DNA from: Ancylobacter vacuolatus
GTDB taxonomy: Bacteria; Pseudomonadota; Alphaproteobacteria; Rhizobiales; Xanthobacteraceae
DNA length: 64,000 nt
NCBI RefSeq assembly: GCF_030813595.1
Contig: NZ_JAUSUH010000007.1
Span: forward strand, 62,001-126,000
Direction: 5' to 3'
The notes under the pieces are model-generated. The model was not told where the DNA came from. It was given only the letters and a program-made list of their open reading frames with translations, and ran no database searches. The stretch's first letter is position 1. Each line of letters starts with the position of its first letter. Below are positions 1-64,000 of the stretch, one piece after another. The position numbers were made by a program, and so were the translations under genes.

Positions 1-1
1 G

Positions 2-332
2 TGTATCGGCTGCTTCCAGCCAATCAACCGTGGCGAACTCGGCCAGTTTTTCGGCAAGGAGATCAGCCGCGATGTCATCGGTCATCTGCGCTCCCTGGGG
101 CTTCATCGCCACCGGCCCGCGCTCGCCCCAGCCCGGCGCGCCCTATACCTATGTGACCACCCGGGAGTTCCTCAGCCATTTCGGCTTCGATACCCTGCGC
201 GACCTGCCGGATATGGAAGCGCTCGAGGATGCGGGCCTGCTCAGCAAGGATAGGCTGCTGGCGGGGGAGTTTCCCCTGGCGTGCATGGAAGGGGACGGGG
301 ACGAAGAACTGGGCCAGGAAGACGAGGCGTGA
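2..332 (+). pseudogene. scpB: ScpB-like chromosome segregation protein, C-terminal part, frameshifted
   Basis: The frame open from position 2 reads like the winged-helix part of ScpB (PINRGELGQFFGKEISRDVI, then GHLRSLG). At the GGGG run at 97-100 the homology moves to the next frame and continues as FIATGPRSPQPGAPYTYVTT, then LRDLPDMEALEDAGLL, to the stop at 332. Deleting one G of that run would restore one continuous ScpB reading. ScpB partners ScpA and SMC in condensin. None of the usual chromosomal neighbours (scpA before it, tat genes after it) is visible downstream, so this may be a second copy of the kind found on mobile elements. A sequencing error in the G run would give the same picture. 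The 5' part lies outside the window. Confidence 0.75.
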
Positions 333-833
333 GCGTTGAGACCATCACGATGTGGACGTGGCGGGCGGGCGACCATGGCCAAACCGCTGAACCACTTCCG
401 TAGGTCCAATCGGCGCGGCTGGCCCTGACTGACTCCGTTGAAGAAGGCGGCGCTGCTCGCCAAGCTCCTCCCGAGCGGGCCACAAATCGGCCCGGCATGA
501 TCGGAGCCCTCCTCACAGGCCGAGTTTTCAACGTAATCGACCCTTTCCTGACACGCGGAACGTCCGCTGACGGGGATGGTTAAGTCATTGCCAGTCGCTG
601 GTGGCTCGCCGGATTGTTCAAGGCGACATGCGCCGCGCCGGAGCCGGGCCTCCTGCCCGGGCGATCCTGCCATCAAGGCCAAGTGCCGCCGTGGTAGCGG
701 CTGTGGGTGGACCTCCGCGTGCCCCTCCACGTGCCCCTCCGCGCGCGGGCGGCGCGATGGCGCACAGGTTATCTATCTGACACGGAGCGGCGCTAATAAG
801 GCCCGATAGCTTGGTCCAACGAGGGATCCTTCC
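333..833. other. Intergenic region, no supported gene
   Basis: About 500 bp between the scpB remnant and the phosphatase gene. Several open frames exist on both strands, as expected at this GC content, but none has a recognisable motif or a convincing ribosome binding site. I saw no two-part Pho box upstream of the phosphatase. Confidence 0.5.
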
Positions 834-2576
834 ATGCGCATTCTAGCGGCGGTCCTTGCCGCCACCACCTGCCTCATCGGCGTGGCCAACGCGGCGAACG
901 TCTTTCCGATCGACCGCGCCACGATCCTTGCCGGCTCGGCTTTCGACTTCAAGGTCGAGTTTGCCGGTGTCGTGAAGGCGGAAGACGTGTCGATCACCAT
1001 CAATGGCGAGCCCGCCGCCAAGATCCTCGGCAAGGATGTGGCGTTCATCGCGAAAGAAGAGGGTGTCGACGCCTCGGCGGTGCTGCTGCGCGCGGCCAAA
1101 GTGATCAAGCCCGGGCTGTACACGGTGGAAGTCAAGGCCGGCAACGACACCAAGACGGTGCATTGGGACGTTTACGGCACTCCGGACACGCCGAAGGCGA
1201 AGAACATCATCTTCTTTCTCGGCGACGGCATGTCGGTGGCGCACCGCACCGGCGCCCGCCTGCTGTCCAAGGGCATGACCGAGGGCAAGGCCGATGGCCG
1301 CCTCGCCATGGACGACCTCGACCACATGGCCTTCATCGGCACCTCGTCCACCAACGCCATCGCCACTGACAGCGCCAACACCATGTCGGCGCACATGACC
1401 GGCCACAAGACGGCGGTGAACGCGCTCGGCGTTTATGCCGACCGAACCAAGGACCCGCTGGACGATCCGCGGGTGGAGAACGTCACCGAAGCGCTCGCCC
1501 GGACCGGCCGCAAATCGGTCGGCATCGTCACCACCGCCGAGGTCGAGGACGCGACCCCGGCCGCGGTGGTCGCCCATACCCGCCTGCGCGATCGCAAGGC
1601 GGAGATCGTCGAGATGATGTTCGCGCTGAAGCCGGAGGTCGTGCTCGGTGGCGGCTCGGCCTATTTCCTGCCGAAGTCCACCCCCGGCTCGAAGCGCAAG
1701 GACGACCAGGACTTCATCAAGGCCTTCACCGAGGCCGGCTACAGCCTCGCCACCGACGCCGGCGCGCTGCAGGCGGTGGGGCAGGCGAATGCCGGCAAGA
1801 TCCTCGGCCTGTTCCACACCGGCAACATGGACTCGGTGCTCGACCGCAAGTTCCTGAAGAAGGGCACGGTGAACAAGTTCCCCGACCAGCCCGGCCTGGT
1901 GGACATGACCAAGGTGGCGCTGGCCCAGCTCGCCAAGAATCCGGACGGCTTCTTCCTGATGGTGGAAGGCGCGACCATCGACAAGATGTCGCATCCGATG
2001 GACTGGGACCGCGCGCTCTACGACACCATCGAGTTCGACCAGGCCCTGCGGGTGGCGATGGACTTCGCCAAGGAACATCCCGACACGCTGGTCGTGGCGA
2101 CCCCGGACCACACCCATGGCGTCTCCATCATCGGCACCATCGATGACGACAAGCCGGGCGAGGACATGCGCGAGAAGGTCGGCGTCTACGCCGCCGCCGG
2201 CTTCCCCAACTACACCGACGCCGATGGCGACGGCTATCCCGACAAGGTGGACGTGTCGCGCCGCCTCGCCGTGTTCGCCAACAATTTTCCTGACTATTAC
2301 GAGACTTGGCAGCCGAAGATGAACGGCCCGTTCGATCCGGCGATCAAGAACGAGAAGGGCGAGTACGTGGCCAACGCCGCCTATAAGGACGCGCCGGGCG
2401 CGGTGCTGCGCATCGGTAACATTCCGCGCTCCACCGACACCGCTGTGCATGCGGTGGATGACGGCATCCTGCAGGCTTCCGGCCCCGGCTCCGAGGCGTT
2501 CAAGGGCTACCTGGAAGAGAGCGACGTGTACCGCGTTCTGGTTGAGGCGTTTGCCCTCGCCCCGGCGCAGAAGTGA
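834..2576 (+). CDS. Secreted alkaline phosphatase, PhoA family
   Basis: 580 residues, predicted to hydrolyse phosphomonoesters in the periplasm. A signal peptide ends near residue 20 (VANA). Alkaline-phosphatase core motifs appear in order: the metal aspartate in FFLGDG (about D131), the catalytic serine in TDSANT (about S180), the metal-binding stretch VEGATID followed by H387, and a second metal site at PDHTH (about 424-428). Residues 462-470 (DADGDGYPD) look like a calcium-binding loop. The usual VEGGRIDHGHH is here VEGATIDKMSH, so one metal-site region is divergent and substrate preference may differ from E. coli PhoA. The start is set by the signal peptide. Its stop overlaps the GTG of the next gene, suggesting co-transcription with the ABC unit. 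Confidence 0.85.
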   Translation: MRILAAVLAATTCLIGVANAANVFPIDRATILAGSAFDFKVEFAGVVKAEDVSITINGEPAAKILGKDVAFIAKEEGVDASAVLLRAAKVIKPGLYTVEVKAGNDTKTVHWDVYGTPDTPKAKNIIFFLGDGMSVAHRTGARLLSKGMTEGKADGRLAMDDLDHMAFIGTSSTNAIATDSANTMSAHMTGHKTAVNALGVYADRTKDPLDDPRVENVTEALARTGRKSVGIVTTAEVEDATPAAVVAHTRLRDRKAEIVEMMFALKPEVVLGGGSAYFLPKSTPGSKRKDDQDFIKAFTEAGYSLATDAGALQAVGQANAGKILGLFHTGNMDSVLDRKFLKKGTVNKFPDQPGLVDMTKVALAQLAKNPDGFFLMVEGATIDKMSHPMDWDRALYDTIEFDQALRVAMDFAKEHPDTLVVATPDHTHGVSIIGTIDDDKPGEDMREKVGVYAAAGFPNYTDADGDGYPDKVDVSRRLAVFANNFPDYYETWQPKMNGPFDPAIKNEKGEYVANAAYKDAPGAVLRIGNIPRSTDTAVHAVDDGILQASGPGSEAFKGYLEESDVYRVLVEAFALAPAQK

Positions 2577-3088
2577 TCCTAAGCCATCCTTCCCGCAACC
2601 GACCTGCGGCGGGCCCTGCCGGGCCCGCCGCCCCGGCCCGCCGCGCCTTCGTCGTCCATGGCACGCGGCTACTGCTCGGCGCTGGCTGCGCCATTCTGGT
2701 CGCCCACCCGGCGACGGCTGCGGCACGGCTCGACTTCGACGAGCTCTACGCCAAGGTCACCGTCCTCGGCCTGACCTTCTCGGACAAGGTGAAAAGCCTC
2801 GACGGCCAGATCGTGACCATGCGCGGCTTCATGGCGCCGCCGCTGAAGGCCGAGGCCAATTTCTTTGTGCTGACCGAGATCCCCATGTCGATCTGCCCGT
2901 TCTGCTCCTCGGATAGCGACTGGCCGGACAACATCGTGGTGATCTATCTCGACCGCGCCCAGACCTTCGCGCAGGCCAATGCGCCGATCGATGCGACCGG
3001 GCGGCTGGAAGTCGGCTCCTGGACCGATCCGGCGACCGGCTTTGTCAGCCTGCTGCGCCTCGTCGGTGCCTCCTTCAGCAAGGTCTGA
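2573..3088 (+). CDS. Exported DUF3299-like protein with CPFC motif
   Basis: 171 residues from a GTG that overlaps the phosphatase stop (GTGA). A basic, twin-arginine-like N-terminus (PARRAFV, about 21-27) and a hydrophobic stretch to about residue 50 suggest export. The mature part has the pattern I associate with DUF3299-type proteins: a conserved MRGFMAPP (83-90) and C108-P-F-C111, a possible metal or redox site. The next gene starts 2 nt after its stop, so it probably acts with the ABC ATPase and permease as a periplasmic partner. The substrate is unknown. The family assignment is from memory of the pattern and is moderate. Confidence 0.6.
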   Translation: MILSHPSRNRPAAGPAGPAAPARRAFVVHGTRLLLGAGCAILVAHPATAAARLDFDELYAKVTVLGLTFSDKVKSLDGQIVTMRGFMAPPLKAEANFFVLTEIPMSICPFCSSDSDWPDNIVVIYLDRAQTFAQANAPIDATGRLEVGSWTDPATGFVSLLRLVGASFSKV

Positions 3089-3090
3089 TC

Positions 3091-3813
3091 ATGCCGGATC
3101 TCGACATCAGGGATCTGGTCGTCCGCTTTACGGGGTTGGAGCGGCCGGCGCTCGACATCCCCGAGCTCGTTCTCCCCGCCGGCGCCCATGTGGCGCTCAC
3201 CGGTCCGTCCGGCTCCGGCAAGACCACCTTCATCAACATCGTGACCGGTCTCGAACGCCCGCCCGCCGGCCGCGTCGCCTGGGGTGGAACGGACATAGGC
3301 CGCCTGGGGGAGGGCGCCCGTGACCGCTGGCGCGCGACCCATGTGGGGCTGGTCATGCAGGAGTTCCACCTGTTCCCGGGCTTGTCGGCCCTTGAGAATG
3401 TACTGCTGCCACAGCGCCTCGCTCAGTTTCGCCTGCCGCCACGGTTGCGGGCCGAGGCGGGCCGGCTTCTGGAGCGGGTGGGGATAGAACGACCCGGCCA
3501 GAAGATCGAAACCCTCTCCCGCGGTCAGATGCAACGCGTCGCGGTGGCGCGTGCTCTCGTCGCCCGCCCCGGCATCATCGTGGCCGACGAGCCGACCGCC
3601 AGCCTCGACGCCGAGGCGGGCGCGGCGGTGGCGGAACTGCTCTCTGCGCTTGCCGGCGAGGTGGGGGCGACGCTGCTGGTAGCAACGCACGACGCCTGCC
3701 TCATCGCCGGGATGGAGCGCGTGCTGCATCTCGAAGCGGGGCGGTTGGTGCCTGCCGCTTCGCTGCCGGCGGCATCCGCACCGGTTTCCGCCGCCCCCGC
3801 CCCCGCCGTCTAG
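3091..3813 (+). CDS. ABC transporter ATPase, LolD/MacB type
   Basis: 240 residues. Walker A is GPSGSGKTT (about 38-46), the signature is LSRGQMQRVAVARAL, and Walker B is IIVADEPTASLD followed by an H-loop (ATHD). This is the pattern of the LolD/MacB/FtsE class, which pairs with FtsX-like permeases and drives extracytoplasmic mechanical work rather than classical uptake. The C-terminus is an Ala/Pro-rich tail without obvious function. It lies between the CPFC protein and the permease with gaps of 2 and 9 nt, so one transcript is likely. Confidence 0.85.
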   Translation: MPDLDIRDLVVRFTGLERPALDIPELVLPAGAHVALTGPSGSGKTTFINIVTGLERPPAGRVAWGGTDIGRLGEGARDRWRATHVGLVMQEFHLFPGLSALENVLLPQRLAQFRLPPRLRAEAGRLLERVGIERPGQKIETLSRGQMQRVAVARALVARPGIIVADEPTASLDAEAGAAVAELLSALAGEVGATLLVATHDACLIAGMERVLHLEAGRLVPAASLPAASAPVSAAPAPAV

Positions 3814-3822
3814 GAGGCGCAG

Positions 3823-5163
3823 ATGTTCCGGTTCATCGCCGCAGATCTCGTTCGGCATCGCTGGGGCGCGCTGGCGGTGGCCGTGCTCATTGCGCTTGCG
3901 ACTGCGCTCGGGGTTGTGGTCACGCTCGAGGAGCGCGCCCTCCGGCTCGGCAGCGCGCGCGCCGCAGCGGCCTTCGATCTGGTGGTGGGCGCCCCGGGCA
4001 GTGAGACGCAATTGGTGCTTTCTGCCGTATTCCTGCAGCCGGCGCCGCTCACTTTGCTGCCCGGCAGCGTTCTGGCCGAGCTTTTGGCCGATCCGCGGGT
4101 CGCCTATGCGGCGCCGGTCGGCTTCGGCGATTTCTCGGATGACCGCCCCGTGGTGGGCACCACCCAGCCGCTCGTCGACGGCCTGGGCGGGATTGCGGAG
4201 GGTCATACGTTCATGCGGCTCGGCGAGGCCGTCATTGGCGCCGCCGTTCCCCGCGCCCTCGGGGAGACCTTCCATCCCATGCATGGAATGGCTGAAGCCC
4301 GTGGCGGCGTTCACACCGCCATAACCTACCGGATTGTCGGGAGGCTGGCGCCGACCGGCACGATGTGGGACCGGGCCATACTGGTACCGATCGAGGCCGT
4401 CTGGCACACCCACGCGCCGGATAATTACGGGCATGAAGGCCATCGCCACGAGCAGGAAGCCGATGCTGGCAGGCACGACGTGGCTGCCACAGGCACCACC
4501 CCTGCCGACGCTTCCCCTGACAGCGTGCAGCCGCGGACCATCGCCGACGCCTACAAGCGCCGCCAGGAGAGCGAGGCCGCCGGCTTCGACGCACCGATCC
4601 GTCCTTCAGCCGTTGCCGATCCCGCAGCGCCGGGCGTGCCTGCCATCGTAGTCAAGCCGCGGACCATCGCCGACGCCTACAGGCTCCGGCAAGCCTATCG
4701 AACCGATCACACCCTTGCCGTCTTTCCCGGCGAGGTGTTGACCCGCCTCTATGGCACCCTCGGTGACGCCCGGCAGATCCTCGCCTTCGTGGCGCTGAAC
4801 GCCCAGATCCTGGTGGCAGCGGCGGTGTTGCTGGTGGTGCTGATCCATGTGCTGGCCCGCCGCCGCCAGATCGGCGCGCTCAGGGCTTTCGGGGCGCCGC
4901 GGGTGGTGGTGTTTGCCATGGTCTGGCTGGAGGCGGTGCTGGTGGTGGGCGCGGGCCTCGTGACCGGCTTCCTGTTGGGCTATGGGGTCGCGCTGCTGCT
5001 GGCGCGGAAGATTTCCGTCCAGACCGGGGTGGTGCTGCCGGTGGGCTTCATTGCAGAGGACGGTGGAGCCTTTCTTCTGCTGTTCGCTGCCTGCGGGCTG
5101 GCTGCCCTGCTGCCGGCCGCCCTTGCCTATCGCCAGTCTCCGGCGGCGGCACTCCGCGATTGA
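3823..5163 (+). CDS. FtsX-like ABC permease with His-rich periplasmic loop
   Basis: 446 residues. One transmembrane helix lies near residues 12-33, a long extracytoplasmic region follows, and three C-terminal helices lie between about 315 and 440: the MacB/LolCE/FtsX layout. The loop holds a histidine-rich stretch (HTHAPDNYGHEGHRHEQ, then RHD) and two copies of PRTIADAY about 42 residues apart. The His cluster suggests metal binding, perhaps zinc or copper, which would fit a CPFC partner protein; this is inference. The SD (GGAGGCGCAG) precedes the ATG. It is the last gene of the ABC unit; about 800 bp without a convincing gene follow. Confidence 0.8.
   Translation: MFRFIAADLVRHRWGALAVAVLIALATALGVVVTLEERALRLGSARAAAAFDLVVGAPGSETQLVLSAVFLQPAPLTLLPGSVLAELLADPRVAYAAPVGFGDFSDDRPVVGTTQPLVDGLGGIAEGHTFMRLGEAVIGAAVPRALGETFHPMHGMAEARGGVHTAITYRIVGRLAPTGTMWDRAILVPIEAVWHTHAPDNYGHEGHRHEQEADAGRHDVAATGTTPADASPDSVQPRTIADAYKRRQESEAAGFDAPIRPSAVADPAAPGVPAIVVKPRTIADAYRLRQAYRTDHTLAVFPGEVLTRLYGTLGDARQILAFVALNAQILVAAAVLLVVLIHVLARRRQIGALRAFGAPRVVVFAMVWLEAVLVVGAGLVTGFLLGYGVALLLARKISVQTGVVLPVGFIAEDGGAFLLLFAACGLAALLPAALAYRQSPAAALRD
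4531..4681 (+). repeat. In-frame direct repeat inside the FtsX-like permease gene
   Basis: An identical 25-bp stretch occurs at 4531-4555 and 4657-4681, 126 bp (42 codons) apart, encoding PRTIADAY twice within the His-rich periplasmic loop. The period is a multiple of three, so unequal exchange would add or remove whole modules without breaking the frame. Confidence 0.85.
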
Positions 5164-5964
5164 AAGGTTGGCGGCATCGGTCTCGCGGCGTGGGCTTCAG
5201 CGGGGGCTGGCGGCAGGAGGCTGTCACGGCGGCCATTCATCTCGCGCCAGCGGCACCGACCCGCGTTTGCCGGTCGTCCTGCGAGATAGGGCTCGGATCG
5301 AGAGAGGGTCCCGGTGGTGCCAGCGTTGGATGACGCTCACTAACTCCATCGATGACTCCCAGCCTTCGCGCGCAAAGGGCGCGAGACAGCGAAGGCATGG
5401 TGCGCCCTCCGTACCGGCATTGGCGATGCGACGGGCGGCAACGGTGACCTTCGCACCCTATGATTAAACAACGGATCGGTAGGCAGCGACTGGATCGCCT
5501 GCACGGTCAACACACCGTCCGCACGCTGGGTTCGAAGCCATCGACGTGAACGCACCGCATGGAAGTGTAGAACCCGTCTTCCCTTCCCGATCTGGTCCGG
5601 CGGGTGCCGGGCAGGTCGTGCTGCCCTGCTTCGTCGGCGCGGTCCATGAGAGCCCCATCAGGACGGGGCCGGTGATCGAGGAGATTTCCCACGAGCAATG
5701 GCTGGTCGTTCACGGAGAGGACCGCACCAGGAGCACTGCGCGCGAGACGATCGACGCCAGTGCTCGCCTCTTCGTCGCAAAGCGCGATCTCTTCGCTCCG
5801 ATGCAGGACGACTGATGGCATGACGCGCCAATTGCAGCCGTTCCGGTCGGCCCGAATAGCGGAAATTCAGCCAACGCCGACAAAGGGTTCGCAGCAGGCC
5901 CCGTAGCGAGCCGCCGCCCGGCTCGCTACGCCACTTAATCGCCGTCAGCATTCGCCGGCCGTCA
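5164..5964. other. Intergenic region without supported gene
   Basis: About 800 bp. Frames are open on both strands around 5507-5821, but none shows a family motif or a clear SD. A 7-bp inverted repeat (CCTTCGC at 5363-5369, GCGAAGG at 5389-5395) could form a hairpin. It has no T-run and lies about 200 bp after the permease stop. Confidence 0.4.
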
Positions 5965-6429
5965 TCAATTCAGAAGCTTTGCCCTTGCACTGCGCGGCGT
6001 CGCCAGCAGAAGGCTCGTTTCGCTGTTGTTCACGCCGGGGATCAGGCGGATCCGGCGCAGAGCGGCATCAAGATCGGCCAAGGTCGCGGTGCCCAATTCA
6101 ACGATGAGGTCCCAGCGACCGCTGGTCGTGTGGATCGCGGAAATTTCCGGCAGGCCTCCGAGGGCGTGGATCACCCGGTCGGTCACGCGCCCTTCAATCC
6201 CTATCATCGTGATGCCGCGGACGGGTTGGTCGACGGCATCCGCACGCAGTACGACCGTGTAGCCAACGATCTGGCCGCCGCGCTCCAGTCGCTCGAGGCG
6301 AACGCGTACCGTCGCGCGGGAAACGCCGAGATCCGCGGCAAGATCGGAAATGCTCCGCCGGCCATCGTGGCGAAGCAGAGTGATCAGTCTCTCGTCCAAT
6401 TCGTCCACCAGGCTATCCAATATGGTCAA
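5965..6429 (-). CDS. Lrp/AsnC-family transcriptional regulator
   Basis: About 154 residues from a TTG at 6429 (MTILDSLVDELDERL); the frame stays open further upstream but the family length favours this start. The N-terminal helix-turn-helix reads DGRRSISDLAADLGVSRATV. The C-terminal half is the Lrp ligand-binding/oligomerisation (RAM) fold, ending in the typical GVNNSETSLLLATP. It is divergent from arginase and ornithine cyclodeaminase, so it probably controls them in response to arginine or ornithine, as AsnC-type regulators of arginine catabolism do. Confidence in the family is high, in the exact start low. Confidence 0.85.
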   Translation of the reverse strand: MTILDSLVDELDERLITLLRHDGRRSISDLAADLGVSRATVRVRLERLERGGQIVGYTVVLRADAVDQPVRGITMIGIEGRVTDRVIHALGGLPEISAIHTTSGRWDLIVELGTATLADLDAALRRIRLIPGVNNSETSLLLATPRSARAKLLN

Positions 6430-6435
6430 TTGAGC

Positions 6436-6470
6436 TTGCCGAAATGATAGATTGCCATATCTGACTTGCC
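6436..6470. promoter_or_regulatory. Repeated TTGCC half-sites in the Lrp-arginase intergenic region
   Basis: TTGCC occurs at 6436-6440, 6452-6456 and 6466-6470, with steps of 16 and 14 bp, between the regulator and arginase. Spaced half-sites suit Lrp-type oligomers, but this is only a positional inference. Confidence 0.3.
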
Positions 6471-6536
6471 AATCCCGCGTGTAGGAAGTGCCGCGGCATT
6501 GCGCTCTCATCGGTCCCGTCGGATCGGGGGGATCGA

Positions 6537-7454
6537 ATGCACTGCAGGATAGTCGGGGCACCTGTTGAGGATGGCGCTGGGCGCAAGGGGTGCGAGATGG
6601 GGCCGAGCGCGTTACGTGTCGCAGGTCTGGTCGAGGCGTTGCGCGAGCTCGGGCACAGCGTCGATGATCTCGGGACGCTGGCGTCGACGCCAACGCCTGC
6701 CTTTCATCCAAATCCTCGCCTGAAATCCCTGTCGGAGATTGCCGGATGGACGGCGACGATTGCCGAGGCTGCTTATCGCGCGAGCGACGACGCCCTCCCG
6801 TTTTTCCTCGGCGGCGACCACAGCATTTCGGCGGGCACGCTTGCCGGCATGGCGCGTCGGGCGGCAGAATGCCGGCGGCCGCTATTCGTGCTGTGGCTGG
6901 ATGCGCATACCGACTTCCATACGCTCGACAGTTCGATGAGCGGCAATCTCCATGGTGTGCCACTCGCCTACGCGACCGGGCAGCCGGGGTTCGAGGGCCA
7001 TTTCCCGCCGCTTGACGATCGGGTTGAGCCGACCCGCGTCTGCACATTCGGGGTCCGCAGCATCGATCCGGCAGAGCGGACGGCGATAGATAAGGCCGGC
7101 GTGACCATGCACGACATGCGCGCCATAGACGAGCATGGGATCGGCCCGCTGCTGCGCGAGTTTCTCGGGCGTGTTGGCTTGGAGGACGGTTTGCTGCACG
7201 TCAGCCTCGACGTAGACTTCCTCGATCCCTCCATCGCTCCCGCCGTCGGCACCACCGTTCCCGGCGGCGCCACCTTCCGCGAAGCGCATTTGGTCATGGA
7301 GATGCTGCATGACAGCGGACGTGTCTCTAGCCTCGATCTCGTCGAGCTCAATCCCTTTCTCGACGAACGTGGGCGTACGGCGACCCTGATGGTCGACCTC
7401 GTCGCGAGCCTAATGGGTCGCCGGATCATGGACCGGCCCACGCGGAGCTATTGA
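6537..7454 (+). CDS. rocF: Arginase
   Basis: 305 residues; hydrolyses arginine to ornithine and urea using a Mn2 centre. The ureohydrolase metal motifs are all visible: GGDHS (92-96), DAHTDFH (122-128) and SLDVDFLDP (about 222-230), with the closing helix SSLDLVELNP. Length matches bacterial arginases (about 300). The ATG follows a G-rich SD (GGGGGGATCGA). Ornithine cyclodeaminase starts 1 nt after the stop, so the pair converts arginine to proline via ornithine. The divergent Lrp/AsnC gene is the likely regulator. Agmatinase is a less likely alternative because of the neighbour. Confidence 0.92.
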   Translation: MHCRIVGAPVEDGAGRKGCEMGPSALRVAGLVEALRELGHSVDDLGTLASTPTPAFHPNPRLKSLSEIAGWTATIAEAAYRASDDALPFFLGGDHSISAGTLAGMARRAAECRRPLFVLWLDAHTDFHTLDSSMSGNLHGVPLAYATGQPGFEGHFPPLDDRVEPTRVCTFGVRSIDPAERTAIDKAGVTMHDMRAIDEHGIGPLLREFLGRVGLEDGLLHVSLDVDFLDPSIAPAVGTTVPGGATFREAHLVMEMLHDSGRVSSLDLVELNPFLDERGRTATLMVDLVASLMGRRIMDRPTRSY

Positions 7455-7455
7455 G

Positions 7456-8532
7456 ATGAAAAACCCCGCCTCGAATATCGTCCCCTTCGTCAGCGTCGAC
7501 CACATGATGAGCCTCGTGGTGCATGTCGGTATAGAGCGTTTTCTGGTCGAGCTCGCCGGCTACATCGAGGAGGATTTCCATCGCTGGCCGGTCTTCGACA
7601 AGACACCGCGCGTCGCCTCGCATAGCAGCAGCGGCGTGATCGAGCTGATGCCGACCAGCGACGGCAAGCTCTACGGCTTCAAATATGTCAACGGCCATCC
7701 GCTCAACAGGCATAACGGCCGGCAGACCGTGACCGCGTTCGGGGTACTTGCCGATGTCGGCAGCGGCTACCCGATGCTTCTTGCGGAGATGACCATACTG
7801 ACGGCCCTGCGCACCGCCGCCATGTCTGCGGTCGCGGCGCGGCATCTGGCTCCCGCTGGGGCTTCGTGCATGGCGATTATCGGCAATGGAGCGCAGTCGG
7901 AATTCCAGGCGATGGCGTTCAAGGCCCTGCTCGGCATCAGTGAGCTCCGGCTGTTCGATATCGATGCGCCCGCCTCGCGCAGATGCGCGGCCAACCTCAG
8001 GGCCCATGGTTTCGACGTCACGATCTGTCGTTCGTCGCAGGAGGCGATCGAGACCGCGCAAGTGATCACCACGGTCACGGCGGACAAGCAGCACGCCACG
8101 ATCCTCACCGACAACATGGTCGGGGCGGGCGTTCATATCAACGCCGTCGGCGGCGACTGTCCTGGCAAGACAGAGCTGCACCGCGACATCCTCATGCGCT
8201 CCGACATCTTTGTGGAGTATCCGCCGCAGACGCGAATCGAAGGCGAGATCCAGCAATTGGCGCCCGATTACCCCGTCACGGAACTGTGGCAGGTCATTTC
8301 CGGCGCGGCCGTCGGGCGCCGCGACGAGCGGCAGATAACCGTGTTCGACTCTGTCGGCTTCGCGATCGAGGATTTCTCGGCCCTGCGCTACGTCCGCGAC
8401 AGGATCCGGTCGACGGACTTCTATGACAGGCTGGATTTGCTGGCTGACCCCGACGAGCCGCGCGACCTGTTCGGCATGCTGCTGAGGCATGAGGGCACGC
8501 GACCAGCCGCAAAGCCGAATGTGCCGCTATAA
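7456..8532 (+). CDS. ocd: Ornithine cyclodeaminase
   Basis: 358 residues; NAD-dependent conversion of ornithine to proline and ammonia in the cytosol. The substrate-binding half carries ELMPTSDG and KYVNGHP; the Rossmann part carries AIIGNGAQSE and the NAVGGDCPGKTEL loop, typical of the OCD/mu-crystallin family. The C-terminal extension beyond about residue 330 matches long bacterial OCDs (about 350), which favours true OCD over alanine dehydrogenase-like relatives. It directly follows arginase and is probably co-transcribed and co-regulated by the Lrp-type gene upstream. Confidence 0.92.
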   Translation: MKNPASNIVPFVSVDHMMSLVVHVGIERFLVELAGYIEEDFHRWPVFDKTPRVASHSSSGVIELMPTSDGKLYGFKYVNGHPLNRHNGRQTVTAFGVLADVGSGYPMLLAEMTILTALRTAAMSAVAARHLAPAGASCMAIIGNGAQSEFQAMAFKALLGISELRLFDIDAPASRRCAANLRAHGFDVTICRSSQEAIETAQVITTVTADKQHATILTDNMVGAGVHINAVGGDCPGKTELHRDILMRSDIFVEYPPQTRIEGEIQQLAPDYPVTELWQVISGAAVGRRDERQITVFDSVGFAIEDFSALRYVRDRIRSTDFYDRLDLLADPDEPRDLFGMLLRHEGTRPAAKPNVPL

Positions 8533-8566
8533 TTTCTAGAGCAGAGTCTGCGTGGCGATCGTCGTC

Positions 8567-9199
8567 TCAGTCGGTCTCGCGCCCGGCATTGTGGCGCGCC
8601 ATTAGGGCGGCGAGGGAAGGGTCGGTCGTCTCCAGCGCGGTGATGGCGCCCGTGGTGTCGCGCAGGCGCTCGTCCTGACCCATCTTGAACTTGGCGTCGA
8701 CCCGCTCGACCGGCAGGTCGAAGCCGAGAATATGCGGCAGCCGCCGCTCCATGCCGCCAGGGCCGAGTTCGCGCATGCGCCAGCGCTCCGGGCGGCCCTG
8801 CTCCAAGCGCTCCACCAGCGTCAGCAGATGGCGGGCCGTACCCTGCGTGTCGAGGGGCCGGGGCCGGCCGCGGCAATGCACGGCGGCGTAGTTCCAGGTC
8901 GGCGCGCTGTCGCGCACAGGCGCGGCGGGATACCAGGAAGAGGAGATGTAGCCGTGCGGGCCGGAGAAGATCGCTAGTGTCTCCCGACCCTCCGCGATCA
9001 GGGCGGCGTGGGGATTGCTGCAGGCGAGATGCGAGACCAGCGTGCCGTTGGGGCCGCGCTCGGGCTCGAACAGCATGACCAGATGCGTGGCGACCAGCCC
9101 GTCCGGCCCGTGGGTGACCAGCGTCGCGAACGGCGCATCGGCGATCACCTGCGCGATGTCGGCGGGCGACCGGGCGGCGAATTCCGGCTTCGTGTACAT
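8567..9199 (-). CDS. PaiB-family FMN-binding protein
   Basis: 210 residues. The opening MYTKPEFAA, the segment NPHAALIAEG, then GPHGYISSSWY, and a C-terminal KFKMGQDER are the PaiB family pattern (split-barrel FMN-binding fold). Family members are called negative transcriptional regulators from Bacillus work, but many are probably flavin-dependent enzymes. It follows livH by 18 nt on the same strand, at the end of the branched-chain transporter operon, so it may process the imported compound or report on it. Which of these it does is not decided by the sequence. Confidence 0.85.
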   Translation of the reverse strand: MYTKPEFAARSPADIAQVIADAPFATLVTHGPDGLVATHLVMLFEPERGPNGTLVSHLACSNPHAALIAEGRETLAIFSGPHGYISSSWYPAAPVRDSAPTWNYAAVHCRGRPRPLDTQGTARHLLTLVERLEQGRPERWRMRELGPGGMERRLPHILGFDLPVERVDAKFKMGQDERLRDTTGAITALETTDPSLAALMARHNAGRETD

Positions 9200-9217
9200 C
9201 GGGACGGTTCCCTTGCC

Positions 9218-10099
9218 TCAGCTGCGCTGGGCGCGCGCGGCGGGGATCACCCCATCCGGCCGGAACAGCAGCACGAGAATGACGCCGGAGAGCACGATAG
9301 CGTCCCGATAAGGGGCGACATCCGGCGGCAGGGCGGATTGCAGCGCCACTTCGATCACGCCCAGCAATAGGCCGCCCACCACCGCGCCGGGCAGGCTGCC
9401 AAGGCCGCCGACAACCGTTGCGATGAATGCCTTCAGTACCGGCGTGAATCCCATGAGCGGGTCCACCGATGCGCGCTGGGCGATCCACAGCAGCGAAGCG
9501 AGACCGGCCAGCAGACCGGAGAGCAGGAAGGCGGTGGCGATGATGCGGCCGGCGGGAATGCCCATCAGCCGCACGACGTTGAAATCCTCGGCCGCCGCGC
9601 GCATCGCGGTTCCCATAACAGTGCGGCGCAGGAAGAGTTCGAGCGCAATCAGGGCCAGCGCCGAGCCGGCGATCGACAGCAGCGGCCCCACGCCGATGGA
9701 GACATGGCCGAATTGGAAGGCGCCGGTCATCCAGGAGGGCATGGCGATCGGCTGCGGGCGGGCGGAAATGCCGTTCTGGAACAGCACCTTCAACAGGCTC
9801 GACACCGCGAACGAGGTGATCAGCAGGCTGGTCACGCTGGCGCCGCGCATCGGCTTGAAGGCGATCTGCTCCATCAGCACGGCGGCGATCGCCGCTGATG
9901 CCACGGCGACCACGACCGCGACCGCCAGCGGAACGCCCATCAGCAGCGCACCGAGCAGACAATAGCCGGCAATTGTCATCAATTCGCCATGGGCGAAATT
10001 GATCAGGCCGACGATGGAAAACACGATGGCGAGGCCGAGCGCCAGCAGCGCATAGACGCCCCCGAGGCTGATGGCATTGACGATCTGCTGGACCAACAT
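9218..10099 (-). CDS. livH: Branched-chain amino acid-type ABC transporter permease, LivH
   Basis: 293 residues, eight or so hydrophobic helices. The N-terminus MLVQQIVNAISLGGVYALL and the segment NFAHGELMTIAGY are hallmark LivH features, and a central segment (PMRGASVTSLLITSFAVS) also matches. It is an inner-membrane component of an importer for branched-chain amino acids or other amides. It lies 36 nt downstream of livF. The neighbouring amidohydrolase, aminotransferase and glutamine-synthetase-like genes suggest the substrate may not be leucine but a nitrogenous compound they degrade. Confidence 0.9.
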   Translation of the reverse strand: MLVQQIVNAISLGGVYALLALGLAIVFSIVGLINFAHGELMTIAGYCLLGALLMGVPLAVAVVVAVASAAIAAVLMEQIAFKPMRGASVTSLLITSFAVSSLLKVLFQNGISARPQPIAMPSWMTGAFQFGHVSIGVGPLLSIAGSALALIALELFLRRTVMGTAMRAAAEDFNVVRLMGIPAGRIIATAFLLSGLLAGLASLLWIAQRASVDPLMGFTPVLKAFIATVVGGLGSLPGAVVGGLLLGVIEVALQSALPPDVAPYRDAIVLSGVILVLLFRPDGVIPAARAQRS

Positions 10100-10135
10100 C
10101 GCCGTTCAAACTCCACTAAGGTGTCGGCAAACCAC

Positions 10136-10840
<705 letters not shown>

Positions 10841-10844
10841 CGGC

Positions 10845-12020
10845 TCAGGGCGCCGGGACTTCGGCGGCGGCCGGCACCTGCGTGCCGATGAACACGCGCG
10901 CACCATCCTGGTACTTCACCAGCGCCACCGAACGCAGCGGCATGCGGTCCGTGCCGGCATAGGTGATCTCGCCGGTCACACCTTCCAGCTTCTCGATGCT
11001 GGCAAGCGCATTGCGGATCGCCTTCGGGTCCACGGAATCCGCCTTGGTGACGGCGGTGTCGAGGATCAGGCCGATATCGTAGCCATTGGCCTCATAGGCC
11101 GATTCCGGCGCGTGGCCCGTCACGTCCTTGAACTTGGTTTCGAAGGCCGCCAGCTTGCTGCCGGGGGTGGCATAGCCGGCGGCGGTGTAGACCGTGCCGT
11201 CGACCAGCTTGCCGAGGCCGAGAATGGTGCCGGTGCCGATCGCGTCCGCCCCGAAGACGGGGGTGGAGACGCCGGCCGCGCGCAGCTGCTGCACGAAGGC
11301 CGGGAAATCCGGCTCATAGCCGGCGGTCATGATCAGGTCCGGCTTGTCGGCGAGGTTCTTGATCTTTGTGACTTCGGCGGAAAAATCCGACTGGTTCATC
11401 GAGAAGGAGCCCTCTCCCACGACCGCGCCACCCTTCCTCGTGAACACCTCGCCGAAATATTCCGGCAGGCGCATCGTGTAGGTCGAGTCCGGCGACTTCA
11501 GCAGGTACACCTTGCGCAGGCCCTGATCGTAGGCGTAGTTGGCGAGCACCGTCGCCTGAAGATTGTCGCCGGGATAGGTGCCGAACATCACGTCGCCGAC
11601 CGCTCCGGTCAGGATCGGCGCGGTGCCGCAGAATGTCAGCGTCGGAATGCCGAGCGGCTGGGTGACCTGGCCGGCGGCGATCGAGGGATCGGCGTCGCAG
11701 GGCGTGATGAGGATCTTGGCGCCGGCGTCGACCAGCTCCTGCGTGATGGTCGCCGTTGCCCCCATGTCGGAGCGGGTGTCCTTGACGACCAGCCGCACCG
11801 GATATTTGCCGCCGAAACCGCCCTTGGCGTTGATCTCGTCCACGGCGATCTTCAGGCCCGCCAGCGAGGGCTGGTCGAACGGCGCCAGACCGCCGGTCTG
11901 GGCGCTGGCGACGCCCACGATGATCTCCTCGGCGAAGGCGGGTGAGGCGGCGCCGAGCATCAGCGCGGCAGCGGAGACGAGGCCGGCCAAATGCCGGTTG
12001 ATACGGCGGCGATCACGCAT
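10845..12020 (-). CDS. livK: Periplasmic substrate-binding protein of the Liv-type transporter
   Basis: 391 residues with a twin-arginine-like basic start (MRDRRRINRH), a hydrophobic core and cleavage near SPAFA-EEI. The mature part is a type I periplasmic binding fold: IIVGVASAQTGG, then AKILITPCDADPS, then IMTAGYEPD. It delivers substrate to the LivH/LivM channel. Its start overlaps the end of livMG by 8 nt. Type I binding proteins of this family bind leucine-like amino acids but also amides, urea and aromatic acids. The ligand cannot be read from sequence. Confidence 0.88.
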   Translation of the reverse strand: MRDRRRINRHLAGLVSAAALMLGAASPAFAEEIIVGVASAQTGGLAPFDQPSLAGLKIAVDEINAKGGFGGKYPVRLVVKDTRSDMGATATITQELVDAGAKILITPCDADPSIAAGQVTQPLGIPTLTFCGTAPILTGAVGDVMFGTYPGDNLQATVLANYAYDQGLRKVYLLKSPDSTYTMRLPEYFGEVFTRKGGAVVGEGSFSMNQSDFSAEVTKIKNLADKPDLIMTAGYEPDFPAFVQQLRAAGVSTPVFGADAIGTGTILGLGKLVDGTVYTAAGYATPGSKLAAFETKFKDVTGHAPESAYEANGYDIGLILDTAVTKADSVDPKAIRNALASIEKLEGVTGEITYAGTDRMPLRSVALVKYQDGARVFIGTQVPAAAEVPAP

Positions 12021-13899
12021 GAGAGAATTCCCCTGTTGGGTTGGAAGGTTTGGTTTCTTGTTCTGTCTGCGCCAGCACGCGGGCACTGGTCCGGCTGCCG
12101 AGATAGGCGGCGATGACGTCGGGATTGGCTTGCACCTCGGCCGGCGTTCCCTCGGCGATGACGCGGCCGTGGTCGACGACCACGATGCGGTCGCACAGCT
12201 TCATCACCAGCTTGAGGTCGTGCTCGATCAGCACGACGCCGATGCGGCGCTCGGCGCGCACCTTGGCCAGCATCGTCGTCAGCCATTCCGTTTCAACCGG
12301 ATTCATGCCGGCGGCGGGTTCGTCGAGCACCAGGAAGGCAGGGTCGAGCGCGAGCGCGCGCGCCACTTCAAGCCGCCGCCGCAGGCCATAGGGCAGGCTT
12401 CCCGCCGGCTGCTCGGCAAGATGTGCAAGGCCGACGCGGGTGAGTTCACGCATCGCCGCCCGCTCGGCTGCGGCGAGCCCCGGCACGACCTGCCGCGACG
12501 CCACCAGCACATTTTCCAGCAGCGTCATGCGCGGGAAGATGCGGATGTTCTGGAAGGTGCGGCCAAGCCCCGCCCGGGCCACACGGTGGGCGGCGAAGCG
12601 CGTGACCGGCTCGCCGGCAATGGCGAGCGTGCCGGAGGTGGGCGCGACGGCACCGGCGATCATGTTGATGAGGGTGGTCTTGCCGGCCCCGTTCGGCCCG
12701 ATGATGCCGGTGATGCAGTCGGTCGGCAGCTCGACGCCGGCATCGTCGACGGCGACGATGCCGGCATAGCGCTTGGTCAGCCCGTCCGCCCGGATGGTCA
12801 GCCGCGCGGTGCGCGCCGGCGGCTCGGCGGCGGCGGTCGGCGGGCCGGAAAGGCCTAGGCGCTTCAAAAGGTTCAGCTCGCGCCCGCCGCACAGCCCCTC
12901 GGGACGGCGCCAGATGATGAGGATCATCGACAGCGCCAGAACCGCCTCGGTGAGACCGAAGACCGGCGGGATGACAATGCCGCCGATCTCGCCGCCGCCC
13001 TCGACGCGGCGCACCAGCTCGATCACCACCGTCGTCACCGCCACTCCGGACAGCGCGCCGAGGGAGGACGTCATCCCCCCGACGATCAGCATCGCCAGCG
13101 TGGTGAAGGCGAGGCCGAAATAGAAGTCCTTCGGCGAGAAGGCGCCCAGGAACTGCGCCATGAGACCGCCCGCAGCCATCGCCACAACGATGCTGGCGGC
13201 CCAGGCGAAAAGCGTGGTGAAGCGGCGGTCGATGCCGATGGCCGCCGCGCCGCGCTCGTCATCCGCCACCGCGCGGGCCGACAGACCGATCGGCAATTCG
13301 CGGAAGATGCGCGCGAAGGCCAGCGCCAGCGCGGCGACGGGGATAGCCGTCCACAGCCCGACATCACGGGGCACGCCGTAGAAAGGCTGGCTGCCGCGGG
13401 TGATGTCGCGGGAGGCGACCAGCACGGTGTAGACGATGATGAGCAGGGCCAGCGTCGCGATGGACGCGCCCGACCCCGACAGGCGGAACAGCGGCGCGCC
13501 ACTGACCACGCCGACGACGATGCCGAGAACGACGACGATGCCGAGCGCCGCCAGCAACGGCATTTCATGGCCAGCGAGCAATGTCGGCAGGTTGCGCAGG
13601 GCGCTCGCCTGCACCGAGGCGCTCATGGTGAGCAGCCCCACCACATAAGCGCCGAGGCCGACAAAGCCCGCATGGCCGAACGAGACGATGCCGGTGTTCC
13701 CGGAGAAGATCTGCAGCGAGACCACGGCGGTGAGGATGATGGCGGCATGGGTGCCGGTGCGCTGCGGCGCCACCCCGGCCATGGTGAGCACCAGCCCGAC
13801 CGCGACCAGCAGCGCCGCCATGGCGAGGGCATCCACCAGGGCGCCGCCCATCGCCTTCGACAGCCGTCTCTCGGCCACTCCGTGCACGCCGGCTTCCAT
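12013..13899 (-). CDS. livM-livG: Fused LivM permease - LivG ATPase
   Basis: 628 residues, two normally separate subunits in one chain. Residues about 25-345 are the LivM permease (NTGIVSFGHAGFVGLGAY; about nine helices). After a proline/alanine-rich linker (PPTAAAEPPARTAR), residues about 370-600 are the LivG ATPase: GPNGAGKTT, the LivG-specific GRTFQNIRIFP, LPYGLRRRLEVARAL and LVLDEPAAGMNP. The ABC signature LSGGQ is altered to LPYGLRR, as often seen in LivG. It is the first gene of the minus-strand operon, divergent from an RpiR regulator. Fusions of this kind are known in proteobacteria and fix subunit stoichiometry. Confidence 0.9.
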   Translation of the reverse strand: MEAGVHGVAERRLSKAMGGALVDALAMAALLVAVGLVLTMAGVAPQRTGTHAAIILTAVVSLQIFSGNTGIVSFGHAGFVGLGAYVVGLLTMSASVQASALRNLPTLLAGHEMPLLAALGIVVVLGIVVGVVSGAPLFRLSGSGASIATLALLIIVYTVLVASRDITRGSQPFYGVPRDVGLWTAIPVAALALAFARIFRELPIGLSARAVADDERGAAAIGIDRRFTTLFAWAASIVVAMAAGGLMAQFLGAFSPKDFYFGLAFTTLAMLIVGGMTSSLGALSGVAVTTVVIELVRRVEGGGEIGGIVIPPVFGLTEAVLALSMILIIWRRPEGLCGGRELNLLKRLGLSGPPTAAAEPPARTARLTIRADGLTKRYAGIVAVDDAGVELPTDCITGIIGPNGAGKTTLINMIAGAVAPTSGTLAIAGEPVTRFAAHRVARAGLGRTFQNIRIFPRMTLLENVLVASRQVVPGLAAAERAAMRELTRVGLAHLAEQPAGSLPYGLRRRLEVARALALDPAFLVLDEPAAGMNPVETEWLTTMLAKVRAERRIGVVLIEHDLKLVMKLCDRIVVVDHGRVIAEGTPAEVQANPDVIAAYLGSRTSARVLAQTEQETKPSNPTGEFSHA

Positions 13900-13955
13900 G
13901 CGCCCAGTCCCGCTTCCTGCTGTGTGCGATGCAGTAGAAAGCCGGTGAATGCCAA

Positions 13956-13980
13956 TGTCAATTCCATTTCATAATTGACA
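13956..13980. promoter_or_regulatory. Inverted repeat between livMG and the RpiR regulator
   Basis: Perfect 8-bp arms TGTCAATT (13956-13963) and AATTGACA (13973-13980) with a 9-bp spacer, in the divergent intergenic region. The AT-rich symmetry stands out from the GC-rich background and is a good candidate operator for the adjacent RpiR protein. Confidence 0.6.
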
Positions 13981-14047
13981 TGCAATACGAGTTTTGTAAT
14001 TCGATGAACAACGACGCTAGGCGCTGCCTGGCAGGAGGATGAGGCCG

Positions 14048-14932
14048 ATGCGGATCCGCGACATGCTGACGGACAGCGGGCTGACGCTAACCCCGTCGGA
14101 AGCCAAGATCGTCCAGGTGCTGCTCGCGGACTACCCGCTGTCGGGCCTCGGCACGGTATCCAGCCTCGCCAAGAAGGCCGCCGTCAGCGACCCCACCGTA
14201 GTGCGGTTCGTTGTCAAGCTGGGCTTCGAGGGCTTTCCCAATTTCCAATCCACGCTGCTGGCCGAAGTCGAGGCGCGGCTGCATTCCCCACTGCTGATGA
14301 TGGAGGCCAAGCGGCCGGCCTCTGCAGGCGAGAGCGTGGCGCAAAGTTATCTCGGCGCCATTGGCGGGGTGGTCGGGCAGACCGCGGAGCTGATGCCGGC
14401 GCAGAATTACGAGCGGGCGATCCGCCTGCTGATGGAGGCGAAGGGCAAGGTGGTGGTGCTGGGCGGGCGCTTCAGCCGCCACGTCGCCGGCATGCTGGCC
14501 GCCTATCTCGTGCAGTTCCGCCCCGGCGTGCGCGACCTTGCCCGGCTCGGGCCGGAGGCTTTCGACATTCTCGTCGATCTCGACAAGCGCGATGTGCTGG
14601 TGGTGTTCGACTATCGCCGCTACCAGGCCGACGTGGTGAGCTTCGCCAGACAGGCGGGCGGGCGCGGGGCGCATATCCTGCTGTTCACCGATGCCTGGCT
14701 GTCGCCGATCGCGGAGGTGTCGGAGGTGGTGATGGTGGCGCCGATCGAAGCGGCCTCGCCCTATGACACTCTGGTGCCCGCCGTTGCCCAGGTGGAGGCG
14801 CTGGTGGCACAGCTTCTGGCCACCGAGGGCACGGCGCTGCGCCGCCGCGTCGAGGACATCGAACAGGTGCGCCACCAGAACGCTGTGACCCTCGACGGTG
14901 ACGGCGCCCCCGGCCTGACCGAAAAGAACTGA
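14048..14932 (+). CDS. MurR/RpiR-family transcriptional regulator (first of two)
   Basis: 294 residues. The N-terminal RpiR helix-turn-helix (TPSEAKIVQVLLADYP, then SSLAKKAAVSDPTVVRFV) is followed by a SIS domain at about 120-260 (VVVLGGRFSRHVAG, then LVVFDYRRYQ). An in-frame ATG at 14039 is flush against the AGGAGG, so the ATG at 14048, 9 nt from it, is preferred. It is divergent from the liv operon and upstream of isochorismatase and amidohydrolase genes, so it probably controls both directions. SIS domains usually bind phosphosugars, but the amino-compound neighbours suggest a different effector. It resembles the RpiR at 19278-20174 closely in pattern (SIS-domain sequence DFRRYQ in that copy). 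Confidence 0.88.
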   Translation: MRIRDMLTDSGLTLTPSEAKIVQVLLADYPLSGLGTVSSLAKKAAVSDPTVVRFVVKLGFEGFPNFQSTLLAEVEARLHSPLLMMEAKRPASAGESVAQSYLGAIGGVVGQTAELMPAQNYERAIRLLMEAKGKVVVLGGRFSRHVAGMLAAYLVQFRPGVRDLARLGPEAFDILVDLDKRDVLVVFDYRRYQADVVSFARQAGGRGAHILLFTDAWLSPIAEVSEVVMVAPIEAASPYDTLVPAVAQVEALVAQLLATEGTALRRRVEDIEQVRHQNAVTLDGDGAPGLTEKN

Positions 14933-14949
14933 GGATGCAGGAGAGCGAG

Positions 14950-15606
14950 ATGAGCCTATCCGACGTACGCCGCGACGCCCCTTTCCGGCCGGGCGAAACG
15001 GCCCTGCTGCTGGTCGACATGCAGCGCATCTGGCTGGAGCCGGGCCTCGACCATGGCCACCCCGAGCGCGGACCCGAGCATTATTTCTACCGCGAGACCG
15101 CGACGCGGACGATCCCCAACCAGGTGCGGCTGCTGAAGGCCGCCCGCGCGGCGGGGGTCGAGGTCATCCACACCATCATCCAGAGCCTGACCGAGGACGG
15201 CCGCGACCGCTCGCTCGACCACAAGATGTCGCCGATCAATGTCCCGAAGAGCGCGCCGGAAGGGCTCCCGGTCCCCGCGCTCGCCCCTGTGGGCGACGAG
15301 ATCCTGCTGCCCAAGACCTCGTCCGGCGTCTTCAACTCCACCAATCTCGACTATCTGCTGCGCAATCTCGGCATCCGCTACCTTGTCGTGGTGGGCATCG
15401 TTACCGACCAGTGCGTCGATATGGCGGTACGCGACGGCGCCGACCGGGGCTTCATGATCACCTGCGTCGCGGATGCCTGCGCGGCCCCCACGCCCGAGCG
15501 TCACGCCAACGCCCTCAGGGCCTTTGGCGGCTATTGCTGGATCGCCGATACCGATGAGGTGGTCAGGCGGTTTGAGGCGATGACGCGCGAGACGGTGGTG
15601 GCATGA
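14950..15606 (+). CDS. Isochorismatase-family cysteine hydrolase
   Basis: About 218 residues. Catalytic elements of the family are visible: the aspartate in LLLVDMQ, the lysine in PKTSSGVFN, and the nucleophilic cysteine in VTDQCVD with the preceding cis-peptide region VVGIV. The family cleaves amides (nicotinamide, N-carbamoyl amines, biuret-type compounds) or isochorismate. Here the amidohydrolase neighbour favours an amide. An ATG at 14935 is possible, but AGGAGAGCGAG before 14950 is a better SD. The next gene overlaps its stop by ATGA. Confidence 0.85.
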   Translation: MSLSDVRRDAPFRPGETALLLVDMQRIWLEPGLDHGHPERGPEHYFYRETATRTIPNQVRLLKAARAAGVEVIHTIIQSLTEDGRDRSLDHKMSPINVPKSAPEGLPVPALAPVGDEILLPKTSSGVFNSTNLDYLLRNLGIRYLVVVGIVTDQCVDMAVRDGADRGFMITCVADACAAPTPERHANALRAFGGYCWIADTDEVVRRFEAMTRETVVA

Positions 15607-16394
15607 CCATGTGTGACGGCGCGGCCGCCGAGCGACCTGCCAGTACCGCTGTCTCCCTCGACGAGGCAGAGTGGCCGGCGGCGGTGGAGGTGCTGAACCC
15701 CGGGGGGACCTCGCCGGTGGTCCTGGTGTGCGAGCATGCCTCGCGTCACATGCCCTCGCTCTATCGCGGGCTGGGGCTCGGGCACGAGGATCTTGCCCGC
15801 CACATCGCATGGGACATCGGCGCCGCCGCGGTGACGCGGGGGCTTTCCCGGCAGATCGACGCGGTCGCCTATCTCGCGGGCTATTCGCGGCTGCTGATTG
15901 ATCTCAACCGGCCGCTCGACGCGAAGAGTTCAATACCCGAGCGCTCCGAGGCGACCGACGTGCCGGGCAATGCCGGGCTTACGCCGGACGAGCGCGCGCT
16001 GCGAGCGGAGCGGATGTTTCGCCCGTTCCATGAACGGATCGCGGCCGATCTCCACACGCGCGAGGCCGAGGGGAGGCCGACGCGGATCGTCTCCATCCAT
16101 TCGTTCAACCCGGTTTTCCTCGGCAAGGCACGGCCATGGCATGCCGGCGTGCTGTTCGATCGCTCGCGGGCGCTGGCGGACGTCATCATGACCCGGCTCG
16201 CCGCCGATGGCGCGCTCTTCGTTGCGGCCAACGAACCTTATGTCGTGAGCCGCGAGGAGGACTATGCCCTTCTCGTGCATGGCCAGGATCGCGGCCATGA
16301 CGCCGTGCTGATCGAGATTCGCAACGATCTCATCTCCGACGACGCCGGCGTCGCCGAATGGATCGGCCGCATGAGCGAGGCGCTGCAGCCCTGA
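15603..16394 (+). CDS. N-formylglutamate amidohydrolase-family protein
   Basis: 263 residues. Family motifs: VLVCEHASRHMP near the start, AWDIGAAAVT, SRLLIDLNRP, and the metal-binding/catalytic HSFNPVF. The best-known member, HutG, cleaves N-formylglutamate in histidine breakdown, but no hut genes are present. In this setting, between an isochorismatase-type hydrolase and an aminotransferase, it more likely removes an N-acyl or gamma-linked group from another amino compound. The start ATG overlaps the previous stop, so translation is coupled. Confidence 0.85.
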   Translation: MTMCDGAAAERPASTAVSLDEAEWPAAVEVLNPGGTSPVVLVCEHASRHMPSLYRGLGLGHEDLARHIAWDIGAAAVTRGLSRQIDAVAYLAGYSRLLIDLNRPLDAKSSIPERSEATDVPGNAGLTPDERALRAERMFRPFHERIAADLHTREAEGRPTRIVSIHSFNPVFLGKARPWHAGVLFDRSRALADVIMTRLAADGALFVAANEPYVVSREEDYALLVHGQDRGHDAVLIEIRNDLISDDAGVAEWIGRMSEALQP

Positions 16395-16440
16395 ACGGGA
16401 TGACGCGCCGACTACGTTAACCCCAGCCCGGAGAGCGGCG

Positions 16441-17775
16441 ATGACGGCCGAGCCAGCCCCGAATGCCCGCTCCCTGCGTCAGCGCGACGCCGAGGTGATC
16501 GCCGAGATCGCCCGGCTGCGATTCTCCCCGCTCAGTCTCGTCGGCGGGCGGGGTAACCGCCTGATCGAGGAAGGCGGCCGGGAGATTCTCGACCTGTCCG
16601 CCTCCGCCGGCCCGGCGGCGCTGGGCTATGGCCATCCGGCGATCGTCGAGGCCGTGGCACAGGCCACAAGCAACATGGCCGGCGCCAGCCTGCTGCTCTA
16701 TCCCAACGATAATGCCGTTTCGCTGGCCGAGACGTTGCTTGCCATCACGCCGGGCGAAGGTGGGCGCAAGGTGTGGTTCGGCCATTCGGGCTCGGATGCC
16801 AATGATTGCGCCGTCCGGGTGCTGCAAGCGGCGACGGGCCGGACGCGGTTCATCTCGTTCATCGGCTCCTATCACGGCAATCTGAGCGGCTCGATGGGCG
16901 TGAGCGGCCATACCGCCATGACCCACACATTGCCCCGGCCGGGCCTGGTGCTGCTGCCTTATCCCGACCCGTTCCGCCCGCGCTTCCCGGCGGAGGCGGT
17001 TCTCGACCTGCTGGACTATCAGTTCGAAACGACGTGCCCGCCCGACCAGGTGGCCGCGCTGTTCGTCGAGCCGCTGATGTCGGATGGCGGGCTGATCGTG
17101 CCGCCGCCGGGCTTCCTGAAAGCGCTGGCGGCGCGCTGCCGGCGCCACGGCATCAAGCTGGTGGTCGACGAGGTGAAGGTCGGGCTCGGGCGCTCCGGCC
17201 TGTTGCACTGCTTCGAGCATGAAGAGGTGGTGCCGGACATGGTGGTGTTCGGCAAGGGGCTCGGCGGCGGGCTTCCGCTCTCCGCGCTCGTGGGCCCGCG
17301 CGACATCATGGACCACGCGCCGGCTTTCGCGCTGCAGACCACGGCCGGCAACCCCGTTGCCACGGCGGCCGGTCGCGTGGTGGTAGAGACCATCCTGCGT
17401 GAGCGGCTGTGGGAACATGCGGCGCGGGTCGGGCAGGTTTTCGCCGATGGGCTGCGCGCGCTGGCCGACCGCCACGCGTGCATTGGCGAGGTCCGGGGCC
17501 GCGGCCTTGCGGTGGGGATCGACCTCGTGGCGGACCGGGCAACGCGGGCACCGGTTCCCGTGACCACCACGGCGAAGGTGATCTATCGCGGCTATGAGCT
17601 GGGCGCCGCGTTTTCCTATGTCGGGCTTAAGGGAAATGTCCTGGAATTTACCCCACCCCTCACGCTTACGGAGGCGGAGGCGCGGGAGGGCGTGGCGATC
17701 GTAGACCAGGCCCTCGCCGACGTTGCCGCCGGCCGGGTCAGCGACGCGGCCGTGGCCCCGTTCATGATGTGGTAG
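16441..17775 (+). CDS. Class III PLP-dependent aminotransferase
   Basis: 444 residues. The glycine-rich cofactor region (GHSGSDANDCAVRVL), the aspartate in VVDEVKVGLGRSG and the Schiff-base lysine in FGKGLGGGLPLS (about K272) define the omega/class III family (4-aminobutyrate, ornithine, taurine and similar). It would transfer an amino group from a terminal amine. The GS-like gene converging on it and the liv operon suggest catabolism of an amine or amino acid, comparable in logic to the gamma-glutamylated putrescine route. The exact donor is unknown. It starts 46 nt after the amidohydrolase. Confidence 0.88.
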   Translation: MTAEPAPNARSLRQRDAEVIAEIARLRFSPLSLVGGRGNRLIEEGGREILDLSASAGPAALGYGHPAIVEAVAQATSNMAGASLLLYPNDNAVSLAETLLAITPGEGGRKVWFGHSGSDANDCAVRVLQAATGRTRFISFIGSYHGNLSGSMGVSGHTAMTHTLPRPGLVLLPYPDPFRPRFPAEAVLDLLDYQFETTCPPDQVAALFVEPLMSDGGLIVPPPGFLKALAARCRRHGIKLVVDEVKVGLGRSGLLHCFEHEEVVPDMVVFGKGLGGGLPLSALVGPRDIMDHAPAFALQTTAGNPVATAAGRVVVETILRERLWEHAARVGQVFADGLRALADRHACIGEVRGRGLAVGIDLVADRATRAPVPVTTTAKVIYRGYELGAAFSYVGLKGNVLEFTPPLTLTEAEAREGVAIVDQALADVAAGRVSDAAVAPFMMW

Positions 17776-17784
17776 CACGCTGAA

Positions 17785-17806
17785 GCGGCCCTGCGTACAG
17801 GGCCGC
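17785..17806. terminator. Hairpin between convergent genes
   Basis: GCGGCCCTG / CAGGGCCGC form a perfect 9-bp stem with a CGTA loop, in the 38 bp between the aminotransferase stop and the convergent GS-like stop. There is no T-run on either side, so it may stop transcription only weakly or act bidirectionally. Confidence 0.55.
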
Positions 17807-17813
17807 GCGCGCC

Positions 17814-19157
17814 TCAATAGGCGTGGGCATAGGCGGCGAAGATCTCTTCCTCGGTCTTCCCGTCGAGCACGGCGAGTTCGCCGCGCTTGTGGGCGACATA
17901 GACGTCGATCAGGCCGGGCGGGAACCAGCCGCGCACGGTGTCGCTGGCGGCCAGATTGTCGAGCGCCTCGCCGAGATTCGCGGGCAGGCGGGCGATGCCG
18001 CGCGCGGCCAGCGCCTCGACCGAAAGCAGGCTCAGATCCTCTCGGGTCGGCTCCGGCGCCACCAGCCCCTCGCGGATGCCCTGCAGGCCGGCGCGCACCA
18101 GAACGGCGATGGCGAGATAGGGGCTGGCCGCCGCGTCGGTCGGGCGGAACTCGACGTTGAACTGCTTGGCCTTGCCTGCTTCCGTCGGTGCCGACAGCGA
18201 GCAGATGCGCACGGCGGCCTCGCGGTCGCGGTCGCCCAGATTGTTGAACGCGGCGCTCCAGCGATGCGGGGTCAGCCGGTGGTAGGAGATGGCGCTGGGC
18301 GCCACGATGGCCACGAACTCGTTGAGATATTTCAGAATGCCCGCGACGAAGGCGCCCGCCTTGGCGCTGAGGTTTCCCGGCAAAGTGGGATCATAGGTGA
18401 CCGGCTCGCCCTCAAGGTCGCGGAACGACAGGTGAATGTGCACGCCGTTGCCGATGCCATCCAGCGAACGCAGCGGCGTGAAGGTCACCTGCTCGCCCAT
18501 GGCCTCTGCGCAGGCATGGGCAAGCTCGCGCAGCACAACCGCCTGATCGGCCGAGCGGATGCCGACTTCTGGATCGAGGGTGATCTCATATTGCTGGTCG
18601 CCATATTCGCGCAGGAACGTATCCGGCTTCATCCCGGCCTGGCGCAGCGCGTCAACGAACAACTCGCCGAACGCCTTGCGCCGGCGGAAGCCGCGCAGCG
18701 AATAGGCGAACCCGGCATCCGCCTCGCCCTTGAACATGAATTCATGCTCGAAGGTGGAAAACAGCGTCAGCCCGGCCTCGTCCCGCAGATCGTCCAGCGC
18801 CGCCTTGCAGGCCGAGCGGATGCAGAACGGCCAGACCGTGCCGTCGCCCTGATGGATGTCGGAGAGGACCAGATGCTCGCGGGGCAGGCCCTGCCCGAGG
18901 TCGACATTGATCTCAGTGTCGGCGTCGGGCTTCATCACGACATCGCCGAACGAACCGAAGGGGGTCTCGGAGATGCTGTCGAAACAGGTGATCTGGATGT
19001 TGGTCGGCGTCCAGCCGAGCCCCTTGCCGAAGCGCTCGTGGCGCCCGGCCGTGGGAATGCCCTTGCCACGCAGCCGGCCGGAAAAATCGGCCACGCAGGC
19101 CATCATCAACGTATCGCGCACCAGAAGTCCCCTCGGCCTCGACTTTATTGCGCGCAT
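17814..19157 (-). CDS. Glutamine synthetase-like gamma-glutamyl ligase (PuuA/GlnA3-type)
   Basis: 447 residues. GS fold with the metal/glutamate loop FSTFEHEFMF, the ATP/His motif IGNGVHIHLSF, the TPHRWSAAFNN region and FNVEFRPTDA. It lacks the adenylylation loop of true GlnA, and the TPHRW form (not NSYKRL) with the long N-terminal region are typical of gamma-glutamylamine synthetases such as PuuA or gamma-glutamylanilide synthetases. It would couple glutamate to an amine using ATP. It is convergent with the aminotransferase and divergent from the second RpiR gene. Not likely to be the cell's main glutamine synthetase. Confidence 0.85.
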   Translation of the reverse strand: MRAIKSRPRGLLVRDTLMMACVADFSGRLRGKGIPTAGRHERFGKGLGWTPTNIQITCFDSISETPFGSFGDVVMKPDADTEINVDLGQGLPREHLVLSDIHQGDGTVWPFCIRSACKAALDDLRDEAGLTLFSTFEHEFMFKGEADAGFAYSLRGFRRRKAFGELFVDALRQAGMKPDTFLREYGDQQYEITLDPEVGIRSADQAVVLRELAHACAEAMGEQVTFTPLRSLDGIGNGVHIHLSFRDLEGEPVTYDPTLPGNLSAKAGAFVAGILKYLNEFVAIVAPSAISYHRLTPHRWSAAFNNLGDRDREAAVRICSLSAPTEAGKAKQFNVEFRPTDAAASPYLAIAVLVRAGLQGIREGLVAPEPTREDLSLLSVEALAARGIARLPANLGEALDNLAASDTVRGWFPPGLIDVYVAHKRGELAVLDGKTEEEIFAAYAHAY

Positions 19158-19200
19158 GATCTCGTATGTGAAAATGAATTGTCAAATGATAAGATTATCG

Positions 19201-19217
19201 TTGACGATGATCGTCAA
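19201..19217. promoter_or_regulatory. Perfect 17-bp palindrome upstream of the GS-like gene and second rpiR
   Basis: TTGACGAT-G-ATCGTCAA is a perfect palindrome in the divergent region. About 20-30 bp before it is another AATTGTCAAAT stretch, resembling the AATTGACA arms of the inverted repeat at 13956-13980. It is a likely operator for an RpiR protein. Confidence 0.6.
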
Positions 19218-19277
19218 TTTTCATTCTCTTGGAACGTCCCGCTGCGGCCTCCCCTGGCCGATCCGGCCGAATGGTGC

Positions 19278-20174
19278 ATGCCGACCATGACGATCAAGGC
19301 GCAGATATTGTCGATTTCCGAGGAAATGACCGCGGCGGAGCGCAAGATCTCGGCGGCGGTGCTGGCCGATTATCCGTTCGGCGGCCTCGCCTCGATCCAG
19401 GAGCTGGCGGAGCGCGCCAAGGTCAGCGCTCCCTCGATCACGCGCTTCGTCGCCAAGCTGGGCTGCGCCGGCTATCAGGAGTTCCAGCGTCGGCTGATCG
19501 ATGAGCTGAAGGAGGGCGCCCGCTCGCCGATCGACCTGCGGGCGACGCAGGACATCAGCGCCCGGCGGGGCTTTCTGCCGGCCTATTTCGAGCGGGTCAG
19601 CAGCCGGCTGGAGCAGACGGCGGCGGACATACCGGAAGACGTCTTCGAGGCGGTGTGCGAACTGATCGCCGACCCGAAACGCTCGGTCTATGTGATGGGC
19701 GGGCGCGTGAGCGATTCCCTCGCCCGCTTCCTCACCATCAACCTGCGGCTGGTAAGGAAGGGCGTGTTCCACATTCCCGCCGACCCTGAGATGTGGCCCG
19801 ACTATATCCAGACGATGACCAAGCGCGATGTGGTCGTGCTGTTGGATTTCCGTCGCTACCAGCCCAGCCTGCTGCGCTTCGCGGAGACCGCCTCCCGCAC
19901 CGCGCGGCCCCAGATCGTGCTGGTGACCGATCAGTGGCTGTCGCCAATCTCGCAGTTCGCCCAGCGCATTTTCGCACTACCGATCGCCGTCGGCACGGCG
20001 TGGGACACGCTGGTCGGCTCACTCGCCTTGATCGAGGCGCTGGTGGTGAAGATCAGCGAGGATGAATGGGAGAGCTCCCGCGCCCGCTTTGAGGCCTGGG
20101 ATGAGCTGCGCGACGGCCTGCGCGACAAGAGCGCCGCTCCCTTCCGTCCGGGCAAAGCGGGCTCGGCTTCTTGA
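19278..20174 (+). CDS. MurR/RpiR-family transcriptional regulator (second of two)
   Basis: 298 residues from the ATG at 19278; another ATG at 19287 is possible and the frame stays open far upstream. It has an N-terminal helix-turn-helix (TAAERKISAAVLADYPF, then VSAPSITRFVAKLG) and a SIS domain (VYVMGGRVSDSLARF, then VVVLLDFRRYQ). It shares the unusual pattern DxRRYQ and VTDQWLSPI with the first RpiR copy (DYRRYQ, FTDAWLSPI), so the two probably arose by duplication. It is divergent from the GS-like gene and likely represses it through the nearby palindrome. Confidence 0.85.
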   Translation: MPTMTIKAQILSISEEMTAAERKISAAVLADYPFGGLASIQELAERAKVSAPSITRFVAKLGCAGYQEFQRRLIDELKEGARSPIDLRATQDISARRGFLPAYFERVSSRLEQTAADIPEDVFEAVCELIADPKRSVYVMGGRVSDSLARFLTINLRLVRKGVFHIPADPEMWPDYIQTMTKRDVVVLLDFRRYQPSLLRFAETASRTARPQIVLVTDQWLSPISQFAQRIFALPIAVGTAWDTLVGSLALIEALVVKISEDEWESSRARFEAWDELRDGLRDKSAAPFRPGKAGSAS

Positions 20175-20568
20175 CGCCATTTCGTTGATTTCCCGGCGAG
20201 ACGCGATGGAGTGGATGCCCGTCCAGGCGGCATCGAGTGTGCCAGAGTGGAGGAGTCCTGGATCATTGCAGCCATTTTGGAGCGCAGATGAGACAGAAGG
20301 GGCAGCACCTCGCAATTGCAGAAGATCGTAGCTTTTCGACCCTCCGGCACCACTCCCGATCCAAGGCACATCACTTCAAGCCGTAAGCCTCCAGCGACGC
20401 AAGCCGACCTATAAAGAACTGTATGCCTGCAGCTCCGCCCACTTTTTCAATGGAATCCGCCAAACGCGGTCGTTTGGGCTCCGCCCGGTAGCGGGTCCCA
20501 TCGGCAAGTCTAGAAATCATATAAACTATTGAATTTGCATTACTTTTGACTCCACGCTAAGGCGAGGC
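20175..20568. other. Intergenic region before the ECF sigma gene
   Basis: About 390 bp without a supported gene. The last 60 bp before the sigma gene are markedly AT-rich (ATCATATAAACTATTGAAT) and probably contain its promoter. I could not identify a clear Fur or Irr box. Confidence 0.4.
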
Positions 20569-21099
20569 ATGGGATCTGCCTCGACCTCATCGGATGATCT
20601 GGATGGCCTGTTCCGGGAGTATCACCGGGAGTTGGCGACGTTCGCCTATCGTAAGCTGCACGATCGGGAAGCGGCGTCCGATCTCGTGCAGGACGCGTTT
20701 GTACGGTATATCGCGCATGTGCAGCGGGCGGACACGGTGGCCGAGACGCCCCGCTTCTTTCTCTGGCGGATTGCCAGCAACCTCATTCTCGACTTCGGGC
20801 GTCGCCAGCGTCGGCGGGGACAGCTGGTTGCCCTGGAGGCGGTATCGCCGCATGAGCTCGCCGACAGCGCGCCGTCCGCCGAACGGCATCTCTCGGCGCG
20901 CCAGGAGTATCGGGCACTGCGCGAGGCACTTGACGAACTGCCCGCCAAGCCGCGAACCGCGCTGCTTCTGAACCGGGTCGAGCGTCTCACCCATGCGCAG
21001 ATCGCTCTCCGGCTCGGTGTCTCGCCGAGCATGGTCAACAAGTACATTTCGCGGGCGCTGGGCCATTGCATCGCGCGGCTCGGCGAAGCCGGTTTCTAG
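20569..21099 (+). CDS. fecI: ECF sigma factor, FecI type
   Basis: 176 residues. Region 2 (LFREYHRELATFAYRKL, then ASDLVQDAFVRY) and region 4 (LDELPAKPRTALLLNRVE, then THAQIALRLGVSPSMVNKYI) match iron-starvation-type ECF sigma factors. It is followed by a FecR-like gene and a TonB-dependent receptor with a signalling domain, the classic cell-surface signalling trio. Ligand binding at the outer membrane would be passed through FecR to free this sigma factor for transcription of the receptor gene. Confidence 0.92.
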   Translation: MGSASTSSDDLDGLFREYHRELATFAYRKLHDREAASDLVQDAFVRYIAHVQRADTVAETPRFFLWRIASNLILDFGRRQRRRGQLVALEAVSPHELADSAPSAERHLSARQEYRALREALDELPAKPRTALLLNRVERLTHAQIALRLGVSPSMVNKYISRALGHCIARLGEAGF

Positions 21100-21164
21100 A
21101 AAAGCACCGGCCGCACTGTCATGCCGAAACCCTCGCACGTCTTCATTGGCATGGATGGCGACCT

Positions 21165-22100
21165 ATGACGCGCCGGGCACAAGCGCCCCTCAAGAACGAC
21201 CCGCTGACGGAGCGGGCACTTTCCTGGCTGGTTCACCTGCATTCAGGTGGCGAGACGGCGCAGGACTGGCAGGACTACCATGACTGGAAGATGGCGCATC
21301 CCAGCCATGCCGAGGCTGCCGCACGGGCCGAACATGTGTGGAGCCGACTCGGGCCGGCCTTGAAGCCCCCGCGCCGAACGGCGCGACGGGCGGCCGGGGC
21401 GCTTGCTGTCTGCCTTGTCCTCGCCGGCGCGGGCGCCTTTGCCATTGGCTCGTTCCCCGGCTGGTTCGCGGACCAGGCCACGGGACTGGGTGAAATCCGC
21501 ACCGTGGCGCTCGACGATGGCTCGTCGGTGGTGATGGATTCGGACACGCGTTTCGACGTCGATTTCACCGCGCCGCAACGGCGTATCCGGCTGCTCGACG
21601 GCCAGATCTTCGTTACCGTGGCCGCCGATCCCGCCCGCCCCTTCATCGTCGAAGCCGGGGAGGGAGAGATTCAGGCGCTCGGCACGGCCTTCAACATACG
21701 CCAGGACGGCACGCAGACGGCGGTCAGCGTCACCGAGCACGCCGTTCGCGTGTCACTGAAACCGGCGGAACCGGTCGACGTCACCCAAGGGCACGGCGTC
21801 GACTACGCCCCCGCGACCGGGCTCGGGCCCCCGCATATCGTCGATATCGAGAACGTGACGGCGTGGCGCCGGGGCGAGATCCTGTTCGACGGGCGGCCGC
21901 TCGGCGCCGTCGCCGCAGAGATGGGACGCTACAGACGGGGCGCGATCTTCTTCACGGACGAACGACTGAAGCAGCTTCCTGTCACCGGGATGTTCTCGAC
22001 CCGCGATGTCGATGATTTTTTCGGCGCGCTTGAACAGACGCTTCCGGTGCGTGTCTTGCGGCTTCCCTATCTCACCTTGATCCTCCCGAGGACTGACTGA
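21165..22100 (+). CDS. fecR: FecR-family anti-sigma/sigma regulator
   Basis: 311 residues from the ATG at 21165; the frame is open back to 21066 but the FecR N-terminus (RALSWLVHLHSGGET) begins here. It has a cytoplasmic DUF4880-like start, one transmembrane helix at about 76-96, and the periplasmic FecR domain with DGSSVVMDSDTRFDVDF and TAFNIRQDGTQTAVSVTEH. It is predicted to relay the signal from the STN domain of the next gene's product to the sigma factor upstream. Its start lies 65 nt after the sigma gene. Confidence 0.9.
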   Translation: MTRRAQAPLKNDPLTERALSWLVHLHSGGETAQDWQDYHDWKMAHPSHAEAAARAEHVWSRLGPALKPPRRTARRAAGALAVCLVLAGAGAFAIGSFPGWFADQATGLGEIRTVALDDGSSVVMDSDTRFDVDFTAPQRRIRLLDGQIFVTVAADPARPFIVEAGEGEIQALGTAFNIRQDGTQTAVSVTEHAVRVSLKPAEPVDVTQGHGVDYAPATGLGPPHIVDIENVTAWRRGEILFDGRPLGAVAAEMGRYRRGAIFFTDERLKQLPVTGMFSTRDVDDFFGALEQTLPVRVLRLPYLTLILPRTD

Positions 22101-22222
22101 GCGCCCCACCGCGAATTAGAAGAATTACGATCTTTTGCTTCGTGCTGTCAGGTTCAGCGCCAACCGCGTCTTCCCCATCGAGGCCCCACGAGGGGGCAAC
22201 GCACAAGGCAAGGGGAACCACG

Positions 22223-25200
22223 ATGCGGCGCGGCGACTGGGGCATTCTCGCACGGGCGCGGCTTGCGCTCCTTATCGGCTCGACGGCGCTGGCGACAGCG
22301 GGTTACGCCCCGCCCGCGCTCGCGGAGCAGCAGGTTTCCTACAACATACCGGCGGGAAGTCTCGGCGCGGCCCTGACCGCCTGGGCGCGCGCCTCGGGCA
22401 CGAGGTTCCTTGCCTCGTCGGAGGTCCTGAACGGGCGGCGCACATCGGGAGTTGCCGGCCTTTACGCGCCGCATCAGGCGCTTGACGCCCTGCTACAGGG
22501 AACCGAACTCACCTACAATATCAGTGGGTCGACCGTGACGATCAGCCGTCCCGGCCAAGGCATCGGCGTCGAGCCGGTCCCTGATGATGTCATCGCGCTC
22601 GATGTCGTCACGGTCTCCACAGGTGGCAATCCCGTCGAAAGGCCCTTCGAGACGCCGGCGCCCGTTGCCTATATCTCGCAGGAGACCATCGAGCGGTTTC
22701 GCGGCAGCAGCCCGGCCGATATCTTCCGCGGCACACCCGGCGTGATGTCGGGCGAGGCGCGCAACGGTGCCGGCGCGATCGACGTCAACATTCGCGGCAT
22801 GCAGGGTTTCGGGCGCGTCGCGACCACGATCGACGGCGCCGAGAACGGCGTGACGGTCTATCAGGGCTATCAGGGCGTCTCGAACCGGACCTATGTCGAC
22901 CCCGATCTTCTGGCCGGCATCGAGATCACCAAGGGATCGGACGCTTCCTCTCGTGGCATCGCCGGCACCGTGACGATGCGCACCCTCGACGCGGGCGACA
23001 TCGTCAAGCCGGGCGAGACCTGGGGCGTGCGCGTCAAGGGCGAGTTCGGCACCAACTCGGCCGAGCCCGAGGCCGGCGCGAAGGGCGGCTATCTCTGGCC
23101 AGGAAACCCCACTTCGCCTCCCGTTGCCGTGCCCTCCGCTGAAGGCATGGACCGGCCCGGCCTGTTCGACCCGCGCAGCGGCTCCGCCAGTTTCGCCGCC
23201 GGTGTGAAGGAGGAGAATTACGACCTCTTTGCCGCCTATGCCTACCGCAATCAGGGAAACTATTTCGCCGGCACGCACGGCTCCGGGGCAAGGCCGGTCA
23301 ATAGCGGACCGCGCGAACTGTGTTCGGGCTCCTGGTGCCAGGCGTGGCCCGACTATGTCGAGAACGCCGGCCTCACAAATTACCGTCCCGGCGAAGAAGT
23401 GCTGAACACGCAGCTGGAAACCGAAACCTGGATCGCCAAGTCGACGGTGCGGTTCGGCGACGGACACACCCTGCAGGCCGGTTATACCGGTTATCGCGCC
23501 GAGGCCGGCGACCTGCTCGCCTCCCGCTTCACCAGTGAACGTGGCCAGCCCGTGCAGCAGCAGCAGACGGCCGGCACGTCGGTCGACACCGGCACGCTAC
23601 GCTATCGCTGGGACCCGGAGGAGAACGATCTCATCGACCTCAAGTCCAACCTCTGGACCACGCGGCTCGAACTGCGCAATCCTCGCCGGGGCGCGACGAT
23701 ACCCACGCCGGAATCGCTGGGGCTGCCGGCCGGCTACCGCACCGGATCGGACACGGTGATGTGGGGCGCGGACGCGACGAACACTTCCGCGTTCGCCCTT
23801 GACCAATATGGATCGCTCGACCTCGTCACCGGCGTTTCCTACATCAGCGAGGATACGCGCCCGAGCGGCTATTCGCAGGCCCTTGATGGCTGGCTCAATT
23901 TGCGCGACGCCCAGCGCGAAGAGGCGGCGATCTTCAGCAAGGTCGCCTACCAGCCGCTCGACTGGCTGACCCTCAATGGCGGCCTGCGCTATTCGCATTA
24001 CTGGTCCGACGACCGGTCGATCAACGCCAACAGCTTCTACGTCAATCCGGAGCCGGAGCGGGACGAAGGCGGCTTCAGCCCCTCGGTCGGGGTGACGGTG
24101 GAACCGGTCGACGGCACGCAGTTCTATGTGAACTACTCGAACGCCCTGCGTTTCCCGAGCCTGTTCGAAGCGGGATCGGCCTTCACCATCATTCCCAATC
24201 CGGACCTGAAGCCGGAACGCTCCAGCAATTGGGAAGTCGGTGTGAACTATGTCAGCGACGGTCTGTTCGCGGCCAATGACCAGGCCATGTTGAAGTTCAG
24301 CTATTTCAACTGGGACGTGAAGGACTATGTGGTCCGGGAGTTCCGTCCCTTCCAAGGGGATGGCTATGAGTGGTACGGCATGCAGGTCTATAATATCGAC
24401 CGGGCCAGGTTCTCAGGCCTCGAATTCTCCGCCCGCTACGAGAATGCGGGATTTACCGCCGCCTTTGGCGCGAATTACTATCTCGATATCGAATATTGCC
24501 GTACGTCCTACAATTGCGACAGCAAAACGTTGTATGGCGACTACGCTACCAACCAGATTCCGCCTGAATACATGCTGAACCTCACCCTGTCGCAGAAATT
24601 CCTGGACGATGCGCTCACGGTGGGCGGCCAGGTGTCCTATATCGGCCCGCGCGCCATCGGCCACGGTCAGGTGACGGCGCAAGGCGCCGCTCAGTTCATC
24701 AGCCAGATCAACTGGGACCCCTATTTCCTTGTTGATGTTTACGCCGAGTACAAGATCAACGAGAACCTCAAGGCGAGCATTCGCGTCGAGAATCTGACGG
24801 ACGAATATTATGTCGATCCGCTAAGCCTGGTGAACCAGCCCGGTCCGGGACGCACCTTCTATGCAGGCCTGACCGGCACCTTCGGCGGCAACCAGCCGAT
24901 GCCCACGCTCATGCCGCCGCTCCGAGGCAGCGGGAACGGCGTGGATTGGACCGGACTTTATGCCGGCTTCCACGCGGGTGGGGTGCTCGCCCATGTGGAT
25001 GGCACAACGACGACGCTGAACGGCACGCAGAACGACATTGCCTCGACCGAATCCGCCAATCTCGGCCTGCGGGACAACTATCTCTGGGGCGTTCAGGGCG
25101 GCTTCAACTACCAGCTGGCGAACCGTTGGGTCTTCGGCATGGAAGCCGACTTCAGCAACACCTCTCTCACCGGCTCCCAGAAGGCCGTGGCGACGGAGGG

Positions 25201-25789
25201 TTCCCTTGCCGCCACCGGTGCGCTTCAGGCCGAGACGCATTACGCCATCGACCAGATGGCCAGCCTGCGCGGCCGTATCGGCTATGCCTTCGAGGACGGG
25301 CTGTTCCTGTACGCGACCGGCGGCGCCGCCTTCGCTCGGGAGAAGACGACCCGCGACCAATATGCTGCGGACGAAGCCTGGGGTTCGGATTCCTTCGGCA
25401 CCTCGACCAAGATGACCTCGATCGAGAGCGTGCGGATCGATCGTACCGGCTGGACGGTGGGCGGCGGCGCGGAGTTCGCCCTCAGCGACCGCTGGTCGGT
25501 GAAGGCCGATTACAGCTTTACCCGCCTGGCCTCCCAGACCGTCACCTTCGCGAACGCGCGCGCCGGGGTCGGGCAGAACTATACGACCCAGGCGCAGACC
25601 GGCACGACGATCGTGCCACCGAGCCCGCGTCTGTGCGAGCGACGCGGCGGCGAATTCTGCCTGCCGAGGGAAGTCCCCGTCTACACGACGACGTATCACC
25701 CCGGCAGTTCCACCATTACCAACGGACGCAGCGCCACGGACGAGATCGACCTGCACATGCTCAAGATCGGCTTGAACTACAAGTTTTGA
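22223..25789 (+). CDS. TonB-dependent transducer fused to a C-terminal Omp25-like beta-barrel
   Basis: 1188 residues from the ATG at 22223, chosen for its SD (AAGGGGAACCACG) and signal peptide (to about residue 34). In order: an STN signalling domain (about 35-90), a plug (about 125-265, with NIRGMQGFGRVATTIDGAE and GIEITKGSDASSRG), and a 22-strand-type barrel ending near GRTFYAGLTGTFGG at about 895. That would normally be the end of the protein. It then continues for about 280 residues with VDWTGLYAGFHAGG, FGMEADFSNT, YATGGAAFA and WSVKADYSFTRL, the pattern of an 8-strand Omp25/31-type porin ending in FKF-like LKIGLNYKF. The plug resembles heme/hemoglobin receptors. Regulation by the upstream FecI/FecR pair is expected. 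Confidence 0.88.
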   Translation: MRRGDWGILARARLALLIGSTALATAGYAPPALAEQQVSYNIPAGSLGAALTAWARASGTRFLASSEVLNGRRTSGVAGLYAPHQALDALLQGTELTYNISGSTVTISRPGQGIGVEPVPDDVIALDVVTVSTGGNPVERPFETPAPVAYISQETIERFRGSSPADIFRGTPGVMSGEARNGAGAIDVNIRGMQGFGRVATTIDGAENGVTVYQGYQGVSNRTYVDPDLLAGIEITKGSDASSRGIAGTVTMRTLDAGDIVKPGETWGVRVKGEFGTNSAEPEAGAKGGYLWPGNPTSPPVAVPSAEGMDRPGLFDPRSGSASFAAGVKEENYDLFAAYAYRNQGNYFAGTHGSGARPVNSGPRELCSGSWCQAWPDYVENAGLTNYRPGEEVLNTQLETETWIAKSTVRFGDGHTLQAGYTGYRAEAGDLLASRFTSERGQPVQQQQTAGTSVDTGTLRYRWDPEENDLIDLKSNLWTTRLELRNPRRGATIPTPESLGLPAGYRTGSDTVMWGADATNTSAFALDQYGSLDLVTGVSYISEDTRPSGYSQALDGWLNLRDAQREEAAIFSKVAYQPLDWLTLNGGLRYSHYWSDDRSINANSFYVNPEPERDEGGFSPSVGVTVEPVDGTQFYVNYSNALRFPSLFEAGSAFTIIPNPDLKPERSSNWEVGVNYVSDGLFAANDQAMLKFSYFNWDVKDYVVREFRPFQGDGYEWYGMQVYNIDRARFSGLEFSARYENAGFTAAFGANYYLDIEYCRTSYNCDSKTLYGDYATNQIPPEYMLNLTLSQKFLDDALTVGGQVSYIGPRAIGHGQVTAQGAAQFISQINWDPYFLVDVYAEYKINENLKASIRVENLTDEYYVDPLSLVNQPGPGRTFYAGLTGTFGGNQPMPTLMPPLRGSGNGVDWTGLYAGFHAGGVLAHVDGTTTTLNGTQNDIASTESANLGLRDNYLWGVQGGFNYQLANRWVFGMEADFSNTSLTGSQKAVATEGSLAATGALQAETHYAIDQMASLRGRIGYAFEDGLFLYATGGAAFAREKTTRDQYAADEAWGSDSFGTSTKMTSIESVRIDRTGWTVGGGAEFALSDRWSVKADYSFTRLASQTVTFANARAGVGQNYTTQAQTGTTIVPPSPRLCERRGGEFCLPREVPVYTTTYHPGSSTITNGRSATDEIDLHMLKIGLNYKF

Positions 25790-25814
25790 CATGAATGACC
25801 GACCTTGGTCGCGC

Positions 25815-25830
25815 GGGGGGGGGGGGGGGG
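25815..25830. repeat. Poly-G tract (16 G)
   Basis: Sixteen consecutive G residues, 25 bp after the TonB-receptor stop. Such tracts slip easily. It sits inside weak open frames starting at 25795 and 25805, but nothing identifiable is encoded after it. Confidence 0.9.
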
Positions 25831-26187
25831 CGACGGGACCCGGCGCCATGCGATGCTCGTAGGCCTCTCCGGCTGGCTGCGAGAGATGCTCCTGCGCGTG
25901 AGCTTAAGCAGGTCTTTCATCTCACTCAGGACGTTGCCACCCATGATCTGCGGACGCGGAATTGTGGAAGCGGTGGGGGCCGGAGCATCGGCCGGCCTGC
26001 GGCGGCGCGGTTCGGGATCGTGCAGTGTTGGTCCCGCGGGCGCGCCAGAACGGTGATCGCACGGCTCGGCGGCAGGGCAAGCCCCGCCGTTCGCGGCTTT
26101 ATGCTCACGACGCAGTCATCACCTCCATAATAGACGCCGCCAGAGACATCATGCTGAAAGAGATGGCCGCTCGGCTGAACGCCGAAC
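25831..26187. other. Scar sequence between receptor gene and IS3 remnant
   Basis: About 360 bp with short open frames on both strands and no recognisable domain. Its position between a poly-G tract and an IS3 end suggests insertion/deletion debris. Confidence 0.4.
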
Positions 26188-26385
26188 TGAACCGCCCAGA
26201 TTTTTCTAGAGGCCCTCGGCTTTGGCCTTGTGCTGCCGTTCGAACTCGATGGGTGACAGCACCCCGTTCCGTGCGTGCTTCCGGGTGGAGTTATAGGGCA
26301 TCTCGATGTAATCGAACACGTCCCGGCGTGCCTCGTCGCGGGTGCGGTAGACCTTGCGGCGGATGCGTTCGCGCTTGAACGCGCC
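26188..26385 (-). mobile_element. IS3-family insertion sequence remnant (OrfB C-terminus and one end)
   Basis: On the minus strand the frame ending at the TAG at 26208-26206 reads KVYRTRDEARRDVFDYIE, then YNSTRKHARNGVLSPIEFE, the C-terminal signature of IS3-family OrfB integrases (usual: DYIERFYNPRRRHSTLGYLSPVEFE). Upstream homology stops near 26385, so the DDE core is lost. Just beyond the stop, TGAACCGCCCAGATTTTTCT from 26188 resembles an IS3-type terminal inverted repeat. The DUF6065 gene ends 10 bp from the break, so the element probably inserted or recombined there. Confidence 0.85.
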
Positions 26386-26394
26386 AGAGACGGC

Positions 26395-27474
26395 TCAGAG
26401 CACGCGCGCAATCGCGCCGCGAGCGAGAAGGTCTTCGGCGAGGCGCAGAATATCCGCTGCCAGCCTCTCACGCTCCACGTCGAATTCTTCGAGCAGGCAA
26501 TCGATGATGTGGCCCATGGAGCGGCTGCCGTCCATCCGCGCGACCGCAAGGCGCGCCGTCTCGTTCATTGAGGGCGCCCCATCGCCGGCCGTCACCGCCG
26601 GAGTGACCACGAACACCGATGTCTCGTCCACGCCGCTGCCGCCCCCCTGCGACGTGGCGCTCCCGCCCTCCACCCTTTGAACATAGCTCGCCGCCACCGG
26701 GCACAGATCGTCCAGGGGAGTCTCGCTCTGGGGCGCGTGGAGCCGACGCTTGATCCGGTGGTCGTCGGCGGCCCGGAGATGTCCGGTAGTAGACTGCCCC
26801 TTCAGGTAAAAGCGTTGCCACTTCTGGGCCTGCGCCTCCGGGTCGTGCTCCGCCAGCTTCCGGTTGAAGGCGAGACGGGAATCCCGCCAGCTGGTATATT
26901 CGCGTTCCAGCTTGGGATCCGACGCGAGGGCGCGCAGGCGCGGCGTGACGGATTCAAGCGCGACGCTGGGCCAGAGGCTGAAGAAGCAGAACGGTTCGCC
27001 CGCCTCGAAGCGTACGCTTCCCGGCTCGAGAAACCGCCAGTTCATGGTGAAGGTGAACGGCGCCCAGTTGGTCTCGACGATGCCGTCGAGCGGCACGATC
27101 CCTGCCTTCATGCGGTTGGGCGCTCCGCGGCACCAGATCACCCAGTCCGGATCGGTGCGGAACAGATAGCCGGCCTGGAAGGTGAGGATGCCGGAGCCGA
27201 AATGTGAGGAGGCGTAGGCCGGCACGCTGCCGTCGTCGGCGCGTACCGCGATAGCGTCCAGTCCGGGGCTGCCATTCCACGTCACGGTAAGGCCGACGGG
27301 GTTGATGATCTCCCACCCGGAGGCGTTGGCGATGGAAAGCGGAGTGCAGCGATAGGCGAAGCGATCCGGCGTCTGGTCCATCCACTCGCGCTCGGACGCT
27401 CCGGGCACGATCAGAGGCGGATCCTTGAACAGGGGATAGCAGTCCAGGCGGAGCGCAGCCATTTCCGCGTTCAC
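26395..27474 (-). CDS. DUF6065-PqqD-like fusion protein
   Basis: 359 residues from a GTG at 27474 (an in-frame ATG lies at 27462). The first 240 or so residues have the DUF6065 pattern as I recall it: RLDCYPLF, WMDQTPDRFAYRC, PLSIANASGWEI, VTWNG, FGSGILTFQ and a TNWAPFTFTMNW stretch. After a Gly/Ser linker (GGSATSQGGGSG, about residue 270) come about 80 residues with a PqqD/RRE-like helix pattern (MNETARLAVARMDGSRSM, then LLEEFDVERERLAADIL and LLARGAI). PqqD-like domains bind leader peptides of ribosomally made, modified peptides. It is divergent from the candidate precursor genes, 83 bp away. DUF6065 has no function that I know of. Confidence 0.7.
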   Translation of the reverse strand: MNAEMAALRLDCYPLFKDPPLIVPGASEREWMDQTPDRFAYRCTPLSIANASGWEIINPVGLTVTWNGSPGLDAIAVRADDGSVPAYASSHFGSGILTFQAGYLFRTDPDWVIWCRGAPNRMKAGIVPLDGIVETNWAPFTFTMNWRFLEPGSVRFEAGEPFCFFSLWPSVALESVTPRLRALASDPKLEREYTSWRDSRLAFNRKLAEHDPEAQAQKWQRFYLKGQSTTGHLRAADDHRIKRRLHAPQSETPLDDLCPVAASYVQRVEGGSATSQGGGSGVDETSVFVVTPAVTAGDGAPSMNETARLAVARMDGSRSMGHIIDCLLEEFDVERERLAADILRLAEDLLARGAIARVL

Positions 27475-27557
27475 AACTCAAGCCGCCCGCAGGGGGCCCG
27501 TGCGCGCCATAGGAAGATCAGTGTGTTCCCGGCGCCGATCACGCCGGAGACGAGCCC

Positions 27558-27953
27558 ATGACTGCCGAGACCACATTGCGCGCGGCGCGTAAGCCCATGC
27601 GCTCCGACGCTCATGGGGGCGGCGACGGTGGCGGCACCGGCGGCGGGATCGGGGTAGGAGGCGGCGGCGGCGGGATTGGCGTAGGCGGCGACGGCGGCAC
27701 AAACGGCACCCCGGACACCGGGACAACCGGCGCGGGAACCGACGCTGAGCTCAGCCGAACGGTCGGCGCGACCATTGGCGGCACGTATGGCTTCTTCATT
27801 CCAAACCCCATGTTCCGACATAAATCGCAACATTCATTCAGATGTCATTACTCTGGTAAGGTGTCAACGCTCTCCAAGGGAAAGCTGCGGGCAGCGATCT
27901 GCGGTGTGCCGGTGGCGCCGGCGCGGGCTCAGCAGCGCTATCGGTCTGTGTGA
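27558..27953 (+). CDS. Candidate precursor peptide, copy A (glycine-rich, 3' frameshifted)
   Basis: The ATG follows GGAGACGAG. The N-terminus MTAETTLRAARK is followed by about 25 residues of almost pure glycine (GGGDGGGTGGG, GIGVGG repeats), then the block shared with copy B: GGTNGTPDTGTTGA, DAELSRTVG and TIGGTYGFFIPNP (to about residue 84). After PNP the copies diverge: one C fewer in the C-run here removes the stop seen in copy B, so the frame runs on to 131 residues through what is leader-like DNA in the other copy. The ancestral product was probably about 88 residues. It looks like a secreted or modified peptide, but no known precursor family is recognised. Confidence 0.5.
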   Translation: MTAETTLRAARKPMRSDAHGGGDGGGTGGGIGVGGGGGGIGVGGDGGTNGTPDTGTTGAGTDAELSRTVGATIGGTYGFFIPNPMFRHKSQHSFRCHYSGKVSTLSKGKLRAAICGVPVAPARAQQRYRSV

Positions 27954-28104
27954 ACAACGCATTCGAGCCTGCGCCCGCCGACGGGTGCGGCGGCGGGCCC
28001 GCATTCGCTTGCAAACGTCACACACCAGTGGCGCGCGGCGCCGCGCGCGCCATACCAGGACGATGGCATCTCCAGCGCCTATCGGGCCGGAGACGAGCAC
28101 GTGA

Positions 28105-28290
28105 TTGCGGAAACGACCAAGCGCGGCGCGGAAGCGCACGCGCTCCGACGCTCAGGACGGCGGCACAAACGGCACCCCGGACACCGGGACAACCGGCGCG
28201 GCAGCCGACGCGGAGCTCAGCCGAACAGTCGGCGTGACCATTGGCGGCACGTATGGCTTCTTCATTCCCAACCCCCATGTTCCGAGTTAA
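28105..28290 (+). CDS. Candidate precursor peptide, copy B
   Basis: 61 residues if started at the TTG at 28105, about 11 nt after GGAGA. The GTG at 28101 aligns with the ATG of copy A, but a 2-nt shortening puts it out of frame. It shares GGTNGTPDTGTTGA, DAELSRTVG and TIGGTYGFFIPNP with copy A, then ends HVPS. Six substitutions separate the shared block of the copies; three are third-position silent in this frame (GCT/GCG, ACG/ACA, CCA/CCC), against one of six on the reverse strand, which favours this strand as coding. It directly precedes the PqqD-B2-kinase operon. Its role as RiPP precursor is inference. Confidence 0.5.
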   Translation: MRKRPSAARKRTRSDAQDGGTNGTPDTGTTGAAADAELSRTVGVTIGGTYGFFIPNPHVPS

Positions 28291-28566
28291 ATCGCAACAT
28301 TCATCCAGATGTCATTACTCTGGTAAGGTGTCAACGCTCTCCAGAGGAAGCTGCGGCCAGCGAAGAATCGGTGTCCCGGTGTGGCAGCGCGGACACGGCC
28401 GTTCTTTCCGCCTGTGCGACAAGAAGATGCCGGCCTGCGCCCGCCGGCGGGTGCGGCGGCGCGCGCGCATTCGCTTGCCAACGCCACGCACCGTCTGGCG
28501 CGCGGGAGCCGAGCGTGGCATGGGAGAGAGCAAATCGTGTCGCCACACGCAGGCAGGGAGGACGAA

Positions 28567-28851
28567 TTGAGGTCGGACTATGTGCTCCGGGTTTCCCCGC
28601 TCGCCAGCTTCCAGCCGCTCGGCGACAGCGCCGTGGTTCTGCGCATCGACAGTGGCCAGCTTTACTCGGCGAATGCCACGGCGCAGGCGCTGCTCTCCGC
28701 CATGGATGGGGAGCGCACGCTGGCGGACATCACCTCTCTCCTCCTCGAAGACTTCCATGTGGAGCGCGATGTCCTGGAGCGGGACCTGTTCGCCATGACC
28801 GAACAGCTTCTGGCAGCAGGCATCGTGGAAATAACCCCCGCCGCGTCATGA
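28567..28851 (+). CDS. PqqD-family peptide chaperone (RiPP recognition element)
   Basis: 94 residues from a TTG 5 nt after GGGAGG (28567); the frame is open upstream but family length and SD decide. Pattern: YVLRVSPLASFQPLG, VLRIDSGQLYSANATAQA, MDGERTLADITSLLLEDF, then DLFAMTEQLLAAGIV, the three-strand plus three-helix PqqD fold. Such proteins hold the leader of a precursor peptide for a modifying enzyme. With an HprK-related kinase next door it resembles what RefSeq calls the HPr-rel-A system PqqD protein (recalled, not checked). Its stop overlaps the next start as ATGA. Confidence 0.82.
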   Translation: MRSDYVLRVSPLASFQPLGDSAVVLRIDSGQLYSANATAQALLSAMDGERTLADITSLLLEDFHVERDVLERDLFAMTEQLLAAGIVEITPAAS

Positions 28852-29258
28852 CAGGCGCGGCGCTGCGTCGACGGCTGTGGTGGGAGGCGCGTCTTCTGCC
28901 GCTTCGGATCCTGGGGCGCGACTTTGCCGGCCTGCTGCGCTTTGCGGACCGCCCGCTCCGCAACGTTGATGCGCGGGGCCTGTCGGCGACGGATATCGTC
29001 GCCGCCGTGGTCGTGGCGACGCGCCGCCCCTGGATGATGCGGAACCGGCGCTGTCTGCGGCAGGGACTTCTGGCCTTCCGCGCCCTCCACAGTGCCGGTC
29101 ACCGGCCCGCGCTGCATTTCGGCGTCGACGCGGCGGGCCTCAAGGGCCGAGAAGGCCTAGTGCATTGCTGGATTCTGGTGAAGGGCGAGGTGGTCCTCAA
29201 CCCTCCCGAGCCGGGAATGACGACCGTGTTCATTCATTCCTTGTCGGACGCCGACTGA
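28848..29258 (+). CDS. Lasso peptide biosynthesis B2-type cysteine protease
   Basis: 136 residues. Transglutaminase-like B2 fold: the nucleophile in NRRCLRQGLLAFRAL (C69), PALHFGVD, then the catalytic histidine in VHCWILVKGEVVLNPP (H106). In lasso clusters B2 removes the leader peptide with help from the B1/PqqD domain. The aspartate usual a few residues after the His (HxWxxxDG) appears as lysine here (HCWILVKG), so the triad may be completed differently. It overlaps pqqD (ATGA) and the kinase gene (TGATG). No asparagine-synthetase-like cyclase accompanies it in the window. Confidence 0.82.
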   Translation: MTGAALRRRLWWEARLLPLRILGRDFAGLLRFADRPLRNVDARGLSATDIVAAVVVATRRPWMMRNRRCLRQGLLAFRALHSAGHRPALHFGVDAAGLKGREGLVHCWILVKGEVVLNPPEPGMTTVFIHSLSDAD

Positions 29259-30241
29259 TGCACAGGCTCTGCTTTGCCCTTGGCGGGGATAGCTGGGTGG
29301 TGGAATGCTCCCATGCCTCCCTGCTGCCGCCCTTGCGCGCCCTTCTCAACGGTCTCGAACGCGACACCGCCGGGCCCTCGCCGCAGCCATGGCGCCTTGA
29401 ACGGGGCCGGCCGGACCTCACCGGGATGGAAGGCCGTGTGCTGCACGAGGGGCAGATGGAATCCGGCCCGCGTTTCAGCCTGTTTCAGACCGCGGATGCG
29501 CTCGTCCTGCTGTGCGGGCGCGAGCTGCGCATCGAGGCCGATCGCATGGGCGGCACCGGACGGGCGATTGTCGCCCCCGGCAGCGAGACCCTGCTGACGG
29601 GCCAGGCCGGCGTCTTCATGGTGTCGGCCGCGCTGGACAGCATGGGACAGCAGCTCGTCCATGCCGCCGCTCTTGCGCGGCCCGGCGGGGCCGGAGCCAT
29701 TCTGCTGGCGGCGCCGAGCGGGGCGGGCAAGACCACGACGTCGCTTGCTCTCGCCCAGCAGGGGTTCGGCCTGATGTCCGACGATGGCGCGGTGCTGTGT
29801 CCGGGCGCCGGGCGCGTGGCCGTCTGGGGTCTCCCCCGCCGCCCCAAGGTGCACCGGGCGACGGCCGCTCTGCTTCCGGCGCTCGCCGCCGGGCTTCTCG
29901 GGGACTGGGACGTTGCCGGGGAGCAGCCGCTGGATCCCGCGCGCATCAGCGGTCTCAGGATAGCCCCGCCCGGCCTCGTTCTTCCGCTGGAAGCGCTCGT
30001 CTGGCTGGGCGCGCGGCGGGCCGGCACCACGCGCTGCGTGCCAATGGGCCGCGACGTCTTTCTCGCCGGTTTCGCGGTCGACAATCTCAATCGAGGGGTG
30101 GCGGGCGTGCCGGAGCACCAGCTGCGGCGATTCGAGGCCATCAGCCGGGCGGTTGGGCACGCGCCGACCTATGAGCTGCAGATTGGCGACCAACTCGCCG
30201 ACGCGGGCGAAGCCCTTATGAGGGGGGTAGATCAGGCATGA
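29258..30241 (+). CDS. HprK-related kinase A
   Basis: 327 residues. The C-terminal half resembles the HPr kinase/phosphorylase fold: P-loop APSGAGKTT (152-160) and GLMSDDGAVL (171-180, in the position of the HprK acidic motif), with the WGLPRRPKVHRAT segment after it. The N-terminal half is not recognised. HprK-like kinases in RiPP clusters can phosphorylate a precursor peptide, as in paeninodin; whether this one does so is inference. It shares one base with the B2 stop and its own stop overlaps the next start (ATGA), so the four genes form a tightly coupled operon. Confidence 0.82.
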   Translation: MHRLCFALGGDSWVVECSHASLLPPLRALLNGLERDTAGPSPQPWRLERGRPDLTGMEGRVLHEGQMESGPRFSLFQTADALVLLCGRELRIEADRMGGTGRAIVAPGSETLLTGQAGVFMVSAALDSMGQQLVHAAALARPGGAGAILLAAPSGAGKTTTSLALAQQGFGLMSDDGAVLCPGAGRVAVWGLPRRPKVHRATAALLPALAAGLLGDWDVAGEQPLDPARISGLRIAPPGLVLPLEALVWLGARRAGTTRCVPMGRDVFLAGFAVDNLNRGVAGVPEHQLRRFEAISRAVGHAPTYELQIGDQLADAGEALMRGVDQA

Positions 30242-31269
30242 GCCGCGCCCTGCTGTCACCCGCCTACGCCCACCGGCTGATCGCACTCGCCGATCCCGTG
30301 GGCAGCGGGCCGGATCTCTCAAGCCTTCCCGCGGCTGCGGTGCCGGAACTGCTGGCGGCGGCGCGGCAGCATCTCGTCCTGCCGGTCGTGTGGCGCCGCC
30401 TTGAGGTCCTGCGGGGGCGGGAGACGGCCGTCGCGCTTGACGAGGCGCACCGGGAACTGGAGCTTCAGACGGCGCACAGCATGCTGCTCGCCTACCATGC
30501 CTCGCGCATCGAGGCGGGCCTATCGCAAGCACGGGTGCGATTCTCCATCGTTAAAGGCGCCGCTTTCGCCTCGCTCTACCCGCACGCCTCGGACCGCCCC
30601 TTCACGGACATCGATATTCTGATCGATCCGTCGGACAGGCCGGCGGTAAATGCCACGCTGGAAGCGATGGACTTCGCCCCCGTTCCACGCAAGACCATCG
30701 ACCATTCGGCCGCCTATGGCGAATTCAAATGGACCGCGCGCCAGGCACCGAACGTGCTGGTCGAGGTTCACCTGAACCTGGTGCATTACCCGCTCCTGCG
30801 CCGGACCGTTTCCCTCTCTCTGGACGATCTCGCCGCTTTCGGCGGCGCGCAGGCACCGGCCGGCCGGCTCATGGTGGCCGTGGCCCACGCGGCGGCCGGC
30901 CACAAATTTCATGCGCTTCGCCTGATCGTGGACGTTCTGCAGGCGTCACGGGCGATGGGCCGGGAAGCCTCGCACGCCTTTGTGCAGACGGCGGCAAGAC
31001 AGGGCTGGGCGCTGGAGGCCGGCTTTGCGCTGGATCTTGCCGGGCGTCTTTATGGCGACGCGCAGACTACGGCAATCGCCACCCTGCTGCCGCCTTCCAG
31101 CGCCCGCGCGGTTGCGGCCCGCCTCCTGTCCGAGTCCGCCATCCTCGACGCCCCCCTGCACGGTGTCGCCTCCCGCATTCGCCGGACACTGGTTCGCGGG
31201 CTTCAGCATCTGCGGCCGGCGCTCCGGCGGCAAGGCGGTGGACCCGGGGCACGACCGGCTTCAGGATGA
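30238..31269 (+). CDS. Nucleotidyltransferase-family protein
   Basis: 343 residues. The polymerase-beta-like motif FTDIDILID (122-130, with D124 and D126) follows IVKGAAF (104-110), the usual arrangement of the putative nucleotidyltransferase family found beside lasso-type and HprK-related clusters. A helical C-terminal half follows. It could transfer a nucleotide to a peptide or to a carrier; no substrate can be read. It is the last gene of the operon, overlapping the kinase by 4 nt. The final residues (RRQGGGPGARPASG) are low-complexity and may not be structured. Confidence 0.8.
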   Translation: MSRALLSPAYAHRLIALADPVGSGPDLSSLPAAAVPELLAAARQHLVLPVVWRRLEVLRGRETAVALDEAHRELELQTAHSMLLAYHASRIEAGLSQARVRFSIVKGAAFASLYPHASDRPFTDIDILIDPSDRPAVNATLEAMDFAPVPRKTIDHSAAYGEFKWTARQAPNVLVEVHLNLVHYPLLRRTVSLSLDDLAAFGGAQAPAGRLMVAVAHAAAGHKFHALRLIVDVLQASRAMGREASHAFVQTAARQGWALEAGFALDLAGRLYGDAQTTAIATLLPPSSARAVAARLLSESAILDAPLHGVASRIRRTLVRGLQHLRPALRRQGGGPGARPASG

Positions 31270-31481
31270 CGGCGTGCGCCGCTGGGTATCTGCAAGTTGT
31301 GACCTGCCTATACGATTAGGCGCCTGCACCCGGCGTCGGCACGCTGAGCACTTCCTATGATGGTCGCGACGAACAGCGTCGGCCATAACCTTCAGCATGA
31401 GCAGGAGCGGCTGCAGCGCGGCCAGACACGCGGCATCACGCCGAGCATGTAGCCGCGACGGAGGATCGAGAGAGGACCGAC

Positions 31482-32192
31482 GTGATCGAGCCGTCATACA
31501 ACATCGCCCCGTCCCTCATGGCACCGGAAAAGTTGACGGATCTCGCCGAGGTCGAGATTGCGCGTCGGGCGCAAGAAGCGCCCCGCGCTCAAGCTGCACG
31601 GGTTGCGGCAGAGGGCTTGAGCGAGATTGCGTATCGGAACCGGATGGCAATACAGGCGACGCTCGACACCATCGCGGCGGCCGACAATTCTGCCGACACG
31701 GCGCGAGCGCTCGCCAGGCCCATCGAGAACGCGCCTGAAGCCCTCGGGCGCCTGCCGGGCCGCGCCGCCACCTTCTGGCGCAAGGAGGATGACGAGCGGC
31801 GCGAAGCCAGGGGCGCCGTCGTCGACCTTGCGCTCGCCGTCAAGAAATATGGCGATGCCCTCGCCTATGAGAGGTCAGAAATCCAGCACGCTCACCGCGA
31901 CGAACAAATACGGCTCGCGACCGCGATTCCAGCGCCCTCGCGGGAGTTGGCGGCTGTGCTCACCCAGCCGGTCGGCAAGGCGATCGAGGCTTTGCAGCAT
32001 GATCGAACGCTCGCTGACGAGCTGGTGAGGATCGTGGAGGCCGGTCGCCGGCGCCTCAGCGCGGACGATCTACGCGAGCCCGGGCACGTGCCCGATACCT
32101 ACCGTCATGCGGCCATGCTGCGCGATATGCACCAACAGCATGCGCGCCGGCAGACGCGGGGCCGAGAGGCAGGGCCAGTTATCACACGGTAG
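31482..32192 (+). CDS. BID-domain-like protein, probable relaxase (TraA) C-terminal remnant
   Basis: 236 residues from a GTG. The central part (ARPIENAPEALGRLPGR, then FWRKEDDERREARGAV, then VKKYGDALAYERSEIQ) matches the BID domain pattern I know from the C-terminus of alphaproteobacterial TraA relaxases, where it is a type IV secretion signal. No relaxase or helicase domain precedes it, so this is either a stand-alone secreted protein or the surviving tail of a relaxase. The broken topoisomerase III tail just downstream supports decay of a conjugative element. Confidence 0.65.
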   Translation: MIEPSYNIAPSLMAPEKLTDLAEVEIARRAQEAPRAQAARVAAEGLSEIAYRNRMAIQATLDTIAAADNSADTARALARPIENAPEALGRLPGRAATFWRKEDDERREARGAVVDLALAVKKYGDALAYERSEIQHAHRDEQIRLATAIPAPSRELAAVLTQPVGKAIEALQHDRTLADELVRIVEAGRRRLSADDLREPGHVPDTYRHAAMLRDMHQQHARRQTRGREAGPVITR

Positions 32193-32195
32193 GGC

Positions 32196-32431
32196 AGCAA
32201 TTCGCTTGGCCCTCTTCCTCACAAACTTCGCGATCCACTCGCGCTGCTTCGGCGAAGCGAGATCCTTTCCGCCGGCCGACCGCGCCGCGTCGATCCATTT
32301 CGACAGAACGTATCGAGCTGCGCCGCTTCAGGCGGGTCCGTCCGTGTCTCCTCCGACATCTTTCGGCCATAGGCGAAGTGCTTGTCCGAGGGGCCAGCGT
32401 TCGCGCGCTTGCGAGCCCGGCCGCACGTCAC
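32196..32431 (-). pseudogene. DNA topoisomerase III C-terminal remnant, frameshifted
   Basis: On the minus strand, frame one reads NAGPSDKHFAYGRKMSEET and on to AAQLDTFC. Near 32305 the homology moves to another frame, SKWIDAARSAGGKDLASPK then QREWIAKFV. Together these are the tail repeats typical of plasmid/ICE topoisomerase III (SDKHFAYGKKMAEETG, then KWID, then PSPKQLEWI). No catalytic part remains. It lies between the BID-domain gene and the LacI gene. Confidence 0.7.
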
Positions 32432-33441
32432 GCGCTGGTGCCCTCGACGAGGGAGACGGGCAGCGTGTATTCCAGCCGCTCGAACGCCCCTGCGCGCAGC
32501 CTGGCCAGCAGCAGCTCGGCGCCGAGTTGGCCGAGCTCGAAAGCGGGCGAGCGCGCCGAGGTCAAGGTCACGCGGTCTTGGCTGTAGGGCTCGAAGGCGT
32601 TGAATCCCGTGACTGCCACCTGCTCCGGCACCTTCACGCCCTGTGCGGTCAGCAGCCGCAGCGCGATGGCGGCGATTCGGTCGTTGCTGCCCATGACGGC
32701 CTCGGGCAGGCCGTGGCGGTCGATATTGTCGGTGATGGCCTGGGCGATCGCCTCACGGTTGTTCTCGTCGCAGCGCAGGATGCGGGCCGGACGCCCGGCT
32801 TGCTTGAAACACTGCCATATGGCGTCGAGCCGCGCCTCGATGGCGGGCCAGAAGATCTTCGGAATGACGATCAGCGTCGAGGCGGGATTGCGCCGCAGCA
32901 CATGGCGCGCCAGTGCGTCCGCGCCGCCCGCGTCGTCCTGGTTCACGTAGCAGACATCCGCCGCTTCGATCGACGGCTTGTCCTGGAAGACGAGTATCGG
33001 CTGGCCGAGATCGGCGAAGAGTTGGATGGTGCTCCGGCGGCTGGCCGCCGAGCCCGACAGCATCAGGCAGATCGCATCGACGACCGTCTCCCGGACCAGG
33101 AAGGAATCGTTGATCTGTTTGGGTTTTACCCCGTGGACGAGAAGCCCGAATCCCTTTTCGCTCAGCCGGTTCGACAGACCGGCCGCCACATGGGTGGTGA
33201 AAGGGTCGGCGAGGAACATCGGCGAGGGATCGACAATGGTCATGCCGATGATCGACCGCTGCAGCGTGCGCAGTTCGCGCGCCGTCCGGTTGGGTCTGTA
33301 ACCCAGCATCCGCACGGCTTCCTGCACGCGCATCACGGTTTCCGCCGAGATGCCTTGGCGCACGCCGTTGACCACTTTGGACACCGTCGCGGTTGAGACG
33401 CCGGCATGGGCTGCGACGGTGTGCAGGTTCACTTTTGCCAT
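32428..33441 (-). CDS. LacI-family transcriptional regulator
   Basis: 337 residues from the ATG at 33441 (SD GAGGGATGGTCGA); an in-frame ATG at 33489 is less likely. The N-terminal LacI helix-turn-helix reads NLHTVAAHAGVSTATVSKVVNG, followed by the hinge (GYRPNRTARELR) and a periplasmic-binding-protein-like sensor domain. It is divergent from an RraA/TRAP/dehydrogenase operon, with a perfect palindrome in the gap, so it probably represses that operon until a sugar acid or similar inducer binds. Confidence 0.92.
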   Translation of the reverse strand: MAKVNLHTVAAHAGVSTATVSKVVNGVRQGISAETVMRVQEAVRMLGYRPNRTARELRTLQRSIIGMTIVDPSPMFLADPFTTHVAAGLSNRLSEKGFGLLVHGVKPKQINDSFLVRETVVDAICLMLSGSAASRRSTIQLFADLGQPILVFQDKPSIEAADVCYVNQDDAGGADALARHVLRRNPASTLIVIPKIFWPAIEARLDAIWQCFKQAGRPARILRCDENNREAIAQAITDNIDRHGLPEAVMGSNDRIAAIALRLLTAQGVKVPEQVAVTGFNAFEPYSQDRVTLTSARSPAFELGQLGAELLLARLRAGAFERLEYTLPVSLVEGTSA

Positions 33442-33509
33442 TCGACCATCCCTCGCGGAAGTTGTGTCTAATAAGGCCATTGACGCCATACGGAAACGCT
33501 CATATCGTC

Positions 33510-33525
33510 TGTTAAACGTTTAACA
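33510..33525. promoter_or_regulatory. LacI-type operator
   Basis: TGTTAAACGTTTAACA is a perfect 16-bp palindrome with the central CG typical of LacI/GalR operators. It lies 21 bp before the rraA-like TTG start and in the divergent gap with the LacI gene. Confidence 0.8.
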
Positions 33526-33545
33526 AAGGCACTCAGGAGGTTTCC

Positions 33546-34214
33546 TTGCCCAACGACGTTCTCGACCTCGACGCAATCAAGACCACTCTGTATACGGCCG
33601 TCCTCAGCGATGTGCTCGACGATTTCGGCCTGCCCAATCAGGCGATGGCCCCGTTCGTCCGCCCTCTGGACGAAGGCAAGAAGCTGGTTGGCTATGCCCG
33701 CACTGGCCTGTTCATGAACACCTATTCGGTGCGCGAGGGTGAGAACCCCTACGAGATCGAGATCGCGCTGATCGACGACCTCAAGCCGAATGACGTTGCG
33801 GTGCTCGGCTGCGCCGGCCCGACGCAGCGCATTGCCCCCTGGGGCGAGCTGCTTACCACCGCCTCGATGAAGCGCGGCGCGGTCGGCTGCGTGACCGACG
33901 GGCTGGTGCGCGATGTCCGCCACATCCGCTCGCTCGGCTTCCCGGTGTTCCACGGCGGCATTGGCCCGCTGGATTCGCGCGGCCGCGGCAAGATGATGGC
34001 CTATGACCTGCCGATCCAGTGCGGGGGCGTCAGCGTCAAGCCGGGTGATCTGGTGTTCGGCGATGTCGACGGCGTGGTCGTCGTGCCGAAGGAGGTCAGT
34101 GTCCGGGTCGTCGAGGCGGCGATGCGGAAGGTCACCAGCGAGAACAAGACTCGCCAGGAGCTGGAGAACGGCCTGCTGCTCGCGGACGTCTACGCCAAGT
34201 ATGGCGTGCTCTGA
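33546..34214 (+). CDS. RraA-family aldolase/decarboxylase
   Basis: 222 residues from a TTG preceded by AGGAGG at 5 nt. Family features: ELTTASMKRGAVGCVTDGLV-like segment (GELLTTASMKRGAVG, then CVTDGLVRDV), the metal-site GVVVVPKEV region, and SVKPGDLVFGDVDG. Members include 4-hydroxy-4-methyl-2-oxoglutarate aldolase / oxaloacetate decarboxylase and sugar-acid aldolases; true RraA RNase E regulators are shorter. As first gene of a LacI-controlled operon with a TRAP transporter, dehydrogenases and a fumarylacetoacetase-family hydrolase, a role in splitting a 2-oxo acid to pyruvate is likely. Confidence 0.85.
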   Translation: MPNDVLDLDAIKTTLYTAVLSDVLDDFGLPNQAMAPFVRPLDEGKKLVGYARTGLFMNTYSVREGENPYEIEIALIDDLKPNDVAVLGCAGPTQRIAPWGELLTTASMKRGAVGCVTDGLVRDVRHIRSLGFPVFHGGIGPLDSRGRGKMMAYDLPIQCGGVSVKPGDLVFGDVDGVVVVPKEVSVRVVEAAMRKVTSENKTRQELENGLLLADVYAKYGVL

Positions 34215-34282
34215 GCTGGCCTGATCCCCAGCTCTCCGATCTGTCTCATCCAATCAAAACATAGAACGTCCAGGGGAAAAGC

Positions 34283-35317
34283 ATGAGAAACGGATTGAAG
34301 ATCTTCACTGTCGCCGTCATGGCGGCCGGCCTCATCGTGCCGGCCATCGCCATGGCGGCCGACTACACCATCCGGGCCTCCCACTCGGAGGCCCCGGAAA
34401 GCCCACTGCACAAGGGATATCTCGTCTTCAAGGCCTATGTGGAAGGCGCGAGCGGCGGCAAGATCGATGTCGTCATCTCGCCGGCCGGCCAGCTCGGCTC
34501 CATCACTGACGGGCTGGAGCAGGCCAAGGCCGGGGCGATCCAGATCGCGCAGGGCGACGAGCAGACGCTCGACGCATTTTATAAGCCGATGATGATCTTG
34601 GCGACGCCCTATCTCTTCGCCGATGACGAGGAGGCCCGGGCCTTCCTCACCAGCGACCTGTTCAAGAAGACCAATGACGAGATGGCCGCCAAGTCCGGCC
34701 TGCGTCTGCTCGCGGCGGCCTCCTACGGCTTCCGCGACTTCACCAACAATGTGCGCCCCATCAAGTCGGCGGCGGACATGAAGGGCATCCGCATGCGCGT
34801 GCCGCCGAGCCCGATGTCGCTGGCGATGGTCGAGGCGATGGGCGGCTCTCCGACGCCGATTCCGTGGGCGGAGCTCTATGGCGCGCTACAGACCGGCGTG
34901 GTCGACGGGCAGGAGAACCCGTTGGGTGTCATCTATGACTACTCCTTTTATCAGGTTCAGAAGTACCTCACCGTCGACAATCACCAGCTCGGGCTGAACA
35001 GCATCATCATCAGTGAGCCGTTCTTCCAGAGGCTCTCTCCGGAGCTTCGCGAGGTCGTCGCCGTGGGCGCGCAGATGGCCGCCGCAACGGAGTATGGCGA
35101 GCGCAACTACCAGTCCCGCGTCGTGACGGTCGATGCCCTACGCAAGAAGGGCATGGAGGTCTATTTCCCGACCCCGGCGGAATCGGCCACCTTCCGCGAC
35201 GCCGTGAAGGGCCCGATGCAGGCCTACCTGAACAAGGAGCTTGATCCGGCCTTCGTGAAGGCGGTCTACGCCGAGATCGAGAAAATCCGTGCGGCGCGGG
35301 CCTCCGACGTCAAGTAA
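34283..35317 (+). CDS. dctP: TRAP transporter substrate-binding protein, DctP
   Basis: 344 residues with a signal peptide ending near AMAA-DYT. DctP features: IRASHSEAPESPLHKGY, then RIRMRVPP-like (GIRMRVPPSPM), the conserved arginine region and GALQTGVVDGQENP. It captures a carboxylated substrate in the periplasm for the DctQ/DctM membrane pair that follows. The LacI operator upstream and the downstream enzymes suggest a sugar acid or hydroxy/keto acid. Confidence 0.92.
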   Translation: MRNGLKIFTVAVMAAGLIVPAIAMAADYTIRASHSEAPESPLHKGYLVFKAYVEGASGGKIDVVISPAGQLGSITDGLEQAKAGAIQIAQGDEQTLDAFYKPMMILATPYLFADDEEARAFLTSDLFKKTNDEMAAKSGLRLLAAASYGFRDFTNNVRPIKSAADMKGIRMRVPPSPMSLAMVEAMGGSPTPIPWAELYGALQTGVVDGQENPLGVIYDYSFYQVQKYLTVDNHQLGLNSIIISEPFFQRLSPELREVVAVGAQMAAATEYGERNYQSRVVTVDALRKKGMEVYFPTPAESATFRDAVKGPMQAYLNKELDPAFVKAVYAEIEKIRAARASDVK

Positions 35318-35367
35318 AGCGGCGGAGCGAACAGTGTCGCTCCATTACGGACGTAGAGGGGGCTTCG

Positions 35368-35838
35368 GTGAACCGAGCAGAGATCCTTCATAAATTCGTC
35401 GATGCGATCATCATCGGGTCTCTCGCGGTGATCGTCTTCTCGATAATTCTTCAGGTGGTGGCGCGGTATTTCTTCCACGCCGCATTCCCCTGGCCGGAGG
35501 AACTGTCGCAGCTCCTGCTCGTATGTCTTTCCTTCCTCGGCATGTACCGGGCGATCGGAGAGGACATGCATATTCGGCTGGATGTTCTTCCTCGCGAGGG
35601 AGGCGGACCCTTAGTCCGCCTTCTTCAGGCCGCGGGCCTGCTCGCCGCTGCCGGTTTCGTCGCCTACATCGGCTATGGCGGCCTCGAACTGGCCCGCAAT
35701 TCATGGACGCAGCCCTCGCCGGCCATGCGTTTGCCGATGGGGATGTTCTACCTCGTCATTCCCATCGCCTGCCTGCTCTCATTCCTGGCGCTCCTCGCCA
35801 GAATCCACCTGCTGCTGACCGTGGAACGCAACCGATGA
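35368..35838 (+). CDS. dctQ: TRAP transporter small membrane subunit, DctQ
   Basis: 156 residues from a GTG, four predicted helices. The family segment PWPEELSQLLLVCLSFLGMY with following R-x-x-x-H-I (DMHIRLDVL) is clear, as is the late PMGMFYLVIP. The stop overlaps the dctM start by 4 nt (ATGA). Forms the membrane complex with DctM. Confidence 0.9.
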   Translation: MNRAEILHKFVDAIIIGSLAVIVFSIILQVVARYFFHAAFPWPEELSQLLLVCLSFLGMYRAIGEDMHIRLDVLPREGGGPLVRLLQAAGLLAAAGFVAYIGYGGLELARNSWTQPSPAMRLPMGMFYLVIPIACLLSFLALLARIHLLLTVERNR

Positions 35839-37121
35839 CGGCGGTGATCCTGATCGTGCTTCTCGTGGTGATGCTGGCGGTCGGCGTGCCGATCGCCTTC
35901 AGCATCGGGCTCCTCGCCGTCGCGGGGCTAACTTTGGCGGGCATTTCAACCCCGAGCATTGCCGCCCAGCGGATGTTCTCCGGCATGAACGCCTATGCAC
36001 TGCTGGCGTTGCCGCTGTTCATCCTTGGCGGGAACATCCTGGTGGCGGGTGGCGTCATCCAGCGGCTCATCGCTTTCGCCGACGTGATGGTCGGCCGCAT
36101 CCGCGGCGGCCTGGCTCAGGTGAACGTGCTAGCCAACCTGATGATGGCGGGCGTATCGGGGTCTGCCACAGCGGATTCAGCCGCCATCGGCGCGGTGATG
36201 ATCCCGGCAATGAAGGAGCGCGGCTACACCGCCGACTTTGCCGCCGCGCTCACCATCTCCGGGGCGATCATGGCGCCCATCCTGCCGCCGAGCCTGATCA
36301 TGGTGATCTATGCGATCCCCACCAAGCTCTCCATCGGCGCCATGTTCTTTGCCGGCATCCTGCCGGCGGTCCTCATCGCTCTGCTGTTGATGGGGTATGT
36401 CGCCTTCGCCCGCCGCAAAGACGCGCTCATCGTGCCGGCGCAGACGGGTTTCAGGGTCTATGTGAAGGCCACCATTACCGCGCTGCCGGTGCTGGCGGCC
36501 CCGCTTCTCATCGTCGGCGGCGTGCGCGGGGGCATGTTCACCGCCACGGAAGCGGCGGGAATCCTGTGCGGCTACGCCATCCTGCTCTGCGCGGTGGCTT
36601 ATCGCACAGTGGGGCTCACCAAGCTCATCGAGGTCTTCCGCGAGAGCGCGATGACCACGGCGACGATCATGATCATCGTCGCAACCTCCAATCTCTTCGC
36701 CTGGTATCTGGCGATGGAGAACGTGCCGAACGCGGCCCGCGACCTGTTCCAGTCGCTCACCGACAACCCCTTTGTCTTCCTGCTCCTGGTCAACGTCTTC
36801 CTGCTGATTGTCGGGGCTTTCGTCGACACGGTGCCGGCGATCCTGATCTTCGTACCTATCCTGCAGCCGACGGCCGTGCAGTTCGGCATTGACCCGATCC
36901 ACTTCGCCATCGTGGTGATCGTCAATCTGATGATCGGGCTCAACACGCCCCCGGTCGGCACGAACCTGTTCGTGATCTCCTCGGTGGCCGGGCGCCCGAT
37001 GATGGCAATCTCAAGGGCACTGCTGCCATTCTACGGCATCAAGATCGTGGCGCTGCTCCTCATCACCTATGTGCCGGCGCTGTCGCTGTGGCTGCCGCGT
37101 CTGGCCGGTCTTCACAACTGA
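35835..37121 (+). CDS. dctM: TRAP transporter large membrane subunit, DctM
   Basis: 428 residues from the ATG at 35835, which overlaps dctQ; the frame is open upstream but the DctM N-terminus (VPIAFSIGLLAV) starts here. Twelve or so helices with typical segments LPLFILGGNILVAGG, GSATADSAAIGAVMIPAM, IMAPILPPSLIMVIYA and LMIGLNTPPVGTNLFV. It is the sodium-coupled translocation subunit of the transporter. Confidence 0.92.
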   Translation: MTAVILIVLLVVMLAVGVPIAFSIGLLAVAGLTLAGISTPSIAAQRMFSGMNAYALLALPLFILGGNILVAGGVIQRLIAFADVMVGRIRGGLAQVNVLANLMMAGVSGSATADSAAIGAVMIPAMKERGYTADFAAALTISGAIMAPILPPSLIMVIYAIPTKLSIGAMFFAGILPAVLIALLLMGYVAFARRKDALIVPAQTGFRVYVKATITALPVLAAPLLIVGGVRGGMFTATEAAGILCGYAILLCAVAYRTVGLTKLIEVFRESAMTTATIMIIVATSNLFAWYLAMENVPNAARDLFQSLTDNPFVFLLLVNVFLLIVGAFVDTVPAILIFVPILQPTAVQFGIDPIHFAIVVIVNLMIGLNTPPVGTNLFVISSVAGRPMMAISRALLPFYGIKIVALLLITYVPALSLWLPRLAGLHN

Positions 37122-37186
37122 AACTTCGCACACATGACGGCCGCGCGGCGAGGACCGCGCGCCGGCCAAGAAAAGGGTAAAAGGAA

Positions 37187-38236
37187 ATGCCGAATATCAT
37201 CCTGCAGCCGGACGTCCAGTTCGACGGCGAGGCGGATCTTGAGCAGGCGGTCTATGGGTCGCGCTACAAGGTCGTGACGTCGAAGTCGAAGAATCTCGGC
37301 GGCATTCCCGAGCAGGTCTGGCACGATGCGGTCGCGATGGTCTGCTACCACGAGATCGAGGTGACCGACGCGGTGCTCGCGCGCATGCCGAATTGCCGCG
37401 TGGTGGTGCGTGCCGGCGTCGGCTTCGACAATATCGACCTCGCGGCCGCCGGACGGCGCGGGGTGGCGGTCTGCAACACGCCCGATTACGGCACGATGGA
37501 CGTTGCCGACCACGCCATCGCCATGAGCCTCGCCTTCCTGCGGGGGCTGGTGCAGTACAACAGCGCCCTTCTGGACGATCCGATCGACGGATGGCGCTTC
37601 CAGATTCCGACCACGATCCGCCGCCTGTCGACGCAGACTTTCGGGGTGGTCGGCCTCGGCCGCATCGGCACGGCCACGGCGTTGCGGGCCAAGGCACTGG
37701 GCATGAAGGTCATCTTCTTCGACCCCTATCGCCCGACCGGTACCGAGCTCGCCGTCGGCCTCGGCCGCGTGAACAGCCTCGAAGACCTACTGGCGCAATC
37801 CGATGTCGTGTCGCTGCACACGCCGCTGACGACTGAGACGCGCCATCTCATCTCTACCGCCGAATTGGCGGCGATGAAGGCGGACGCCCTGCTCGTCAAC
37901 ACGGCCCGTGGCGGGGTGGTCGACCTCGCGGCTCTCACCGAGGCCCTTGCCGCCGGCCGCATCGGCGGCGCCGCGCTCGATGTGCTGGAGCAGGAGCCGC
38001 TGCCGGCGGACCATCCGCTGATGGCGCTCTGGCGCGCGCCGGACTCCTCCATCCGCCACAAGCTGATGCTCTCCCCGCACGCGGCGTTCTACAGCCCGTC
38101 GAGCCTGGTCGACCTGCGGCAGAAGTCGGCGCGCACCGCGCTCGGCTATCTCGAAAGCGGCAGCTCGCGTGATTGCGTGAACCGCGACCTGTACGACGCC
38201 GCTGTCGCCGTCCAGCGCCGGAGCGCCGTCGCATGA
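37187..38236 (+). CDS. D-2-hydroxyacid dehydrogenase (CtBP/PGDH-like)
   Basis: 349 residues. NAD-binding motif VVGLGRIGTATALRAKALG with the acidic FFDPYRP after it; the catalytic arginine in LLVNTARGGVVD, the catalytic glutamate in LDVLEQEPLP, and histidine in LSPHAAFYS. The long N-terminal catalytic half and the SPHAAFYS form are typical of C-terminal-binding-protein-like dehydrogenases. It would interconvert a hydroxyacid and a 2-oxo acid in the same pathway as the SDR and the hydrolase downstream. Confidence 0.87.
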   Translation: MPNIILQPDVQFDGEADLEQAVYGSRYKVVTSKSKNLGGIPEQVWHDAVAMVCYHEIEVTDAVLARMPNCRVVVRAGVGFDNIDLAAAGRRGVAVCNTPDYGTMDVADHAIAMSLAFLRGLVQYNSALLDDPIDGWRFQIPTTIRRLSTQTFGVVGLGRIGTATALRAKALGMKVIFFDPYRPTGTELAVGLGRVNSLEDLLAQSDVVSLHTPLTTETRHLISTAELAAMKADALLVNTARGGVVDLAALTEALAAGRIGGAALDVLEQEPLPADHPLMALWRAPDSSIRHKLMLSPHAAFYSPSSLVDLRQKSARTALGYLESGSSRDCVNRDLYDAAVAVQRRSAVA

Positions 38237-38967
38237 GTGGATGGGTCCGCAATCGCTCGGTTCTCATCACCGCCGCCGCCCAGGGCATAGGGAGGGCGAG
38301 CGCGCTCGCCTTCGCCGCCGCCGGAGCCCGAGTCTACGCCACCGATATCGATGCCAAGGCGCTCAGCCGGCTGGAAGTTGTGCCTGGCATCGTGCCGCGC
38401 CGGCTCGATGTGCGCGACGACGCGGCCGTGACAGCCACCTTCGCCGAGATCGGGCCGGTGGACGTGCTGTTCAACTGTGCCGGCTTCGTGCATGCGGGCA
38501 CCGTGCTGGACATGACCGATGCCGAGTTCGATTTCGCCGTCGATCTCAATGTCCGCTCCATGGTCCGCACCATCCGCGCCGCGCTTCCGGCCATGCTGGA
38601 GCGCGGCGAGGGGGCCATCATCAACATGGCCTCGGTGGTAGGGGCGGCCAAGGGCGCGCCGAACCGCTTCGTGTACGGCGTCACCAAGGCGGCCGTCATC
38701 GGTCTTACCAAGGCGGTCGCGGCGGATTATGTGGCGCGCGGGGTGCGCTGCAACGCTATCTGTCCGGGAACGGTCGAAAGCCCGTCGCTGGAGCAGCGGC
38801 TGAGCGCCACCGGCGATTATGAGGCTGCGCGGAAGGCCTTCATCGCCCGCCAGCCCATGGGGCGGATCGGCCAGCCTGAGGAAATCGCGGCCTTGGCAGT
38901 GCATCTGGCCGGCGCCACCTACACCACCGGTCAAGCCTACAACATCGATGGCGGCTGGTCGCTCTGA
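38233..38967 (+). CDS. SDR-family oxidoreductase
   Basis: 244 residues from the ATG at 38233, overlapping the previous stop (ATGA). Classical short-chain dehydrogenase: TAAAQGIGRA (cofactor), NCAG-equivalent FNCAGFVHAG, NMASVVGAAKG, the catalytic tyrosine/lysine in YGVTKAA, and the end NIDGGWSL. The acidic YATDID segment suggests NAD(H). Close relatives act on sugar acids (for example 2-keto-3-deoxy-L-fuconate dehydrogenases), which would fit the hydrolase after it. Confidence 0.88.
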   Translation: MSGWVRNRSVLITAAAQGIGRASALAFAAAGARVYATDIDAKALSRLEVVPGIVPRRLDVRDDAAVTATFAEIGPVDVLFNCAGFVHAGTVLDMTDAEFDFAVDLNVRSMVRTIRAALPAMLERGEGAIINMASVVGAAKGAPNRFVYGVTKAAVIGLTKAVAADYVARGVRCNAICPGTVESPSLEQRLSATGDYEAARKAFIARQPMGRIGQPEEIAALAVHLAGATYTTGQAYNIDGGWSL

Positions 38968-39044
38968 CCGACGCGGGTGCCGGCCCGTGCCTTCCGCAAC
39001 GAGGCGGGAGGCACGGCGAGCCGCAATCTCCAGGGAGACATGAC

Positions 39045-39890
39045 ATGAAACTGGTTCGCTTCGGCGCGCCCGGTGCCGAGAAGCCGGGCCTGATCGATGA
39101 CAACGGCGTGTTGCGCGATCTGTCGGCGCAGGTGGCTGACATCGGCGGTGCAGCCCTTGCGCCGGCCGCGCTCGACGCGTTGCGCGCTCTTGACCCGGCG
39201 AGCCTGCCGGCCGTTGCCGGTTCGCCCCGGCTCGGCCCTTGTGTCGCGGGCGTCGGCAAGTTCATCTGTATCGGGCTCAATTTTTCCGACCACGCGGCGG
39301 AAGCCGGCGTCGAGGTGCCGAGCGAGCCCATCGTGTTTATGAAGGCCACCTCCGCCATATCCGGGCCGCACGATGAGGTGCGGATACCGCGCGGGTCGCA
39401 GAAGACCGACTGGGAGGTCGAGCTGGGCATCGTCATCGGCCGCACGGCCAGCTATGTCGAGGAAGCTAGGGCGCTCGACCATGTGGCGGGCTACTGCGTG
39501 ATCAATGATGTCTCGGAGCGTGCCTTCCAGCTGGAGCGTCAGGGGCAGTGGACCAAGGGCAAGAGCTGCGACACGTTCGGGCCTATCGGCCCGTGGCTGG
39601 TGACGGCGGACGAGGTCGGCGACCCGCACGATCTCGGCATGTGGCTCAAGGTGAACGGCCAGACCATGCAGAACGGTTCGACCCGCACCATGATCTTCGG
39701 TGTGCCGCACCTCATCTCCTATCTGAGCCAGTTCATGAGCCTGCATCCTGGCGACATCATCTCGGCTGGCACGCCGCCCGGCGTCGGTCTCGGCCTGAAA
39801 CCGCCGCGCTATCTCAAGGCCAACGACGTGGTGGAGCTCGGCATCGAGAAGTTGGGCGTCCAGCGCCAGACCTTTGTCGGGCAGGGCTGA
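39045..39890 (+). CDS. Fumarylacetoacetate hydrolase-family protein (2,4-diketo acid hydrolase-like)
   Basis: 281 residues. FAH catalytic core: FICIGLNFSDHAAE, FMKATSAISGPHDEV, the metal-binding WEVELGIVIG, DVSERAFQLERQGQWTKGK and SAGTPPGVGLG. This sub-pattern (with GQWTKGKSCDTFGPIGPWLV) is that of hydrolases of 2,4-diketo-3-deoxy sugar acids, producing pyruvate and a hydroxyacid. Together with the SDR it could form the end of an L-fuconate- or rhamnonate-like pathway. The true substrate is not shown. Confidence 0.85.
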   Translation: MKLVRFGAPGAEKPGLIDDNGVLRDLSAQVADIGGAALAPAALDALRALDPASLPAVAGSPRLGPCVAGVGKFICIGLNFSDHAAEAGVEVPSEPIVFMKATSAISGPHDEVRIPRGSQKTDWEVELGIVIGRTASYVEEARALDHVAGYCVINDVSERAFQLERQGQWTKGKSCDTFGPIGPWLVTADEVGDPHDLGMWLKVNGQTMQNGSTRTMIFGVPHLISYLSQFMSLHPGDIISAGTPPGVGLGLKPPRYLKANDVVELGIEKLGVQRQTFVGQG

Positions 39891-40158
39891 GGTCACAGGC
39901 GAGGCGGGGTCCACTTAGTCCGCCAACCCCCGCAACGCTGCCTTCGTTGCCGGTGCAACCAGGATGACGCAGCCATCCGCCAGGGACACGACCATTGCCG
40001 CCAGGGGCTCGGCCAAGGGCGCGGCCAGTTGCTGGGCAAGGTCGTCGCCGGCTGCATCTTGTCGCGGGATGCGTTGCCGTTCCTTCTCTGCCGGCTTAGT
40101 GTTGGGATCGAACCGGAGGCGATGACGGGTTCTTCGGACGCCGGAATGGACGCTGAGC
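39891..40158. other. Gap before the hydrogenase-sensing operon
   Basis: 268 bp. A minus-strand frame at 39915-40160 is open (81 residues) but has no motif. No sigma-54 site was seen here, so hupTUV may be expressed from an ordinary promoter. Confidence 0.4.
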
Positions 40159-41493
40159 ATGCGGGAAGACGCGCTGGGCTACGGAAAGCCGCTGCCGCGA
40201 CCGGCCGATGAGACGGACGAGGCCTGGATCGCCGTCATCCGCAAGATGGACGAGACCTATGCCGAGTTGCTCACCCAGCAGGTGGCGGTCGAGCAGAAGA
40301 ACGAGGAGCTTGAAGAGGCGCAGACCTTCATCGCCGGGCTGATGGCCTCGATGACGGACATCCTCATCGCCTGCGACCTTTCGGGTCGGATCGAGCAGGT
40401 GAACCTCGCAGCCGAGCGCGCCTTCGGCCGCTCGCCTGGTGATCTCGCCCGTCTCCCCTTAGAGGAATTGCTGGCCGAGGAATCTCCGGCGCATTTCCGC
40501 CATCTTCGCGAGGCCGTCGAACGGCGCGCCCGCATAAGCGACCGCGAGCTCGTCTTCCGCACCCCGGAAGGGTCGTTCCCCGTCTCCGCCAACGGCGCCG
40601 TGCGCTTCGATTCCCGCGGGAGATCGGTCGGCCTTGTTCTTGTCTGCCGGCCGATCGGCGAACTGCGTAAGGCTTACAGGGATCTTGAAGCGGCGCATGA
40701 GGGCCTGAAAGAGGCGCAGCAGCAGCTCGTCCATTCGGAGAAGATGGCTTCGCTCGGCCGGCTGGTGGCCGGCGTCGCTCATGAGCTCAACAACCCGATC
40801 TCCTTCGTCTATGGCAATGCGCACACTCTGCGCCGCTACAGCGGGCGGCTGACCGCTTATGTCGACGCGGTGGAGCGCGGCGCCAATACGGCGACGCTCG
40901 CCCGGCTGCGCGAGGAACTGAAGATCCAGCACACGCTGGCCAATATGGAGGGCACGCTGGACGGCATGCTGGAAGGCGCCGAGCGGGTGCGGGACGTTGT
41001 CGCCGACCTCCGCCGCTTTTCGTCCGATCGGCGCGAGGCGCGCGAGGTGTTCGACCTCGCCGTGCTGGCACGCTCGGCCCTTGACTGGGTGGCGAAGGCG
41101 CGTGCGCCCGAGATCGAGACCTTTGTCGATGTGCCGGAAGGGCTGGCGGCGGTCGGCCATCCCGGCCATGTTCACCAGGTGCTGATGAATCTCGTGCAAA
41201 ATGCCGTCGACGCCATGGAGGATCGACCCGTGCGCCGGCTCGAGATCACCGGGCGGAGCGGGGACGAGGTGGTGCTGATGCTGCGAGACACCGGCTCGGG
41301 CATCGACCCCGAAATTGCCGCGCGGATTTTCGATCCTTTCTTCACCACCAAGCCGATCGGCAAGGGCACCGGTCTCGGCCTGTCGATCAGCTATCGCATT
41401 GTGCAGGAACACGGCGGCACGCTGGAGGCGAGCAACCATCCGGAGGGCGGGGCGGTGATGACGCTGCGCCTGCCGGCGGCGCGGGAGGGCTGA
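40159..41493 (+). CDS. hupT: Hydrogenase-regulating sensor histidine kinase HupT/HoxJ
   Basis: 444 residues, soluble (no transmembrane helix). A coiled-coil/Q-rich start, a PAS domain at about 60-170 (SMTDILIACDLSGRIEQVN), the H-box VAHELNNPISF (phosphorylated His about 208), and the ATPase with NLVQNAVDAMED, DTGSGID and FFTTKPIGKGTGLGLS. The HELNNPISFVYGN form is typical of HupT/HoxJ. It starts the hupTUV-hypF block. In known systems the H2-sensing hydrogenase interacts with this kinase and alters phosphorylation of HoxA/HupR; the response regulator here is at 55817-57289. Confidence 0.92.
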   Translation: MREDALGYGKPLPRPADETDEAWIAVIRKMDETYAELLTQQVAVEQKNEELEEAQTFIAGLMASMTDILIACDLSGRIEQVNLAAERAFGRSPGDLARLPLEELLAEESPAHFRHLREAVERRARISDRELVFRTPEGSFPVSANGAVRFDSRGRSVGLVLVCRPIGELRKAYRDLEAAHEGLKEAQQQLVHSEKMASLGRLVAGVAHELNNPISFVYGNAHTLRRYSGRLTAYVDAVERGANTATLARLREELKIQHTLANMEGTLDGMLEGAERVRDVVADLRRFSSDRREAREVFDLAVLARSALDWVAKARAPEIETFVDVPEGLAAVGHPGHVHQVLMNLVQNAVDAMEDRPVRRLEITGRSGDEVVLMLRDTGSGIDPEIAARIFDPFFTTKPIGKGTGLGLSISYRIVQEHGGTLEASNHPEGGAVMTLRLPAAREG

Positions 41494-41495
41494 GC

Positions 41496-42500
41496 ATGGA
41501 CGGATTCAACGTGCTGTGGATCCAGTCCGGCGGCTGCGGCGGCTGCACCATGTCGTTGCTTTGTGCCGAGGCGCCTGACCTCGCCGCCACGCTCGGGAGT
41601 GCCGGCATCCGCTTTATCTGGCACCCGACCTTGTCGGAGGAAACTGGAACGGAGGCGCTCGCGCTGTTTGAGGCCGTGCTTTCCGGCGAGTTGCGCCTTG
41701 ATGCGCTCTGCGTCGAGGGCGCCATGCTGCGCGGGCCCAACAATACCGGGCGCTTCCATCTTCTCGCCGGGACCGGCGTGCCGACCATCGACTGGGTGCG
41801 CAGGCTGGCAGCACTGGCGAAGAACGTGGTCGCGGTCGGCACCTGCGCCGCCTATGGCGGGGTGACGGCGGCGGGACCGAACCCGGCCGATGCCTGCGGC
41901 CTGCAATATGACGGGCGGCGAGTCGGCGGGGCGCTCGGCGCCGCGTTCCGCTCCCGCAGCGGCCTGCCCGTCATCAACATTGCCGGCTGCCCGACGCATC
42001 CGAACTGGATTACCGAGACCCTGATGCTGCTGGCGGCGGGACTGCTCGGCGCCGACGATCTCGACGTCTATAACAGGCCCCGCTCCTATGCCGACCAGCT
42101 GGTGCATCATGGTTGCCCGCGCAACGAGTATTACGAGTACAAGGCGAGCGCGGAGAAGCTTTCCGACCTTGGGTGTATGATGGAACATCTGGGCTGCGTC
42201 GGCACGCAGGCCCATGCCGATTGCAACACCCGGTTATGGAACGGCGAAGGCTCCTGCACGCGCGGCGGCTATGCCTGCATCAACTGCACCGCGCCGGAAT
42301 TCGAGGAGCCCGGCCACGCTTTTCTGGAGACGCCGAAGATCGCCGGCATTCCCGTCGGCCTGCCGACCGACATGCCCAAGGCGTGGTTCGTCGCCCTGTC
42401 TTCCCTAGCCAAGGCGGCAACGCCTGACCGGCTGAGGCGCAACGCCACCAGCGACCATGTGGTGGCGCCGCCGGCCGTGCGCGATCTCAAGCGGCGGTGA
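41496..42500 (+). CDS. hupU: Regulatory [NiFe] hydrogenase small subunit HupU/HoxB
   Basis: 334 residues. It begins directly with the proximal cluster motif SGGCGGCTMS and has no twin-arginine signal, unlike HupS, so the protein stays in the cytoplasm. Other cluster cysteines occur at VGTCAAYGG, AGCPTHPNW, HHGCPRNEYYE and YACINCTAPEFEEP. This is the H2 sensor small subunit, forming a complex with HupV and signalling to HupT. It starts 2 nt after hupT. Confidence 0.95.
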   Translation: MDGFNVLWIQSGGCGGCTMSLLCAEAPDLAATLGSAGIRFIWHPTLSEETGTEALALFEAVLSGELRLDALCVEGAMLRGPNNTGRFHLLAGTGVPTIDWVRRLAALAKNVVAVGTCAAYGGVTAAGPNPADACGLQYDGRRVGGALGAAFRSRSGLPVINIAGCPTHPNWITETLMLLAAGLLGADDLDVYNRPRSYADQLVHHGCPRNEYYEYKASAEKLSDLGCMMEHLGCVGTQAHADCNTRLWNGEGSCTRGGYACINCTAPEFEEPGHAFLETPKIAGIPVGLPTDMPKAWFVALSSLAKAATPDRLRRNATSDHVVAPPAVRDLKRR

Positions 42501-43963
42501 GCGTGGCGGACGCGGGGGGAGGGACCAGAAGGCTGGTGGTCGGACCGTTCAACCGGGTCGAAGGCGACCTGGAAGTGCGGCTCGACATTGCCGGCGGCGA
42601 GGTCTTGGCGGCCTTCGTCACCTCGCCGCTATTCCGTGGCTTCGAGCGCATACTCGAAGGGCGCGACCCGCGCGACGCGCTGGTTATCGCCCCGCGCATC
42701 TGCGGCATCTGCTCGGTGTCGCAATCCCATGCCGCCGCTCTGGCGCTGGCCGGGGTGCAGGGCGTGGCACCGACGGCGAACGGGCGGGTTGCGACCAACC
42801 TCCTCGTCGCCACCGAGAACGTCGCCGATCACCTGACGCATTTCCACGTCTTCTTCATGCCGGATTTCGCCCGTGCCATCTATGCCGGCCAACCCTGGTT
42901 CGCGCGTGCCGAGACCCGCTTCAAGGCGGCGCAAGGCACGTCCGTGCGGGCGGCGCTGGCGACGCGAACCACACTGCTGCATGTGCTCGGCCTGCTCGCC
43001 GGACGTTGGCCGCACACCCTCGCCATCCAGCCTGGCGGTGTGACGCGCGGCGCCGATGCGCGCGACAAGATGCGGCTGCTGGCGACGCTTGGCGCGACGC
43101 GTCAGGAGCTGGAGGAGCGGCTGTTCGGCGCGCCTCTGGCACGCATTGCCGCGCTGGCGGCGCCGGAGGAACTGGATGCACTGCGCCGTGGCGAAAGCGA
43201 CCTTGCGCTGTTCCTCGCCATTGCCGAGGATCTTGATCTCGCCAGCCTGGGCCGCGCCTATGACCGCTACCTGAGCTACGGCGCCTATCCCGACGAAGAC
43301 GGCCGGCTCTATGCGCGCGGCATCGTCACGTCTGAGGGACGCGGCGCACTGGATACCGACGCCATCGCCGAAGACCACACCAATGCCCGAATGGAAGGAC
43401 GCTGGCGCGCGCATCACCCGTTCGAGGGCTTCACCTTTCCCGATGCGACGGATGAGACCGGCTACAGCTGGTGCAAGGCGCCGCGTCTGGCCGGCCTGCC
43501 CTTCGAGACCGGGGCCGTGGCGCGGCAGATGGTTGACGGCCAACCGCTGATCCGCGCGCTCGTCGCCTCGGGCGGCGGCAGCGTGTTCGTGCGCGTGCTG
43601 GCGCGCCTGATCGAAACGGCGCGCACGCTTCTGGCTATGGAAGACTGGGTGCGACGGCTGGAGCCCGGCGCGCCCTGGTGCGCCCAAGGCGAGATGCCGC
43701 GCGAGGGCCGTGCCGCCGGCCTGACCGAAGCGGCGCGGGGCGCCCTCGGCCACTGGCTGCGGGTCGAAGACGGACGCATCGCCGGCTACCAGATCATCGC
43801 GCCGACGACGTGGAACTTCTCTCCGCGCGATGCCGCCGGCGTGCCGGGGCCGCTGGAGGCCGCCTTGGTGGGCGCGCCGGTACGGCAGGGCGAGACCACG
43901 CCGGTCGCGGTGCAGCATATCGTGCGGTCCTTCGACCCCTGCATGGTGTGCACGGTGCACTGA
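42497..43963 (+). CDS. hupV: Regulatory [NiFe] hydrogenase large subunit HupV/HoxC
   Basis: 488 residues from a GTG overlapping hupU. Nickel-site cysteines are in PRICGICSVSQSH (C69, C72) and in the final DPCMVCTVH (C482, C485). The protein ends exactly at that histidine with no C-terminal extension, as expected for regulatory hydrogenases, which are not processed by a maturation endopeptidase. It binds H2 with low turnover and high oxygen tolerance in characterised homologues. Confidence 0.95.
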   Translation: MSVADAGGGTRRLVVGPFNRVEGDLEVRLDIAGGEVLAAFVTSPLFRGFERILEGRDPRDALVIAPRICGICSVSQSHAAALALAGVQGVAPTANGRVATNLLVATENVADHLTHFHVFFMPDFARAIYAGQPWFARAETRFKAAQGTSVRAALATRTTLLHVLGLLAGRWPHTLAIQPGGVTRGADARDKMRLLATLGATRQELEERLFGAPLARIAALAAPEELDALRRGESDLALFLAIAEDLDLASLGRAYDRYLSYGAYPDEDGRLYARGIVTSEGRGALDTDAIAEDHTNARMEGRWRAHHPFEGFTFPDATDETGYSWCKAPRLAGLPFETGAVARQMVDGQPLIRALVASGGGSVFVRVLARLIETARTLLAMEDWVRRLEPGAPWCAQGEMPREGRAAGLTEAARGALGHWLRVEDGRIAGYQIIAPTTWNFSPRDAAGVPGPLEAALVGAPVRQGETTPVAVQHIVRSFDPCMVCTVH

Positions 43964-43971
43964 GCGAAGCC

Positions 43972-46284
43972 ATGCGAGGAGACCGGGAAGGAGAGGAGCG
44001 CGCGGCCGAGGAGATACTCGTGCGCGGTCTGGTGCAGGGCGTCGGCTTCCGCCCTTTCGTGTGGCGGCTTGCCCGCCGGCTTGGTGTCGAGGGGAAGGTG
44101 TCGAATGTCGGCGACGCGGTGTCGATCCACGCCGCCGCGCCGCCCGAGGTGCTGGAAGCCTTCGCTCTCGCTCTGGCGGAGGAGGCGCCCCCGCTCGCCC
44201 GTGTCGAGACGGTGGAGCGCACCCCGTCGCGCCCGTTCCGCTGTGACGGCTTCACCATCGCGGCGAGCGCGCCCGGCACGGTTTCGGCGGGGGTCGTGCC
44301 CGACATCGCCACCTGCCCGGCCTGCCTCGCCGAGATCCGCGATCCGGTCGCCCGGCGCCACCGCTACGCTTTCACCAATTGCACCGACTGTGGGCCTCGC
44401 TTCTCCATCGTCGAGGGCCTGCCCTATGACCGCGCGACCACCACCATGCGCGGCTTCCACCTCTGTCGCGAATGCCAGCGCGACTATGGCGACCCAGCCG
44501 ACCGGCGCTTTCACGCCCAGCCGATCGCCTGCCCAGCCTGCGGGCCCCGCCTCGCGCTGGAGCTGGGTGGTGCGCGTGTTCCCGGCGATCCGCTGGCTGA
44601 GGCGGCCGGGCGTCTGACGGCCGGGGCGATCCTCGCCATCAAGGGCATCGGCGGTTTCCATATCGCCTGTGACGCCACCAATGAGGCGGCGGTCGCCGAA
44701 CTGCGGCGGCGCAAGTGCCGCCCGGTCAAGCCGCTGGCGCTGATGGTGCGCGACCGTGCCATGCTGGATCAACTCTGCGCGGTGGAGCCGGCGGAATGGG
44801 AGGCGCTGTGCGGTCCCTCCGCCCCCATCCTGCTCCTGTGCCGGCGCGACGGCGCAATGCTGGCGCCCTCGCTGGCGCCGGGGAATGCCCTGCTCGGCGT
44901 GATGCTGCCCTACACGCCGCTTCAGCATCTGTTGATGGAGGCCGTCGACCGGCCGCTGGTGATGACCAGCGCCAACCGCTCCGGCGAGCCGCAGATTTAT
45001 CGCGACGAAGAGGCGCGGGAAGGGCTCGAGGGCATCGTCGACGGGGTGCTGGGTCACGACCGCCCCATCGCCCGGCGGCTTGACGACAGCGTGGCACGGG
45101 TGGCCGCCGGGGCCCTGCGTGTGATGCGGCGCGGGCGCGGCCTGGCGCCGGCGCCCCGTCCGCTGCCGCCGAGCTTCTCGTCGGCACCGGCGGTGCTCGC
45201 CCTCGGTGGGGAACTCAAGAGCGCCATCTGCCTCTCGACGGCCGGTCGGGCGCTGCTCTCCCACCACCTCGGCGATCTCGACGAACTGACGACGCAGGAC
45301 GCGTTCGAAACGGCCATCGCCGACTATGCGGCTCTGTTCGACCATCGGCCGGAAGCCATCGCCGTCGACCTCCATCCAGACTATCGCGCCAGCCGGCGCG
45401 GCGCTGGCCTGGCGGCTGAGCGCGGGCTGCCGTTGATCGGCGTCCAGCATCACCACGCCCATATCGCCGCTGCCATGGCGGAGAATGGGTGGGCAGTGGA
45501 TGCCGGCCCGGTCATCGGCATCGCGCTGGACGGGCTCGGCCTCGGCGAGGACGGCACCGCCTGGGGCGCGGAAATCCTTCTATGCGACTACACGCACAGC
45601 CGTCGGCTGGCGCGGCTGAGGTCCATTCCGCTCGCCGGCGGCGACGTGGCGAGCCGCGAGCCGTGGCGCGTGCTTCTCGCCCATCTCGACGCATCGCTGC
45701 CACCGGGCGAGATTCCCCCGGCGCTATTTGACGGGCTGCCGGCCGCAACGTTGCGGGCGATGATTGCGCGGGGGATCAACGTGCCGCTGGCGAGTTCCGC
45801 TGGCCGACTGTTCGACGCCATGGCGGCGCTGCTGGGCCTCGCCCCGCCCCGCCTGAGCTTTGAGGGGGAGGCGGCGATGGCGCTGGAGGCTCTGGCCGCG
45901 AGCGCGCCGGGAACTCATGGCTTCTATGCCTTTGGTGTCGTAGCCGAAAACGGCCTCGCCACGATCGACCCGGCGCCGATGTGGCGTGCCGCCGTCGCCG
46001 ATCTGGGAGCCGGCCAGCCGCGAGCGGTGATCGCCGCGCGCTTCCATGCCGGCGTGGCGCGGGCCTTCGCCGACGCCGCCCTGGCGGCGGCAGCGGAATA
46101 CGGGGCGCGCGCCCTCGCGCTCTCCGGGGGAGTGATGCAGAACGCCGTGCTGCTCGACCATCTCGTCGCGCGTCTGGCGCCGACGGGACTCCCGCTGCTC
46201 ATTCCCGCCGAGGTGCCGGCCAATGATGGCGGGCTCGCCTTCGGTCAGGTCGCGGTTGCTGCAGCGCGACTGATGCAGCGGTAA
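43972..46284 (+). CDS. hypF: Carbamoyltransferase HypF
   Basis: 770 residues from the ATG at 43972. In order: acylphosphatase domain (LVRGLVQGVGFRPFVWRLA), paired zinc fingers (CPACLAEI, NCTDCGPRF, CRECQRDYG, CPACGPRL), a YrdC-like domain (about 205-390, IKGIGGFHIACDATNE) and a Kae1-like domain with GVQHHHAHIAAAMAENG. It activates carbamoyl phosphate and passes the carbamoyl group to HypE for the Fe-CN ligands of the [NiFe] site. It sits with hupTUV rather than with hypABCDE. Confidence 0.95.
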   Translation: MRGDREGEERAAEEILVRGLVQGVGFRPFVWRLARRLGVEGKVSNVGDAVSIHAAAPPEVLEAFALALAEEAPPLARVETVERTPSRPFRCDGFTIAASAPGTVSAGVVPDIATCPACLAEIRDPVARRHRYAFTNCTDCGPRFSIVEGLPYDRATTTMRGFHLCRECQRDYGDPADRRFHAQPIACPACGPRLALELGGARVPGDPLAEAAGRLTAGAILAIKGIGGFHIACDATNEAAVAELRRRKCRPVKPLALMVRDRAMLDQLCAVEPAEWEALCGPSAPILLLCRRDGAMLAPSLAPGNALLGVMLPYTPLQHLLMEAVDRPLVMTSANRSGEPQIYRDEEAREGLEGIVDGVLGHDRPIARRLDDSVARVAAGALRVMRRGRGLAPAPRPLPPSFSSAPAVLALGGELKSAICLSTAGRALLSHHLGDLDELTTQDAFETAIADYAALFDHRPEAIAVDLHPDYRASRRGAGLAAERGLPLIGVQHHHAHIAAAMAENGWAVDAGPVIGIALDGLGLGEDGTAWGAEILLCDYTHSRRLARLRSIPLAGGDVASREPWRVLLAHLDASLPPGEIPPALFDGLPAATLRAMIARGINVPLASSAGRLFDAMAALLGLAPPRLSFEGEAAMALEALAASAPGTHGFYAFGVVAENGLATIDPAPMWRAAVADLGAGQPRAVIAARFHAGVARAFADAALAAAAEYGARALALSGGVMQNAVLLDHLVARLAPTGLPLLIPAEVPANDGGLAFGQVAVAAARLMQR

Positions 46285-46363
46285 GCCGCTTTCCGGTCGG
46301 TACAGAAAGCGGTCTTGCAGCTTCCGCTCCGCCGGCCGGGATGAAAGTCAACTCATTGGAATT

Positions 46364-46380
46364 AGACGAATTATTCGTCT
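46364..46380. promoter_or_regulatory. Perfect palindrome abutting the hupS sigma-54 promoter
   Basis: AGACGAA-TTA-TTCGTCT is a perfect inverted repeat of 7-bp arms ending on the T of the -24 element. A protein bound here would block or overlap RNA polymerase, so a repressor or a fixed-position regulator is suggested; HoxA-type activators usually bind further upstream. Confidence 0.6.
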
Positions 46381-46395
46381 GGCACGACCATTGCT
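46380..46395 (+). promoter_or_regulatory. Sigma-54 (-24/-12) promoter of hupSLC
   Basis: TGGCACGACCATTGCT matches the TGGCAC-N5-TTGC consensus with GG-N10-GC spacing exactly. It lies 64 bp before hupS and is the expected target of the NtrC-type activator HoxA. Confidence 0.92.
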
Positions 46396-46458
46396 GATGT
46401 CTTCCTCGCCGGTGCACCTCGACGTGCGCCGAGGCAATCGATCGGGAGGATCCGCCGC

Positions 46459-47583
46459 ATGGCCGGGCTTGAGACATTTTACGAGGTGATGCGACGCCAG
46501 GGCATCACCCGCCGCTCGTTCCTGAAATACTGTTCGCTAACCGCCGCCGCGCTCGGGCTGGGGCCGGAATTCGTGCCCGAAATTGCCCATGCGATGGAAA
46601 ACAAGCCACGCACCCCGGTGCTGTGGCTGCATGGGCTGGAGTGCACGTGCTGTTCAGAGAGCTTCATCCGCTCGGCGCATCCGCTGGTGAAGGACGTCGT
46701 GCTGTCGATGATCTCGCTGGATTACGACGACACCCTCATGGCGTCTGCCGGCCACCAGGCGGAGGCGATCCTCGATGAGGTGATGGAGAAGTACAAGGGC
46801 AATTACATCCTCGCGGTGGAGGGAAACCCGCCGCTCAACGAGGATGGCATGTACTGCATCATCGGTGGCAAGCCCTTCGTGGACCAGCTGAAAAAGGTGG
46901 CCAAGGACGCCAAGGCGGTGATCTCCTGGGGCTCCTGCGCCTCGCATGGCTGCGTGCAGGCGGCGCGCCCGAACCCGACCCGCGCCACCCCGGTGCATGA
47001 GGTCATCCTCGACAAACCGATCATCAAGGTGCCGGGCTGCCCGCCTATTGCCGAGGTGATGACCGGCGTCATCACCTACATGCTCACCTTCGACCGCCTG
47101 CCCGAACTCGACCGGCAGGGGCGGCCGAAAATGTTCTATTCCCAACGCATTCACGACAAGTGCTACCGCCGGCCGCATTTCGACGCCGGCCAATATGTCG
47201 AGGCCTTCGACGATGAGGGCGCGCGCAAGGGCTACTGCCTCTACAAGGTCGGCTGCAAGGGCCCGACGACCTACAACGCCTGTTCGACCACCCGCTGGAA
47301 TGATGGCGTCTCCTTCCCGATCCAGTCCGGCCACGGCTGCATCGGCTGTTCGGAGGATGGCTTCTGGGACAAGGGGTCCTGGTATGCGCGCCTGACAGAT
47401 CTCAAAGGCGTCGGCTTCGGCATTGAAGCCAATGCTGACCGCGTGGGCATGGCGGCGGCTGGTGTCGTCGGCGGCGGCATCGCGGTGCACGCCGCGGTCA
47501 GCGCGCTCAAGCGCGCCCGACACAAGGATGCTGACCAGCAGAGCACGCCGGCCGATCACAACAACAAGGGAGAGGCGGCATGA
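46459..47583 (+). CDS. hupS: Uptake [NiFe] hydrogenase small subunit HupS/HoxK
   Basis: 374 residues. Tat signal [19 protein letters not shown] (twin Arg at 18-19) exports the folded dimer. Cluster motifs: [10 protein letters not shown] (proximal), [30 protein letters not shown] and the C-terminal cluster region with [18 protein letters not shown] hydrophobic C-terminal helix ([19 protein letters not shown]) anchors it to the membrane for contact with HupC. The extra cysteines near the proximal cluster (CTCC) are the type linked to oxygen-tolerant group 1d hydrogenases. It overlaps hupL (ATGA). Confidence 0.95.
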
Positions 47584-49397
47584 CCATCCAGACGCCAAAC
47601 GGCTTCACGCTCGACACCTCCGGCAAGCGCATCGTCGTCGATCCGGTCACGCGCATCGAAGGCCACATGCGCTGCGAGGTGAACGTCGATTCCGACAATG
47701 TCATCCGCAACGCGGTCTCCACCGGCACCATGTGGCGCGGGCTCGAAGTGATCCTCAAGGGTCGGGACCCGCGCGATGCCTGGGCCTTCGTCGAGCGCAT
47801 CTGCGGCGTGTGCACCGGCTGCCACGCCCTGGCCTCGGTGCGCGCCGTCGAGGACGCGCTTCAGATCAAGATCCCCAACAACGCCTTCCTGATCCGCGAG
47901 ATCATGGCCAAGGTGCTGCAATGGCATGACCATGTCGTGCATTTCTACCATCTGCATGCGCTGGACTGGGTCAACCCGATCAATGCGCTGAAGGCCGACC
48001 CCAAGGCGACCTCGCAGCTCCAGCAGATGGTAGGGCCGGACCACCCCAATTCCAGCCCCGGCTATTTCCGTGACGTGCAGAACCGGCTGAAGAAGTTTGT
48101 CGAGAGCGGCCAGCTCGGCCTCTTCAAGAATGGCTACTGGGACAATCCTGCCTACAAGTTGCCGCCGGAAGCAGACCTGATGGCGGTCACGCATTATCTG
48201 GAGGCGCTCGATTTCCAGAAGGAGATCGTCAAGGTTCACACCATCTTCGGCGGCAAGAACCCGCACCCGAACTACATGGTCGGCGGCGTGCCCTGCGCCA
48301 TCAACATCGACGGCGACATGGCTGCCGGCGCCCCACTCAACATGGAGCGCCTCAATTTCGTGAAGCTGAAGCTCCAGGAAGCGTTCGAGTTCTCCAAGAA
48401 TGTCTATGTGCCTGATGTGATCGCCATCGCCTCCTTCTACAAGGGCTGGCTCTATGGCGGTGGCCTGTCCGGGCTCAACGTCATGGACTATGGCGACTAC
48501 GAGGCTATCCAGGGCCAGAAGAGCACCGACCGCCTGCCGGGGGGTGTCATTCTCAACGGCAACTGGGCAGAGGTTCACCCCATTGACCCGCGCGACCCGG
48601 AGCAGGTGCAGGAGTTCGTTACCCATTCCTGGTACACGTATGGTGACGGAGATGCCGACAAGGGGCTGCATCCCTGGGACGGCGTCACCGAGCCGCAATA
48701 TAAGCTCGGTCCCGACGCCAAGGGCACCCGCACCGACATCCAGCAGATCGACGAGAACGCCAAATATTCCTGGATCAAGGCGCCGCGCTGGAAGGGTAAC
48801 GCCGTCGAAGTGGGTCCGCTCGCTCGCTACATCCTCGCCTATGCCCAGGGCGTCGACTATGTGAAGGGGCAGGTCGACGACTCGCTCGGCCGCTTCAACG
48901 CGCTGGCCGGCACCAGCTTCACTCCGAAGCAGGCCCTGCCCACCACGATTGGCCGCACCCTCGCCCGCGCGCTGGAGGCGCATTACTGCGCCGAGATGAT
49001 GCTGGGCGATTTCGACAACCTCATTGCCAACATCAAGGCGGGCGACCGCTCCACCGCCAATGTGGAAAAATGGGACCCCGCCACCTGGCCGAAGGAGGCC
49101 AGGGGCGTCGGCACGGTGGCGGCGCCGCGCGGGGGGCTCGGCCACTGGATCAAGATCAAGGACGGGCGGATCGAGAACTACCAGTGCGTGGTGCCGACCA
49201 CGTGGAACGGCGGGCCGCGCGATCCCAAGGGCAATATCGGCGCGTTTGAGGCTTCGCTGATGAACACGCCGATGGAGCGGCCGGAGGAGCCGGTGGAAAT
49301 CCTGCGCACGCTCCACTCCTTCGACCCGTGTCTGGCCTGTTCGACCCATGTCATCTCGCCCGACGGGGAAGAGATGGCGCGGGTGACGGTGCGCTAG
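47580..49397 (+). CDS. hupL: Uptake [NiFe] hydrogenase large subunit HupL/HoxG
   Basis: 605 residues. Active-site cysteines in [12 protein letters not shown] (C75, C78) and in DPCLACSTH (C584, C587). The His590 is followed by a 15-residue extension ([15 protein letters not shown]) that the HupD endopeptidase removes after nickel insertion, in contrast to HupV. Catalyses H2 oxidation at the periplasmic face, passing electrons through HupS to the cytochrome b subunit. Second gene of the sigma-54-driven block. Confidence 0.96.
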
Positions 49398-49407
49398 GGA
49401 GGTGGCC

Positions 49408-50163
49408 ATGAGCGACATCTCTCCCGCCTTGAGCGCTCCCACCGCCCCTGCCGCCGCGCCCATCCCGGAGGGGCGGGCGGCTGCCGGACGCAGGCTGACC
49501 ACTCTCTATGTCTATGAGGCGCCGGTGCGCCTCTGGCATTGGGTGAATGCCCTGTCCATCGTGGTGCTGTGCATCACCGGCTATCTGATCGGCTCGCCGC
49601 TGCCCACGCTCTCCGGTGAGCCCAGCGCCCATTACCTCATGGGCACTATCCGCTTCCTGCACTTCGCGGCGGGCTACATCTTCGCCGTGGGATTCCTAGG
49701 GCGGATCGCCTGGGCCTTCCTCGGCAATCGCTATGCCCGGGAGCTCTTCACCTTTCCCTTCTGGCGCAAGAGCTTCTGGCGGGGGCTGTTTGTCGAGATT
49801 CAATGGTACATGTTCCTGAAGACGCGGCCGCTGAAGTTTGTTGGCCACAACCCGCTCGCCCAGCTGTTTTTGTTCTGGGTAATGGTGGTGGGCTCCCTCT
49901 TCATGATCGGCACCGGCTTCGCCCTCTATTCGGAGGGGACAGGCATGGGTTCCTGGCAGGACACGCTTTTCGGCTGGATCATCCCGCTGCTCGGCGGCAG
50001 CCTGTCGGTGCACACGCTGCATCATCTCGGCATGTGGGTGATCATTCTGTTCGTGCTGGTCCATGTCTATTCGGTGATCCGCGAGGACATCATGTCCCGT
50101 CAGTCGATGATCTCCGCCATCACCAACGGCTATCGCAGTTTCCGCGACGACGATCCCGACTGA
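49408..50163 (+). CDS. hupC: Hydrogenase cytochrome b subunit HupC/HoxZ
   Basis: 251 residues from the ATG at 49408 (SD AGGGAGGTGGCC). Four-helix HyaC/HupC-type membrane protein: YEAPVRLWHWVNALSIVVL, RFLHFAAGYIFAVG, NPLAQLFLFWVMVVG and LHHLGMWVIILFVLVHVYS, with histidines positioned as heme b ligands. It takes electrons from HupS to quinone. The N-terminal 30 residues (Ala/Pro-rich) are longer than usual and cytoplasmic. A strong terminator follows. Confidence 0.93.
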   Translation: MSDISPALSAPTAPAAAPIPEGRAAAGRRLTTLYVYEAPVRLWHWVNALSIVVLCITGYLIGSPLPTLSGEPSAHYLMGTIRFLHFAAGYIFAVGFLGRIAWAFLGNRYARELFTFPFWRKSFWRGLFVEIQWYMFLKTRPLKFVGHNPLAQLFLFWVMVVGSLFMIGTGFALYSEGTGMGSWQDTLFGWIIPLLGGSLSVHTLHHLGMWVIILFVLVHVYSVIREDIMSRQSMISAITNGYRSFRDDDPD

Positions 50164-50216
50164 AGGCTCCTTCCAGCTTTCAGGCGGCGGCCGTGCGGGG
50201 GGCGCGGCCAGTGTGG

Positions 50217-50245
50217 GGCGCAGCTTCGGCTGCGCCCTCTTTTTT
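50217..50245 (+). terminator. Rho-independent terminator after hupSLC
   Basis: GGCGCAGC-TTCG-GCTGCGCC forms a perfect 8-bp stem with a UUCG tetraloop, followed by CTCTTTTTT. It ends the structural-gene transcript and separates it from the hupD block. Confidence 0.92.
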
Positions 50246-50325
50246 GGCTGATTGATTTCCGTTTTATGGTCAAACTGGAAAGGAGCCTTCCATCCGAGAA
50301 GCGGTCCTGTGCTGAGGGTTCTCTA

Positions 50326-50384
50326 TTTTATAATATAAAACAATAAGTTAGCTCCCATATGCCGTCTTGGCACGGGGCTTGAAT
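50326..50384 (+). promoter_or_regulatory. Likely sigma-54 promoter and AT-rich bend upstream of hupD
   Basis: TTGGCACGGGGCTTGAAT (50367-50384) matches the -24 TGGCAC and -12 TTG, but the invariant -12 C is A (TTGAA), so it should be weaker than the hupS promoter. Twenty-seven bp upstream is TTTTAT-AAT-ATAAAA (50326-50340), a perfect AT palindrome that could be intrinsically flexible or bound by IHF. Confidence 0.7.
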
Positions 50385-50461
50385 TAAGAAGCATTCGAAA
50401 GAACGGCGCAGACCGTTCGCACCCTAGGGACCAGAGACACACGCTCGGGAGGCGTCGGCCC

Positions 50462-51079
50462 ATGGACGACGATCGCATTCTTGTCCTCGGCATCGGCAAT
50501 ATATTGTGGGCCGATGAGGGGTTCGGCGTCCGGGTGATCGAGGCGCTCGACGAACGCTACGAGCTTCCCGGCCATGTATCGGTGCTCGATGGCGGCACGC
50601 AGGGGCTCTACCTGCTGCCCCATCTCGAAGACGCGGCGGCCGTCATCATCGTCGACGCCATCGACTACGGCCTGCCGCCGGCGACGCTGAAGCTGCTCCG
50701 CGACGACGAGGTTCCGGCGGTGCTCGGCACCCGCAAAGTGAGCCTGCACCAGACCGGATTCCAGGAAATCCTTGCGCTGCTGCGCCTGCGCGAGCGCGCG
50801 CCCCGCCAGTTGCTGGTCGTCGGCGTGCAGCCGGAGCGGCTCGACGATTATGGCGGCGGGCTCACCCCGGCCGTGGCGGCCCAGGTTGAGCCGGCGCTCG
50901 CGGCAGTGCTGCGCCTCCTCGCCGAGGAGTTCGGCGTCGTCGCCACACCGCGCCGCTCGCGGGAACGTTTCACGGCGCCTGCCATTTCACGCCAAGACTA
51001 TGAGACCGGACGCCCGAGCGCCCAGGCCGCCTGTCGCGTCGGCGACGCGCGGGTGCTCGCCGGCCGGCCGCGCGGGTGA
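50462..51079 (+). CDS. hupD: Hydrogenase maturation endopeptidase HupD/HoxM
   Basis: 205 residues. HybD-type fold: GIGNILWADEGFGVRV (Glu19, nickel-sensing), LDGGTQGLYLL (Asp) and SLHQTGFQEIL (His) are the three metal ligands of the family. It cleaves the C-terminal extension of HupL after nickel insertion. First gene of the third block, about 80 bp after the promoter. Confidence 0.95.
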   Translation: MDDDRILVLGIGNILWADEGFGVRVIEALDERYELPGHVSVLDGGTQGLYLLPHLEDAAAVIIVDAIDYGLPPATLKLLRDDEVPAVLGTRKVSLHQTGFQEILALLRLRERAPRQLLVVGVQPERLDDYGGGLTPAVAAQVEPALAAVLRLLAEEFGVVATPRRSRERFTAPAISRQDYETGRPSAQAACRVGDARVLAGRPRG

Positions 51080-51084
51080 ATGCC

Positions 51085-51429
51085 ATGTGTCTCGGCCTTC
51101 CCATGTGCATCGAGACGATCGCCGGCTGGAGCGGCCGCTGTCGCTATGGCGATGCACTTCACGTCGTCGACCTGTCTCTCCTGCCCGAGGCGCATCCGGG
51201 CGACCATGTGCTCGTCTTCCTCGGCGCGGGGCGCCGCCTTCTGGACGCCGACGAGGCCGAGCGGATCGCTCTGGCGCTCGCCGCGGTGGAGGCGGTGATG
51301 CGCGGCGACACCACGTCCGTTGATGCCGCCTTCGCCGATCTCGCGGGGCGCGAACCGATGCTGCCGCCGCATCTCGCCGCGGCGCTCGCCGCCCAGCACG
51401 CTACAAAGCCGGAGGAAACCACGCCGTGA
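51085..51429 (+). CDS. hupF: HypC-family hydrogenase chaperone HupF/HoxL
   Basis: 114 residues. The ATG at 51085 is chosen over an upstream GTG because HypC-family proteins need cysteine at position 2 (MCLGLPMCIET). It contains the HypC beta-barrel pattern (GDHVLVFLGAGRRLLDADEAER). HupF is the second HypC-like chaperone (hypC lies at 57300); in known systems it protects the large subunit against oxygen during assembly. The stop overlaps hupG (GTGA). Confidence 0.9.
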   Translation: MCLGLPMCIETIAGWSGRCRYGDALHVVDLSLLPEAHPGDHVLVFLGAGRRLLDADEAERIALALAAVEAVMRGDTTSVDAAFADLAGREPMLPPHLAAALAAQHATKPEETTP

Positions 51430-51860
51430 CCCTCACTCGTTCCGATGCCGCCGCTCTGCATCCGCTGGTCGCACGCCTCATCGAGGTGCAGGGTTATCCT
51501 TGGCTCGACGGCGAGACGGTCGGCGAGGGGCCGGCCGGCGTGCGGCTGCTGTTCCTTCCGGCCCACGGCCGAGGCCATGTCGAGACGCCGGATATCGCGG
51601 TCGTGCTGCCCGAGCTCGCCGTGGCGCTTGGCACGGATGGCGGCGCCGTTGCGGGCCCGGCCTGCGAGCGGCAGCTGCGTGAGGCGCTCGGAGGCATCGC
51701 CCTGCCGGCCATCGTGGTGCTGCGAGACGGCGCGCCCGTCGGGTCGCTCTCCCGCATGCGTGACTGGGACGAATTCCTCGACCGCCTCGCCCCGCTGGTG
51801 GCGGCGGCCCGGGAGGGATCGTCGCTTGCCGCCACCCCGCTTTCAACCGCGCTTTCGTGA
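51426..51860 (+). CDS. hupG: Hydrogenase assembly protein HupG/HoxO (HyaE family)
   Basis: 144 residues from a GTG. Thioredoxin-like fold without the CxxC motif: GVRLLFLPAHGRGHVETPD, then LPAIVVLRDGAPVGSLS, which is the HyaE/HupG pattern. It acts as a chaperone for the Tat-exported small subunit in characterised systems. Position between hupF and hupH matches the hup order. Confidence 0.9.
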   Translation: MTLTRSDAAALHPLVARLIEVQGYPWLDGETVGEGPAGVRLLFLPAHGRGHVETPDIAVVLPELAVALGTDGGAVAGPACERQLREALGGIALPAIVVLRDGAPVGSLSRMRDWDEFLDRLAPLVAAAREGSSLAATPLSTALS

Positions 51861-51867
51861 GGCTGCC

Positions 51868-52716
51868 ATGGCTCTGCCCTACGCCACCGTTCCTCCCCTC
51901 GGCTATGGTCCCGGCAGCCAGCCGGACGGCGAGGATGGCCTCGCCTATATGCCGATGCCCTCAGGCATGCGCACATATGAGGCCCACCTGCCGGAGATCG
52001 AGGACGCCGAGCGCGCCCTCCCGGCGATCGCGTTCCTGAAGGCGATCCAGGAAGCGCTTGCGCGCGCAGAGCCCGGCGAGACCACCGCGCTCCCGCTCGA
52101 GGGGCTGGAGGCGGGCGCTCGGGCGCTCGTCGCCGAGACGCTGGGCGAGGGCGAGGTGTCGGTTCTGGTCCAGACGCCCGGCGGGCGAATCGAGATCCAG
52201 GAGGCGACGCTCGCCGGTGTGTGGCGCGTGCGCGGCGGCGCCGCCCAGCCGGACCGCGAGCGGATCGAAATCGCAGCCTTTCCGCGTGGCGCGCTGATCC
52301 GCGCCTTTCCGCGGGAATGGCCGGTGGATGTCGACGGTACGGCCCGCCTGCCGGGCGTCGTCAACGCCCCCGCCATCCTCGCCGAGATCGTCCACAAGAG
52401 CCGCGAGCGTCGCACCGACGAACTGCCGCATGTCATCAACCTGACCCTGCTGCCGGTAACGCCGGAGGATATCGTCGCCCTCGAGTCCCGGCTGGGGCAA
52501 GGCGGCGTGGTGATCCTCTCGCGCGGCTACGGCAATTGCCGCATCGAGGCGACGGCGCTGCGCGACGTGTGGCGGGTGCGCTACTTCAATTCGTCCGACA
52601 CGCTGATCCTCGACACGATCGAGATCGTCGACGTTCCAGCGGTGGCCTGCGCCGCGCCGGAGGACCTCGCCGATTCCGCCGCGCGCCTCGTCGATATCCT
52701 CGAAACGGTAGGTTAG
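51868..52716 (+). CDS. hupH: Hydrogenase expression/assembly protein HupH/HoxQ (HyaF family)
   Basis: 282 residues from the ATG at 51868; the frame is open upstream but overlaps hupG. Family stretches: YMPMPSGMRTYEAHLPEIED, LGEGEVSVL, HVINLTLLPVTPED and SRGYGNCRIEATALRDVWRV. It is associated with maturation of the small subunit in oxygen-tolerant uptake hydrogenases. No enzymatic motif is known. Confidence 0.92.
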   Translation: MALPYATVPPLGYGPGSQPDGEDGLAYMPMPSGMRTYEAHLPEIEDAERALPAIAFLKAIQEALARAEPGETTALPLEGLEAGARALVAETLGEGEVSVLVQTPGGRIEIQEATLAGVWRVRGGAAQPDRERIEIAAFPRGALIRAFPREWPVDVDGTARLPGVVNAPAILAEIVHKSRERRTDELPHVINLTLLPVTPEDIVALESRLGQGGVVILSRGYGNCRIEATALRDVWRVRYFNSSDTLILDTIEIVDVPAVACAAPEDLADSAARLVDILETVG

Positions 52717-52719
52717 GCG

Positions 52720-53541
52720 ATGGCCGCTCCACGCTTTGAAGGCTCATTTCTCGGCGACGTCACGCGCCTGCCGCCGGACGCGGTTCTGGAATGCAAGATT
52801 TGCTGGCAGGTCTACGATCCTGCCGAGGGATGCGATTACTGGCAGGTGCCGGCCGGCACGCCCTTCGCGCGCCTGCCCGACCATTGGCGCTGTCCGCGTT
52901 GCGATGGGGCGCGCGACCAGTTCATGGTCGTCGACACCACCGCGAGCACCAGCCTTGCCGCGTCGGCCGTTCCCTCCCCGGAGGCGATGGCGCCGGTAGA
53001 CCCGCTGACGGGCCTTGCCGCCGAGGCGGCTCGCCGTTTCGAGGCTGTGTTCCGTGAGGTGCATGTCGGGCAAATGCGCGGCATGCCCATCGTCAATGAG
53101 ACGCTGGACGTGCGTGCCATCGGCTTCCGTCCGCATGAGAGTGGGGTGATCGGCGTGCTCGTCACGCCGTGGTTCATGAACATTGTCCTCATTCCCGGTC
53201 CTGGGGACGATTGGAGCCGCCTTGGGGTGGGAACGCGCACGCGGCTCGACTTCCCGTCCGGCCCATACGAATTCATTGGCGCCAACCGCCCGGAGACGGG
53301 GCCCTACAAGGCGTGTTCGCTGTTCTCGCCAATGTTCGAGTTCACCTCGATGCTGCAGGCCGAGGAGACGGCGCGCGCGGCGCTGGCGGCACTGTTCGAC
53401 CCGGCCCTGCGTGACGACGAGGACGAGTCCGCCGGCAAGGGGCCGGAGCCGACGGCGGGCGGCACGCGCCGGGCCGAACCGAGCCGGCGGGCGTTGATCT
53501 TCGGCGCCGGCTCCGGCGACCCGGGGAGCACGCGCGCATGA
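52720..53541 (+). CDS. hupIJ: Fused rubredoxin-HupJ/HybE assembly protein (HupI-HupJ)
   Basis: 273 residues. The first 70 are a rubredoxin: C25-K-I-C28 and C58-P-R-C61 with DYWQVPAGTPFARLPDHW between, i.e. HupI/HoxR, which supports small-subunit cluster assembly under oxygen. From about residue 88 it continues as the HybE/HupJ/HoxT family (RFEAVFREVHVGQMRGMPI, then VGVLVTPWFMNIVLIPG). The two are usually separate genes. A disordered tail (SAGKGPEPTAGG) follows. The stop overlaps hupK. Confidence 0.9.
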   Translation: MAAPRFEGSFLGDVTRLPPDAVLECKICWQVYDPAEGCDYWQVPAGTPFARLPDHWRCPRCDGARDQFMVVDTTASTSLAASAVPSPEAMAPVDPLTGLAAEAARRFEAVFREVHVGQMRGMPIVNETLDVRAIGFRPHESGVIGVLVTPWFMNIVLIPGPGDDWSRLGVGTRTRLDFPSGPYEFIGANRPETGPYKACSLFSPMFEFTSMLQAEETARAALAALFDPALRDDEDESAGKGPEPTAGGTRRAEPSRRALIFGAGSGDPGSTRA

Positions 53542-54530
53542 GCCTCGCCGCGCTCGACATCGCCTTCGATGCGACCTGCCGGGACCGGCGCTGGCGCTTT
53601 GCGCCGGTTGCCGGGCCGGACGTCGCACGTTGTGTGGTCGGGCGCTCCCCGGAGGCGGCGGCAGACCTCCTGCCGCGAGTTTACAATCTGTGCAGCGGCG
53701 CGCATGCGGTGGCCGCCGCCGCCGCTCTCGGCCTGCCTGAGCCGTCCCGCGACAGCCTGAATGAGCGCCTGCGCGACCACGCCGTCGCGGTGTTTGCCGA
53801 ATGGCCAGCCCTGTTCGGCGGCGGGCCGGATCGGGAGGCTCTCCGTCGGCTCGCAGGGACTGCCGAGGACCGTCTCGCCCTGCGACGCCATGTGCTTGGT
53901 GACGATTTGGCTGCAAGCTTGCTGGATCTGGCGCAGGCGACGCCGGCCGAGTTCGGCAAATGGCTTGGCGGTGCGACAAGCCCGACCGCGCGACTTATGC
54001 GACGGCTGCGAGAAACGCTTCATCCCGATTGGGGACGGGTGGAACTCGACCGACCGGACATGGCCGACGTCGTCGCGGCGCTGGAGGAGGGCACCCCGCG
54101 CCGCGCCCGCGAGACGACCGCAGCCGATGGCTGGCACGCGGCACCACTGATCCGCGATCTACTGGCCTGCGAGGGGATGAGCCTGTTCGTGCGCTTGCTG
54201 GCGCGGCTGCTGGACCTTCTCGCAGGTCTTGCCGGGAACGCCGGGCCTGCTCCGGACGGCCGTCCGCCGTCCGGCATCGGCTTTGCCCGCGCGGCGCGCG
54301 GCCTTCTCGCCCATCGCGCGCGCGTGGAGAGCGGTGTCGTCGTTGATTACCGTATCCTCGCGCCCAGCGCGTGGAATCTTGCCCCCGATGGCCTGCTGGC
54401 GCGTATGCTCGCCGCCTTGCCAACCAATGACGAGACGTCGCGGCTGGCGCGGATCGCGGTTGCCGCCGTCAATCCCTGCGTGCCGGTGCGTCTTAGCTTT
54501 GAGCGTGGGGAGAGACGCGGCAATGCATGA
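53538..54530 (+). CDS. hupK: Hydrogenase assembly protein HupK/HoxV
   Basis: 330 residues. It resembles a degenerate [NiFe] large subunit: RVYNLCSGAHAVAAAAALG aligns with the first nickel motif but keeps only one Cys, and the end reads AAVNPCVPVRLSF, a DPCxxCxxH with one cysteine. Such HupK/HoxV proteins act as a scaffold for the Fe(CN)2CO unit before insertion. It lies between hupIJ and hypA, overlapping both. Confidence 0.9.
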   Translation: MSLAALDIAFDATCRDRRWRFAPVAGPDVARCVVGRSPEAAADLLPRVYNLCSGAHAVAAAAALGLPEPSRDSLNERLRDHAVAVFAEWPALFGGGPDREALRRLAGTAEDRLALRRHVLGDDLAASLLDLAQATPAEFGKWLGGATSPTARLMRRLRETLHPDWGRVELDRPDMADVVAALEEGTPRRARETTAADGWHAAPLIRDLLACEGMSLFVRLLARLLDLLAGLAGNAGPAPDGRPPSGIGFARAARGLLAHRARVESGVVVDYRILAPSAWNLAPDGLLARMLAALPTNDETSRLARIAVAAVNPCVPVRLSFERGERRGNA

Positions 54531-54864
54531 GATGGCGATCTGCGAGAGCTTGCTTGATTCCCTGCGGGACGCGGCCCGCCACCATGGTTTCGCGCGGGTG
54601 ACGCGGGTGCGGGTCAGCGTCGGGCAGTTCGCCGGCGTCGAGGTCGAGGCGCTGCGTTTCGGCTTTGACGTAGTGATGCGCGGTTCGATTGCCGAAGATG
54701 CGGAACTCGTCGTGCTGGAAGAACCCGGTTCGGCCTGGTGCTTCGACTGTTCGACCACCGTTTCCCTGCCGGATCGCCTCGCCCTCTGCCCGCATTGCGG
54801 TGGTGGACGGCTGCGCCCGAACGGTGGAACGGATTTGCGGATCAAAGATCTGGAGGTGGTGTGA
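54523..54864 (+). CDS. hypA: Nickel incorporation protein HypA
   Basis: 113 residues. The amino-terminal [10 protein letters not shown] with His2 binds nickel, and the zinc site is CFDC ... CPHC in the C-terminal half. It works with HypB to load nickel on the hydrogenase large subunit. The start overlaps hupK and the stop shares one base with hypB. Confidence 0.95.
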
Positions 54865-55820
54865 TGTGCGTGACCTGCGGCTGCGGACCCGACGAGGTCT
54901 CGATCTCCGATGCCCATGGCGCCGCGCGTAACGGCAGCGGCGGTCATCACCACCCTTCCCACGGCCACGATCATCCCCACGAGCATGGCCACGACGGGCA
55001 TCGTCACACGCACAGCCATGACGAGCCCAGCCACGCTCACGCTCACCCGCACGAGTCCGCCCCTTCCGGGGAGCAACGGCTGGTGGAACTGGAGGACCGC
55101 ATCCTCGCCAAGAACGACGCTTACGCCGCGCGCAACCGTACGCAGTTCGGCGCAGGCGGGGTGTTTGCGGTCAACCTGCTCGCCGGCCCCGGCGCGGGCA
55201 AGACGACGCTGTTGGTGGAAACGCTGAAGGCGCTTGGTGGGCGCGTTCCGGCGGCGGTGATCGAAGGCGACCAGCAGACCCAGAACGATGCCGAGCGGAT
55301 CCGCGCCACCGGCACCCCTGCGGTGCAGGTCAACACCGGCAAGGGCTGCCATCTCGATGCCCATATGGTCGGCCATGCGCTGGATGAGCTGCCGCTGCCG
55401 CCGGGCGGGCTGCTGTTCATCGAGAACGTCGGCAATCTCGTGTGCCCTGCCGCCTTCGACCTCGGCGAGACGCGCCGGGTGACATTGCTGTCTGTTACGG
55501 AAGGCGAGGACAAGCCGCTCAAATACCCCAATATCTTTGAGACGGCCGATCTCGTCCTTATCACCAAGGTCGATCTGCTGCCGCATCTCGACATCGACAT
55601 GGCCGCCATCGAGCGCAACATCGCCCGCGTCAACCCGACGGCTTCGATCCTTCAGTGTTCGAGCCGTGGCGTGCCCGGCCTCAAAGCTTGGCTCGACTGG
55701 CTCGCCGATCAGCGGCGCCAGCTTCTCGGCTCTCTGGCGGCGGAGGCCGAGAGCCGGGCGCAGGCCCTGCGCGCCAGTGCCGGGCAGGCCTGGAGCGCAA
55801 GCGGGGAGGCGACCACGTGA
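54864..55820 (+). CDS. hypB: GTPase nickel donor HypB with His-rich nickel-storage segment
   Basis: 318 residues. Begins MCVTCGCG (high-affinity nickel site), then a stretch with about 18 histidines (residues 18-65; [17 protein letters not shown] and following) that stores nickel, then the G domain with [22 protein letters not shown] and KVDLLPHLD. Such His-rich tracts are found in rhizobial HypB. It overlaps hypA and hoxA. Confidence 0.95.
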
Positions 55821-57289
55821 CCGCGACGCGCGCCGGTATCCTCGTCGTTGACGACGAGCCGCGTTCGGTCGAGGTGATCGCACGCGTGCTCGGCGAGGAT
55901 TTCGACGTTCACACCGCGCTGGGCGCCGCCGAGGCGCTCAAGATCCTTGAGAACGAGTGGATCCAGGCGATTTTCTGTGATCAGCGCATGGCCGAGCGCT
56001 CCGGCGTCGATCTGCTCACCGAGGTGCGCGCGCGCTGGCCGGAAGTCGTGCGCATCATCGTCACCGGCTACACCGATCCCACTGACATGATCGGTGCGAT
56101 CAACGATGCGGGCATCTACCAGTTCATCACCAAGCCGTGGCATCCGGACCAACTCCTGTTGGCCGCTCAGGGTGCGACACGGCTCTACCAGCTCCAGCGC
56201 GACCATGACCGCCTTTCGCTGGAACTGAAACTGGCCGCTCCCGCAGCGCAGGCTCGCGTGCTGGAGCGGCACGAGAAGGTGCTGGCGAATTTCCATTTCG
56301 ACACACTGGTCCGCGCGCCCGACAGTCCGCTTAACGAGATCTGCCGGCAGGCCGCGCAGGTGGCGACCTTCGACATTCCGGTGCTCATCCTCGGCGAAAC
56401 CGGAACCGGCAAGGAGCTGCTGGCGCGCGCTATCCATTATTCCAGCCTGCGCTCGGAGCAGCCGTTCTTCGCCGTGAACTGCGGGGCTATCCCGGACGAG
56501 TTGCTGGAATCGGAGCTCTTCGGCCACAAGAAGGGTGCCTTCACCGGCGCGCACACGCAACGCATCGGCCTGCTCGACCAGGCGGATGGCGGCACGGTAC
56601 TGCTCGACGAGATCGGCGACATCACGCCCGCCTTCCAGGTTAAGCTGCTGCGCTTCCTGCAGGAAGGGGAGATCCGCCCGGTCGGCTCGAACGAGGTCCG
56701 GCGGGTGAATGTGCGGGTGCTCGCGGCCACGCATCGTGAACTCGCCTGCGAGGTCAGGGCCGGGCGCTTCCGCGAGGACCTCTATTATCGCCTGACGGCG
56801 CTCACCCTGACCCTGCCGCCGCTGCGGGAGCGGCGCGGCGATCTGCGGGCGCTGACGCAGCGGCTGCTCGACCATCTCTCCGCCACCCATGGAAAGCGGG
56901 CGAAAGGCTTCACCGCCGAGGCGCTGGGCTGCATCGAGGCTTATGACTGGCCCGGCAATGTCCGGGAATTGCAGAATGAGGTGACGCGCATGCTGGTGCT
57001 GGCCGGCGGAGAGCATTTGGGCGCCGACCTCCTGTCGCCGCATGTCGTGCATGGGGCTGCCGCGGCCTCTGCCAAGGCCATGCCGTTCGAGACGGCAATC
57101 CGGGATAGCGGCCCGCTCAAGGATCGGATCGAGCGTATGGAGGCGCTTATCCTGATGGAAACGCTGGTGCGCTGCCGTTGGAATAAGAGTCGCGCCGCCG
57201 AGGAACTCGGCCTGTCCCGTGTCGGCCTGCGGGCCAAGCTCGAACGCTACGGCATCGCCCGTGAGGGTGCGTTCGGGCGCAGCCATTGA
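55817..57289 (+). CDS. hoxA: NtrC-type response regulator HoxA/HupR
   Basis: 490 residues from a GTG. Receiver domain with phosphoacceptor D55 (IFCDQRM), AAA+ domain with GETGTGKE (193-200), the sigma-54 loop GAFTGA (240-245) and Walker [11 protein letters not shown], and a Fis-type helix-turn-helix ([20 protein letters not shown]). It is the partner of HupT and activates the sigma-54 promoters at 46380 and 50367. In known systems the unphosphorylated form is active, and the kinase turns it off when H2 is absent. Confidence 0.95.
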
Positions 57290-57299
57290 GGAGAAACCA

Positions 57300-57614
57300 A
57301 TGTGCCTCGGCATTCCCGGTCGCATTGTCGCGATCGTCGATGAAGATGCGATGCTGGCCACGGTCGATGTTTCAGGCGTCCGGCGGGCCGTCGACGTCGT
57401 CTGCGTCGCAACGCCCGGCCGCCCGCTCGCCGATCTCGTCGGCGCCTGGGTGCTGGTGCATGTGGGCTTCGCCATGAGCTTAATTGATGAGGAAGAGGCG
57501 GCCGCGACGCTGCGGGTGCTTGCCGAGATCGGCGAGGCGGAGGCCGAGCTTGAGGCCATTCGCACCGGCAGTGTCGAGCTGCCGTCGCCCCCCGTCATTC
57601 CGGCCGCGACCTGA
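57300..57614 (+). CDS. hypC: Hydrogenase maturation chaperone HypC
   Basis: 104 residues beginning MCLGIPGRIVAIVDE, with the essential Cys2 and the barrel pattern (VDVSGVRRAVDVV, then GAWVLVHVGFAMSLIDE). It carries the Fe(CN)2CO group with HypD to the large subunit. It lies 10 nt after hoxA with SD GAGGAG. Confidence 0.95.
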   Translation: MCLGIPGRIVAIVDEDAMLATVDVSGVRRAVDVVCVATPGRPLADLVGAWVLVHVGFAMSLIDEEEAAATLRVLAEIGEAEAELEAIRTGSVELPSPPVIPAAT

Positions 57615-57630
57615 GGGGAGAAGGCACGCC

Positions 57631-58767
57631 ATGCGTTTCGTCGACGAATTCCGCGATCCTGCCCTTGCCCGCGTCGTGATCCGCGAGATCGAGACGATCG
57701 CCGCTCGCATGGAACGCGGCCGCGAGCGGCCCTTCGCTGTCATGGAGGTCTGCGGAGGGCACACGCACGCCATCTTCCGCTACGGGCTGGAAGGACTGCT
57801 GCCGGACATCATCGAGTTCGTCCACGGCCCCGGCTGCCCGGTCTGCGTCTTGCCAATGGGGCGCGTTGACGACTGCGTCTCGATTGCCGAACGGCCTGAG
57901 GTCATCTTCGCCACCTTCGGCGATGCCATCCGCGTGCCGGGCTCGCGCAAGAGCCTGCTGACCGCTAAGGCCGAGGGGGCGGACATACGCACCGTCTATT
58001 CCCCGCTCGACGCGCTGGCGCTGGCGTGCCGCAACCCCGACCGCGAAGTGGTGTTCTTTGGCCTCGGCTTCGAGACCACCATGCCCTCGACCGCGCTGAC
58101 CATACGGCGCGCCGCCCGTGAGGGTGTTGGTAATTTCTCGATCTTTTGCAATCATATCACCATCATCCCGACCTTGCGGGCTCTGCTCGAGACTCAGGAT
58201 CTCGGGATCGACGGCTTCATCGGGCCGGGCCATGTGTCGATGGTGATCGGCACCGAACCCTATCGGTTCATTGCCGAAGAGTTCGGCAAGCCGATGGTGG
58301 TTTCCGGCTTCGAGCCGCTTGATCTGCTGCAGTCGCTGTTGATGGTGCTGCGCCAGCTCGAGAGCGGCGTGGCGAAGATCGAGAACCAGTATGCGCGCGT
58401 GGTGCCGGACACCGGCAACCGGGCGGCGATGGAGGCGGTCGCTGAGGTCTATGAGCCGCGCGAGACCTTTGAATGGCGCGGGCTCGGCTCCATCGCGCAT
58501 TCCGGCGTCCGGCTGCGCGAGCGCTATGCGCGTTTCGACGCGGAGCGACGCTTTGCCGTACCAGAGATCAGCGTCGGCGACCCGGCGTCCTGCCGCTGCG
58601 GCGAGGTCCTCACCGGCAAGCTCAAGCCCTGGGGATGCCCGATGTTCGGCACGGCCTGCACGCCGGAAACCCCGCTTGGCGCGCTGATGGTTTCCTCCGA
58701 AGGCTCCTGCGCGGCCTATTACCAGTATGGCGGCGTACGCCAGCCCCAGTTCGAAGGTGCCGCATGA
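57631..58767 (+). CDS. hypD: Fe-CN ligand assembly protein HypD
   Basis: 378 residues from the ATG at 57631 (SD GGGGAGAAGG). Conserved motifs: VCGGHTHAIFRYG, GPGCPVCVLPMGRVD, FFGLGFETTMPSTA, and cysteines CRCGEVLTGKLKPWGCPMFGTAC for the [4Fe-4S] cluster. It is the scaffold on which the cyanide and CO ligands are attached to iron. Confidence 0.96.
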   Translation: MRFVDEFRDPALARVVIREIETIAARMERGRERPFAVMEVCGGHTHAIFRYGLEGLLPDIIEFVHGPGCPVCVLPMGRVDDCVSIAERPEVIFATFGDAIRVPGSRKSLLTAKAEGADIRTVYSPLDALALACRNPDREVVFFGLGFETTMPSTALTIRRAAREGVGNFSIFCNHITIIPTLRALLETQDLGIDGFIGPGHVSMVIGTEPYRFIAEEFGKPMVVSGFEPLDLLQSLLMVLRQLESGVAKIENQYARVVPDTGNRAAMEAVAEVYEPRETFEWRGLGSIAHSGVRLRERYARFDAERRFAVPEISVGDPASCRCGEVLTGKLKPWGCPMFGTACTPETPLGALMVSSEGSCAAYYQYGGVRQPQFEGAA

Positions 58768-59816
58768 ACCCGCATGTTCGCCATCTGCGGCGCACGCTTC
58801 CGGCCACCGTCACGCTTGCCCATGGCGGCGGCGGCAGCGCCATGCGTGACCTGATCGAGGGGGTCTTCATCGCCGCCTTCACCGACTCTGACGCGCCGCT
58901 GGAGGATCAGGCGTGCTTCGATCTGGCCGCACTGGCAGCCGTCGGTGACCGGCTCGCCTTCACCACCGACAGCTTTGTGGTCGACCCGCTGTTCTTCCCC
59001 GGCGGCGACATCGGCACGTTGGCTGTGTGCGGCACGATTAATGATATCGCCATGGGCGGCGCCCACCCTGTGGCGCTCTCCTGCGCCATGATCGTGGAGG
59101 AGGGGTTGCCGGTCGAGATCCTGCGGCGCGTGGCCGCCTCCATGGCCGAGACGGCGCGGGCGGCGGGAGTGCCGATCGTCACGGGCGACACCAAGGTCGT
59201 GGCGCGCGGCGCCTGTGACAAGCTCTTCGTCACCACGACGGGCATCGGCGTCGTGCGCGCAGGCGCGCATATCGGCATCGGCCGGGCGCGGCCCGGTGAT
59301 ATCGTGCTGGTGAACGGCCTCCTCGGCGACCACGGCGCGGCCATCCTCAGCGCGCGCGGCGATCTCGCGCTGGACAGCGCCATCGAAAGCGATTGCGCGC
59401 CCCTGCATGGCCTTGTCGGCGTGCTGCTCGACGCTGCGCCGGGAACCCGTAGCCTGCGCGACGCCACGCGCGGCGGGGTAGCGGCCGTGCTCAACGAGCT
59501 GGCGGAAGCAAGTGGCGTCGGGGTGCGGCTGCGCGAGCTGGACCTGCCGGTGCGCCCGGAGGTCGTCGGCTTCTGCGAGATTCTCGGGCTCGATCCGCTC
59601 TATCTCGCCAATGAGGGCAAGCTTGTCGCGGTGGTGCCGCCGGAAGAGGCCGAGGCGGCGCTTGCCGCCTTGCGAGCGCATCCGCTTGGCCGCGAGGCCA
59701 GGGCCATCGGCCGGATTGTCGAGACGCGGCCCGGACGGGTGGTGATGGAGACCCGTTTCGGCGGGGAGCGGATCGTCGATATGCTGGTCGGCGACCAGTT
59801 GCCGCGCATCTGCTGA
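58764..59816 (+). CDS. hypE: Thiocyanate/carbamoyl-dehydrating protein HypE
   Basis: 350 residues. PurM-like fold with TLAHGGGGSAMRDL near the start, FTTDSFVVDPLFFPGGDIG, GDTKVVARGACD and the terminal PRIC: the C-terminal Cys350 accepts the carbamoyl group from HypF and is dehydrated to thiocyanate. The start overlaps hypD. It is the last gene of the third hup block. Confidence 0.96.
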   Translation: MNPHVRHLRRTLPATVTLAHGGGGSAMRDLIEGVFIAAFTDSDAPLEDQACFDLAALAAVGDRLAFTTDSFVVDPLFFPGGDIGTLAVCGTINDIAMGGAHPVALSCAMIVEEGLPVEILRRVAASMAETARAAGVPIVTGDTKVVARGACDKLFVTTTGIGVVRAGAHIGIGRARPGDIVLVNGLLGDHGAAILSARGDLALDSAIESDCAPLHGLVGVLLDAAPGTRSLRDATRGGVAAVLNELAEASGVGVRLRELDLPVRPEVVGFCEILGLDPLYLANEGKLVAVVPPEEAEAALAALRAHPLGREARAIGRIVETRPGRVVMETRFGGERIVDMLVGDQLPRIC

Positions 59817-59934
59817 CGCTGACCTCATGGTCGACAGGCGGGCGGGGGCATCGGCCGCCGGGACGAGGCCGCGTCGCGGCATCGAGAAATCGTCGAGAAA
59901 GGCGAGGCGCTCGCGCATCGGCGGCACTCCGCCT

Positions 59935-61845
59935 TCAGCCGATTTCCAGATGTTTGTAGACCGTCGTGCGGGAAATGCCGAGCCGGCGCGCGGTCTGCTG
60001 GATGTTGCCGCCGGTTGCCGCAAAGGTCTCTCGGATCCGTCGGCATCGATCGCGGCTCAGCGCGTGAGGTGAACAATGCGCGCAGGTGGGGGCGCCATTG
60101 TCGCCGCCGTCCTCACAGGATAGCGGCGTGAGCCCCTCGCCGTCGCCGTCGGTCTCGATCGCCGCGCGGCGGAGCCAGAACTGAAGCTCGCGTATGTTGC
60201 CCGGCCAGGACCGCTGGCGCAGACGCTCGATTCCTGCGTCGTCGATCGAGACTTTCGTCGCCTGCCGAGCCAGAAGATGGCGGACGATGGCAGGGAAATC
60301 GCCGCGCTCGCGCAGCGGCGGGATCTCAATGCAGAGCCCATTGAGCCGGTAATAGAGATCGGCCCGGAACTGGCGCGCGGCGACGGCGGCGGCGAGGTCC
60401 CGATTGGTGGCGGACACAATCTGCACATCAAGCGTCGCGATCTTGCCGCCGCCCAGCGCGCGAACCTCCATCGTGTCGAGGAAACGCAGCAGCGCGGTCT
60501 GCGCGGCGAGCGGGATGTCGCCCACCTCGTCGAGGAACAGCGTCCCCCGGTCGGCCAGACGGATGAGCCCCGGCGCGCCCTCGTTGCGCGCATTGGTGAA
60601 GGCGCCGCGGTCATGGCCGAACAGTTCGGCGATGAACAGCGATTCCGGCACGGCACCGCAATTAATGGGAACGAACGCGCCGCTTCGGCCGCTGAGCGCG
60701 TGGACATGGCGGGCCATCAGTTCCTTGCCGGTGCCGGTCTCGCCATGGATATGAACGGCCAGCCGCTCGCGTGTGGCGGCCGCCAGACCGCGCATCCGCC
60801 GCAGCAGAAGCGCATCCTCGCAGACGAAGGCGTCGGGCGATGCGGCAGGGGATACGGGTGTCCGCATCGGCAGGCGAGGCGCCGACGCCGGCGGGCTGAC
60901 TCGCAGGGGCGGCGCGGCAAAGCGCCGGCACGCGACGTAAAGCAGGCTGCCGGCGCGGTCGCGGACCCGGGCGATGCCCGCGCGGCGCAACTCATCGACC
61001 ACGACGCCCAAATCGGGCTCGAACAGGGCGTCGAAGGCGCCCCCGGCCGTGGTGTCCAACCCGGCCAGCAGACCCCGTGCCGCACGGTTGATCGATACCA
61101 GTTCGCCGTCCGGCGACAGCGCCACGAGGCCGGCCGACAGCGTGTCGAGATATTCGGCCCGCGGATGCAGGGCGAGCAGCAGCACATCCGGCCGGCCATT
61201 GACGATCAGCCCGTTCTCGACCGCTGCCGCCGCCATCCGGACCAGCGCGTGGGTGTGCTGCTGGCGTGCTTCATTGGAACTCGACGCATCGAGCAGCCCC
61301 ACGAGCCGGTCCGCCGGATCGAAGATCGGCACGGCCGCGCAGCTGAGATGGCCGTGACAGGCGAAGAAATGCTCACGCCCATTGATGGAGACCGGTGCCC
61401 GCTCCACGAGCGCGAGACCGAGCGCATTGGTGCCGCGCCCGCCCTCCAGCCACACGCTGCCCGGCACAATGGAGCGCCCGGCCTCGCTGTCGGCGAAAGA
61501 CGGGTCGCTCAACGCATCCAGTACCACGCCGCCGGCATCGGCAAACGCGATCATGAAATTCGAGCCGGCTATCTGTTCATAGAGAAGCTGCATCTGCGCC
61601 AAGGCGAGACGGCGCAGCAGCGCCTGCTCCTCGCGCCGGGCGCGCACCTCGGCAAAGGCGATGACCGCCTCTTCCGGCCGCCGCATTGGGTCGAGCCCGC
61701 CGGCGAGGCAGCGCTCCCAGCTGCGGGCGATCTCCGGCGAAAGCACGCCGCCGGGCACGCGCACGCCTGCCTCCCGCGCGACGCGAGCCTGGATGTCGGG
61801 GGAGCTTGGGGCGCAGGATGGGGGCGGCATCGGCGCTATCCTCAT
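59935..61845 (-). CDS. Sigma-54-dependent activator, AcoR-type, with GAFTNA motif
   Basis: 636 residues from the ATG at 61845 (upstream TTG and other starts are possible). In order: GAF-type sensor (about 85-215), PAS (about 225-300), AAA+ with GETGTGKE (368-375) and GTLFLDEVGD, and a Fis-type helix-turn-helix at the end (TARRLGISRTTVYKHL). The core sigma-54 contact loop reads GAFTNA (414-419) instead of GAFTGA. AcoR-type activators of this build respond to small carbonyls and aromatics and control monooxygenase operons (MimR-like). It is divergent from adh and is the probable regulator of adh and prmA. Confidence 0.9.
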   Translation of the reverse strand: MRIAPMPPPSCAPSSPDIQARVAREAGVRVPGGVLSPEIARSWERCLAGGLDPMRRPEEAVIAFAEVRARREEQALLRRLALAQMQLLYEQIAGSNFMIAFADAGGVVLDALSDPSFADSEAGRSIVPGSVWLEGGRGTNALGLALVERAPVSINGREHFFACHGHLSCAAVPIFDPADRLVGLLDASSSNEARQQHTHALVRMAAAAVENGLIVNGRPDVLLLALHPRAEYLDTLSAGLVALSPDGELVSINRAARGLLAGLDTTAGGAFDALFEPDLGVVVDELRRAGIARVRDRAGSLLYVACRRFAAPPLRVSPPASAPRLPMRTPVSPAASPDAFVCEDALLLRRMRGLAAATRERLAVHIHGETGTGKELMARHVHALSGRSGAFVPINCGAVPESLFIAELFGHDRGAFTNARNEGAPGLIRLADRGTLFLDEVGDIPLAAQTALLRFLDTMEVRALGGGKIATLDVQIVSATNRDLAAAVAARQFRADLYYRLNGLCIEIPPLRERGDFPAIVRHLLARQATKVSIDDAGIERLRQRSWPGNIRELQFWLRRAAIETDGDGEGLTPLSCEDGGDNGAPTCAHCSPHALSRDRCRRIRETFAATGGNIQQTARRLGISRTTVYKHLEIG

Positions 61846-61909
61846 CTGTTCTTGCCGTTTGCGGCAGGGTCGGCGCAAAACAGAGCGAAGGCAATATCCA
61901 GAAACTGGA

Positions 61910-61942
61910 CACTGTATGAGTGCCCCTGTTCAGGCTATGAAC
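61910..61942. promoter_or_regulatory. Two inverted repeats in the activator-adh gap
   Basis: CACT-GTATG-AGTG (61910-61922) and GTTCA-GGCTA-TGAAC (61928-61942), both with 5-bp spacers, have centres 19 bp apart, about 57-88 bp upstream of the adh -24 element. Their position fits enhancer sites for the divergent sigma-54 activator. Confidence 0.65.
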
Positions 61943-61997
61943 GCGCAAAAGCCTTCGCACGTGCAGTAAAGCCTTGAGCACATGAACAAATAACTCG

Positions 61998-62012
61998 TGG
62001 CACATTTGCTGC
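61998..62012 (+). promoter_or_regulatory. Sigma-54 promoter of the alcohol dehydrogenase gene
   Basis: TGGCACATTTGCTGC has GG-N10-GC spacing and a perfect -24 TGGCAC; the -12 box is CTGC rather than TTGC. It lies 52 bp before the adh ATG. Confidence 0.85.
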
Positions 62013-62063
62013 GATGGGTCCTCCGACGGCGACGCCATGCGGTGCCGAAAAAGGGAGGACGCC

Positions 62064-63116
62064 ATGAAGGCGCAGGTGCTGAAAAACTACGACACGAGTC
62101 TCTCCGGCGACATCTGGGTGGCGGAAGAGAACGTGCCCGACCCCAAGATCGTGAAATCTACCGATGTCATCGTCCGCATCGGCGGCGCCGGCGTCTGCCG
62201 TACTGATCTTCACATCATCGAGGGGGTATGGAAGCCGCATATGGATCCTACCGGCGACCAGCTTCTGCCGCTCATCATGGGCCATGAGAATGCCGGCTGG
62301 ATCGAGGAGGTCGGCAAGGAGGTCGAGGGCCTGAAGAAGGGCGATCCGGTAATCGTCCACCCGAAGATCACCGGCGGCACCTGCCTCGCCTGCCGTCGCG
62401 GCTTCGACATGCATGGGCCGGGCAGCTTTCCCGGCCTCGACTGCAATGGCGGCTACGCCGAATTCATCTGCACGTCGGAGCGCAACATCGTCCCGCTGCC
62501 GCGCTCACTTACGCCGAAGGAAGTGGCGCCCTACGCCGATGCGGGACTTACCGCCTATCGCGCGGTGAAGAAGGCCACAAGGCACCTGCTGCCCGGTCAG
62601 AGCTGCGTCGTCATCGGTGCTGGCGGCCTGGGTCATATCGGCATCCAGTGCCTCAAGGCCATGTGCGCCGCCGATGTGATCGTCGTCGACAAATCGGATG
62701 CCTCGCTGGCGCTGGCGACCAAGAGCGGCGCCGACCAGATCGTGAAGGCCGACGGCAACGAGGTCGAGGCCGTGCTGGCGCTGACCGGCGGCGCCGGCGC
62801 GGAGGCGGTGATCGACTTCGTCGGCGAGAAAGGCACCACCGCCAAGGGGTTGGCCATGACCCGCCCCATGGGTAGCTACTATATTGTCGGCTATGGCGAG
62901 GACATCAAGATCCCGGCGGTCGACCTCATCATCTCCGAACGCAACATCATCGGCAATCTGGTCGGCACCTGGGCCGAACTGACCGAGCTGATGGCGCTGG
63001 CCGATCGCGGGCTGGTTGAACTGGCGACGGCGGAATACCGGCTCGCCGACGCCAACCAGGCGCTGCATGACCTCAATGCCGGCAAGATCCATGGCCGGGC
63101 GGTGCTGGTGCCCTGA
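62064..63116 (+). CDS. adh: Zinc-dependent alcohol dehydrogenase
   Basis: 350 residues from the ATG at 62064, set by AAGGGAGGAC and the family start. Catalytic zinc ligands: C45 in GVCRTDLH, H74-E75 in MGHENAGW; the cofactor motif VIGAGGLGHIG marks a MDR-type dehydrogenase using NAD(P). Only two or three cysteines occur in the structural-zinc region (CLACRRGFD, then LDCNGG), so that zinc may be missing or differently held. Adjacent to a propane-type monooxygenase, it probably oxidises the 2-alcohol product to ketone. It is driven by the sigma-54 promoter at 61998. Confidence 0.9.
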   Translation: MKAQVLKNYDTSLSGDIWVAEENVPDPKIVKSTDVIVRIGGAGVCRTDLHIIEGVWKPHMDPTGDQLLPLIMGHENAGWIEEVGKEVEGLKKGDPVIVHPKITGGTCLACRRGFDMHGPGSFPGLDCNGGYAEFICTSERNIVPLPRSLTPKEVAPYADAGLTAYRAVKKATRHLLPGQSCVVIGAGGLGHIGIQCLKAMCAADVIVVDKSDASLALATKSGADQIVKADGNEVEAVLALTGGAGAEAVIDFVGEKGTTAKGLAMTRPMGSYYIVGYGEDIKIPAVDLIISERNIIGNLVGTWAELTELMALADRGLVELATAEYRLADANQALHDLNAGKIHGRAVLVP

Positions 63117-63156
63117 CACGACGCGGTCAGGCATCATGTATTCCAGAGCATAGAAC

Positions 63157-63219
63157 GGTGCAGCGCAACATAGCCGTCGAGTACGTAAGCAACGATTACT
63201 ATTACTTCGGCGCTGCACC
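63157..63219. repeat. Inverted repeat between adh and prmA
   Basis: GGTGCAGCGC (63157-63166) and GCGCTGCACC (63210-63219) are perfect 10-bp arms 43 bp apart. In RNA they could close a long hairpin shortly after the adh stop; a terminator or an mRNA stabiliser are both possible. Confidence 0.65.
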
Positions 63220-63222
63220 ATT

Positions 63223-63284
63223 TTCGCAAAATGAAACAGTTTCTGTCGCGCGATTCGCAAAACAATTCACTGCCGTGATGTGAA
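63223..63284. promoter_or_regulatory. Repeated elements upstream of the prmA promoter
   Basis: TTCGCAAAA occurs at 63223-63231 and 63254-63262, 31 bp (about three helical turns) apart. TTCAC-N9-GTGAA (63266-63284) follows, 47 bp before the -24 element. They resemble activator sites on one face of the helix. Which protein binds is not known. Confidence 0.5.
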
Positions 63285-63330
63285 ACGTGCTCTGCCTGCG
63301 TCAAGTCGTTGAAACACCTACTGCGACGAC

Positions 63331-63347
63331 TTGGCACGGTGCTTGCT
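63331..63347 (+). promoter_or_regulatory. Sigma-54 promoter of the monooxygenase operon
   Basis: TTGGCACGGTGCTTGCT matches TGGCAC-N5-TTGC with GG-N10-GC spacing exactly, about 330 bp before the prmA ATG. The predicted start point is near 63357-63360. Confidence 0.92.
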
Positions 63348-63359
63348 ACATTACTATTA

Positions 63360-63644
63360 GAACAATGCTGACCTGCCTCACGGGGCAGGCCACAAAAAGA
63401 ACGAAGGGGAGAAGTCCGGGGAAGCTGCCGGCACGGCGATGAGCCGAGCCGGCGGGTCACGAGACGGTAAGGTCAGGACCGCCGTCCCGCACCCGTTACG
63501 CCAACAGCCGCATCCGGTGCCTTGTACCTTTGCCCAGACCTTCGACGCTCGCCGCATGTGCGACGGGCGAAGGGTTGCTCATGTCTGAAGCCCGGCCGGT
63601 CGGACAGCAAGCGCTGTGCCGCGCCCGGCGGGAGGAAATTGACC
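63360..63644 (+). other. Long structured mRNA leader of prmA
   Basis: About 285 nt between the predicted start point and the mini-ORF. It contains a stem of GCCGGC-A-CGGC around a GATGA loop with the matching GCCG-A-GCCGGC (63427-63453), and a nested hairpin CCTTCG...CGAAGG enclosing TCGC...GCGA (63539-63573). There is no open frame of interest in it. I could not place it in a known riboswitch or leader class. Confidence 0.6.
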
Positions 63645-63680
63645 GTGGACTCCGCTCCAAGAGCAGGATGGCAAAAATGA
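63645..63680 (+). CDS. Mini-ORF overlapping the prmA start
   Basis: An 11-codon frame, GTG GAC TCC ... AAA TGA (MDSAPRAGWQK), follows an excellent SD (GGGAGGAAATTGACC). Its stop overlaps the prmA start as ATGA. Translation could be coupled, making the strong SD serve prmA through the mini-ORF. A similar peptide elsewhere would be needed to show it is real. Confidence 0.5.
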   Translation: MDSAPRAGWQK

Positions 63681-64000
63681 CAAGTACACTGACCCTTAAC
63701 AAGATCACCGCGCAGAAGGGAATCTCCGTCGCGGATGCCGCGAAGAAGATCGCCGATCTCGGGTGGAACCCCTCCTATGTGCAGGAGGCGATGACCTTCC
63801 CGACGGACTACAAGATCACCAAGGCGCCGAAAGATCCGATGAAGCAGGTGCTTCGGTCCTACTTCCCGATGCAGGAAGAAAAGGACAACCGGGTCTATGG
63901 CGCGCTCGACGCGGCCCTGCGCGGCGACATGTTCCGCAATGTCGAGCCGCGCTGGGTGGAATGGATGAAGCTGTTCCTGGCCATCATCCCCTTCCCGGAA
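63677..64000 (+). CDS. prmA: Propane-type soluble di-iron monooxygenase, alpha subunit (partial, 3' end outside)
   Basis: 108 visible residues. The N-terminal region MTSTLTLNKITAQKG is followed by DYKITKAPKDPMKQVLRSY, FPMQEEKDNRVYGALD and WMKLFLAIIPFPE, the opening pattern of group 5/propane monooxygenase hydroxylase alpha subunits (PrmA/MimA). The iron-binding EXXH motifs are beyond the window. An in-frame ATG at 63668 is 1 nt after its SD, so 63677 is preferred. It oxidises propane or acetone-type substrates; specificity cannot be set from this fragment. Confidence 0.85.
   Translation, partial: MTSTLTLNKITAQKGISVADAAKKIADLGWNPSYVQEAMTFPTDYKITKAPKDPMKQVLRSYFPMQEEKDNRVYGALDAALRGDMFRNVEPRWVEWMKLFLAIIPFPE

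Follow-up and report, generated by a model that had tools for sequence, protein, structure and literature searches.

A gene block with lasso-type proteins and no cyclase

Lasso peptide clusters have in common with a block of genes in Ancylobacter vacuolatus their B1 protein (an RRE) and their B2 peptidase, but they also require an asparagine-synthetase-like cyclase, C, which is absent from the block. What, then, does such a block make? It occupies positions 26395-31269 of the window (the whole stretch of 64,000 nucleotides that was analysed) and comprises a DUF6065-PqqD fusion gene, two tandem precursor genes, and an operon for PqqD, B2, an HprK-like kinase and an NTP_transf_5 protein. The B2, kinase and NTP_transf_5 genes, all on the forward strand, each start within the preceding gene, which bears out the original prediction of a four-gene operon with overlapping starts. 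Profiles, reading frames and a tandem duplication agree with its placement of the fusion gene and two candidate precursors beside the operon, and scans with Pfam and NCBIfam profiles found no cyclase within the block, as it had also stated.

The first gene of the operon (28567-28851) has a TTG start and encodes a B1-like PqqD protein, or RRE, of 94 amino acids (PF05402, 4.2e-13); the PqqD family profile matched the solved structures of TfuB1 (1.3e-9) and TbiB1 (5.4e-7). The B2-type leader peptidase (28848-29258; NF033537, 46.1 bits against a cut-off of 33; PF13471, 1.6e-10) keeps Cys69 and His106 in an alignment of 12 rows. The HprK-like peptide kinase (29258-30241), assigned from profile scans, alignment and trees, keeps His135, Gly157-Lys158 and Asp175-Asp176 (14 rows), and the NTP_transf_5 protein (30238-31269; PF14907, 3.8e-26), which is PsmN/LppN-like by annotation and place, keeps Lys106, Asp124 and Asp126 (10 rows).

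Both precursor genes lie on the reverse strand within a direct tandem duplication of about 466 bp, whose 120-nt blocks are 95% and 82-nt blocks 93% identical. Precursor A1 (28152-28265; 37 amino acids) has a YVPPMV leader motif, Ser at position -2 and a core with PVSG and no Asp or Glu. Precursor A2 (27611-27799; 62 amino acids) repeats nearly the same 37 residues and then continues into a Pro-rich tail. Upstream of A1, on the same strand, is a conserved block (28268-28349, direct repeat D3) that contains TTGACA and is a putative promoter; a consensus scan of it found no sigma-70-like site. Its copy before A2 (27801-27882) is 93% identical, and the block is also kept in A. polymorphus DSM 2457.

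Comparison with about 40 kb of A. polymorphus showed that conservation covers positions 26402-31229 of the window and does not extend into the flanking DNA. The A. polymorphus block is the same but holds three precursors against two in the window; its third copy also ends in a poly-Pro tail and, like A2, is the precursor closest to the fusion gene. Between the two genomes dN/dS is 0.11-0.20 for the precursors, indicating purifying selection, and 0.21-0.27 for the PqqD, B2, kinase and NTP_transf_5 genes. Because the block is conserved without its flanks and its precursors are under purifying selection, we regard it as more than a chance assembly.

The flanks bear marks of mobility. At the left edge is the 3' remnant of an IS3 transposase (26188-26378, reverse strand). 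Other Ancylobacter genomes carry it at 86-92% identity, and one homologue (H3) is annotated as an IS3 family transposase. At the right edge is the tail of a TraA-type relaxase with a BID domain (31365-32202, forward strand; NF033856, 46.1 bits, cut-off 45), and a plasmid of A. pratisalsi (H1) has a traA/BID region that is 79.7% identical to it; a search for HprK on plasmids gave no match. An MsbA-like exporter gene (ABC_membrane and ABC_tran, positions 4199-6178 of locus L040) comes after the fusion gene in A. polymorphus and is read in the same direction; in the window the IS3 remnant occupies its site. The window block contains no MsbA-like exporter, and three distant ABC ATPase matches lie far away. 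Such edges, the missing exporter and the rarity of the type I block among Ancylobacter genomes (2 of 30) could be read as signs that the cluster sits on a mobile remnant, is decaying and silent, and yields no product. We think this unlikely, given that every frame of the block is open, the catalytic residues are kept and the four operon genes have the low dN/dS values given above.

Cyclase-free relatives in the order

Proteins named lasso_biosyn_B2 are easily read as markers of lasso clusters. Among 397 genomes of the window's order, Hyphomicrobiales, we found 33 places with a lasso-type B2: at 17 the arrangement is PqqD-B2-HprK and no C lies within 1.5 kb, 12 adjoin C, and 4 are of other kinds. 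In this sample a cyclase-free kinase block is the commoner setting for such a B2. The 17 are 15 loci (L081-L095), A. polymorphus and the window. All four enzymes are present in those 15 loci and in four further Ancylobacter loci (L189-L192), and none of these 19 has a C-profile match within the 10.9-20 kb examined. With A. polymorphus and the window they make up 21 cyclase-free loci, whose kinases fall on one side of a single branch of the kinase tree (support 96/96, and 95/95 in another version of the tree). Lack of C is not enough to place a locus in this group, because one genome (G519, L198/L240) has PqqD, B2 and HprK with no C-profile match in 19.9 kb and a kinase that groups with those of lasso clusters. 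A class-wide search found the system in 1 of 385 genomes, the window's own, a weak negative as only six candidates per genome were scored.

No further neighbour proved to be a constant member. In a neighbour comparison, 5 of 10 groups had ABC proteins that clustered together as a candidate conserved exporter, which scans split into differing ABC types: MsbA-like exporters lie beside the A. polymorphus block and near the precursor array of L192, with 46% identity between the two over 304 residues; another belongs to a separate lasso cluster in genome G330, and elsewhere the ABC proteins are of other types. Since they differ in type and place, none is conserved across the set. BLAST similarly linked AMP-binding proteins from 7 of the 10 groups, and family scans resolved these into different enzymes, such as propionate-CoA ligase and acyl-ACP phospholipid acyltransferase; an AMP-ligase and GNAT pair (L088, L090 and L191/L192; absent from the window) is possibly an optional module. 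The TonB receptor and FecR genes at 20448-25804 were rejected as part of the system: they recur at 82-89% identity in three genomes (G976, G966 and G967), all without the kinase, and A. polymorphus has no match to them, which argues further against membership.

Conserved precursor peptides

Clear precursors accompany 15 of the 21 loci; three more have only weak or odd ones (L085, L086 and L095), and in three none is visible (L082-L084). The case named as refuting the original prediction, an operon with no conserved small peptide ORF nearby, thus did not occur. The common pattern is a Y..P leader, Thr, Val or Ser at Y+15, and Ser-Gly or Ser-Ser in the core. Across 52 precursors, position -2 is Thr in 38, Val in 9 and Ser in 5, and position -1 is Ala in 48. 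S[GS] occurs in the first 14 core residues of 46 of the 52 (2000 shuffles: mean 10.1, maximum 22), a count inflated by near-copies and by a precursor profile whose 13 seeds all ended in SG or SS; counted by genome, it is 14 of 17. Seven of the 52 precursors were compared with NCBIfam and Pfam; none of these gave a match above cut-off, and there were weak leader-side matches to lasso_cyano, rhodolasso and DUF5972.

Asp and Glu are absent from the core in 39 of the 52, and only 5 cores have either at positions 7-9, where a lasso peptide is expected to carry one. Both window cores are without Asp or Glu, and they would therefore form no lasso isopeptide.

Could the cyclase be elsewhere?

It could still be argued that the block is a lasso cluster whose cyclase gene has been lost, or whose cyclase acts in trans from another part of the genome. 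Its B2 and PqqD are of lasso type, and the A. vacuolatus genome encodes four long PF00733 proteins outside the block, three of them beside PqqD (C1, C2 and C17). Two of those three loci are without B2 and in the third it is split over two frames; because they show no intact B2, the enzyme encoded in the window might act for them as well. We nevertheless consider a lasso product improbable. Apart from the missing ring acceptor in the window cores, in 6 of the 17 carrier genomes no PF00733 match covers more than 155 of the 354 positions, and these genomes hence have no full-length cyclase-like protein, so that the other refuting case, a cyclase always paired with the operon, did not occur either. 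The cyclase-free kinases group apart in the tree. A profile built from cyclase-free B2s matches fifteen such proteins at no worse than 1.2e-54; B2s beside C match it at 5.5e-9 to 4e-3 or fail to match, a contrast that the origin of the profile in part creates. Finally, genomes G330 and G400 hold both systems (in G330 the lasso cluster is 8-9 kb from the cyclase-free block), and each system keeps its own PqqD, B2 and HprK.

A proposed pathway

Judging from sequence comparison, we consider it probable that the block directs the synthesis of a linear, B2-cleaved RiPP, (poly)phosphorylated on Ser and perhaps hexosylated, without a cyclase. The discrete PqqD protein would bind the YVPPMV motif of the leader and present the core to the kinase, which would add one or perhaps several phosphates to the Ser that is conserved in the Ser-Gly motif. 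We infer this acceptor because it is conserved and by analogy with PadeK, SyanK, BsfK and LppK, kinases already described in the literature; such HprK-like kinases are reported to phosphorylate Ser, with help from an RRE in bsf (PMC10368454, PMC13381572, PMC9266682). The NTP_transf_5 protein may then extend the phosphate with a sugar or a nucleotide, as its characterised relative PsmN is described as required for hexoses on phospho-Ser (PMC9266682). B2 is predicted, from the Y+15 spacing, to cut after residue 21, one past the Ser at the lasso Thr(-2) position, which would release a linear core of 16 residues, extended to 41 where the Pro tail is present, and no macrolactam would form. The peptide of the original prediction, bound by PqqD, cleaved by B2, modified by the kinase and ring-less, is thus well supported by comparison, through the precursors, the catalytic residues, the 17 of 33 B2 places and the 6 of 17 genomes.

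The fusion protein (26395-27474, reverse strand; 359 amino acids, GTG start) joins DUF6065 (PF19541, 2e-93) to a C-terminal PqqD-like RRE (PF05402, 1.7e-9) and is 78% identical to its counterpart in A. polymorphus (L103). Stand-alone DUF6065 proteins have the same domain at 38-57% identity, mostly in Caulobacterales, Hyphomonadaceae and Hyphomicrobiales. Only 1 of 80 fetched DUF6065 loci adjoins RiPP genes; the other 79 had no PqqD, B2, HprK, NTP or C profile match within the 3.7-19.5 kb examined. Our literature search found no paper on DUF6065, and the RRE fusion hints at a function for it. The fusion, which we saw in no more than two genomes, both of Ancylobacter, may be a further enzyme that is directed to the peptide and tailors or trims it. 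An AF2 model of it has a pLDDT of 80. The DUF6065 fold may weakly resemble dUTPase, and we offer as a long shot that the fusion is a peptide-directed phosphoanhydride hydrolase with a dUTPase-like fold. It would trim or resolve the polyphosphate or nucleotide-diphosphate placed by the kinase and NTP_transf_5 protein on the core Ser of a linear, Pro-rich Ser-polyphosphopeptide or sugar-phosphate peptide. If that were true, the block would encode a write-extend-edit phosphate pathway acting on a ribosomal peptide. With a conserved Ser-Gly site, short precursors and a small gene set, the action of the kinase and NTP_transf_5 protein on the peptide is directly testable in E. coli.

Comparison with known systems

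The HPr-rel-A label mentioned in the original prediction did not hold: in the window the kinase scores 36.2 bits against HprK_rel_A (TIGR04352, cut-off 200) and PqqD 16.8 against PqqD_rel_X (TIGR04353, cut-off 35), and we rejected membership on these scores. Despite the shared domain types (PqqD, HprK-like and NTP_transf_5), it is very unlikely that the block is an HPr-rel-A member with an HPr-like or wider substrate in place of a small peptide, as it carries B2 and tandem Y..P precursors, and an HPr-rel-A-like locus lies elsewhere in the genome (L039), with PqqD_rel_X above its cut-off (37.4) though the kinase is below (61.6). Our literature search found no paper on HPr-rel-A.

Phosphorylated lasso peptides, as described for bsf of Bradymonas (PMC10368454) and for paeninodin, pseudomycoidin and SyanA (PMC9266682), are also close to the block. 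They share with the block a PqqD-type B1, B2 and an HprK-like kinase, and in bsf and psm also a nucleotidyltransferase; they have a Ser acceptor, as predicted for the present family, and, in common with it, Thr or Ile/Val at -2. What they have in addition, and the block lacks, is the C cyclase and an Asp/Glu that forms the ring.

A close parallel is with the linear polyphosphorylated peptides (LPPs) described by Popov et al. 2026 from the lpp cluster of Paenibacillus alginolyticus, which its authors regard as restricted to Bacillota (PMC13381572). By that description LPP clusters, like the block, combine a discrete RRE, an HprK-like kinase and an NTP transferase with no macrolactam cyclase; a Y..P leader, several precursors and, in some genomes, a separate lasso cluster nearby (here G330 and G400) are further features in common. 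LPP clusters use an SpI-like signal peptidase, whereas the block has B2 and, by Pfam and NCBIfam, no SpI among its proteins. The LPP leader is YxxPxVLxHQxIxFETxxS, and the window leader YVPPMVTPTVRLSSAS fits only its YxxPxV part. LPPs have an MsbA-like exporter, as does the A. polymorphus block but not that of the window, and the Hyphomicrobiales host and the DUF6065-RRE fusion set the block apart. The shared logic and the A. polymorphus exporter might suggest a true Bacillota-type LPP cluster moved into Proteobacteria; B2 in place of SpI and a leader without the HQxIxFET part, with LPPs judged here by their published description, make such a transfer highly improbable. Because the LPPs are published, "undescribed system", as the original prediction had it, is too strong for the principle; of the B2-type proteobacterial family we found no description in the literature searched, mostly titles and the openings of abstracts. 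The best reading is that the family is a proteobacterial counterpart of the Bacillota LPPs, with B2 replacing the SpI peptidase. If so, ring-less phospho-RiPPs would span Bacillota and Proteobacteria, reached via different proteases, SpI in the one and B2 in the other.

The gene block and its edges

Family scans and open frames define the block at 26395-31269, with genes on both strands. Its minus strand carries a DUF6065-PqqD fusion of 359 aa and two tandem precursor genes, A1 and A2, beside which, as originally predicted, the plus strand carries an operon with overlapping starts: PqqD (an RRE predicted to bind the leader), the lasso-type leader peptidase B2, an HprK-like kinase and an NTP_transf_5 protein. 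From B2 onward, every gene of the operon begins within its predecessor. The precursor genes are spaced by ~466 bp, and a conserved block upstream of them was duplicated along with them. The A1 precursor is MKKPYVPPMVTPTVRLSSASAAAPVVPVSGVPFVPPS; A2 adds a Pro-rich tail to nearly the same 37 residues, and Asp and Glu are absent from both cores. Positions 22142-25789 encode a TonB-dependent receptor (1215 aa) that has an STN domain and, at its C-terminus, an additional outer-membrane beta-barrel domain.

We rejected the suggested identity with HPr-rel-A: the kinase reaches 36.2 bits where the cut-off is 200, and PqqD 16.8 where it is 35. Elsewhere in the genome, locus L039 has a PqqD_rel_X protein above the cut-off of 35 (37.4 bits) and a kinase that is also under 200 (61.6 bits).

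The same block, with three precursors, is present in A. polymorphus DSM 2457, where a poly-Pro tail is likewise found on the precursor nearest the fusion gene. DNA similarity between the two spans 26402 to 31229 and ends on both sides, with one 109-bp match beyond; dN/dS is 0.11-0.20 for the precursors (36 codons, six comparisons) and 0.21-0.27 for the PqqD, B2, kinase and NTP genes. The block is genuine and forms a single unit. At its left edge, an IS3 remnant (26188-26378) directly follows the fusion gene; the fusion gene of A. polymorphus is followed instead by the frame of an MsbA-like ABC exporter (L040 4199-6178; first ATG/GTG start at 5995), a gene lacking at the corresponding place in the window. 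The right edge is a TraA-relaxase/BID tail, and the flank from 32310 onward has 96% identity in G186, a genome in which our kinase search found no kinase of the cyclase-free type. These edges make it probable that the block was acquired as cargo, and possible that its exporter has been lost.

A wider cyclase-free set

Kinase matches occurred in 20 of the 397 genomes of the Hyphomicrobiales sample: the window's genome, A. polymorphus and 18 others. PqqD, B2, kinase and NTP_transf_5 were all present in 15 of these 18 loci (L081-L095), none of which had a cyclase-profile match in the 10.9-20 kb examined per locus; B2 was not found in the other three (L096, L097, L242). The left end of L082 adjoins a separate lasso cluster (L098). 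Within Ancylobacter the kinase occurs in six of 30 genomes; the DUF6065 fusion accompanies it in two of them and is absent from the 18 kb examined of the other four (L189-L192). The window block belongs to this wider cyclase-free set.

A B2 family search gave 33 places in 26 of the 397 genomes; 30 were scanned 1.5 kb to each side, and three (the window, A. polymorphus and G265:C45:84264, where a PF00733 match lies 0.7 kb from B2) were judged from other data. PqqD-B2-HprK without the Asn-synthetase-like cyclase was found at 17 places (L081-L095, A. polymorphus and the window), bearing out the predicted lack of a cyclase. The cyclase is present at 11 places and, on a wider look, at a twelfth (L214), its match starting 1.5 kb away (L241). 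Of the remaining four, L193 and L194 yielded no partner gene and L196 lies at a contig end; the last, L198 (G519), has PqqD, B2 and HprK and no cyclase match in 19.9 kb (L240). In a midpoint-rooted kinase tree with several long branches, all 21 cyclase-free kinases lie to the same side of a branch supported at 96/96; a second branch, supported at 94/92, has the five kinases beside cyclases and that of L198 together on one of its sides. Because its kinase groups with lasso kinases, L198 is an exception needing explanation, possibly a second, independent cyclase loss; its PqqD and HprK adjoin B2 at L240 10187-11124.

Nor is a cyclase elsewhere always paired with the set: PF00733 matches of at least 290 positions occur in 11 of 17 carrier genomes, and the other six (G354, G469, G326, G566, G433, G577) have short matches only. 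The window's own genome has three more PqqD plus Asn-synthase-like loci, on contigs C2, C1 and C17 (L035, L036, L037). At L036, where no B2 was found, there are a kinase and a sulfotransferase (PF00685, 2.7e-28); the B2 match of L037 is divided between two frames. On C3, a B2-type transglutaminase-like protein (L223 7081-7719; PF13471, 1.1e-20) has no match to the PqqD, kinase, NTP or cyclase profiles in 15 kb.

In three genera an AMP-ligase gene and a GNAT gene occur side by side close to the cyclase-free cluster (L088 7031-9023, L090 4680-6712, L191 5470-7466, L192 5617-7688; GNAT matched by scan, in L192 by BLAST only), possibly as an optional tailoring module.

Precursors across the set

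Searching near the same enzymes by leader motif, profile or reading recovered the expected small ORFs: clear precursors in 15 of 21 loci (window, L040, L081, L087-L094, L189-L192), weak or odd ones in L085, L086 and L095, and none visible in L082-L084. We tabulated 52, omitting the L086 peptide; that of L095 is without a start codon. Fifteen residues on from the leader Tyr (replaced by Cys in one precursor) stands Thr in 38, Val in 9 and Ser in 5; Ala comes next in 48. Thr at -2 is reported as a lasso recognition feature, and Ile/Val in some kinase-type clusters (PMC10368454). Ser-Gly or Ser-Ser occurs within the first 14 core residues of 46/52 (shuffle mean 10.1, maximum 22 in 2000). This count includes 18 near-copies from G971/G974, and the seeds of the profile themselves ended in SG or SS; counted by genome, 14 of 17 have it in at least one precursor.

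L191 has at least eight precursor genes (3939-5232 and 10567-10683) and L192 at least ten (3977-5468 and 10791-10922); their leaders differ, and the core start is almost invariant, GANFSGKK (GTNFSGKK in one). In G354, the minus strand of L086 (6857-7252) encodes a Y..P leader-like stretch (KPYHKPTLTKGSVLSDVTAA) fused to a Peptidase_S74 endosialidase chaperone domain (PF13884, 2.2e-8), possibly a precursor with a chaperone-type tail.

Proposed pathway and known systems

Alignment shows B2 Cys69/His106, presumably catalytic, and NTP_transf_5 Lys106, Asp124 and Asp126 to be kept. Also kept are kinase His135, Lys158 and Asp175-Asp176, which make up the His-Lys-Asp-Asp set described in lasso kinases (PMC9266682). 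The Bradymonas kinase BsfK is reported to phosphorylate Ser3 with help from an RRE (PMC10368454), and LppK, of the linear polyphosphorylated peptides of Bacillota, to put several phosphates onto Ser3 of a linear peptide whose precursor is poorly cleaved without phosphate (PMC13381572). PsmN, the pseudomycoidin NTP_transf_5 relative, is described as required for hexoses on phospho-Ser (PMC9266682), and LppN as showing no activity in its test host (PMC13381572). The kept active sites and the BsfK, LppK and PsmN precedents suggest a pathway in which the RRE would bind the precursor, Ser would be (poly)phosphorylated and possibly hexosylated, and B2 would cut after modification, with no ring formed.

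The original prediction of an undescribed system may still hold for the B2-processed proteobacterial family, of which, with its Ser-Gly precursors and DUF6065-RRE fusion, our literature search found no description, but not for the principle, since a kinase RiPP lacking a cyclase was reported from Bacillota in May 2026 (PMC13381572).
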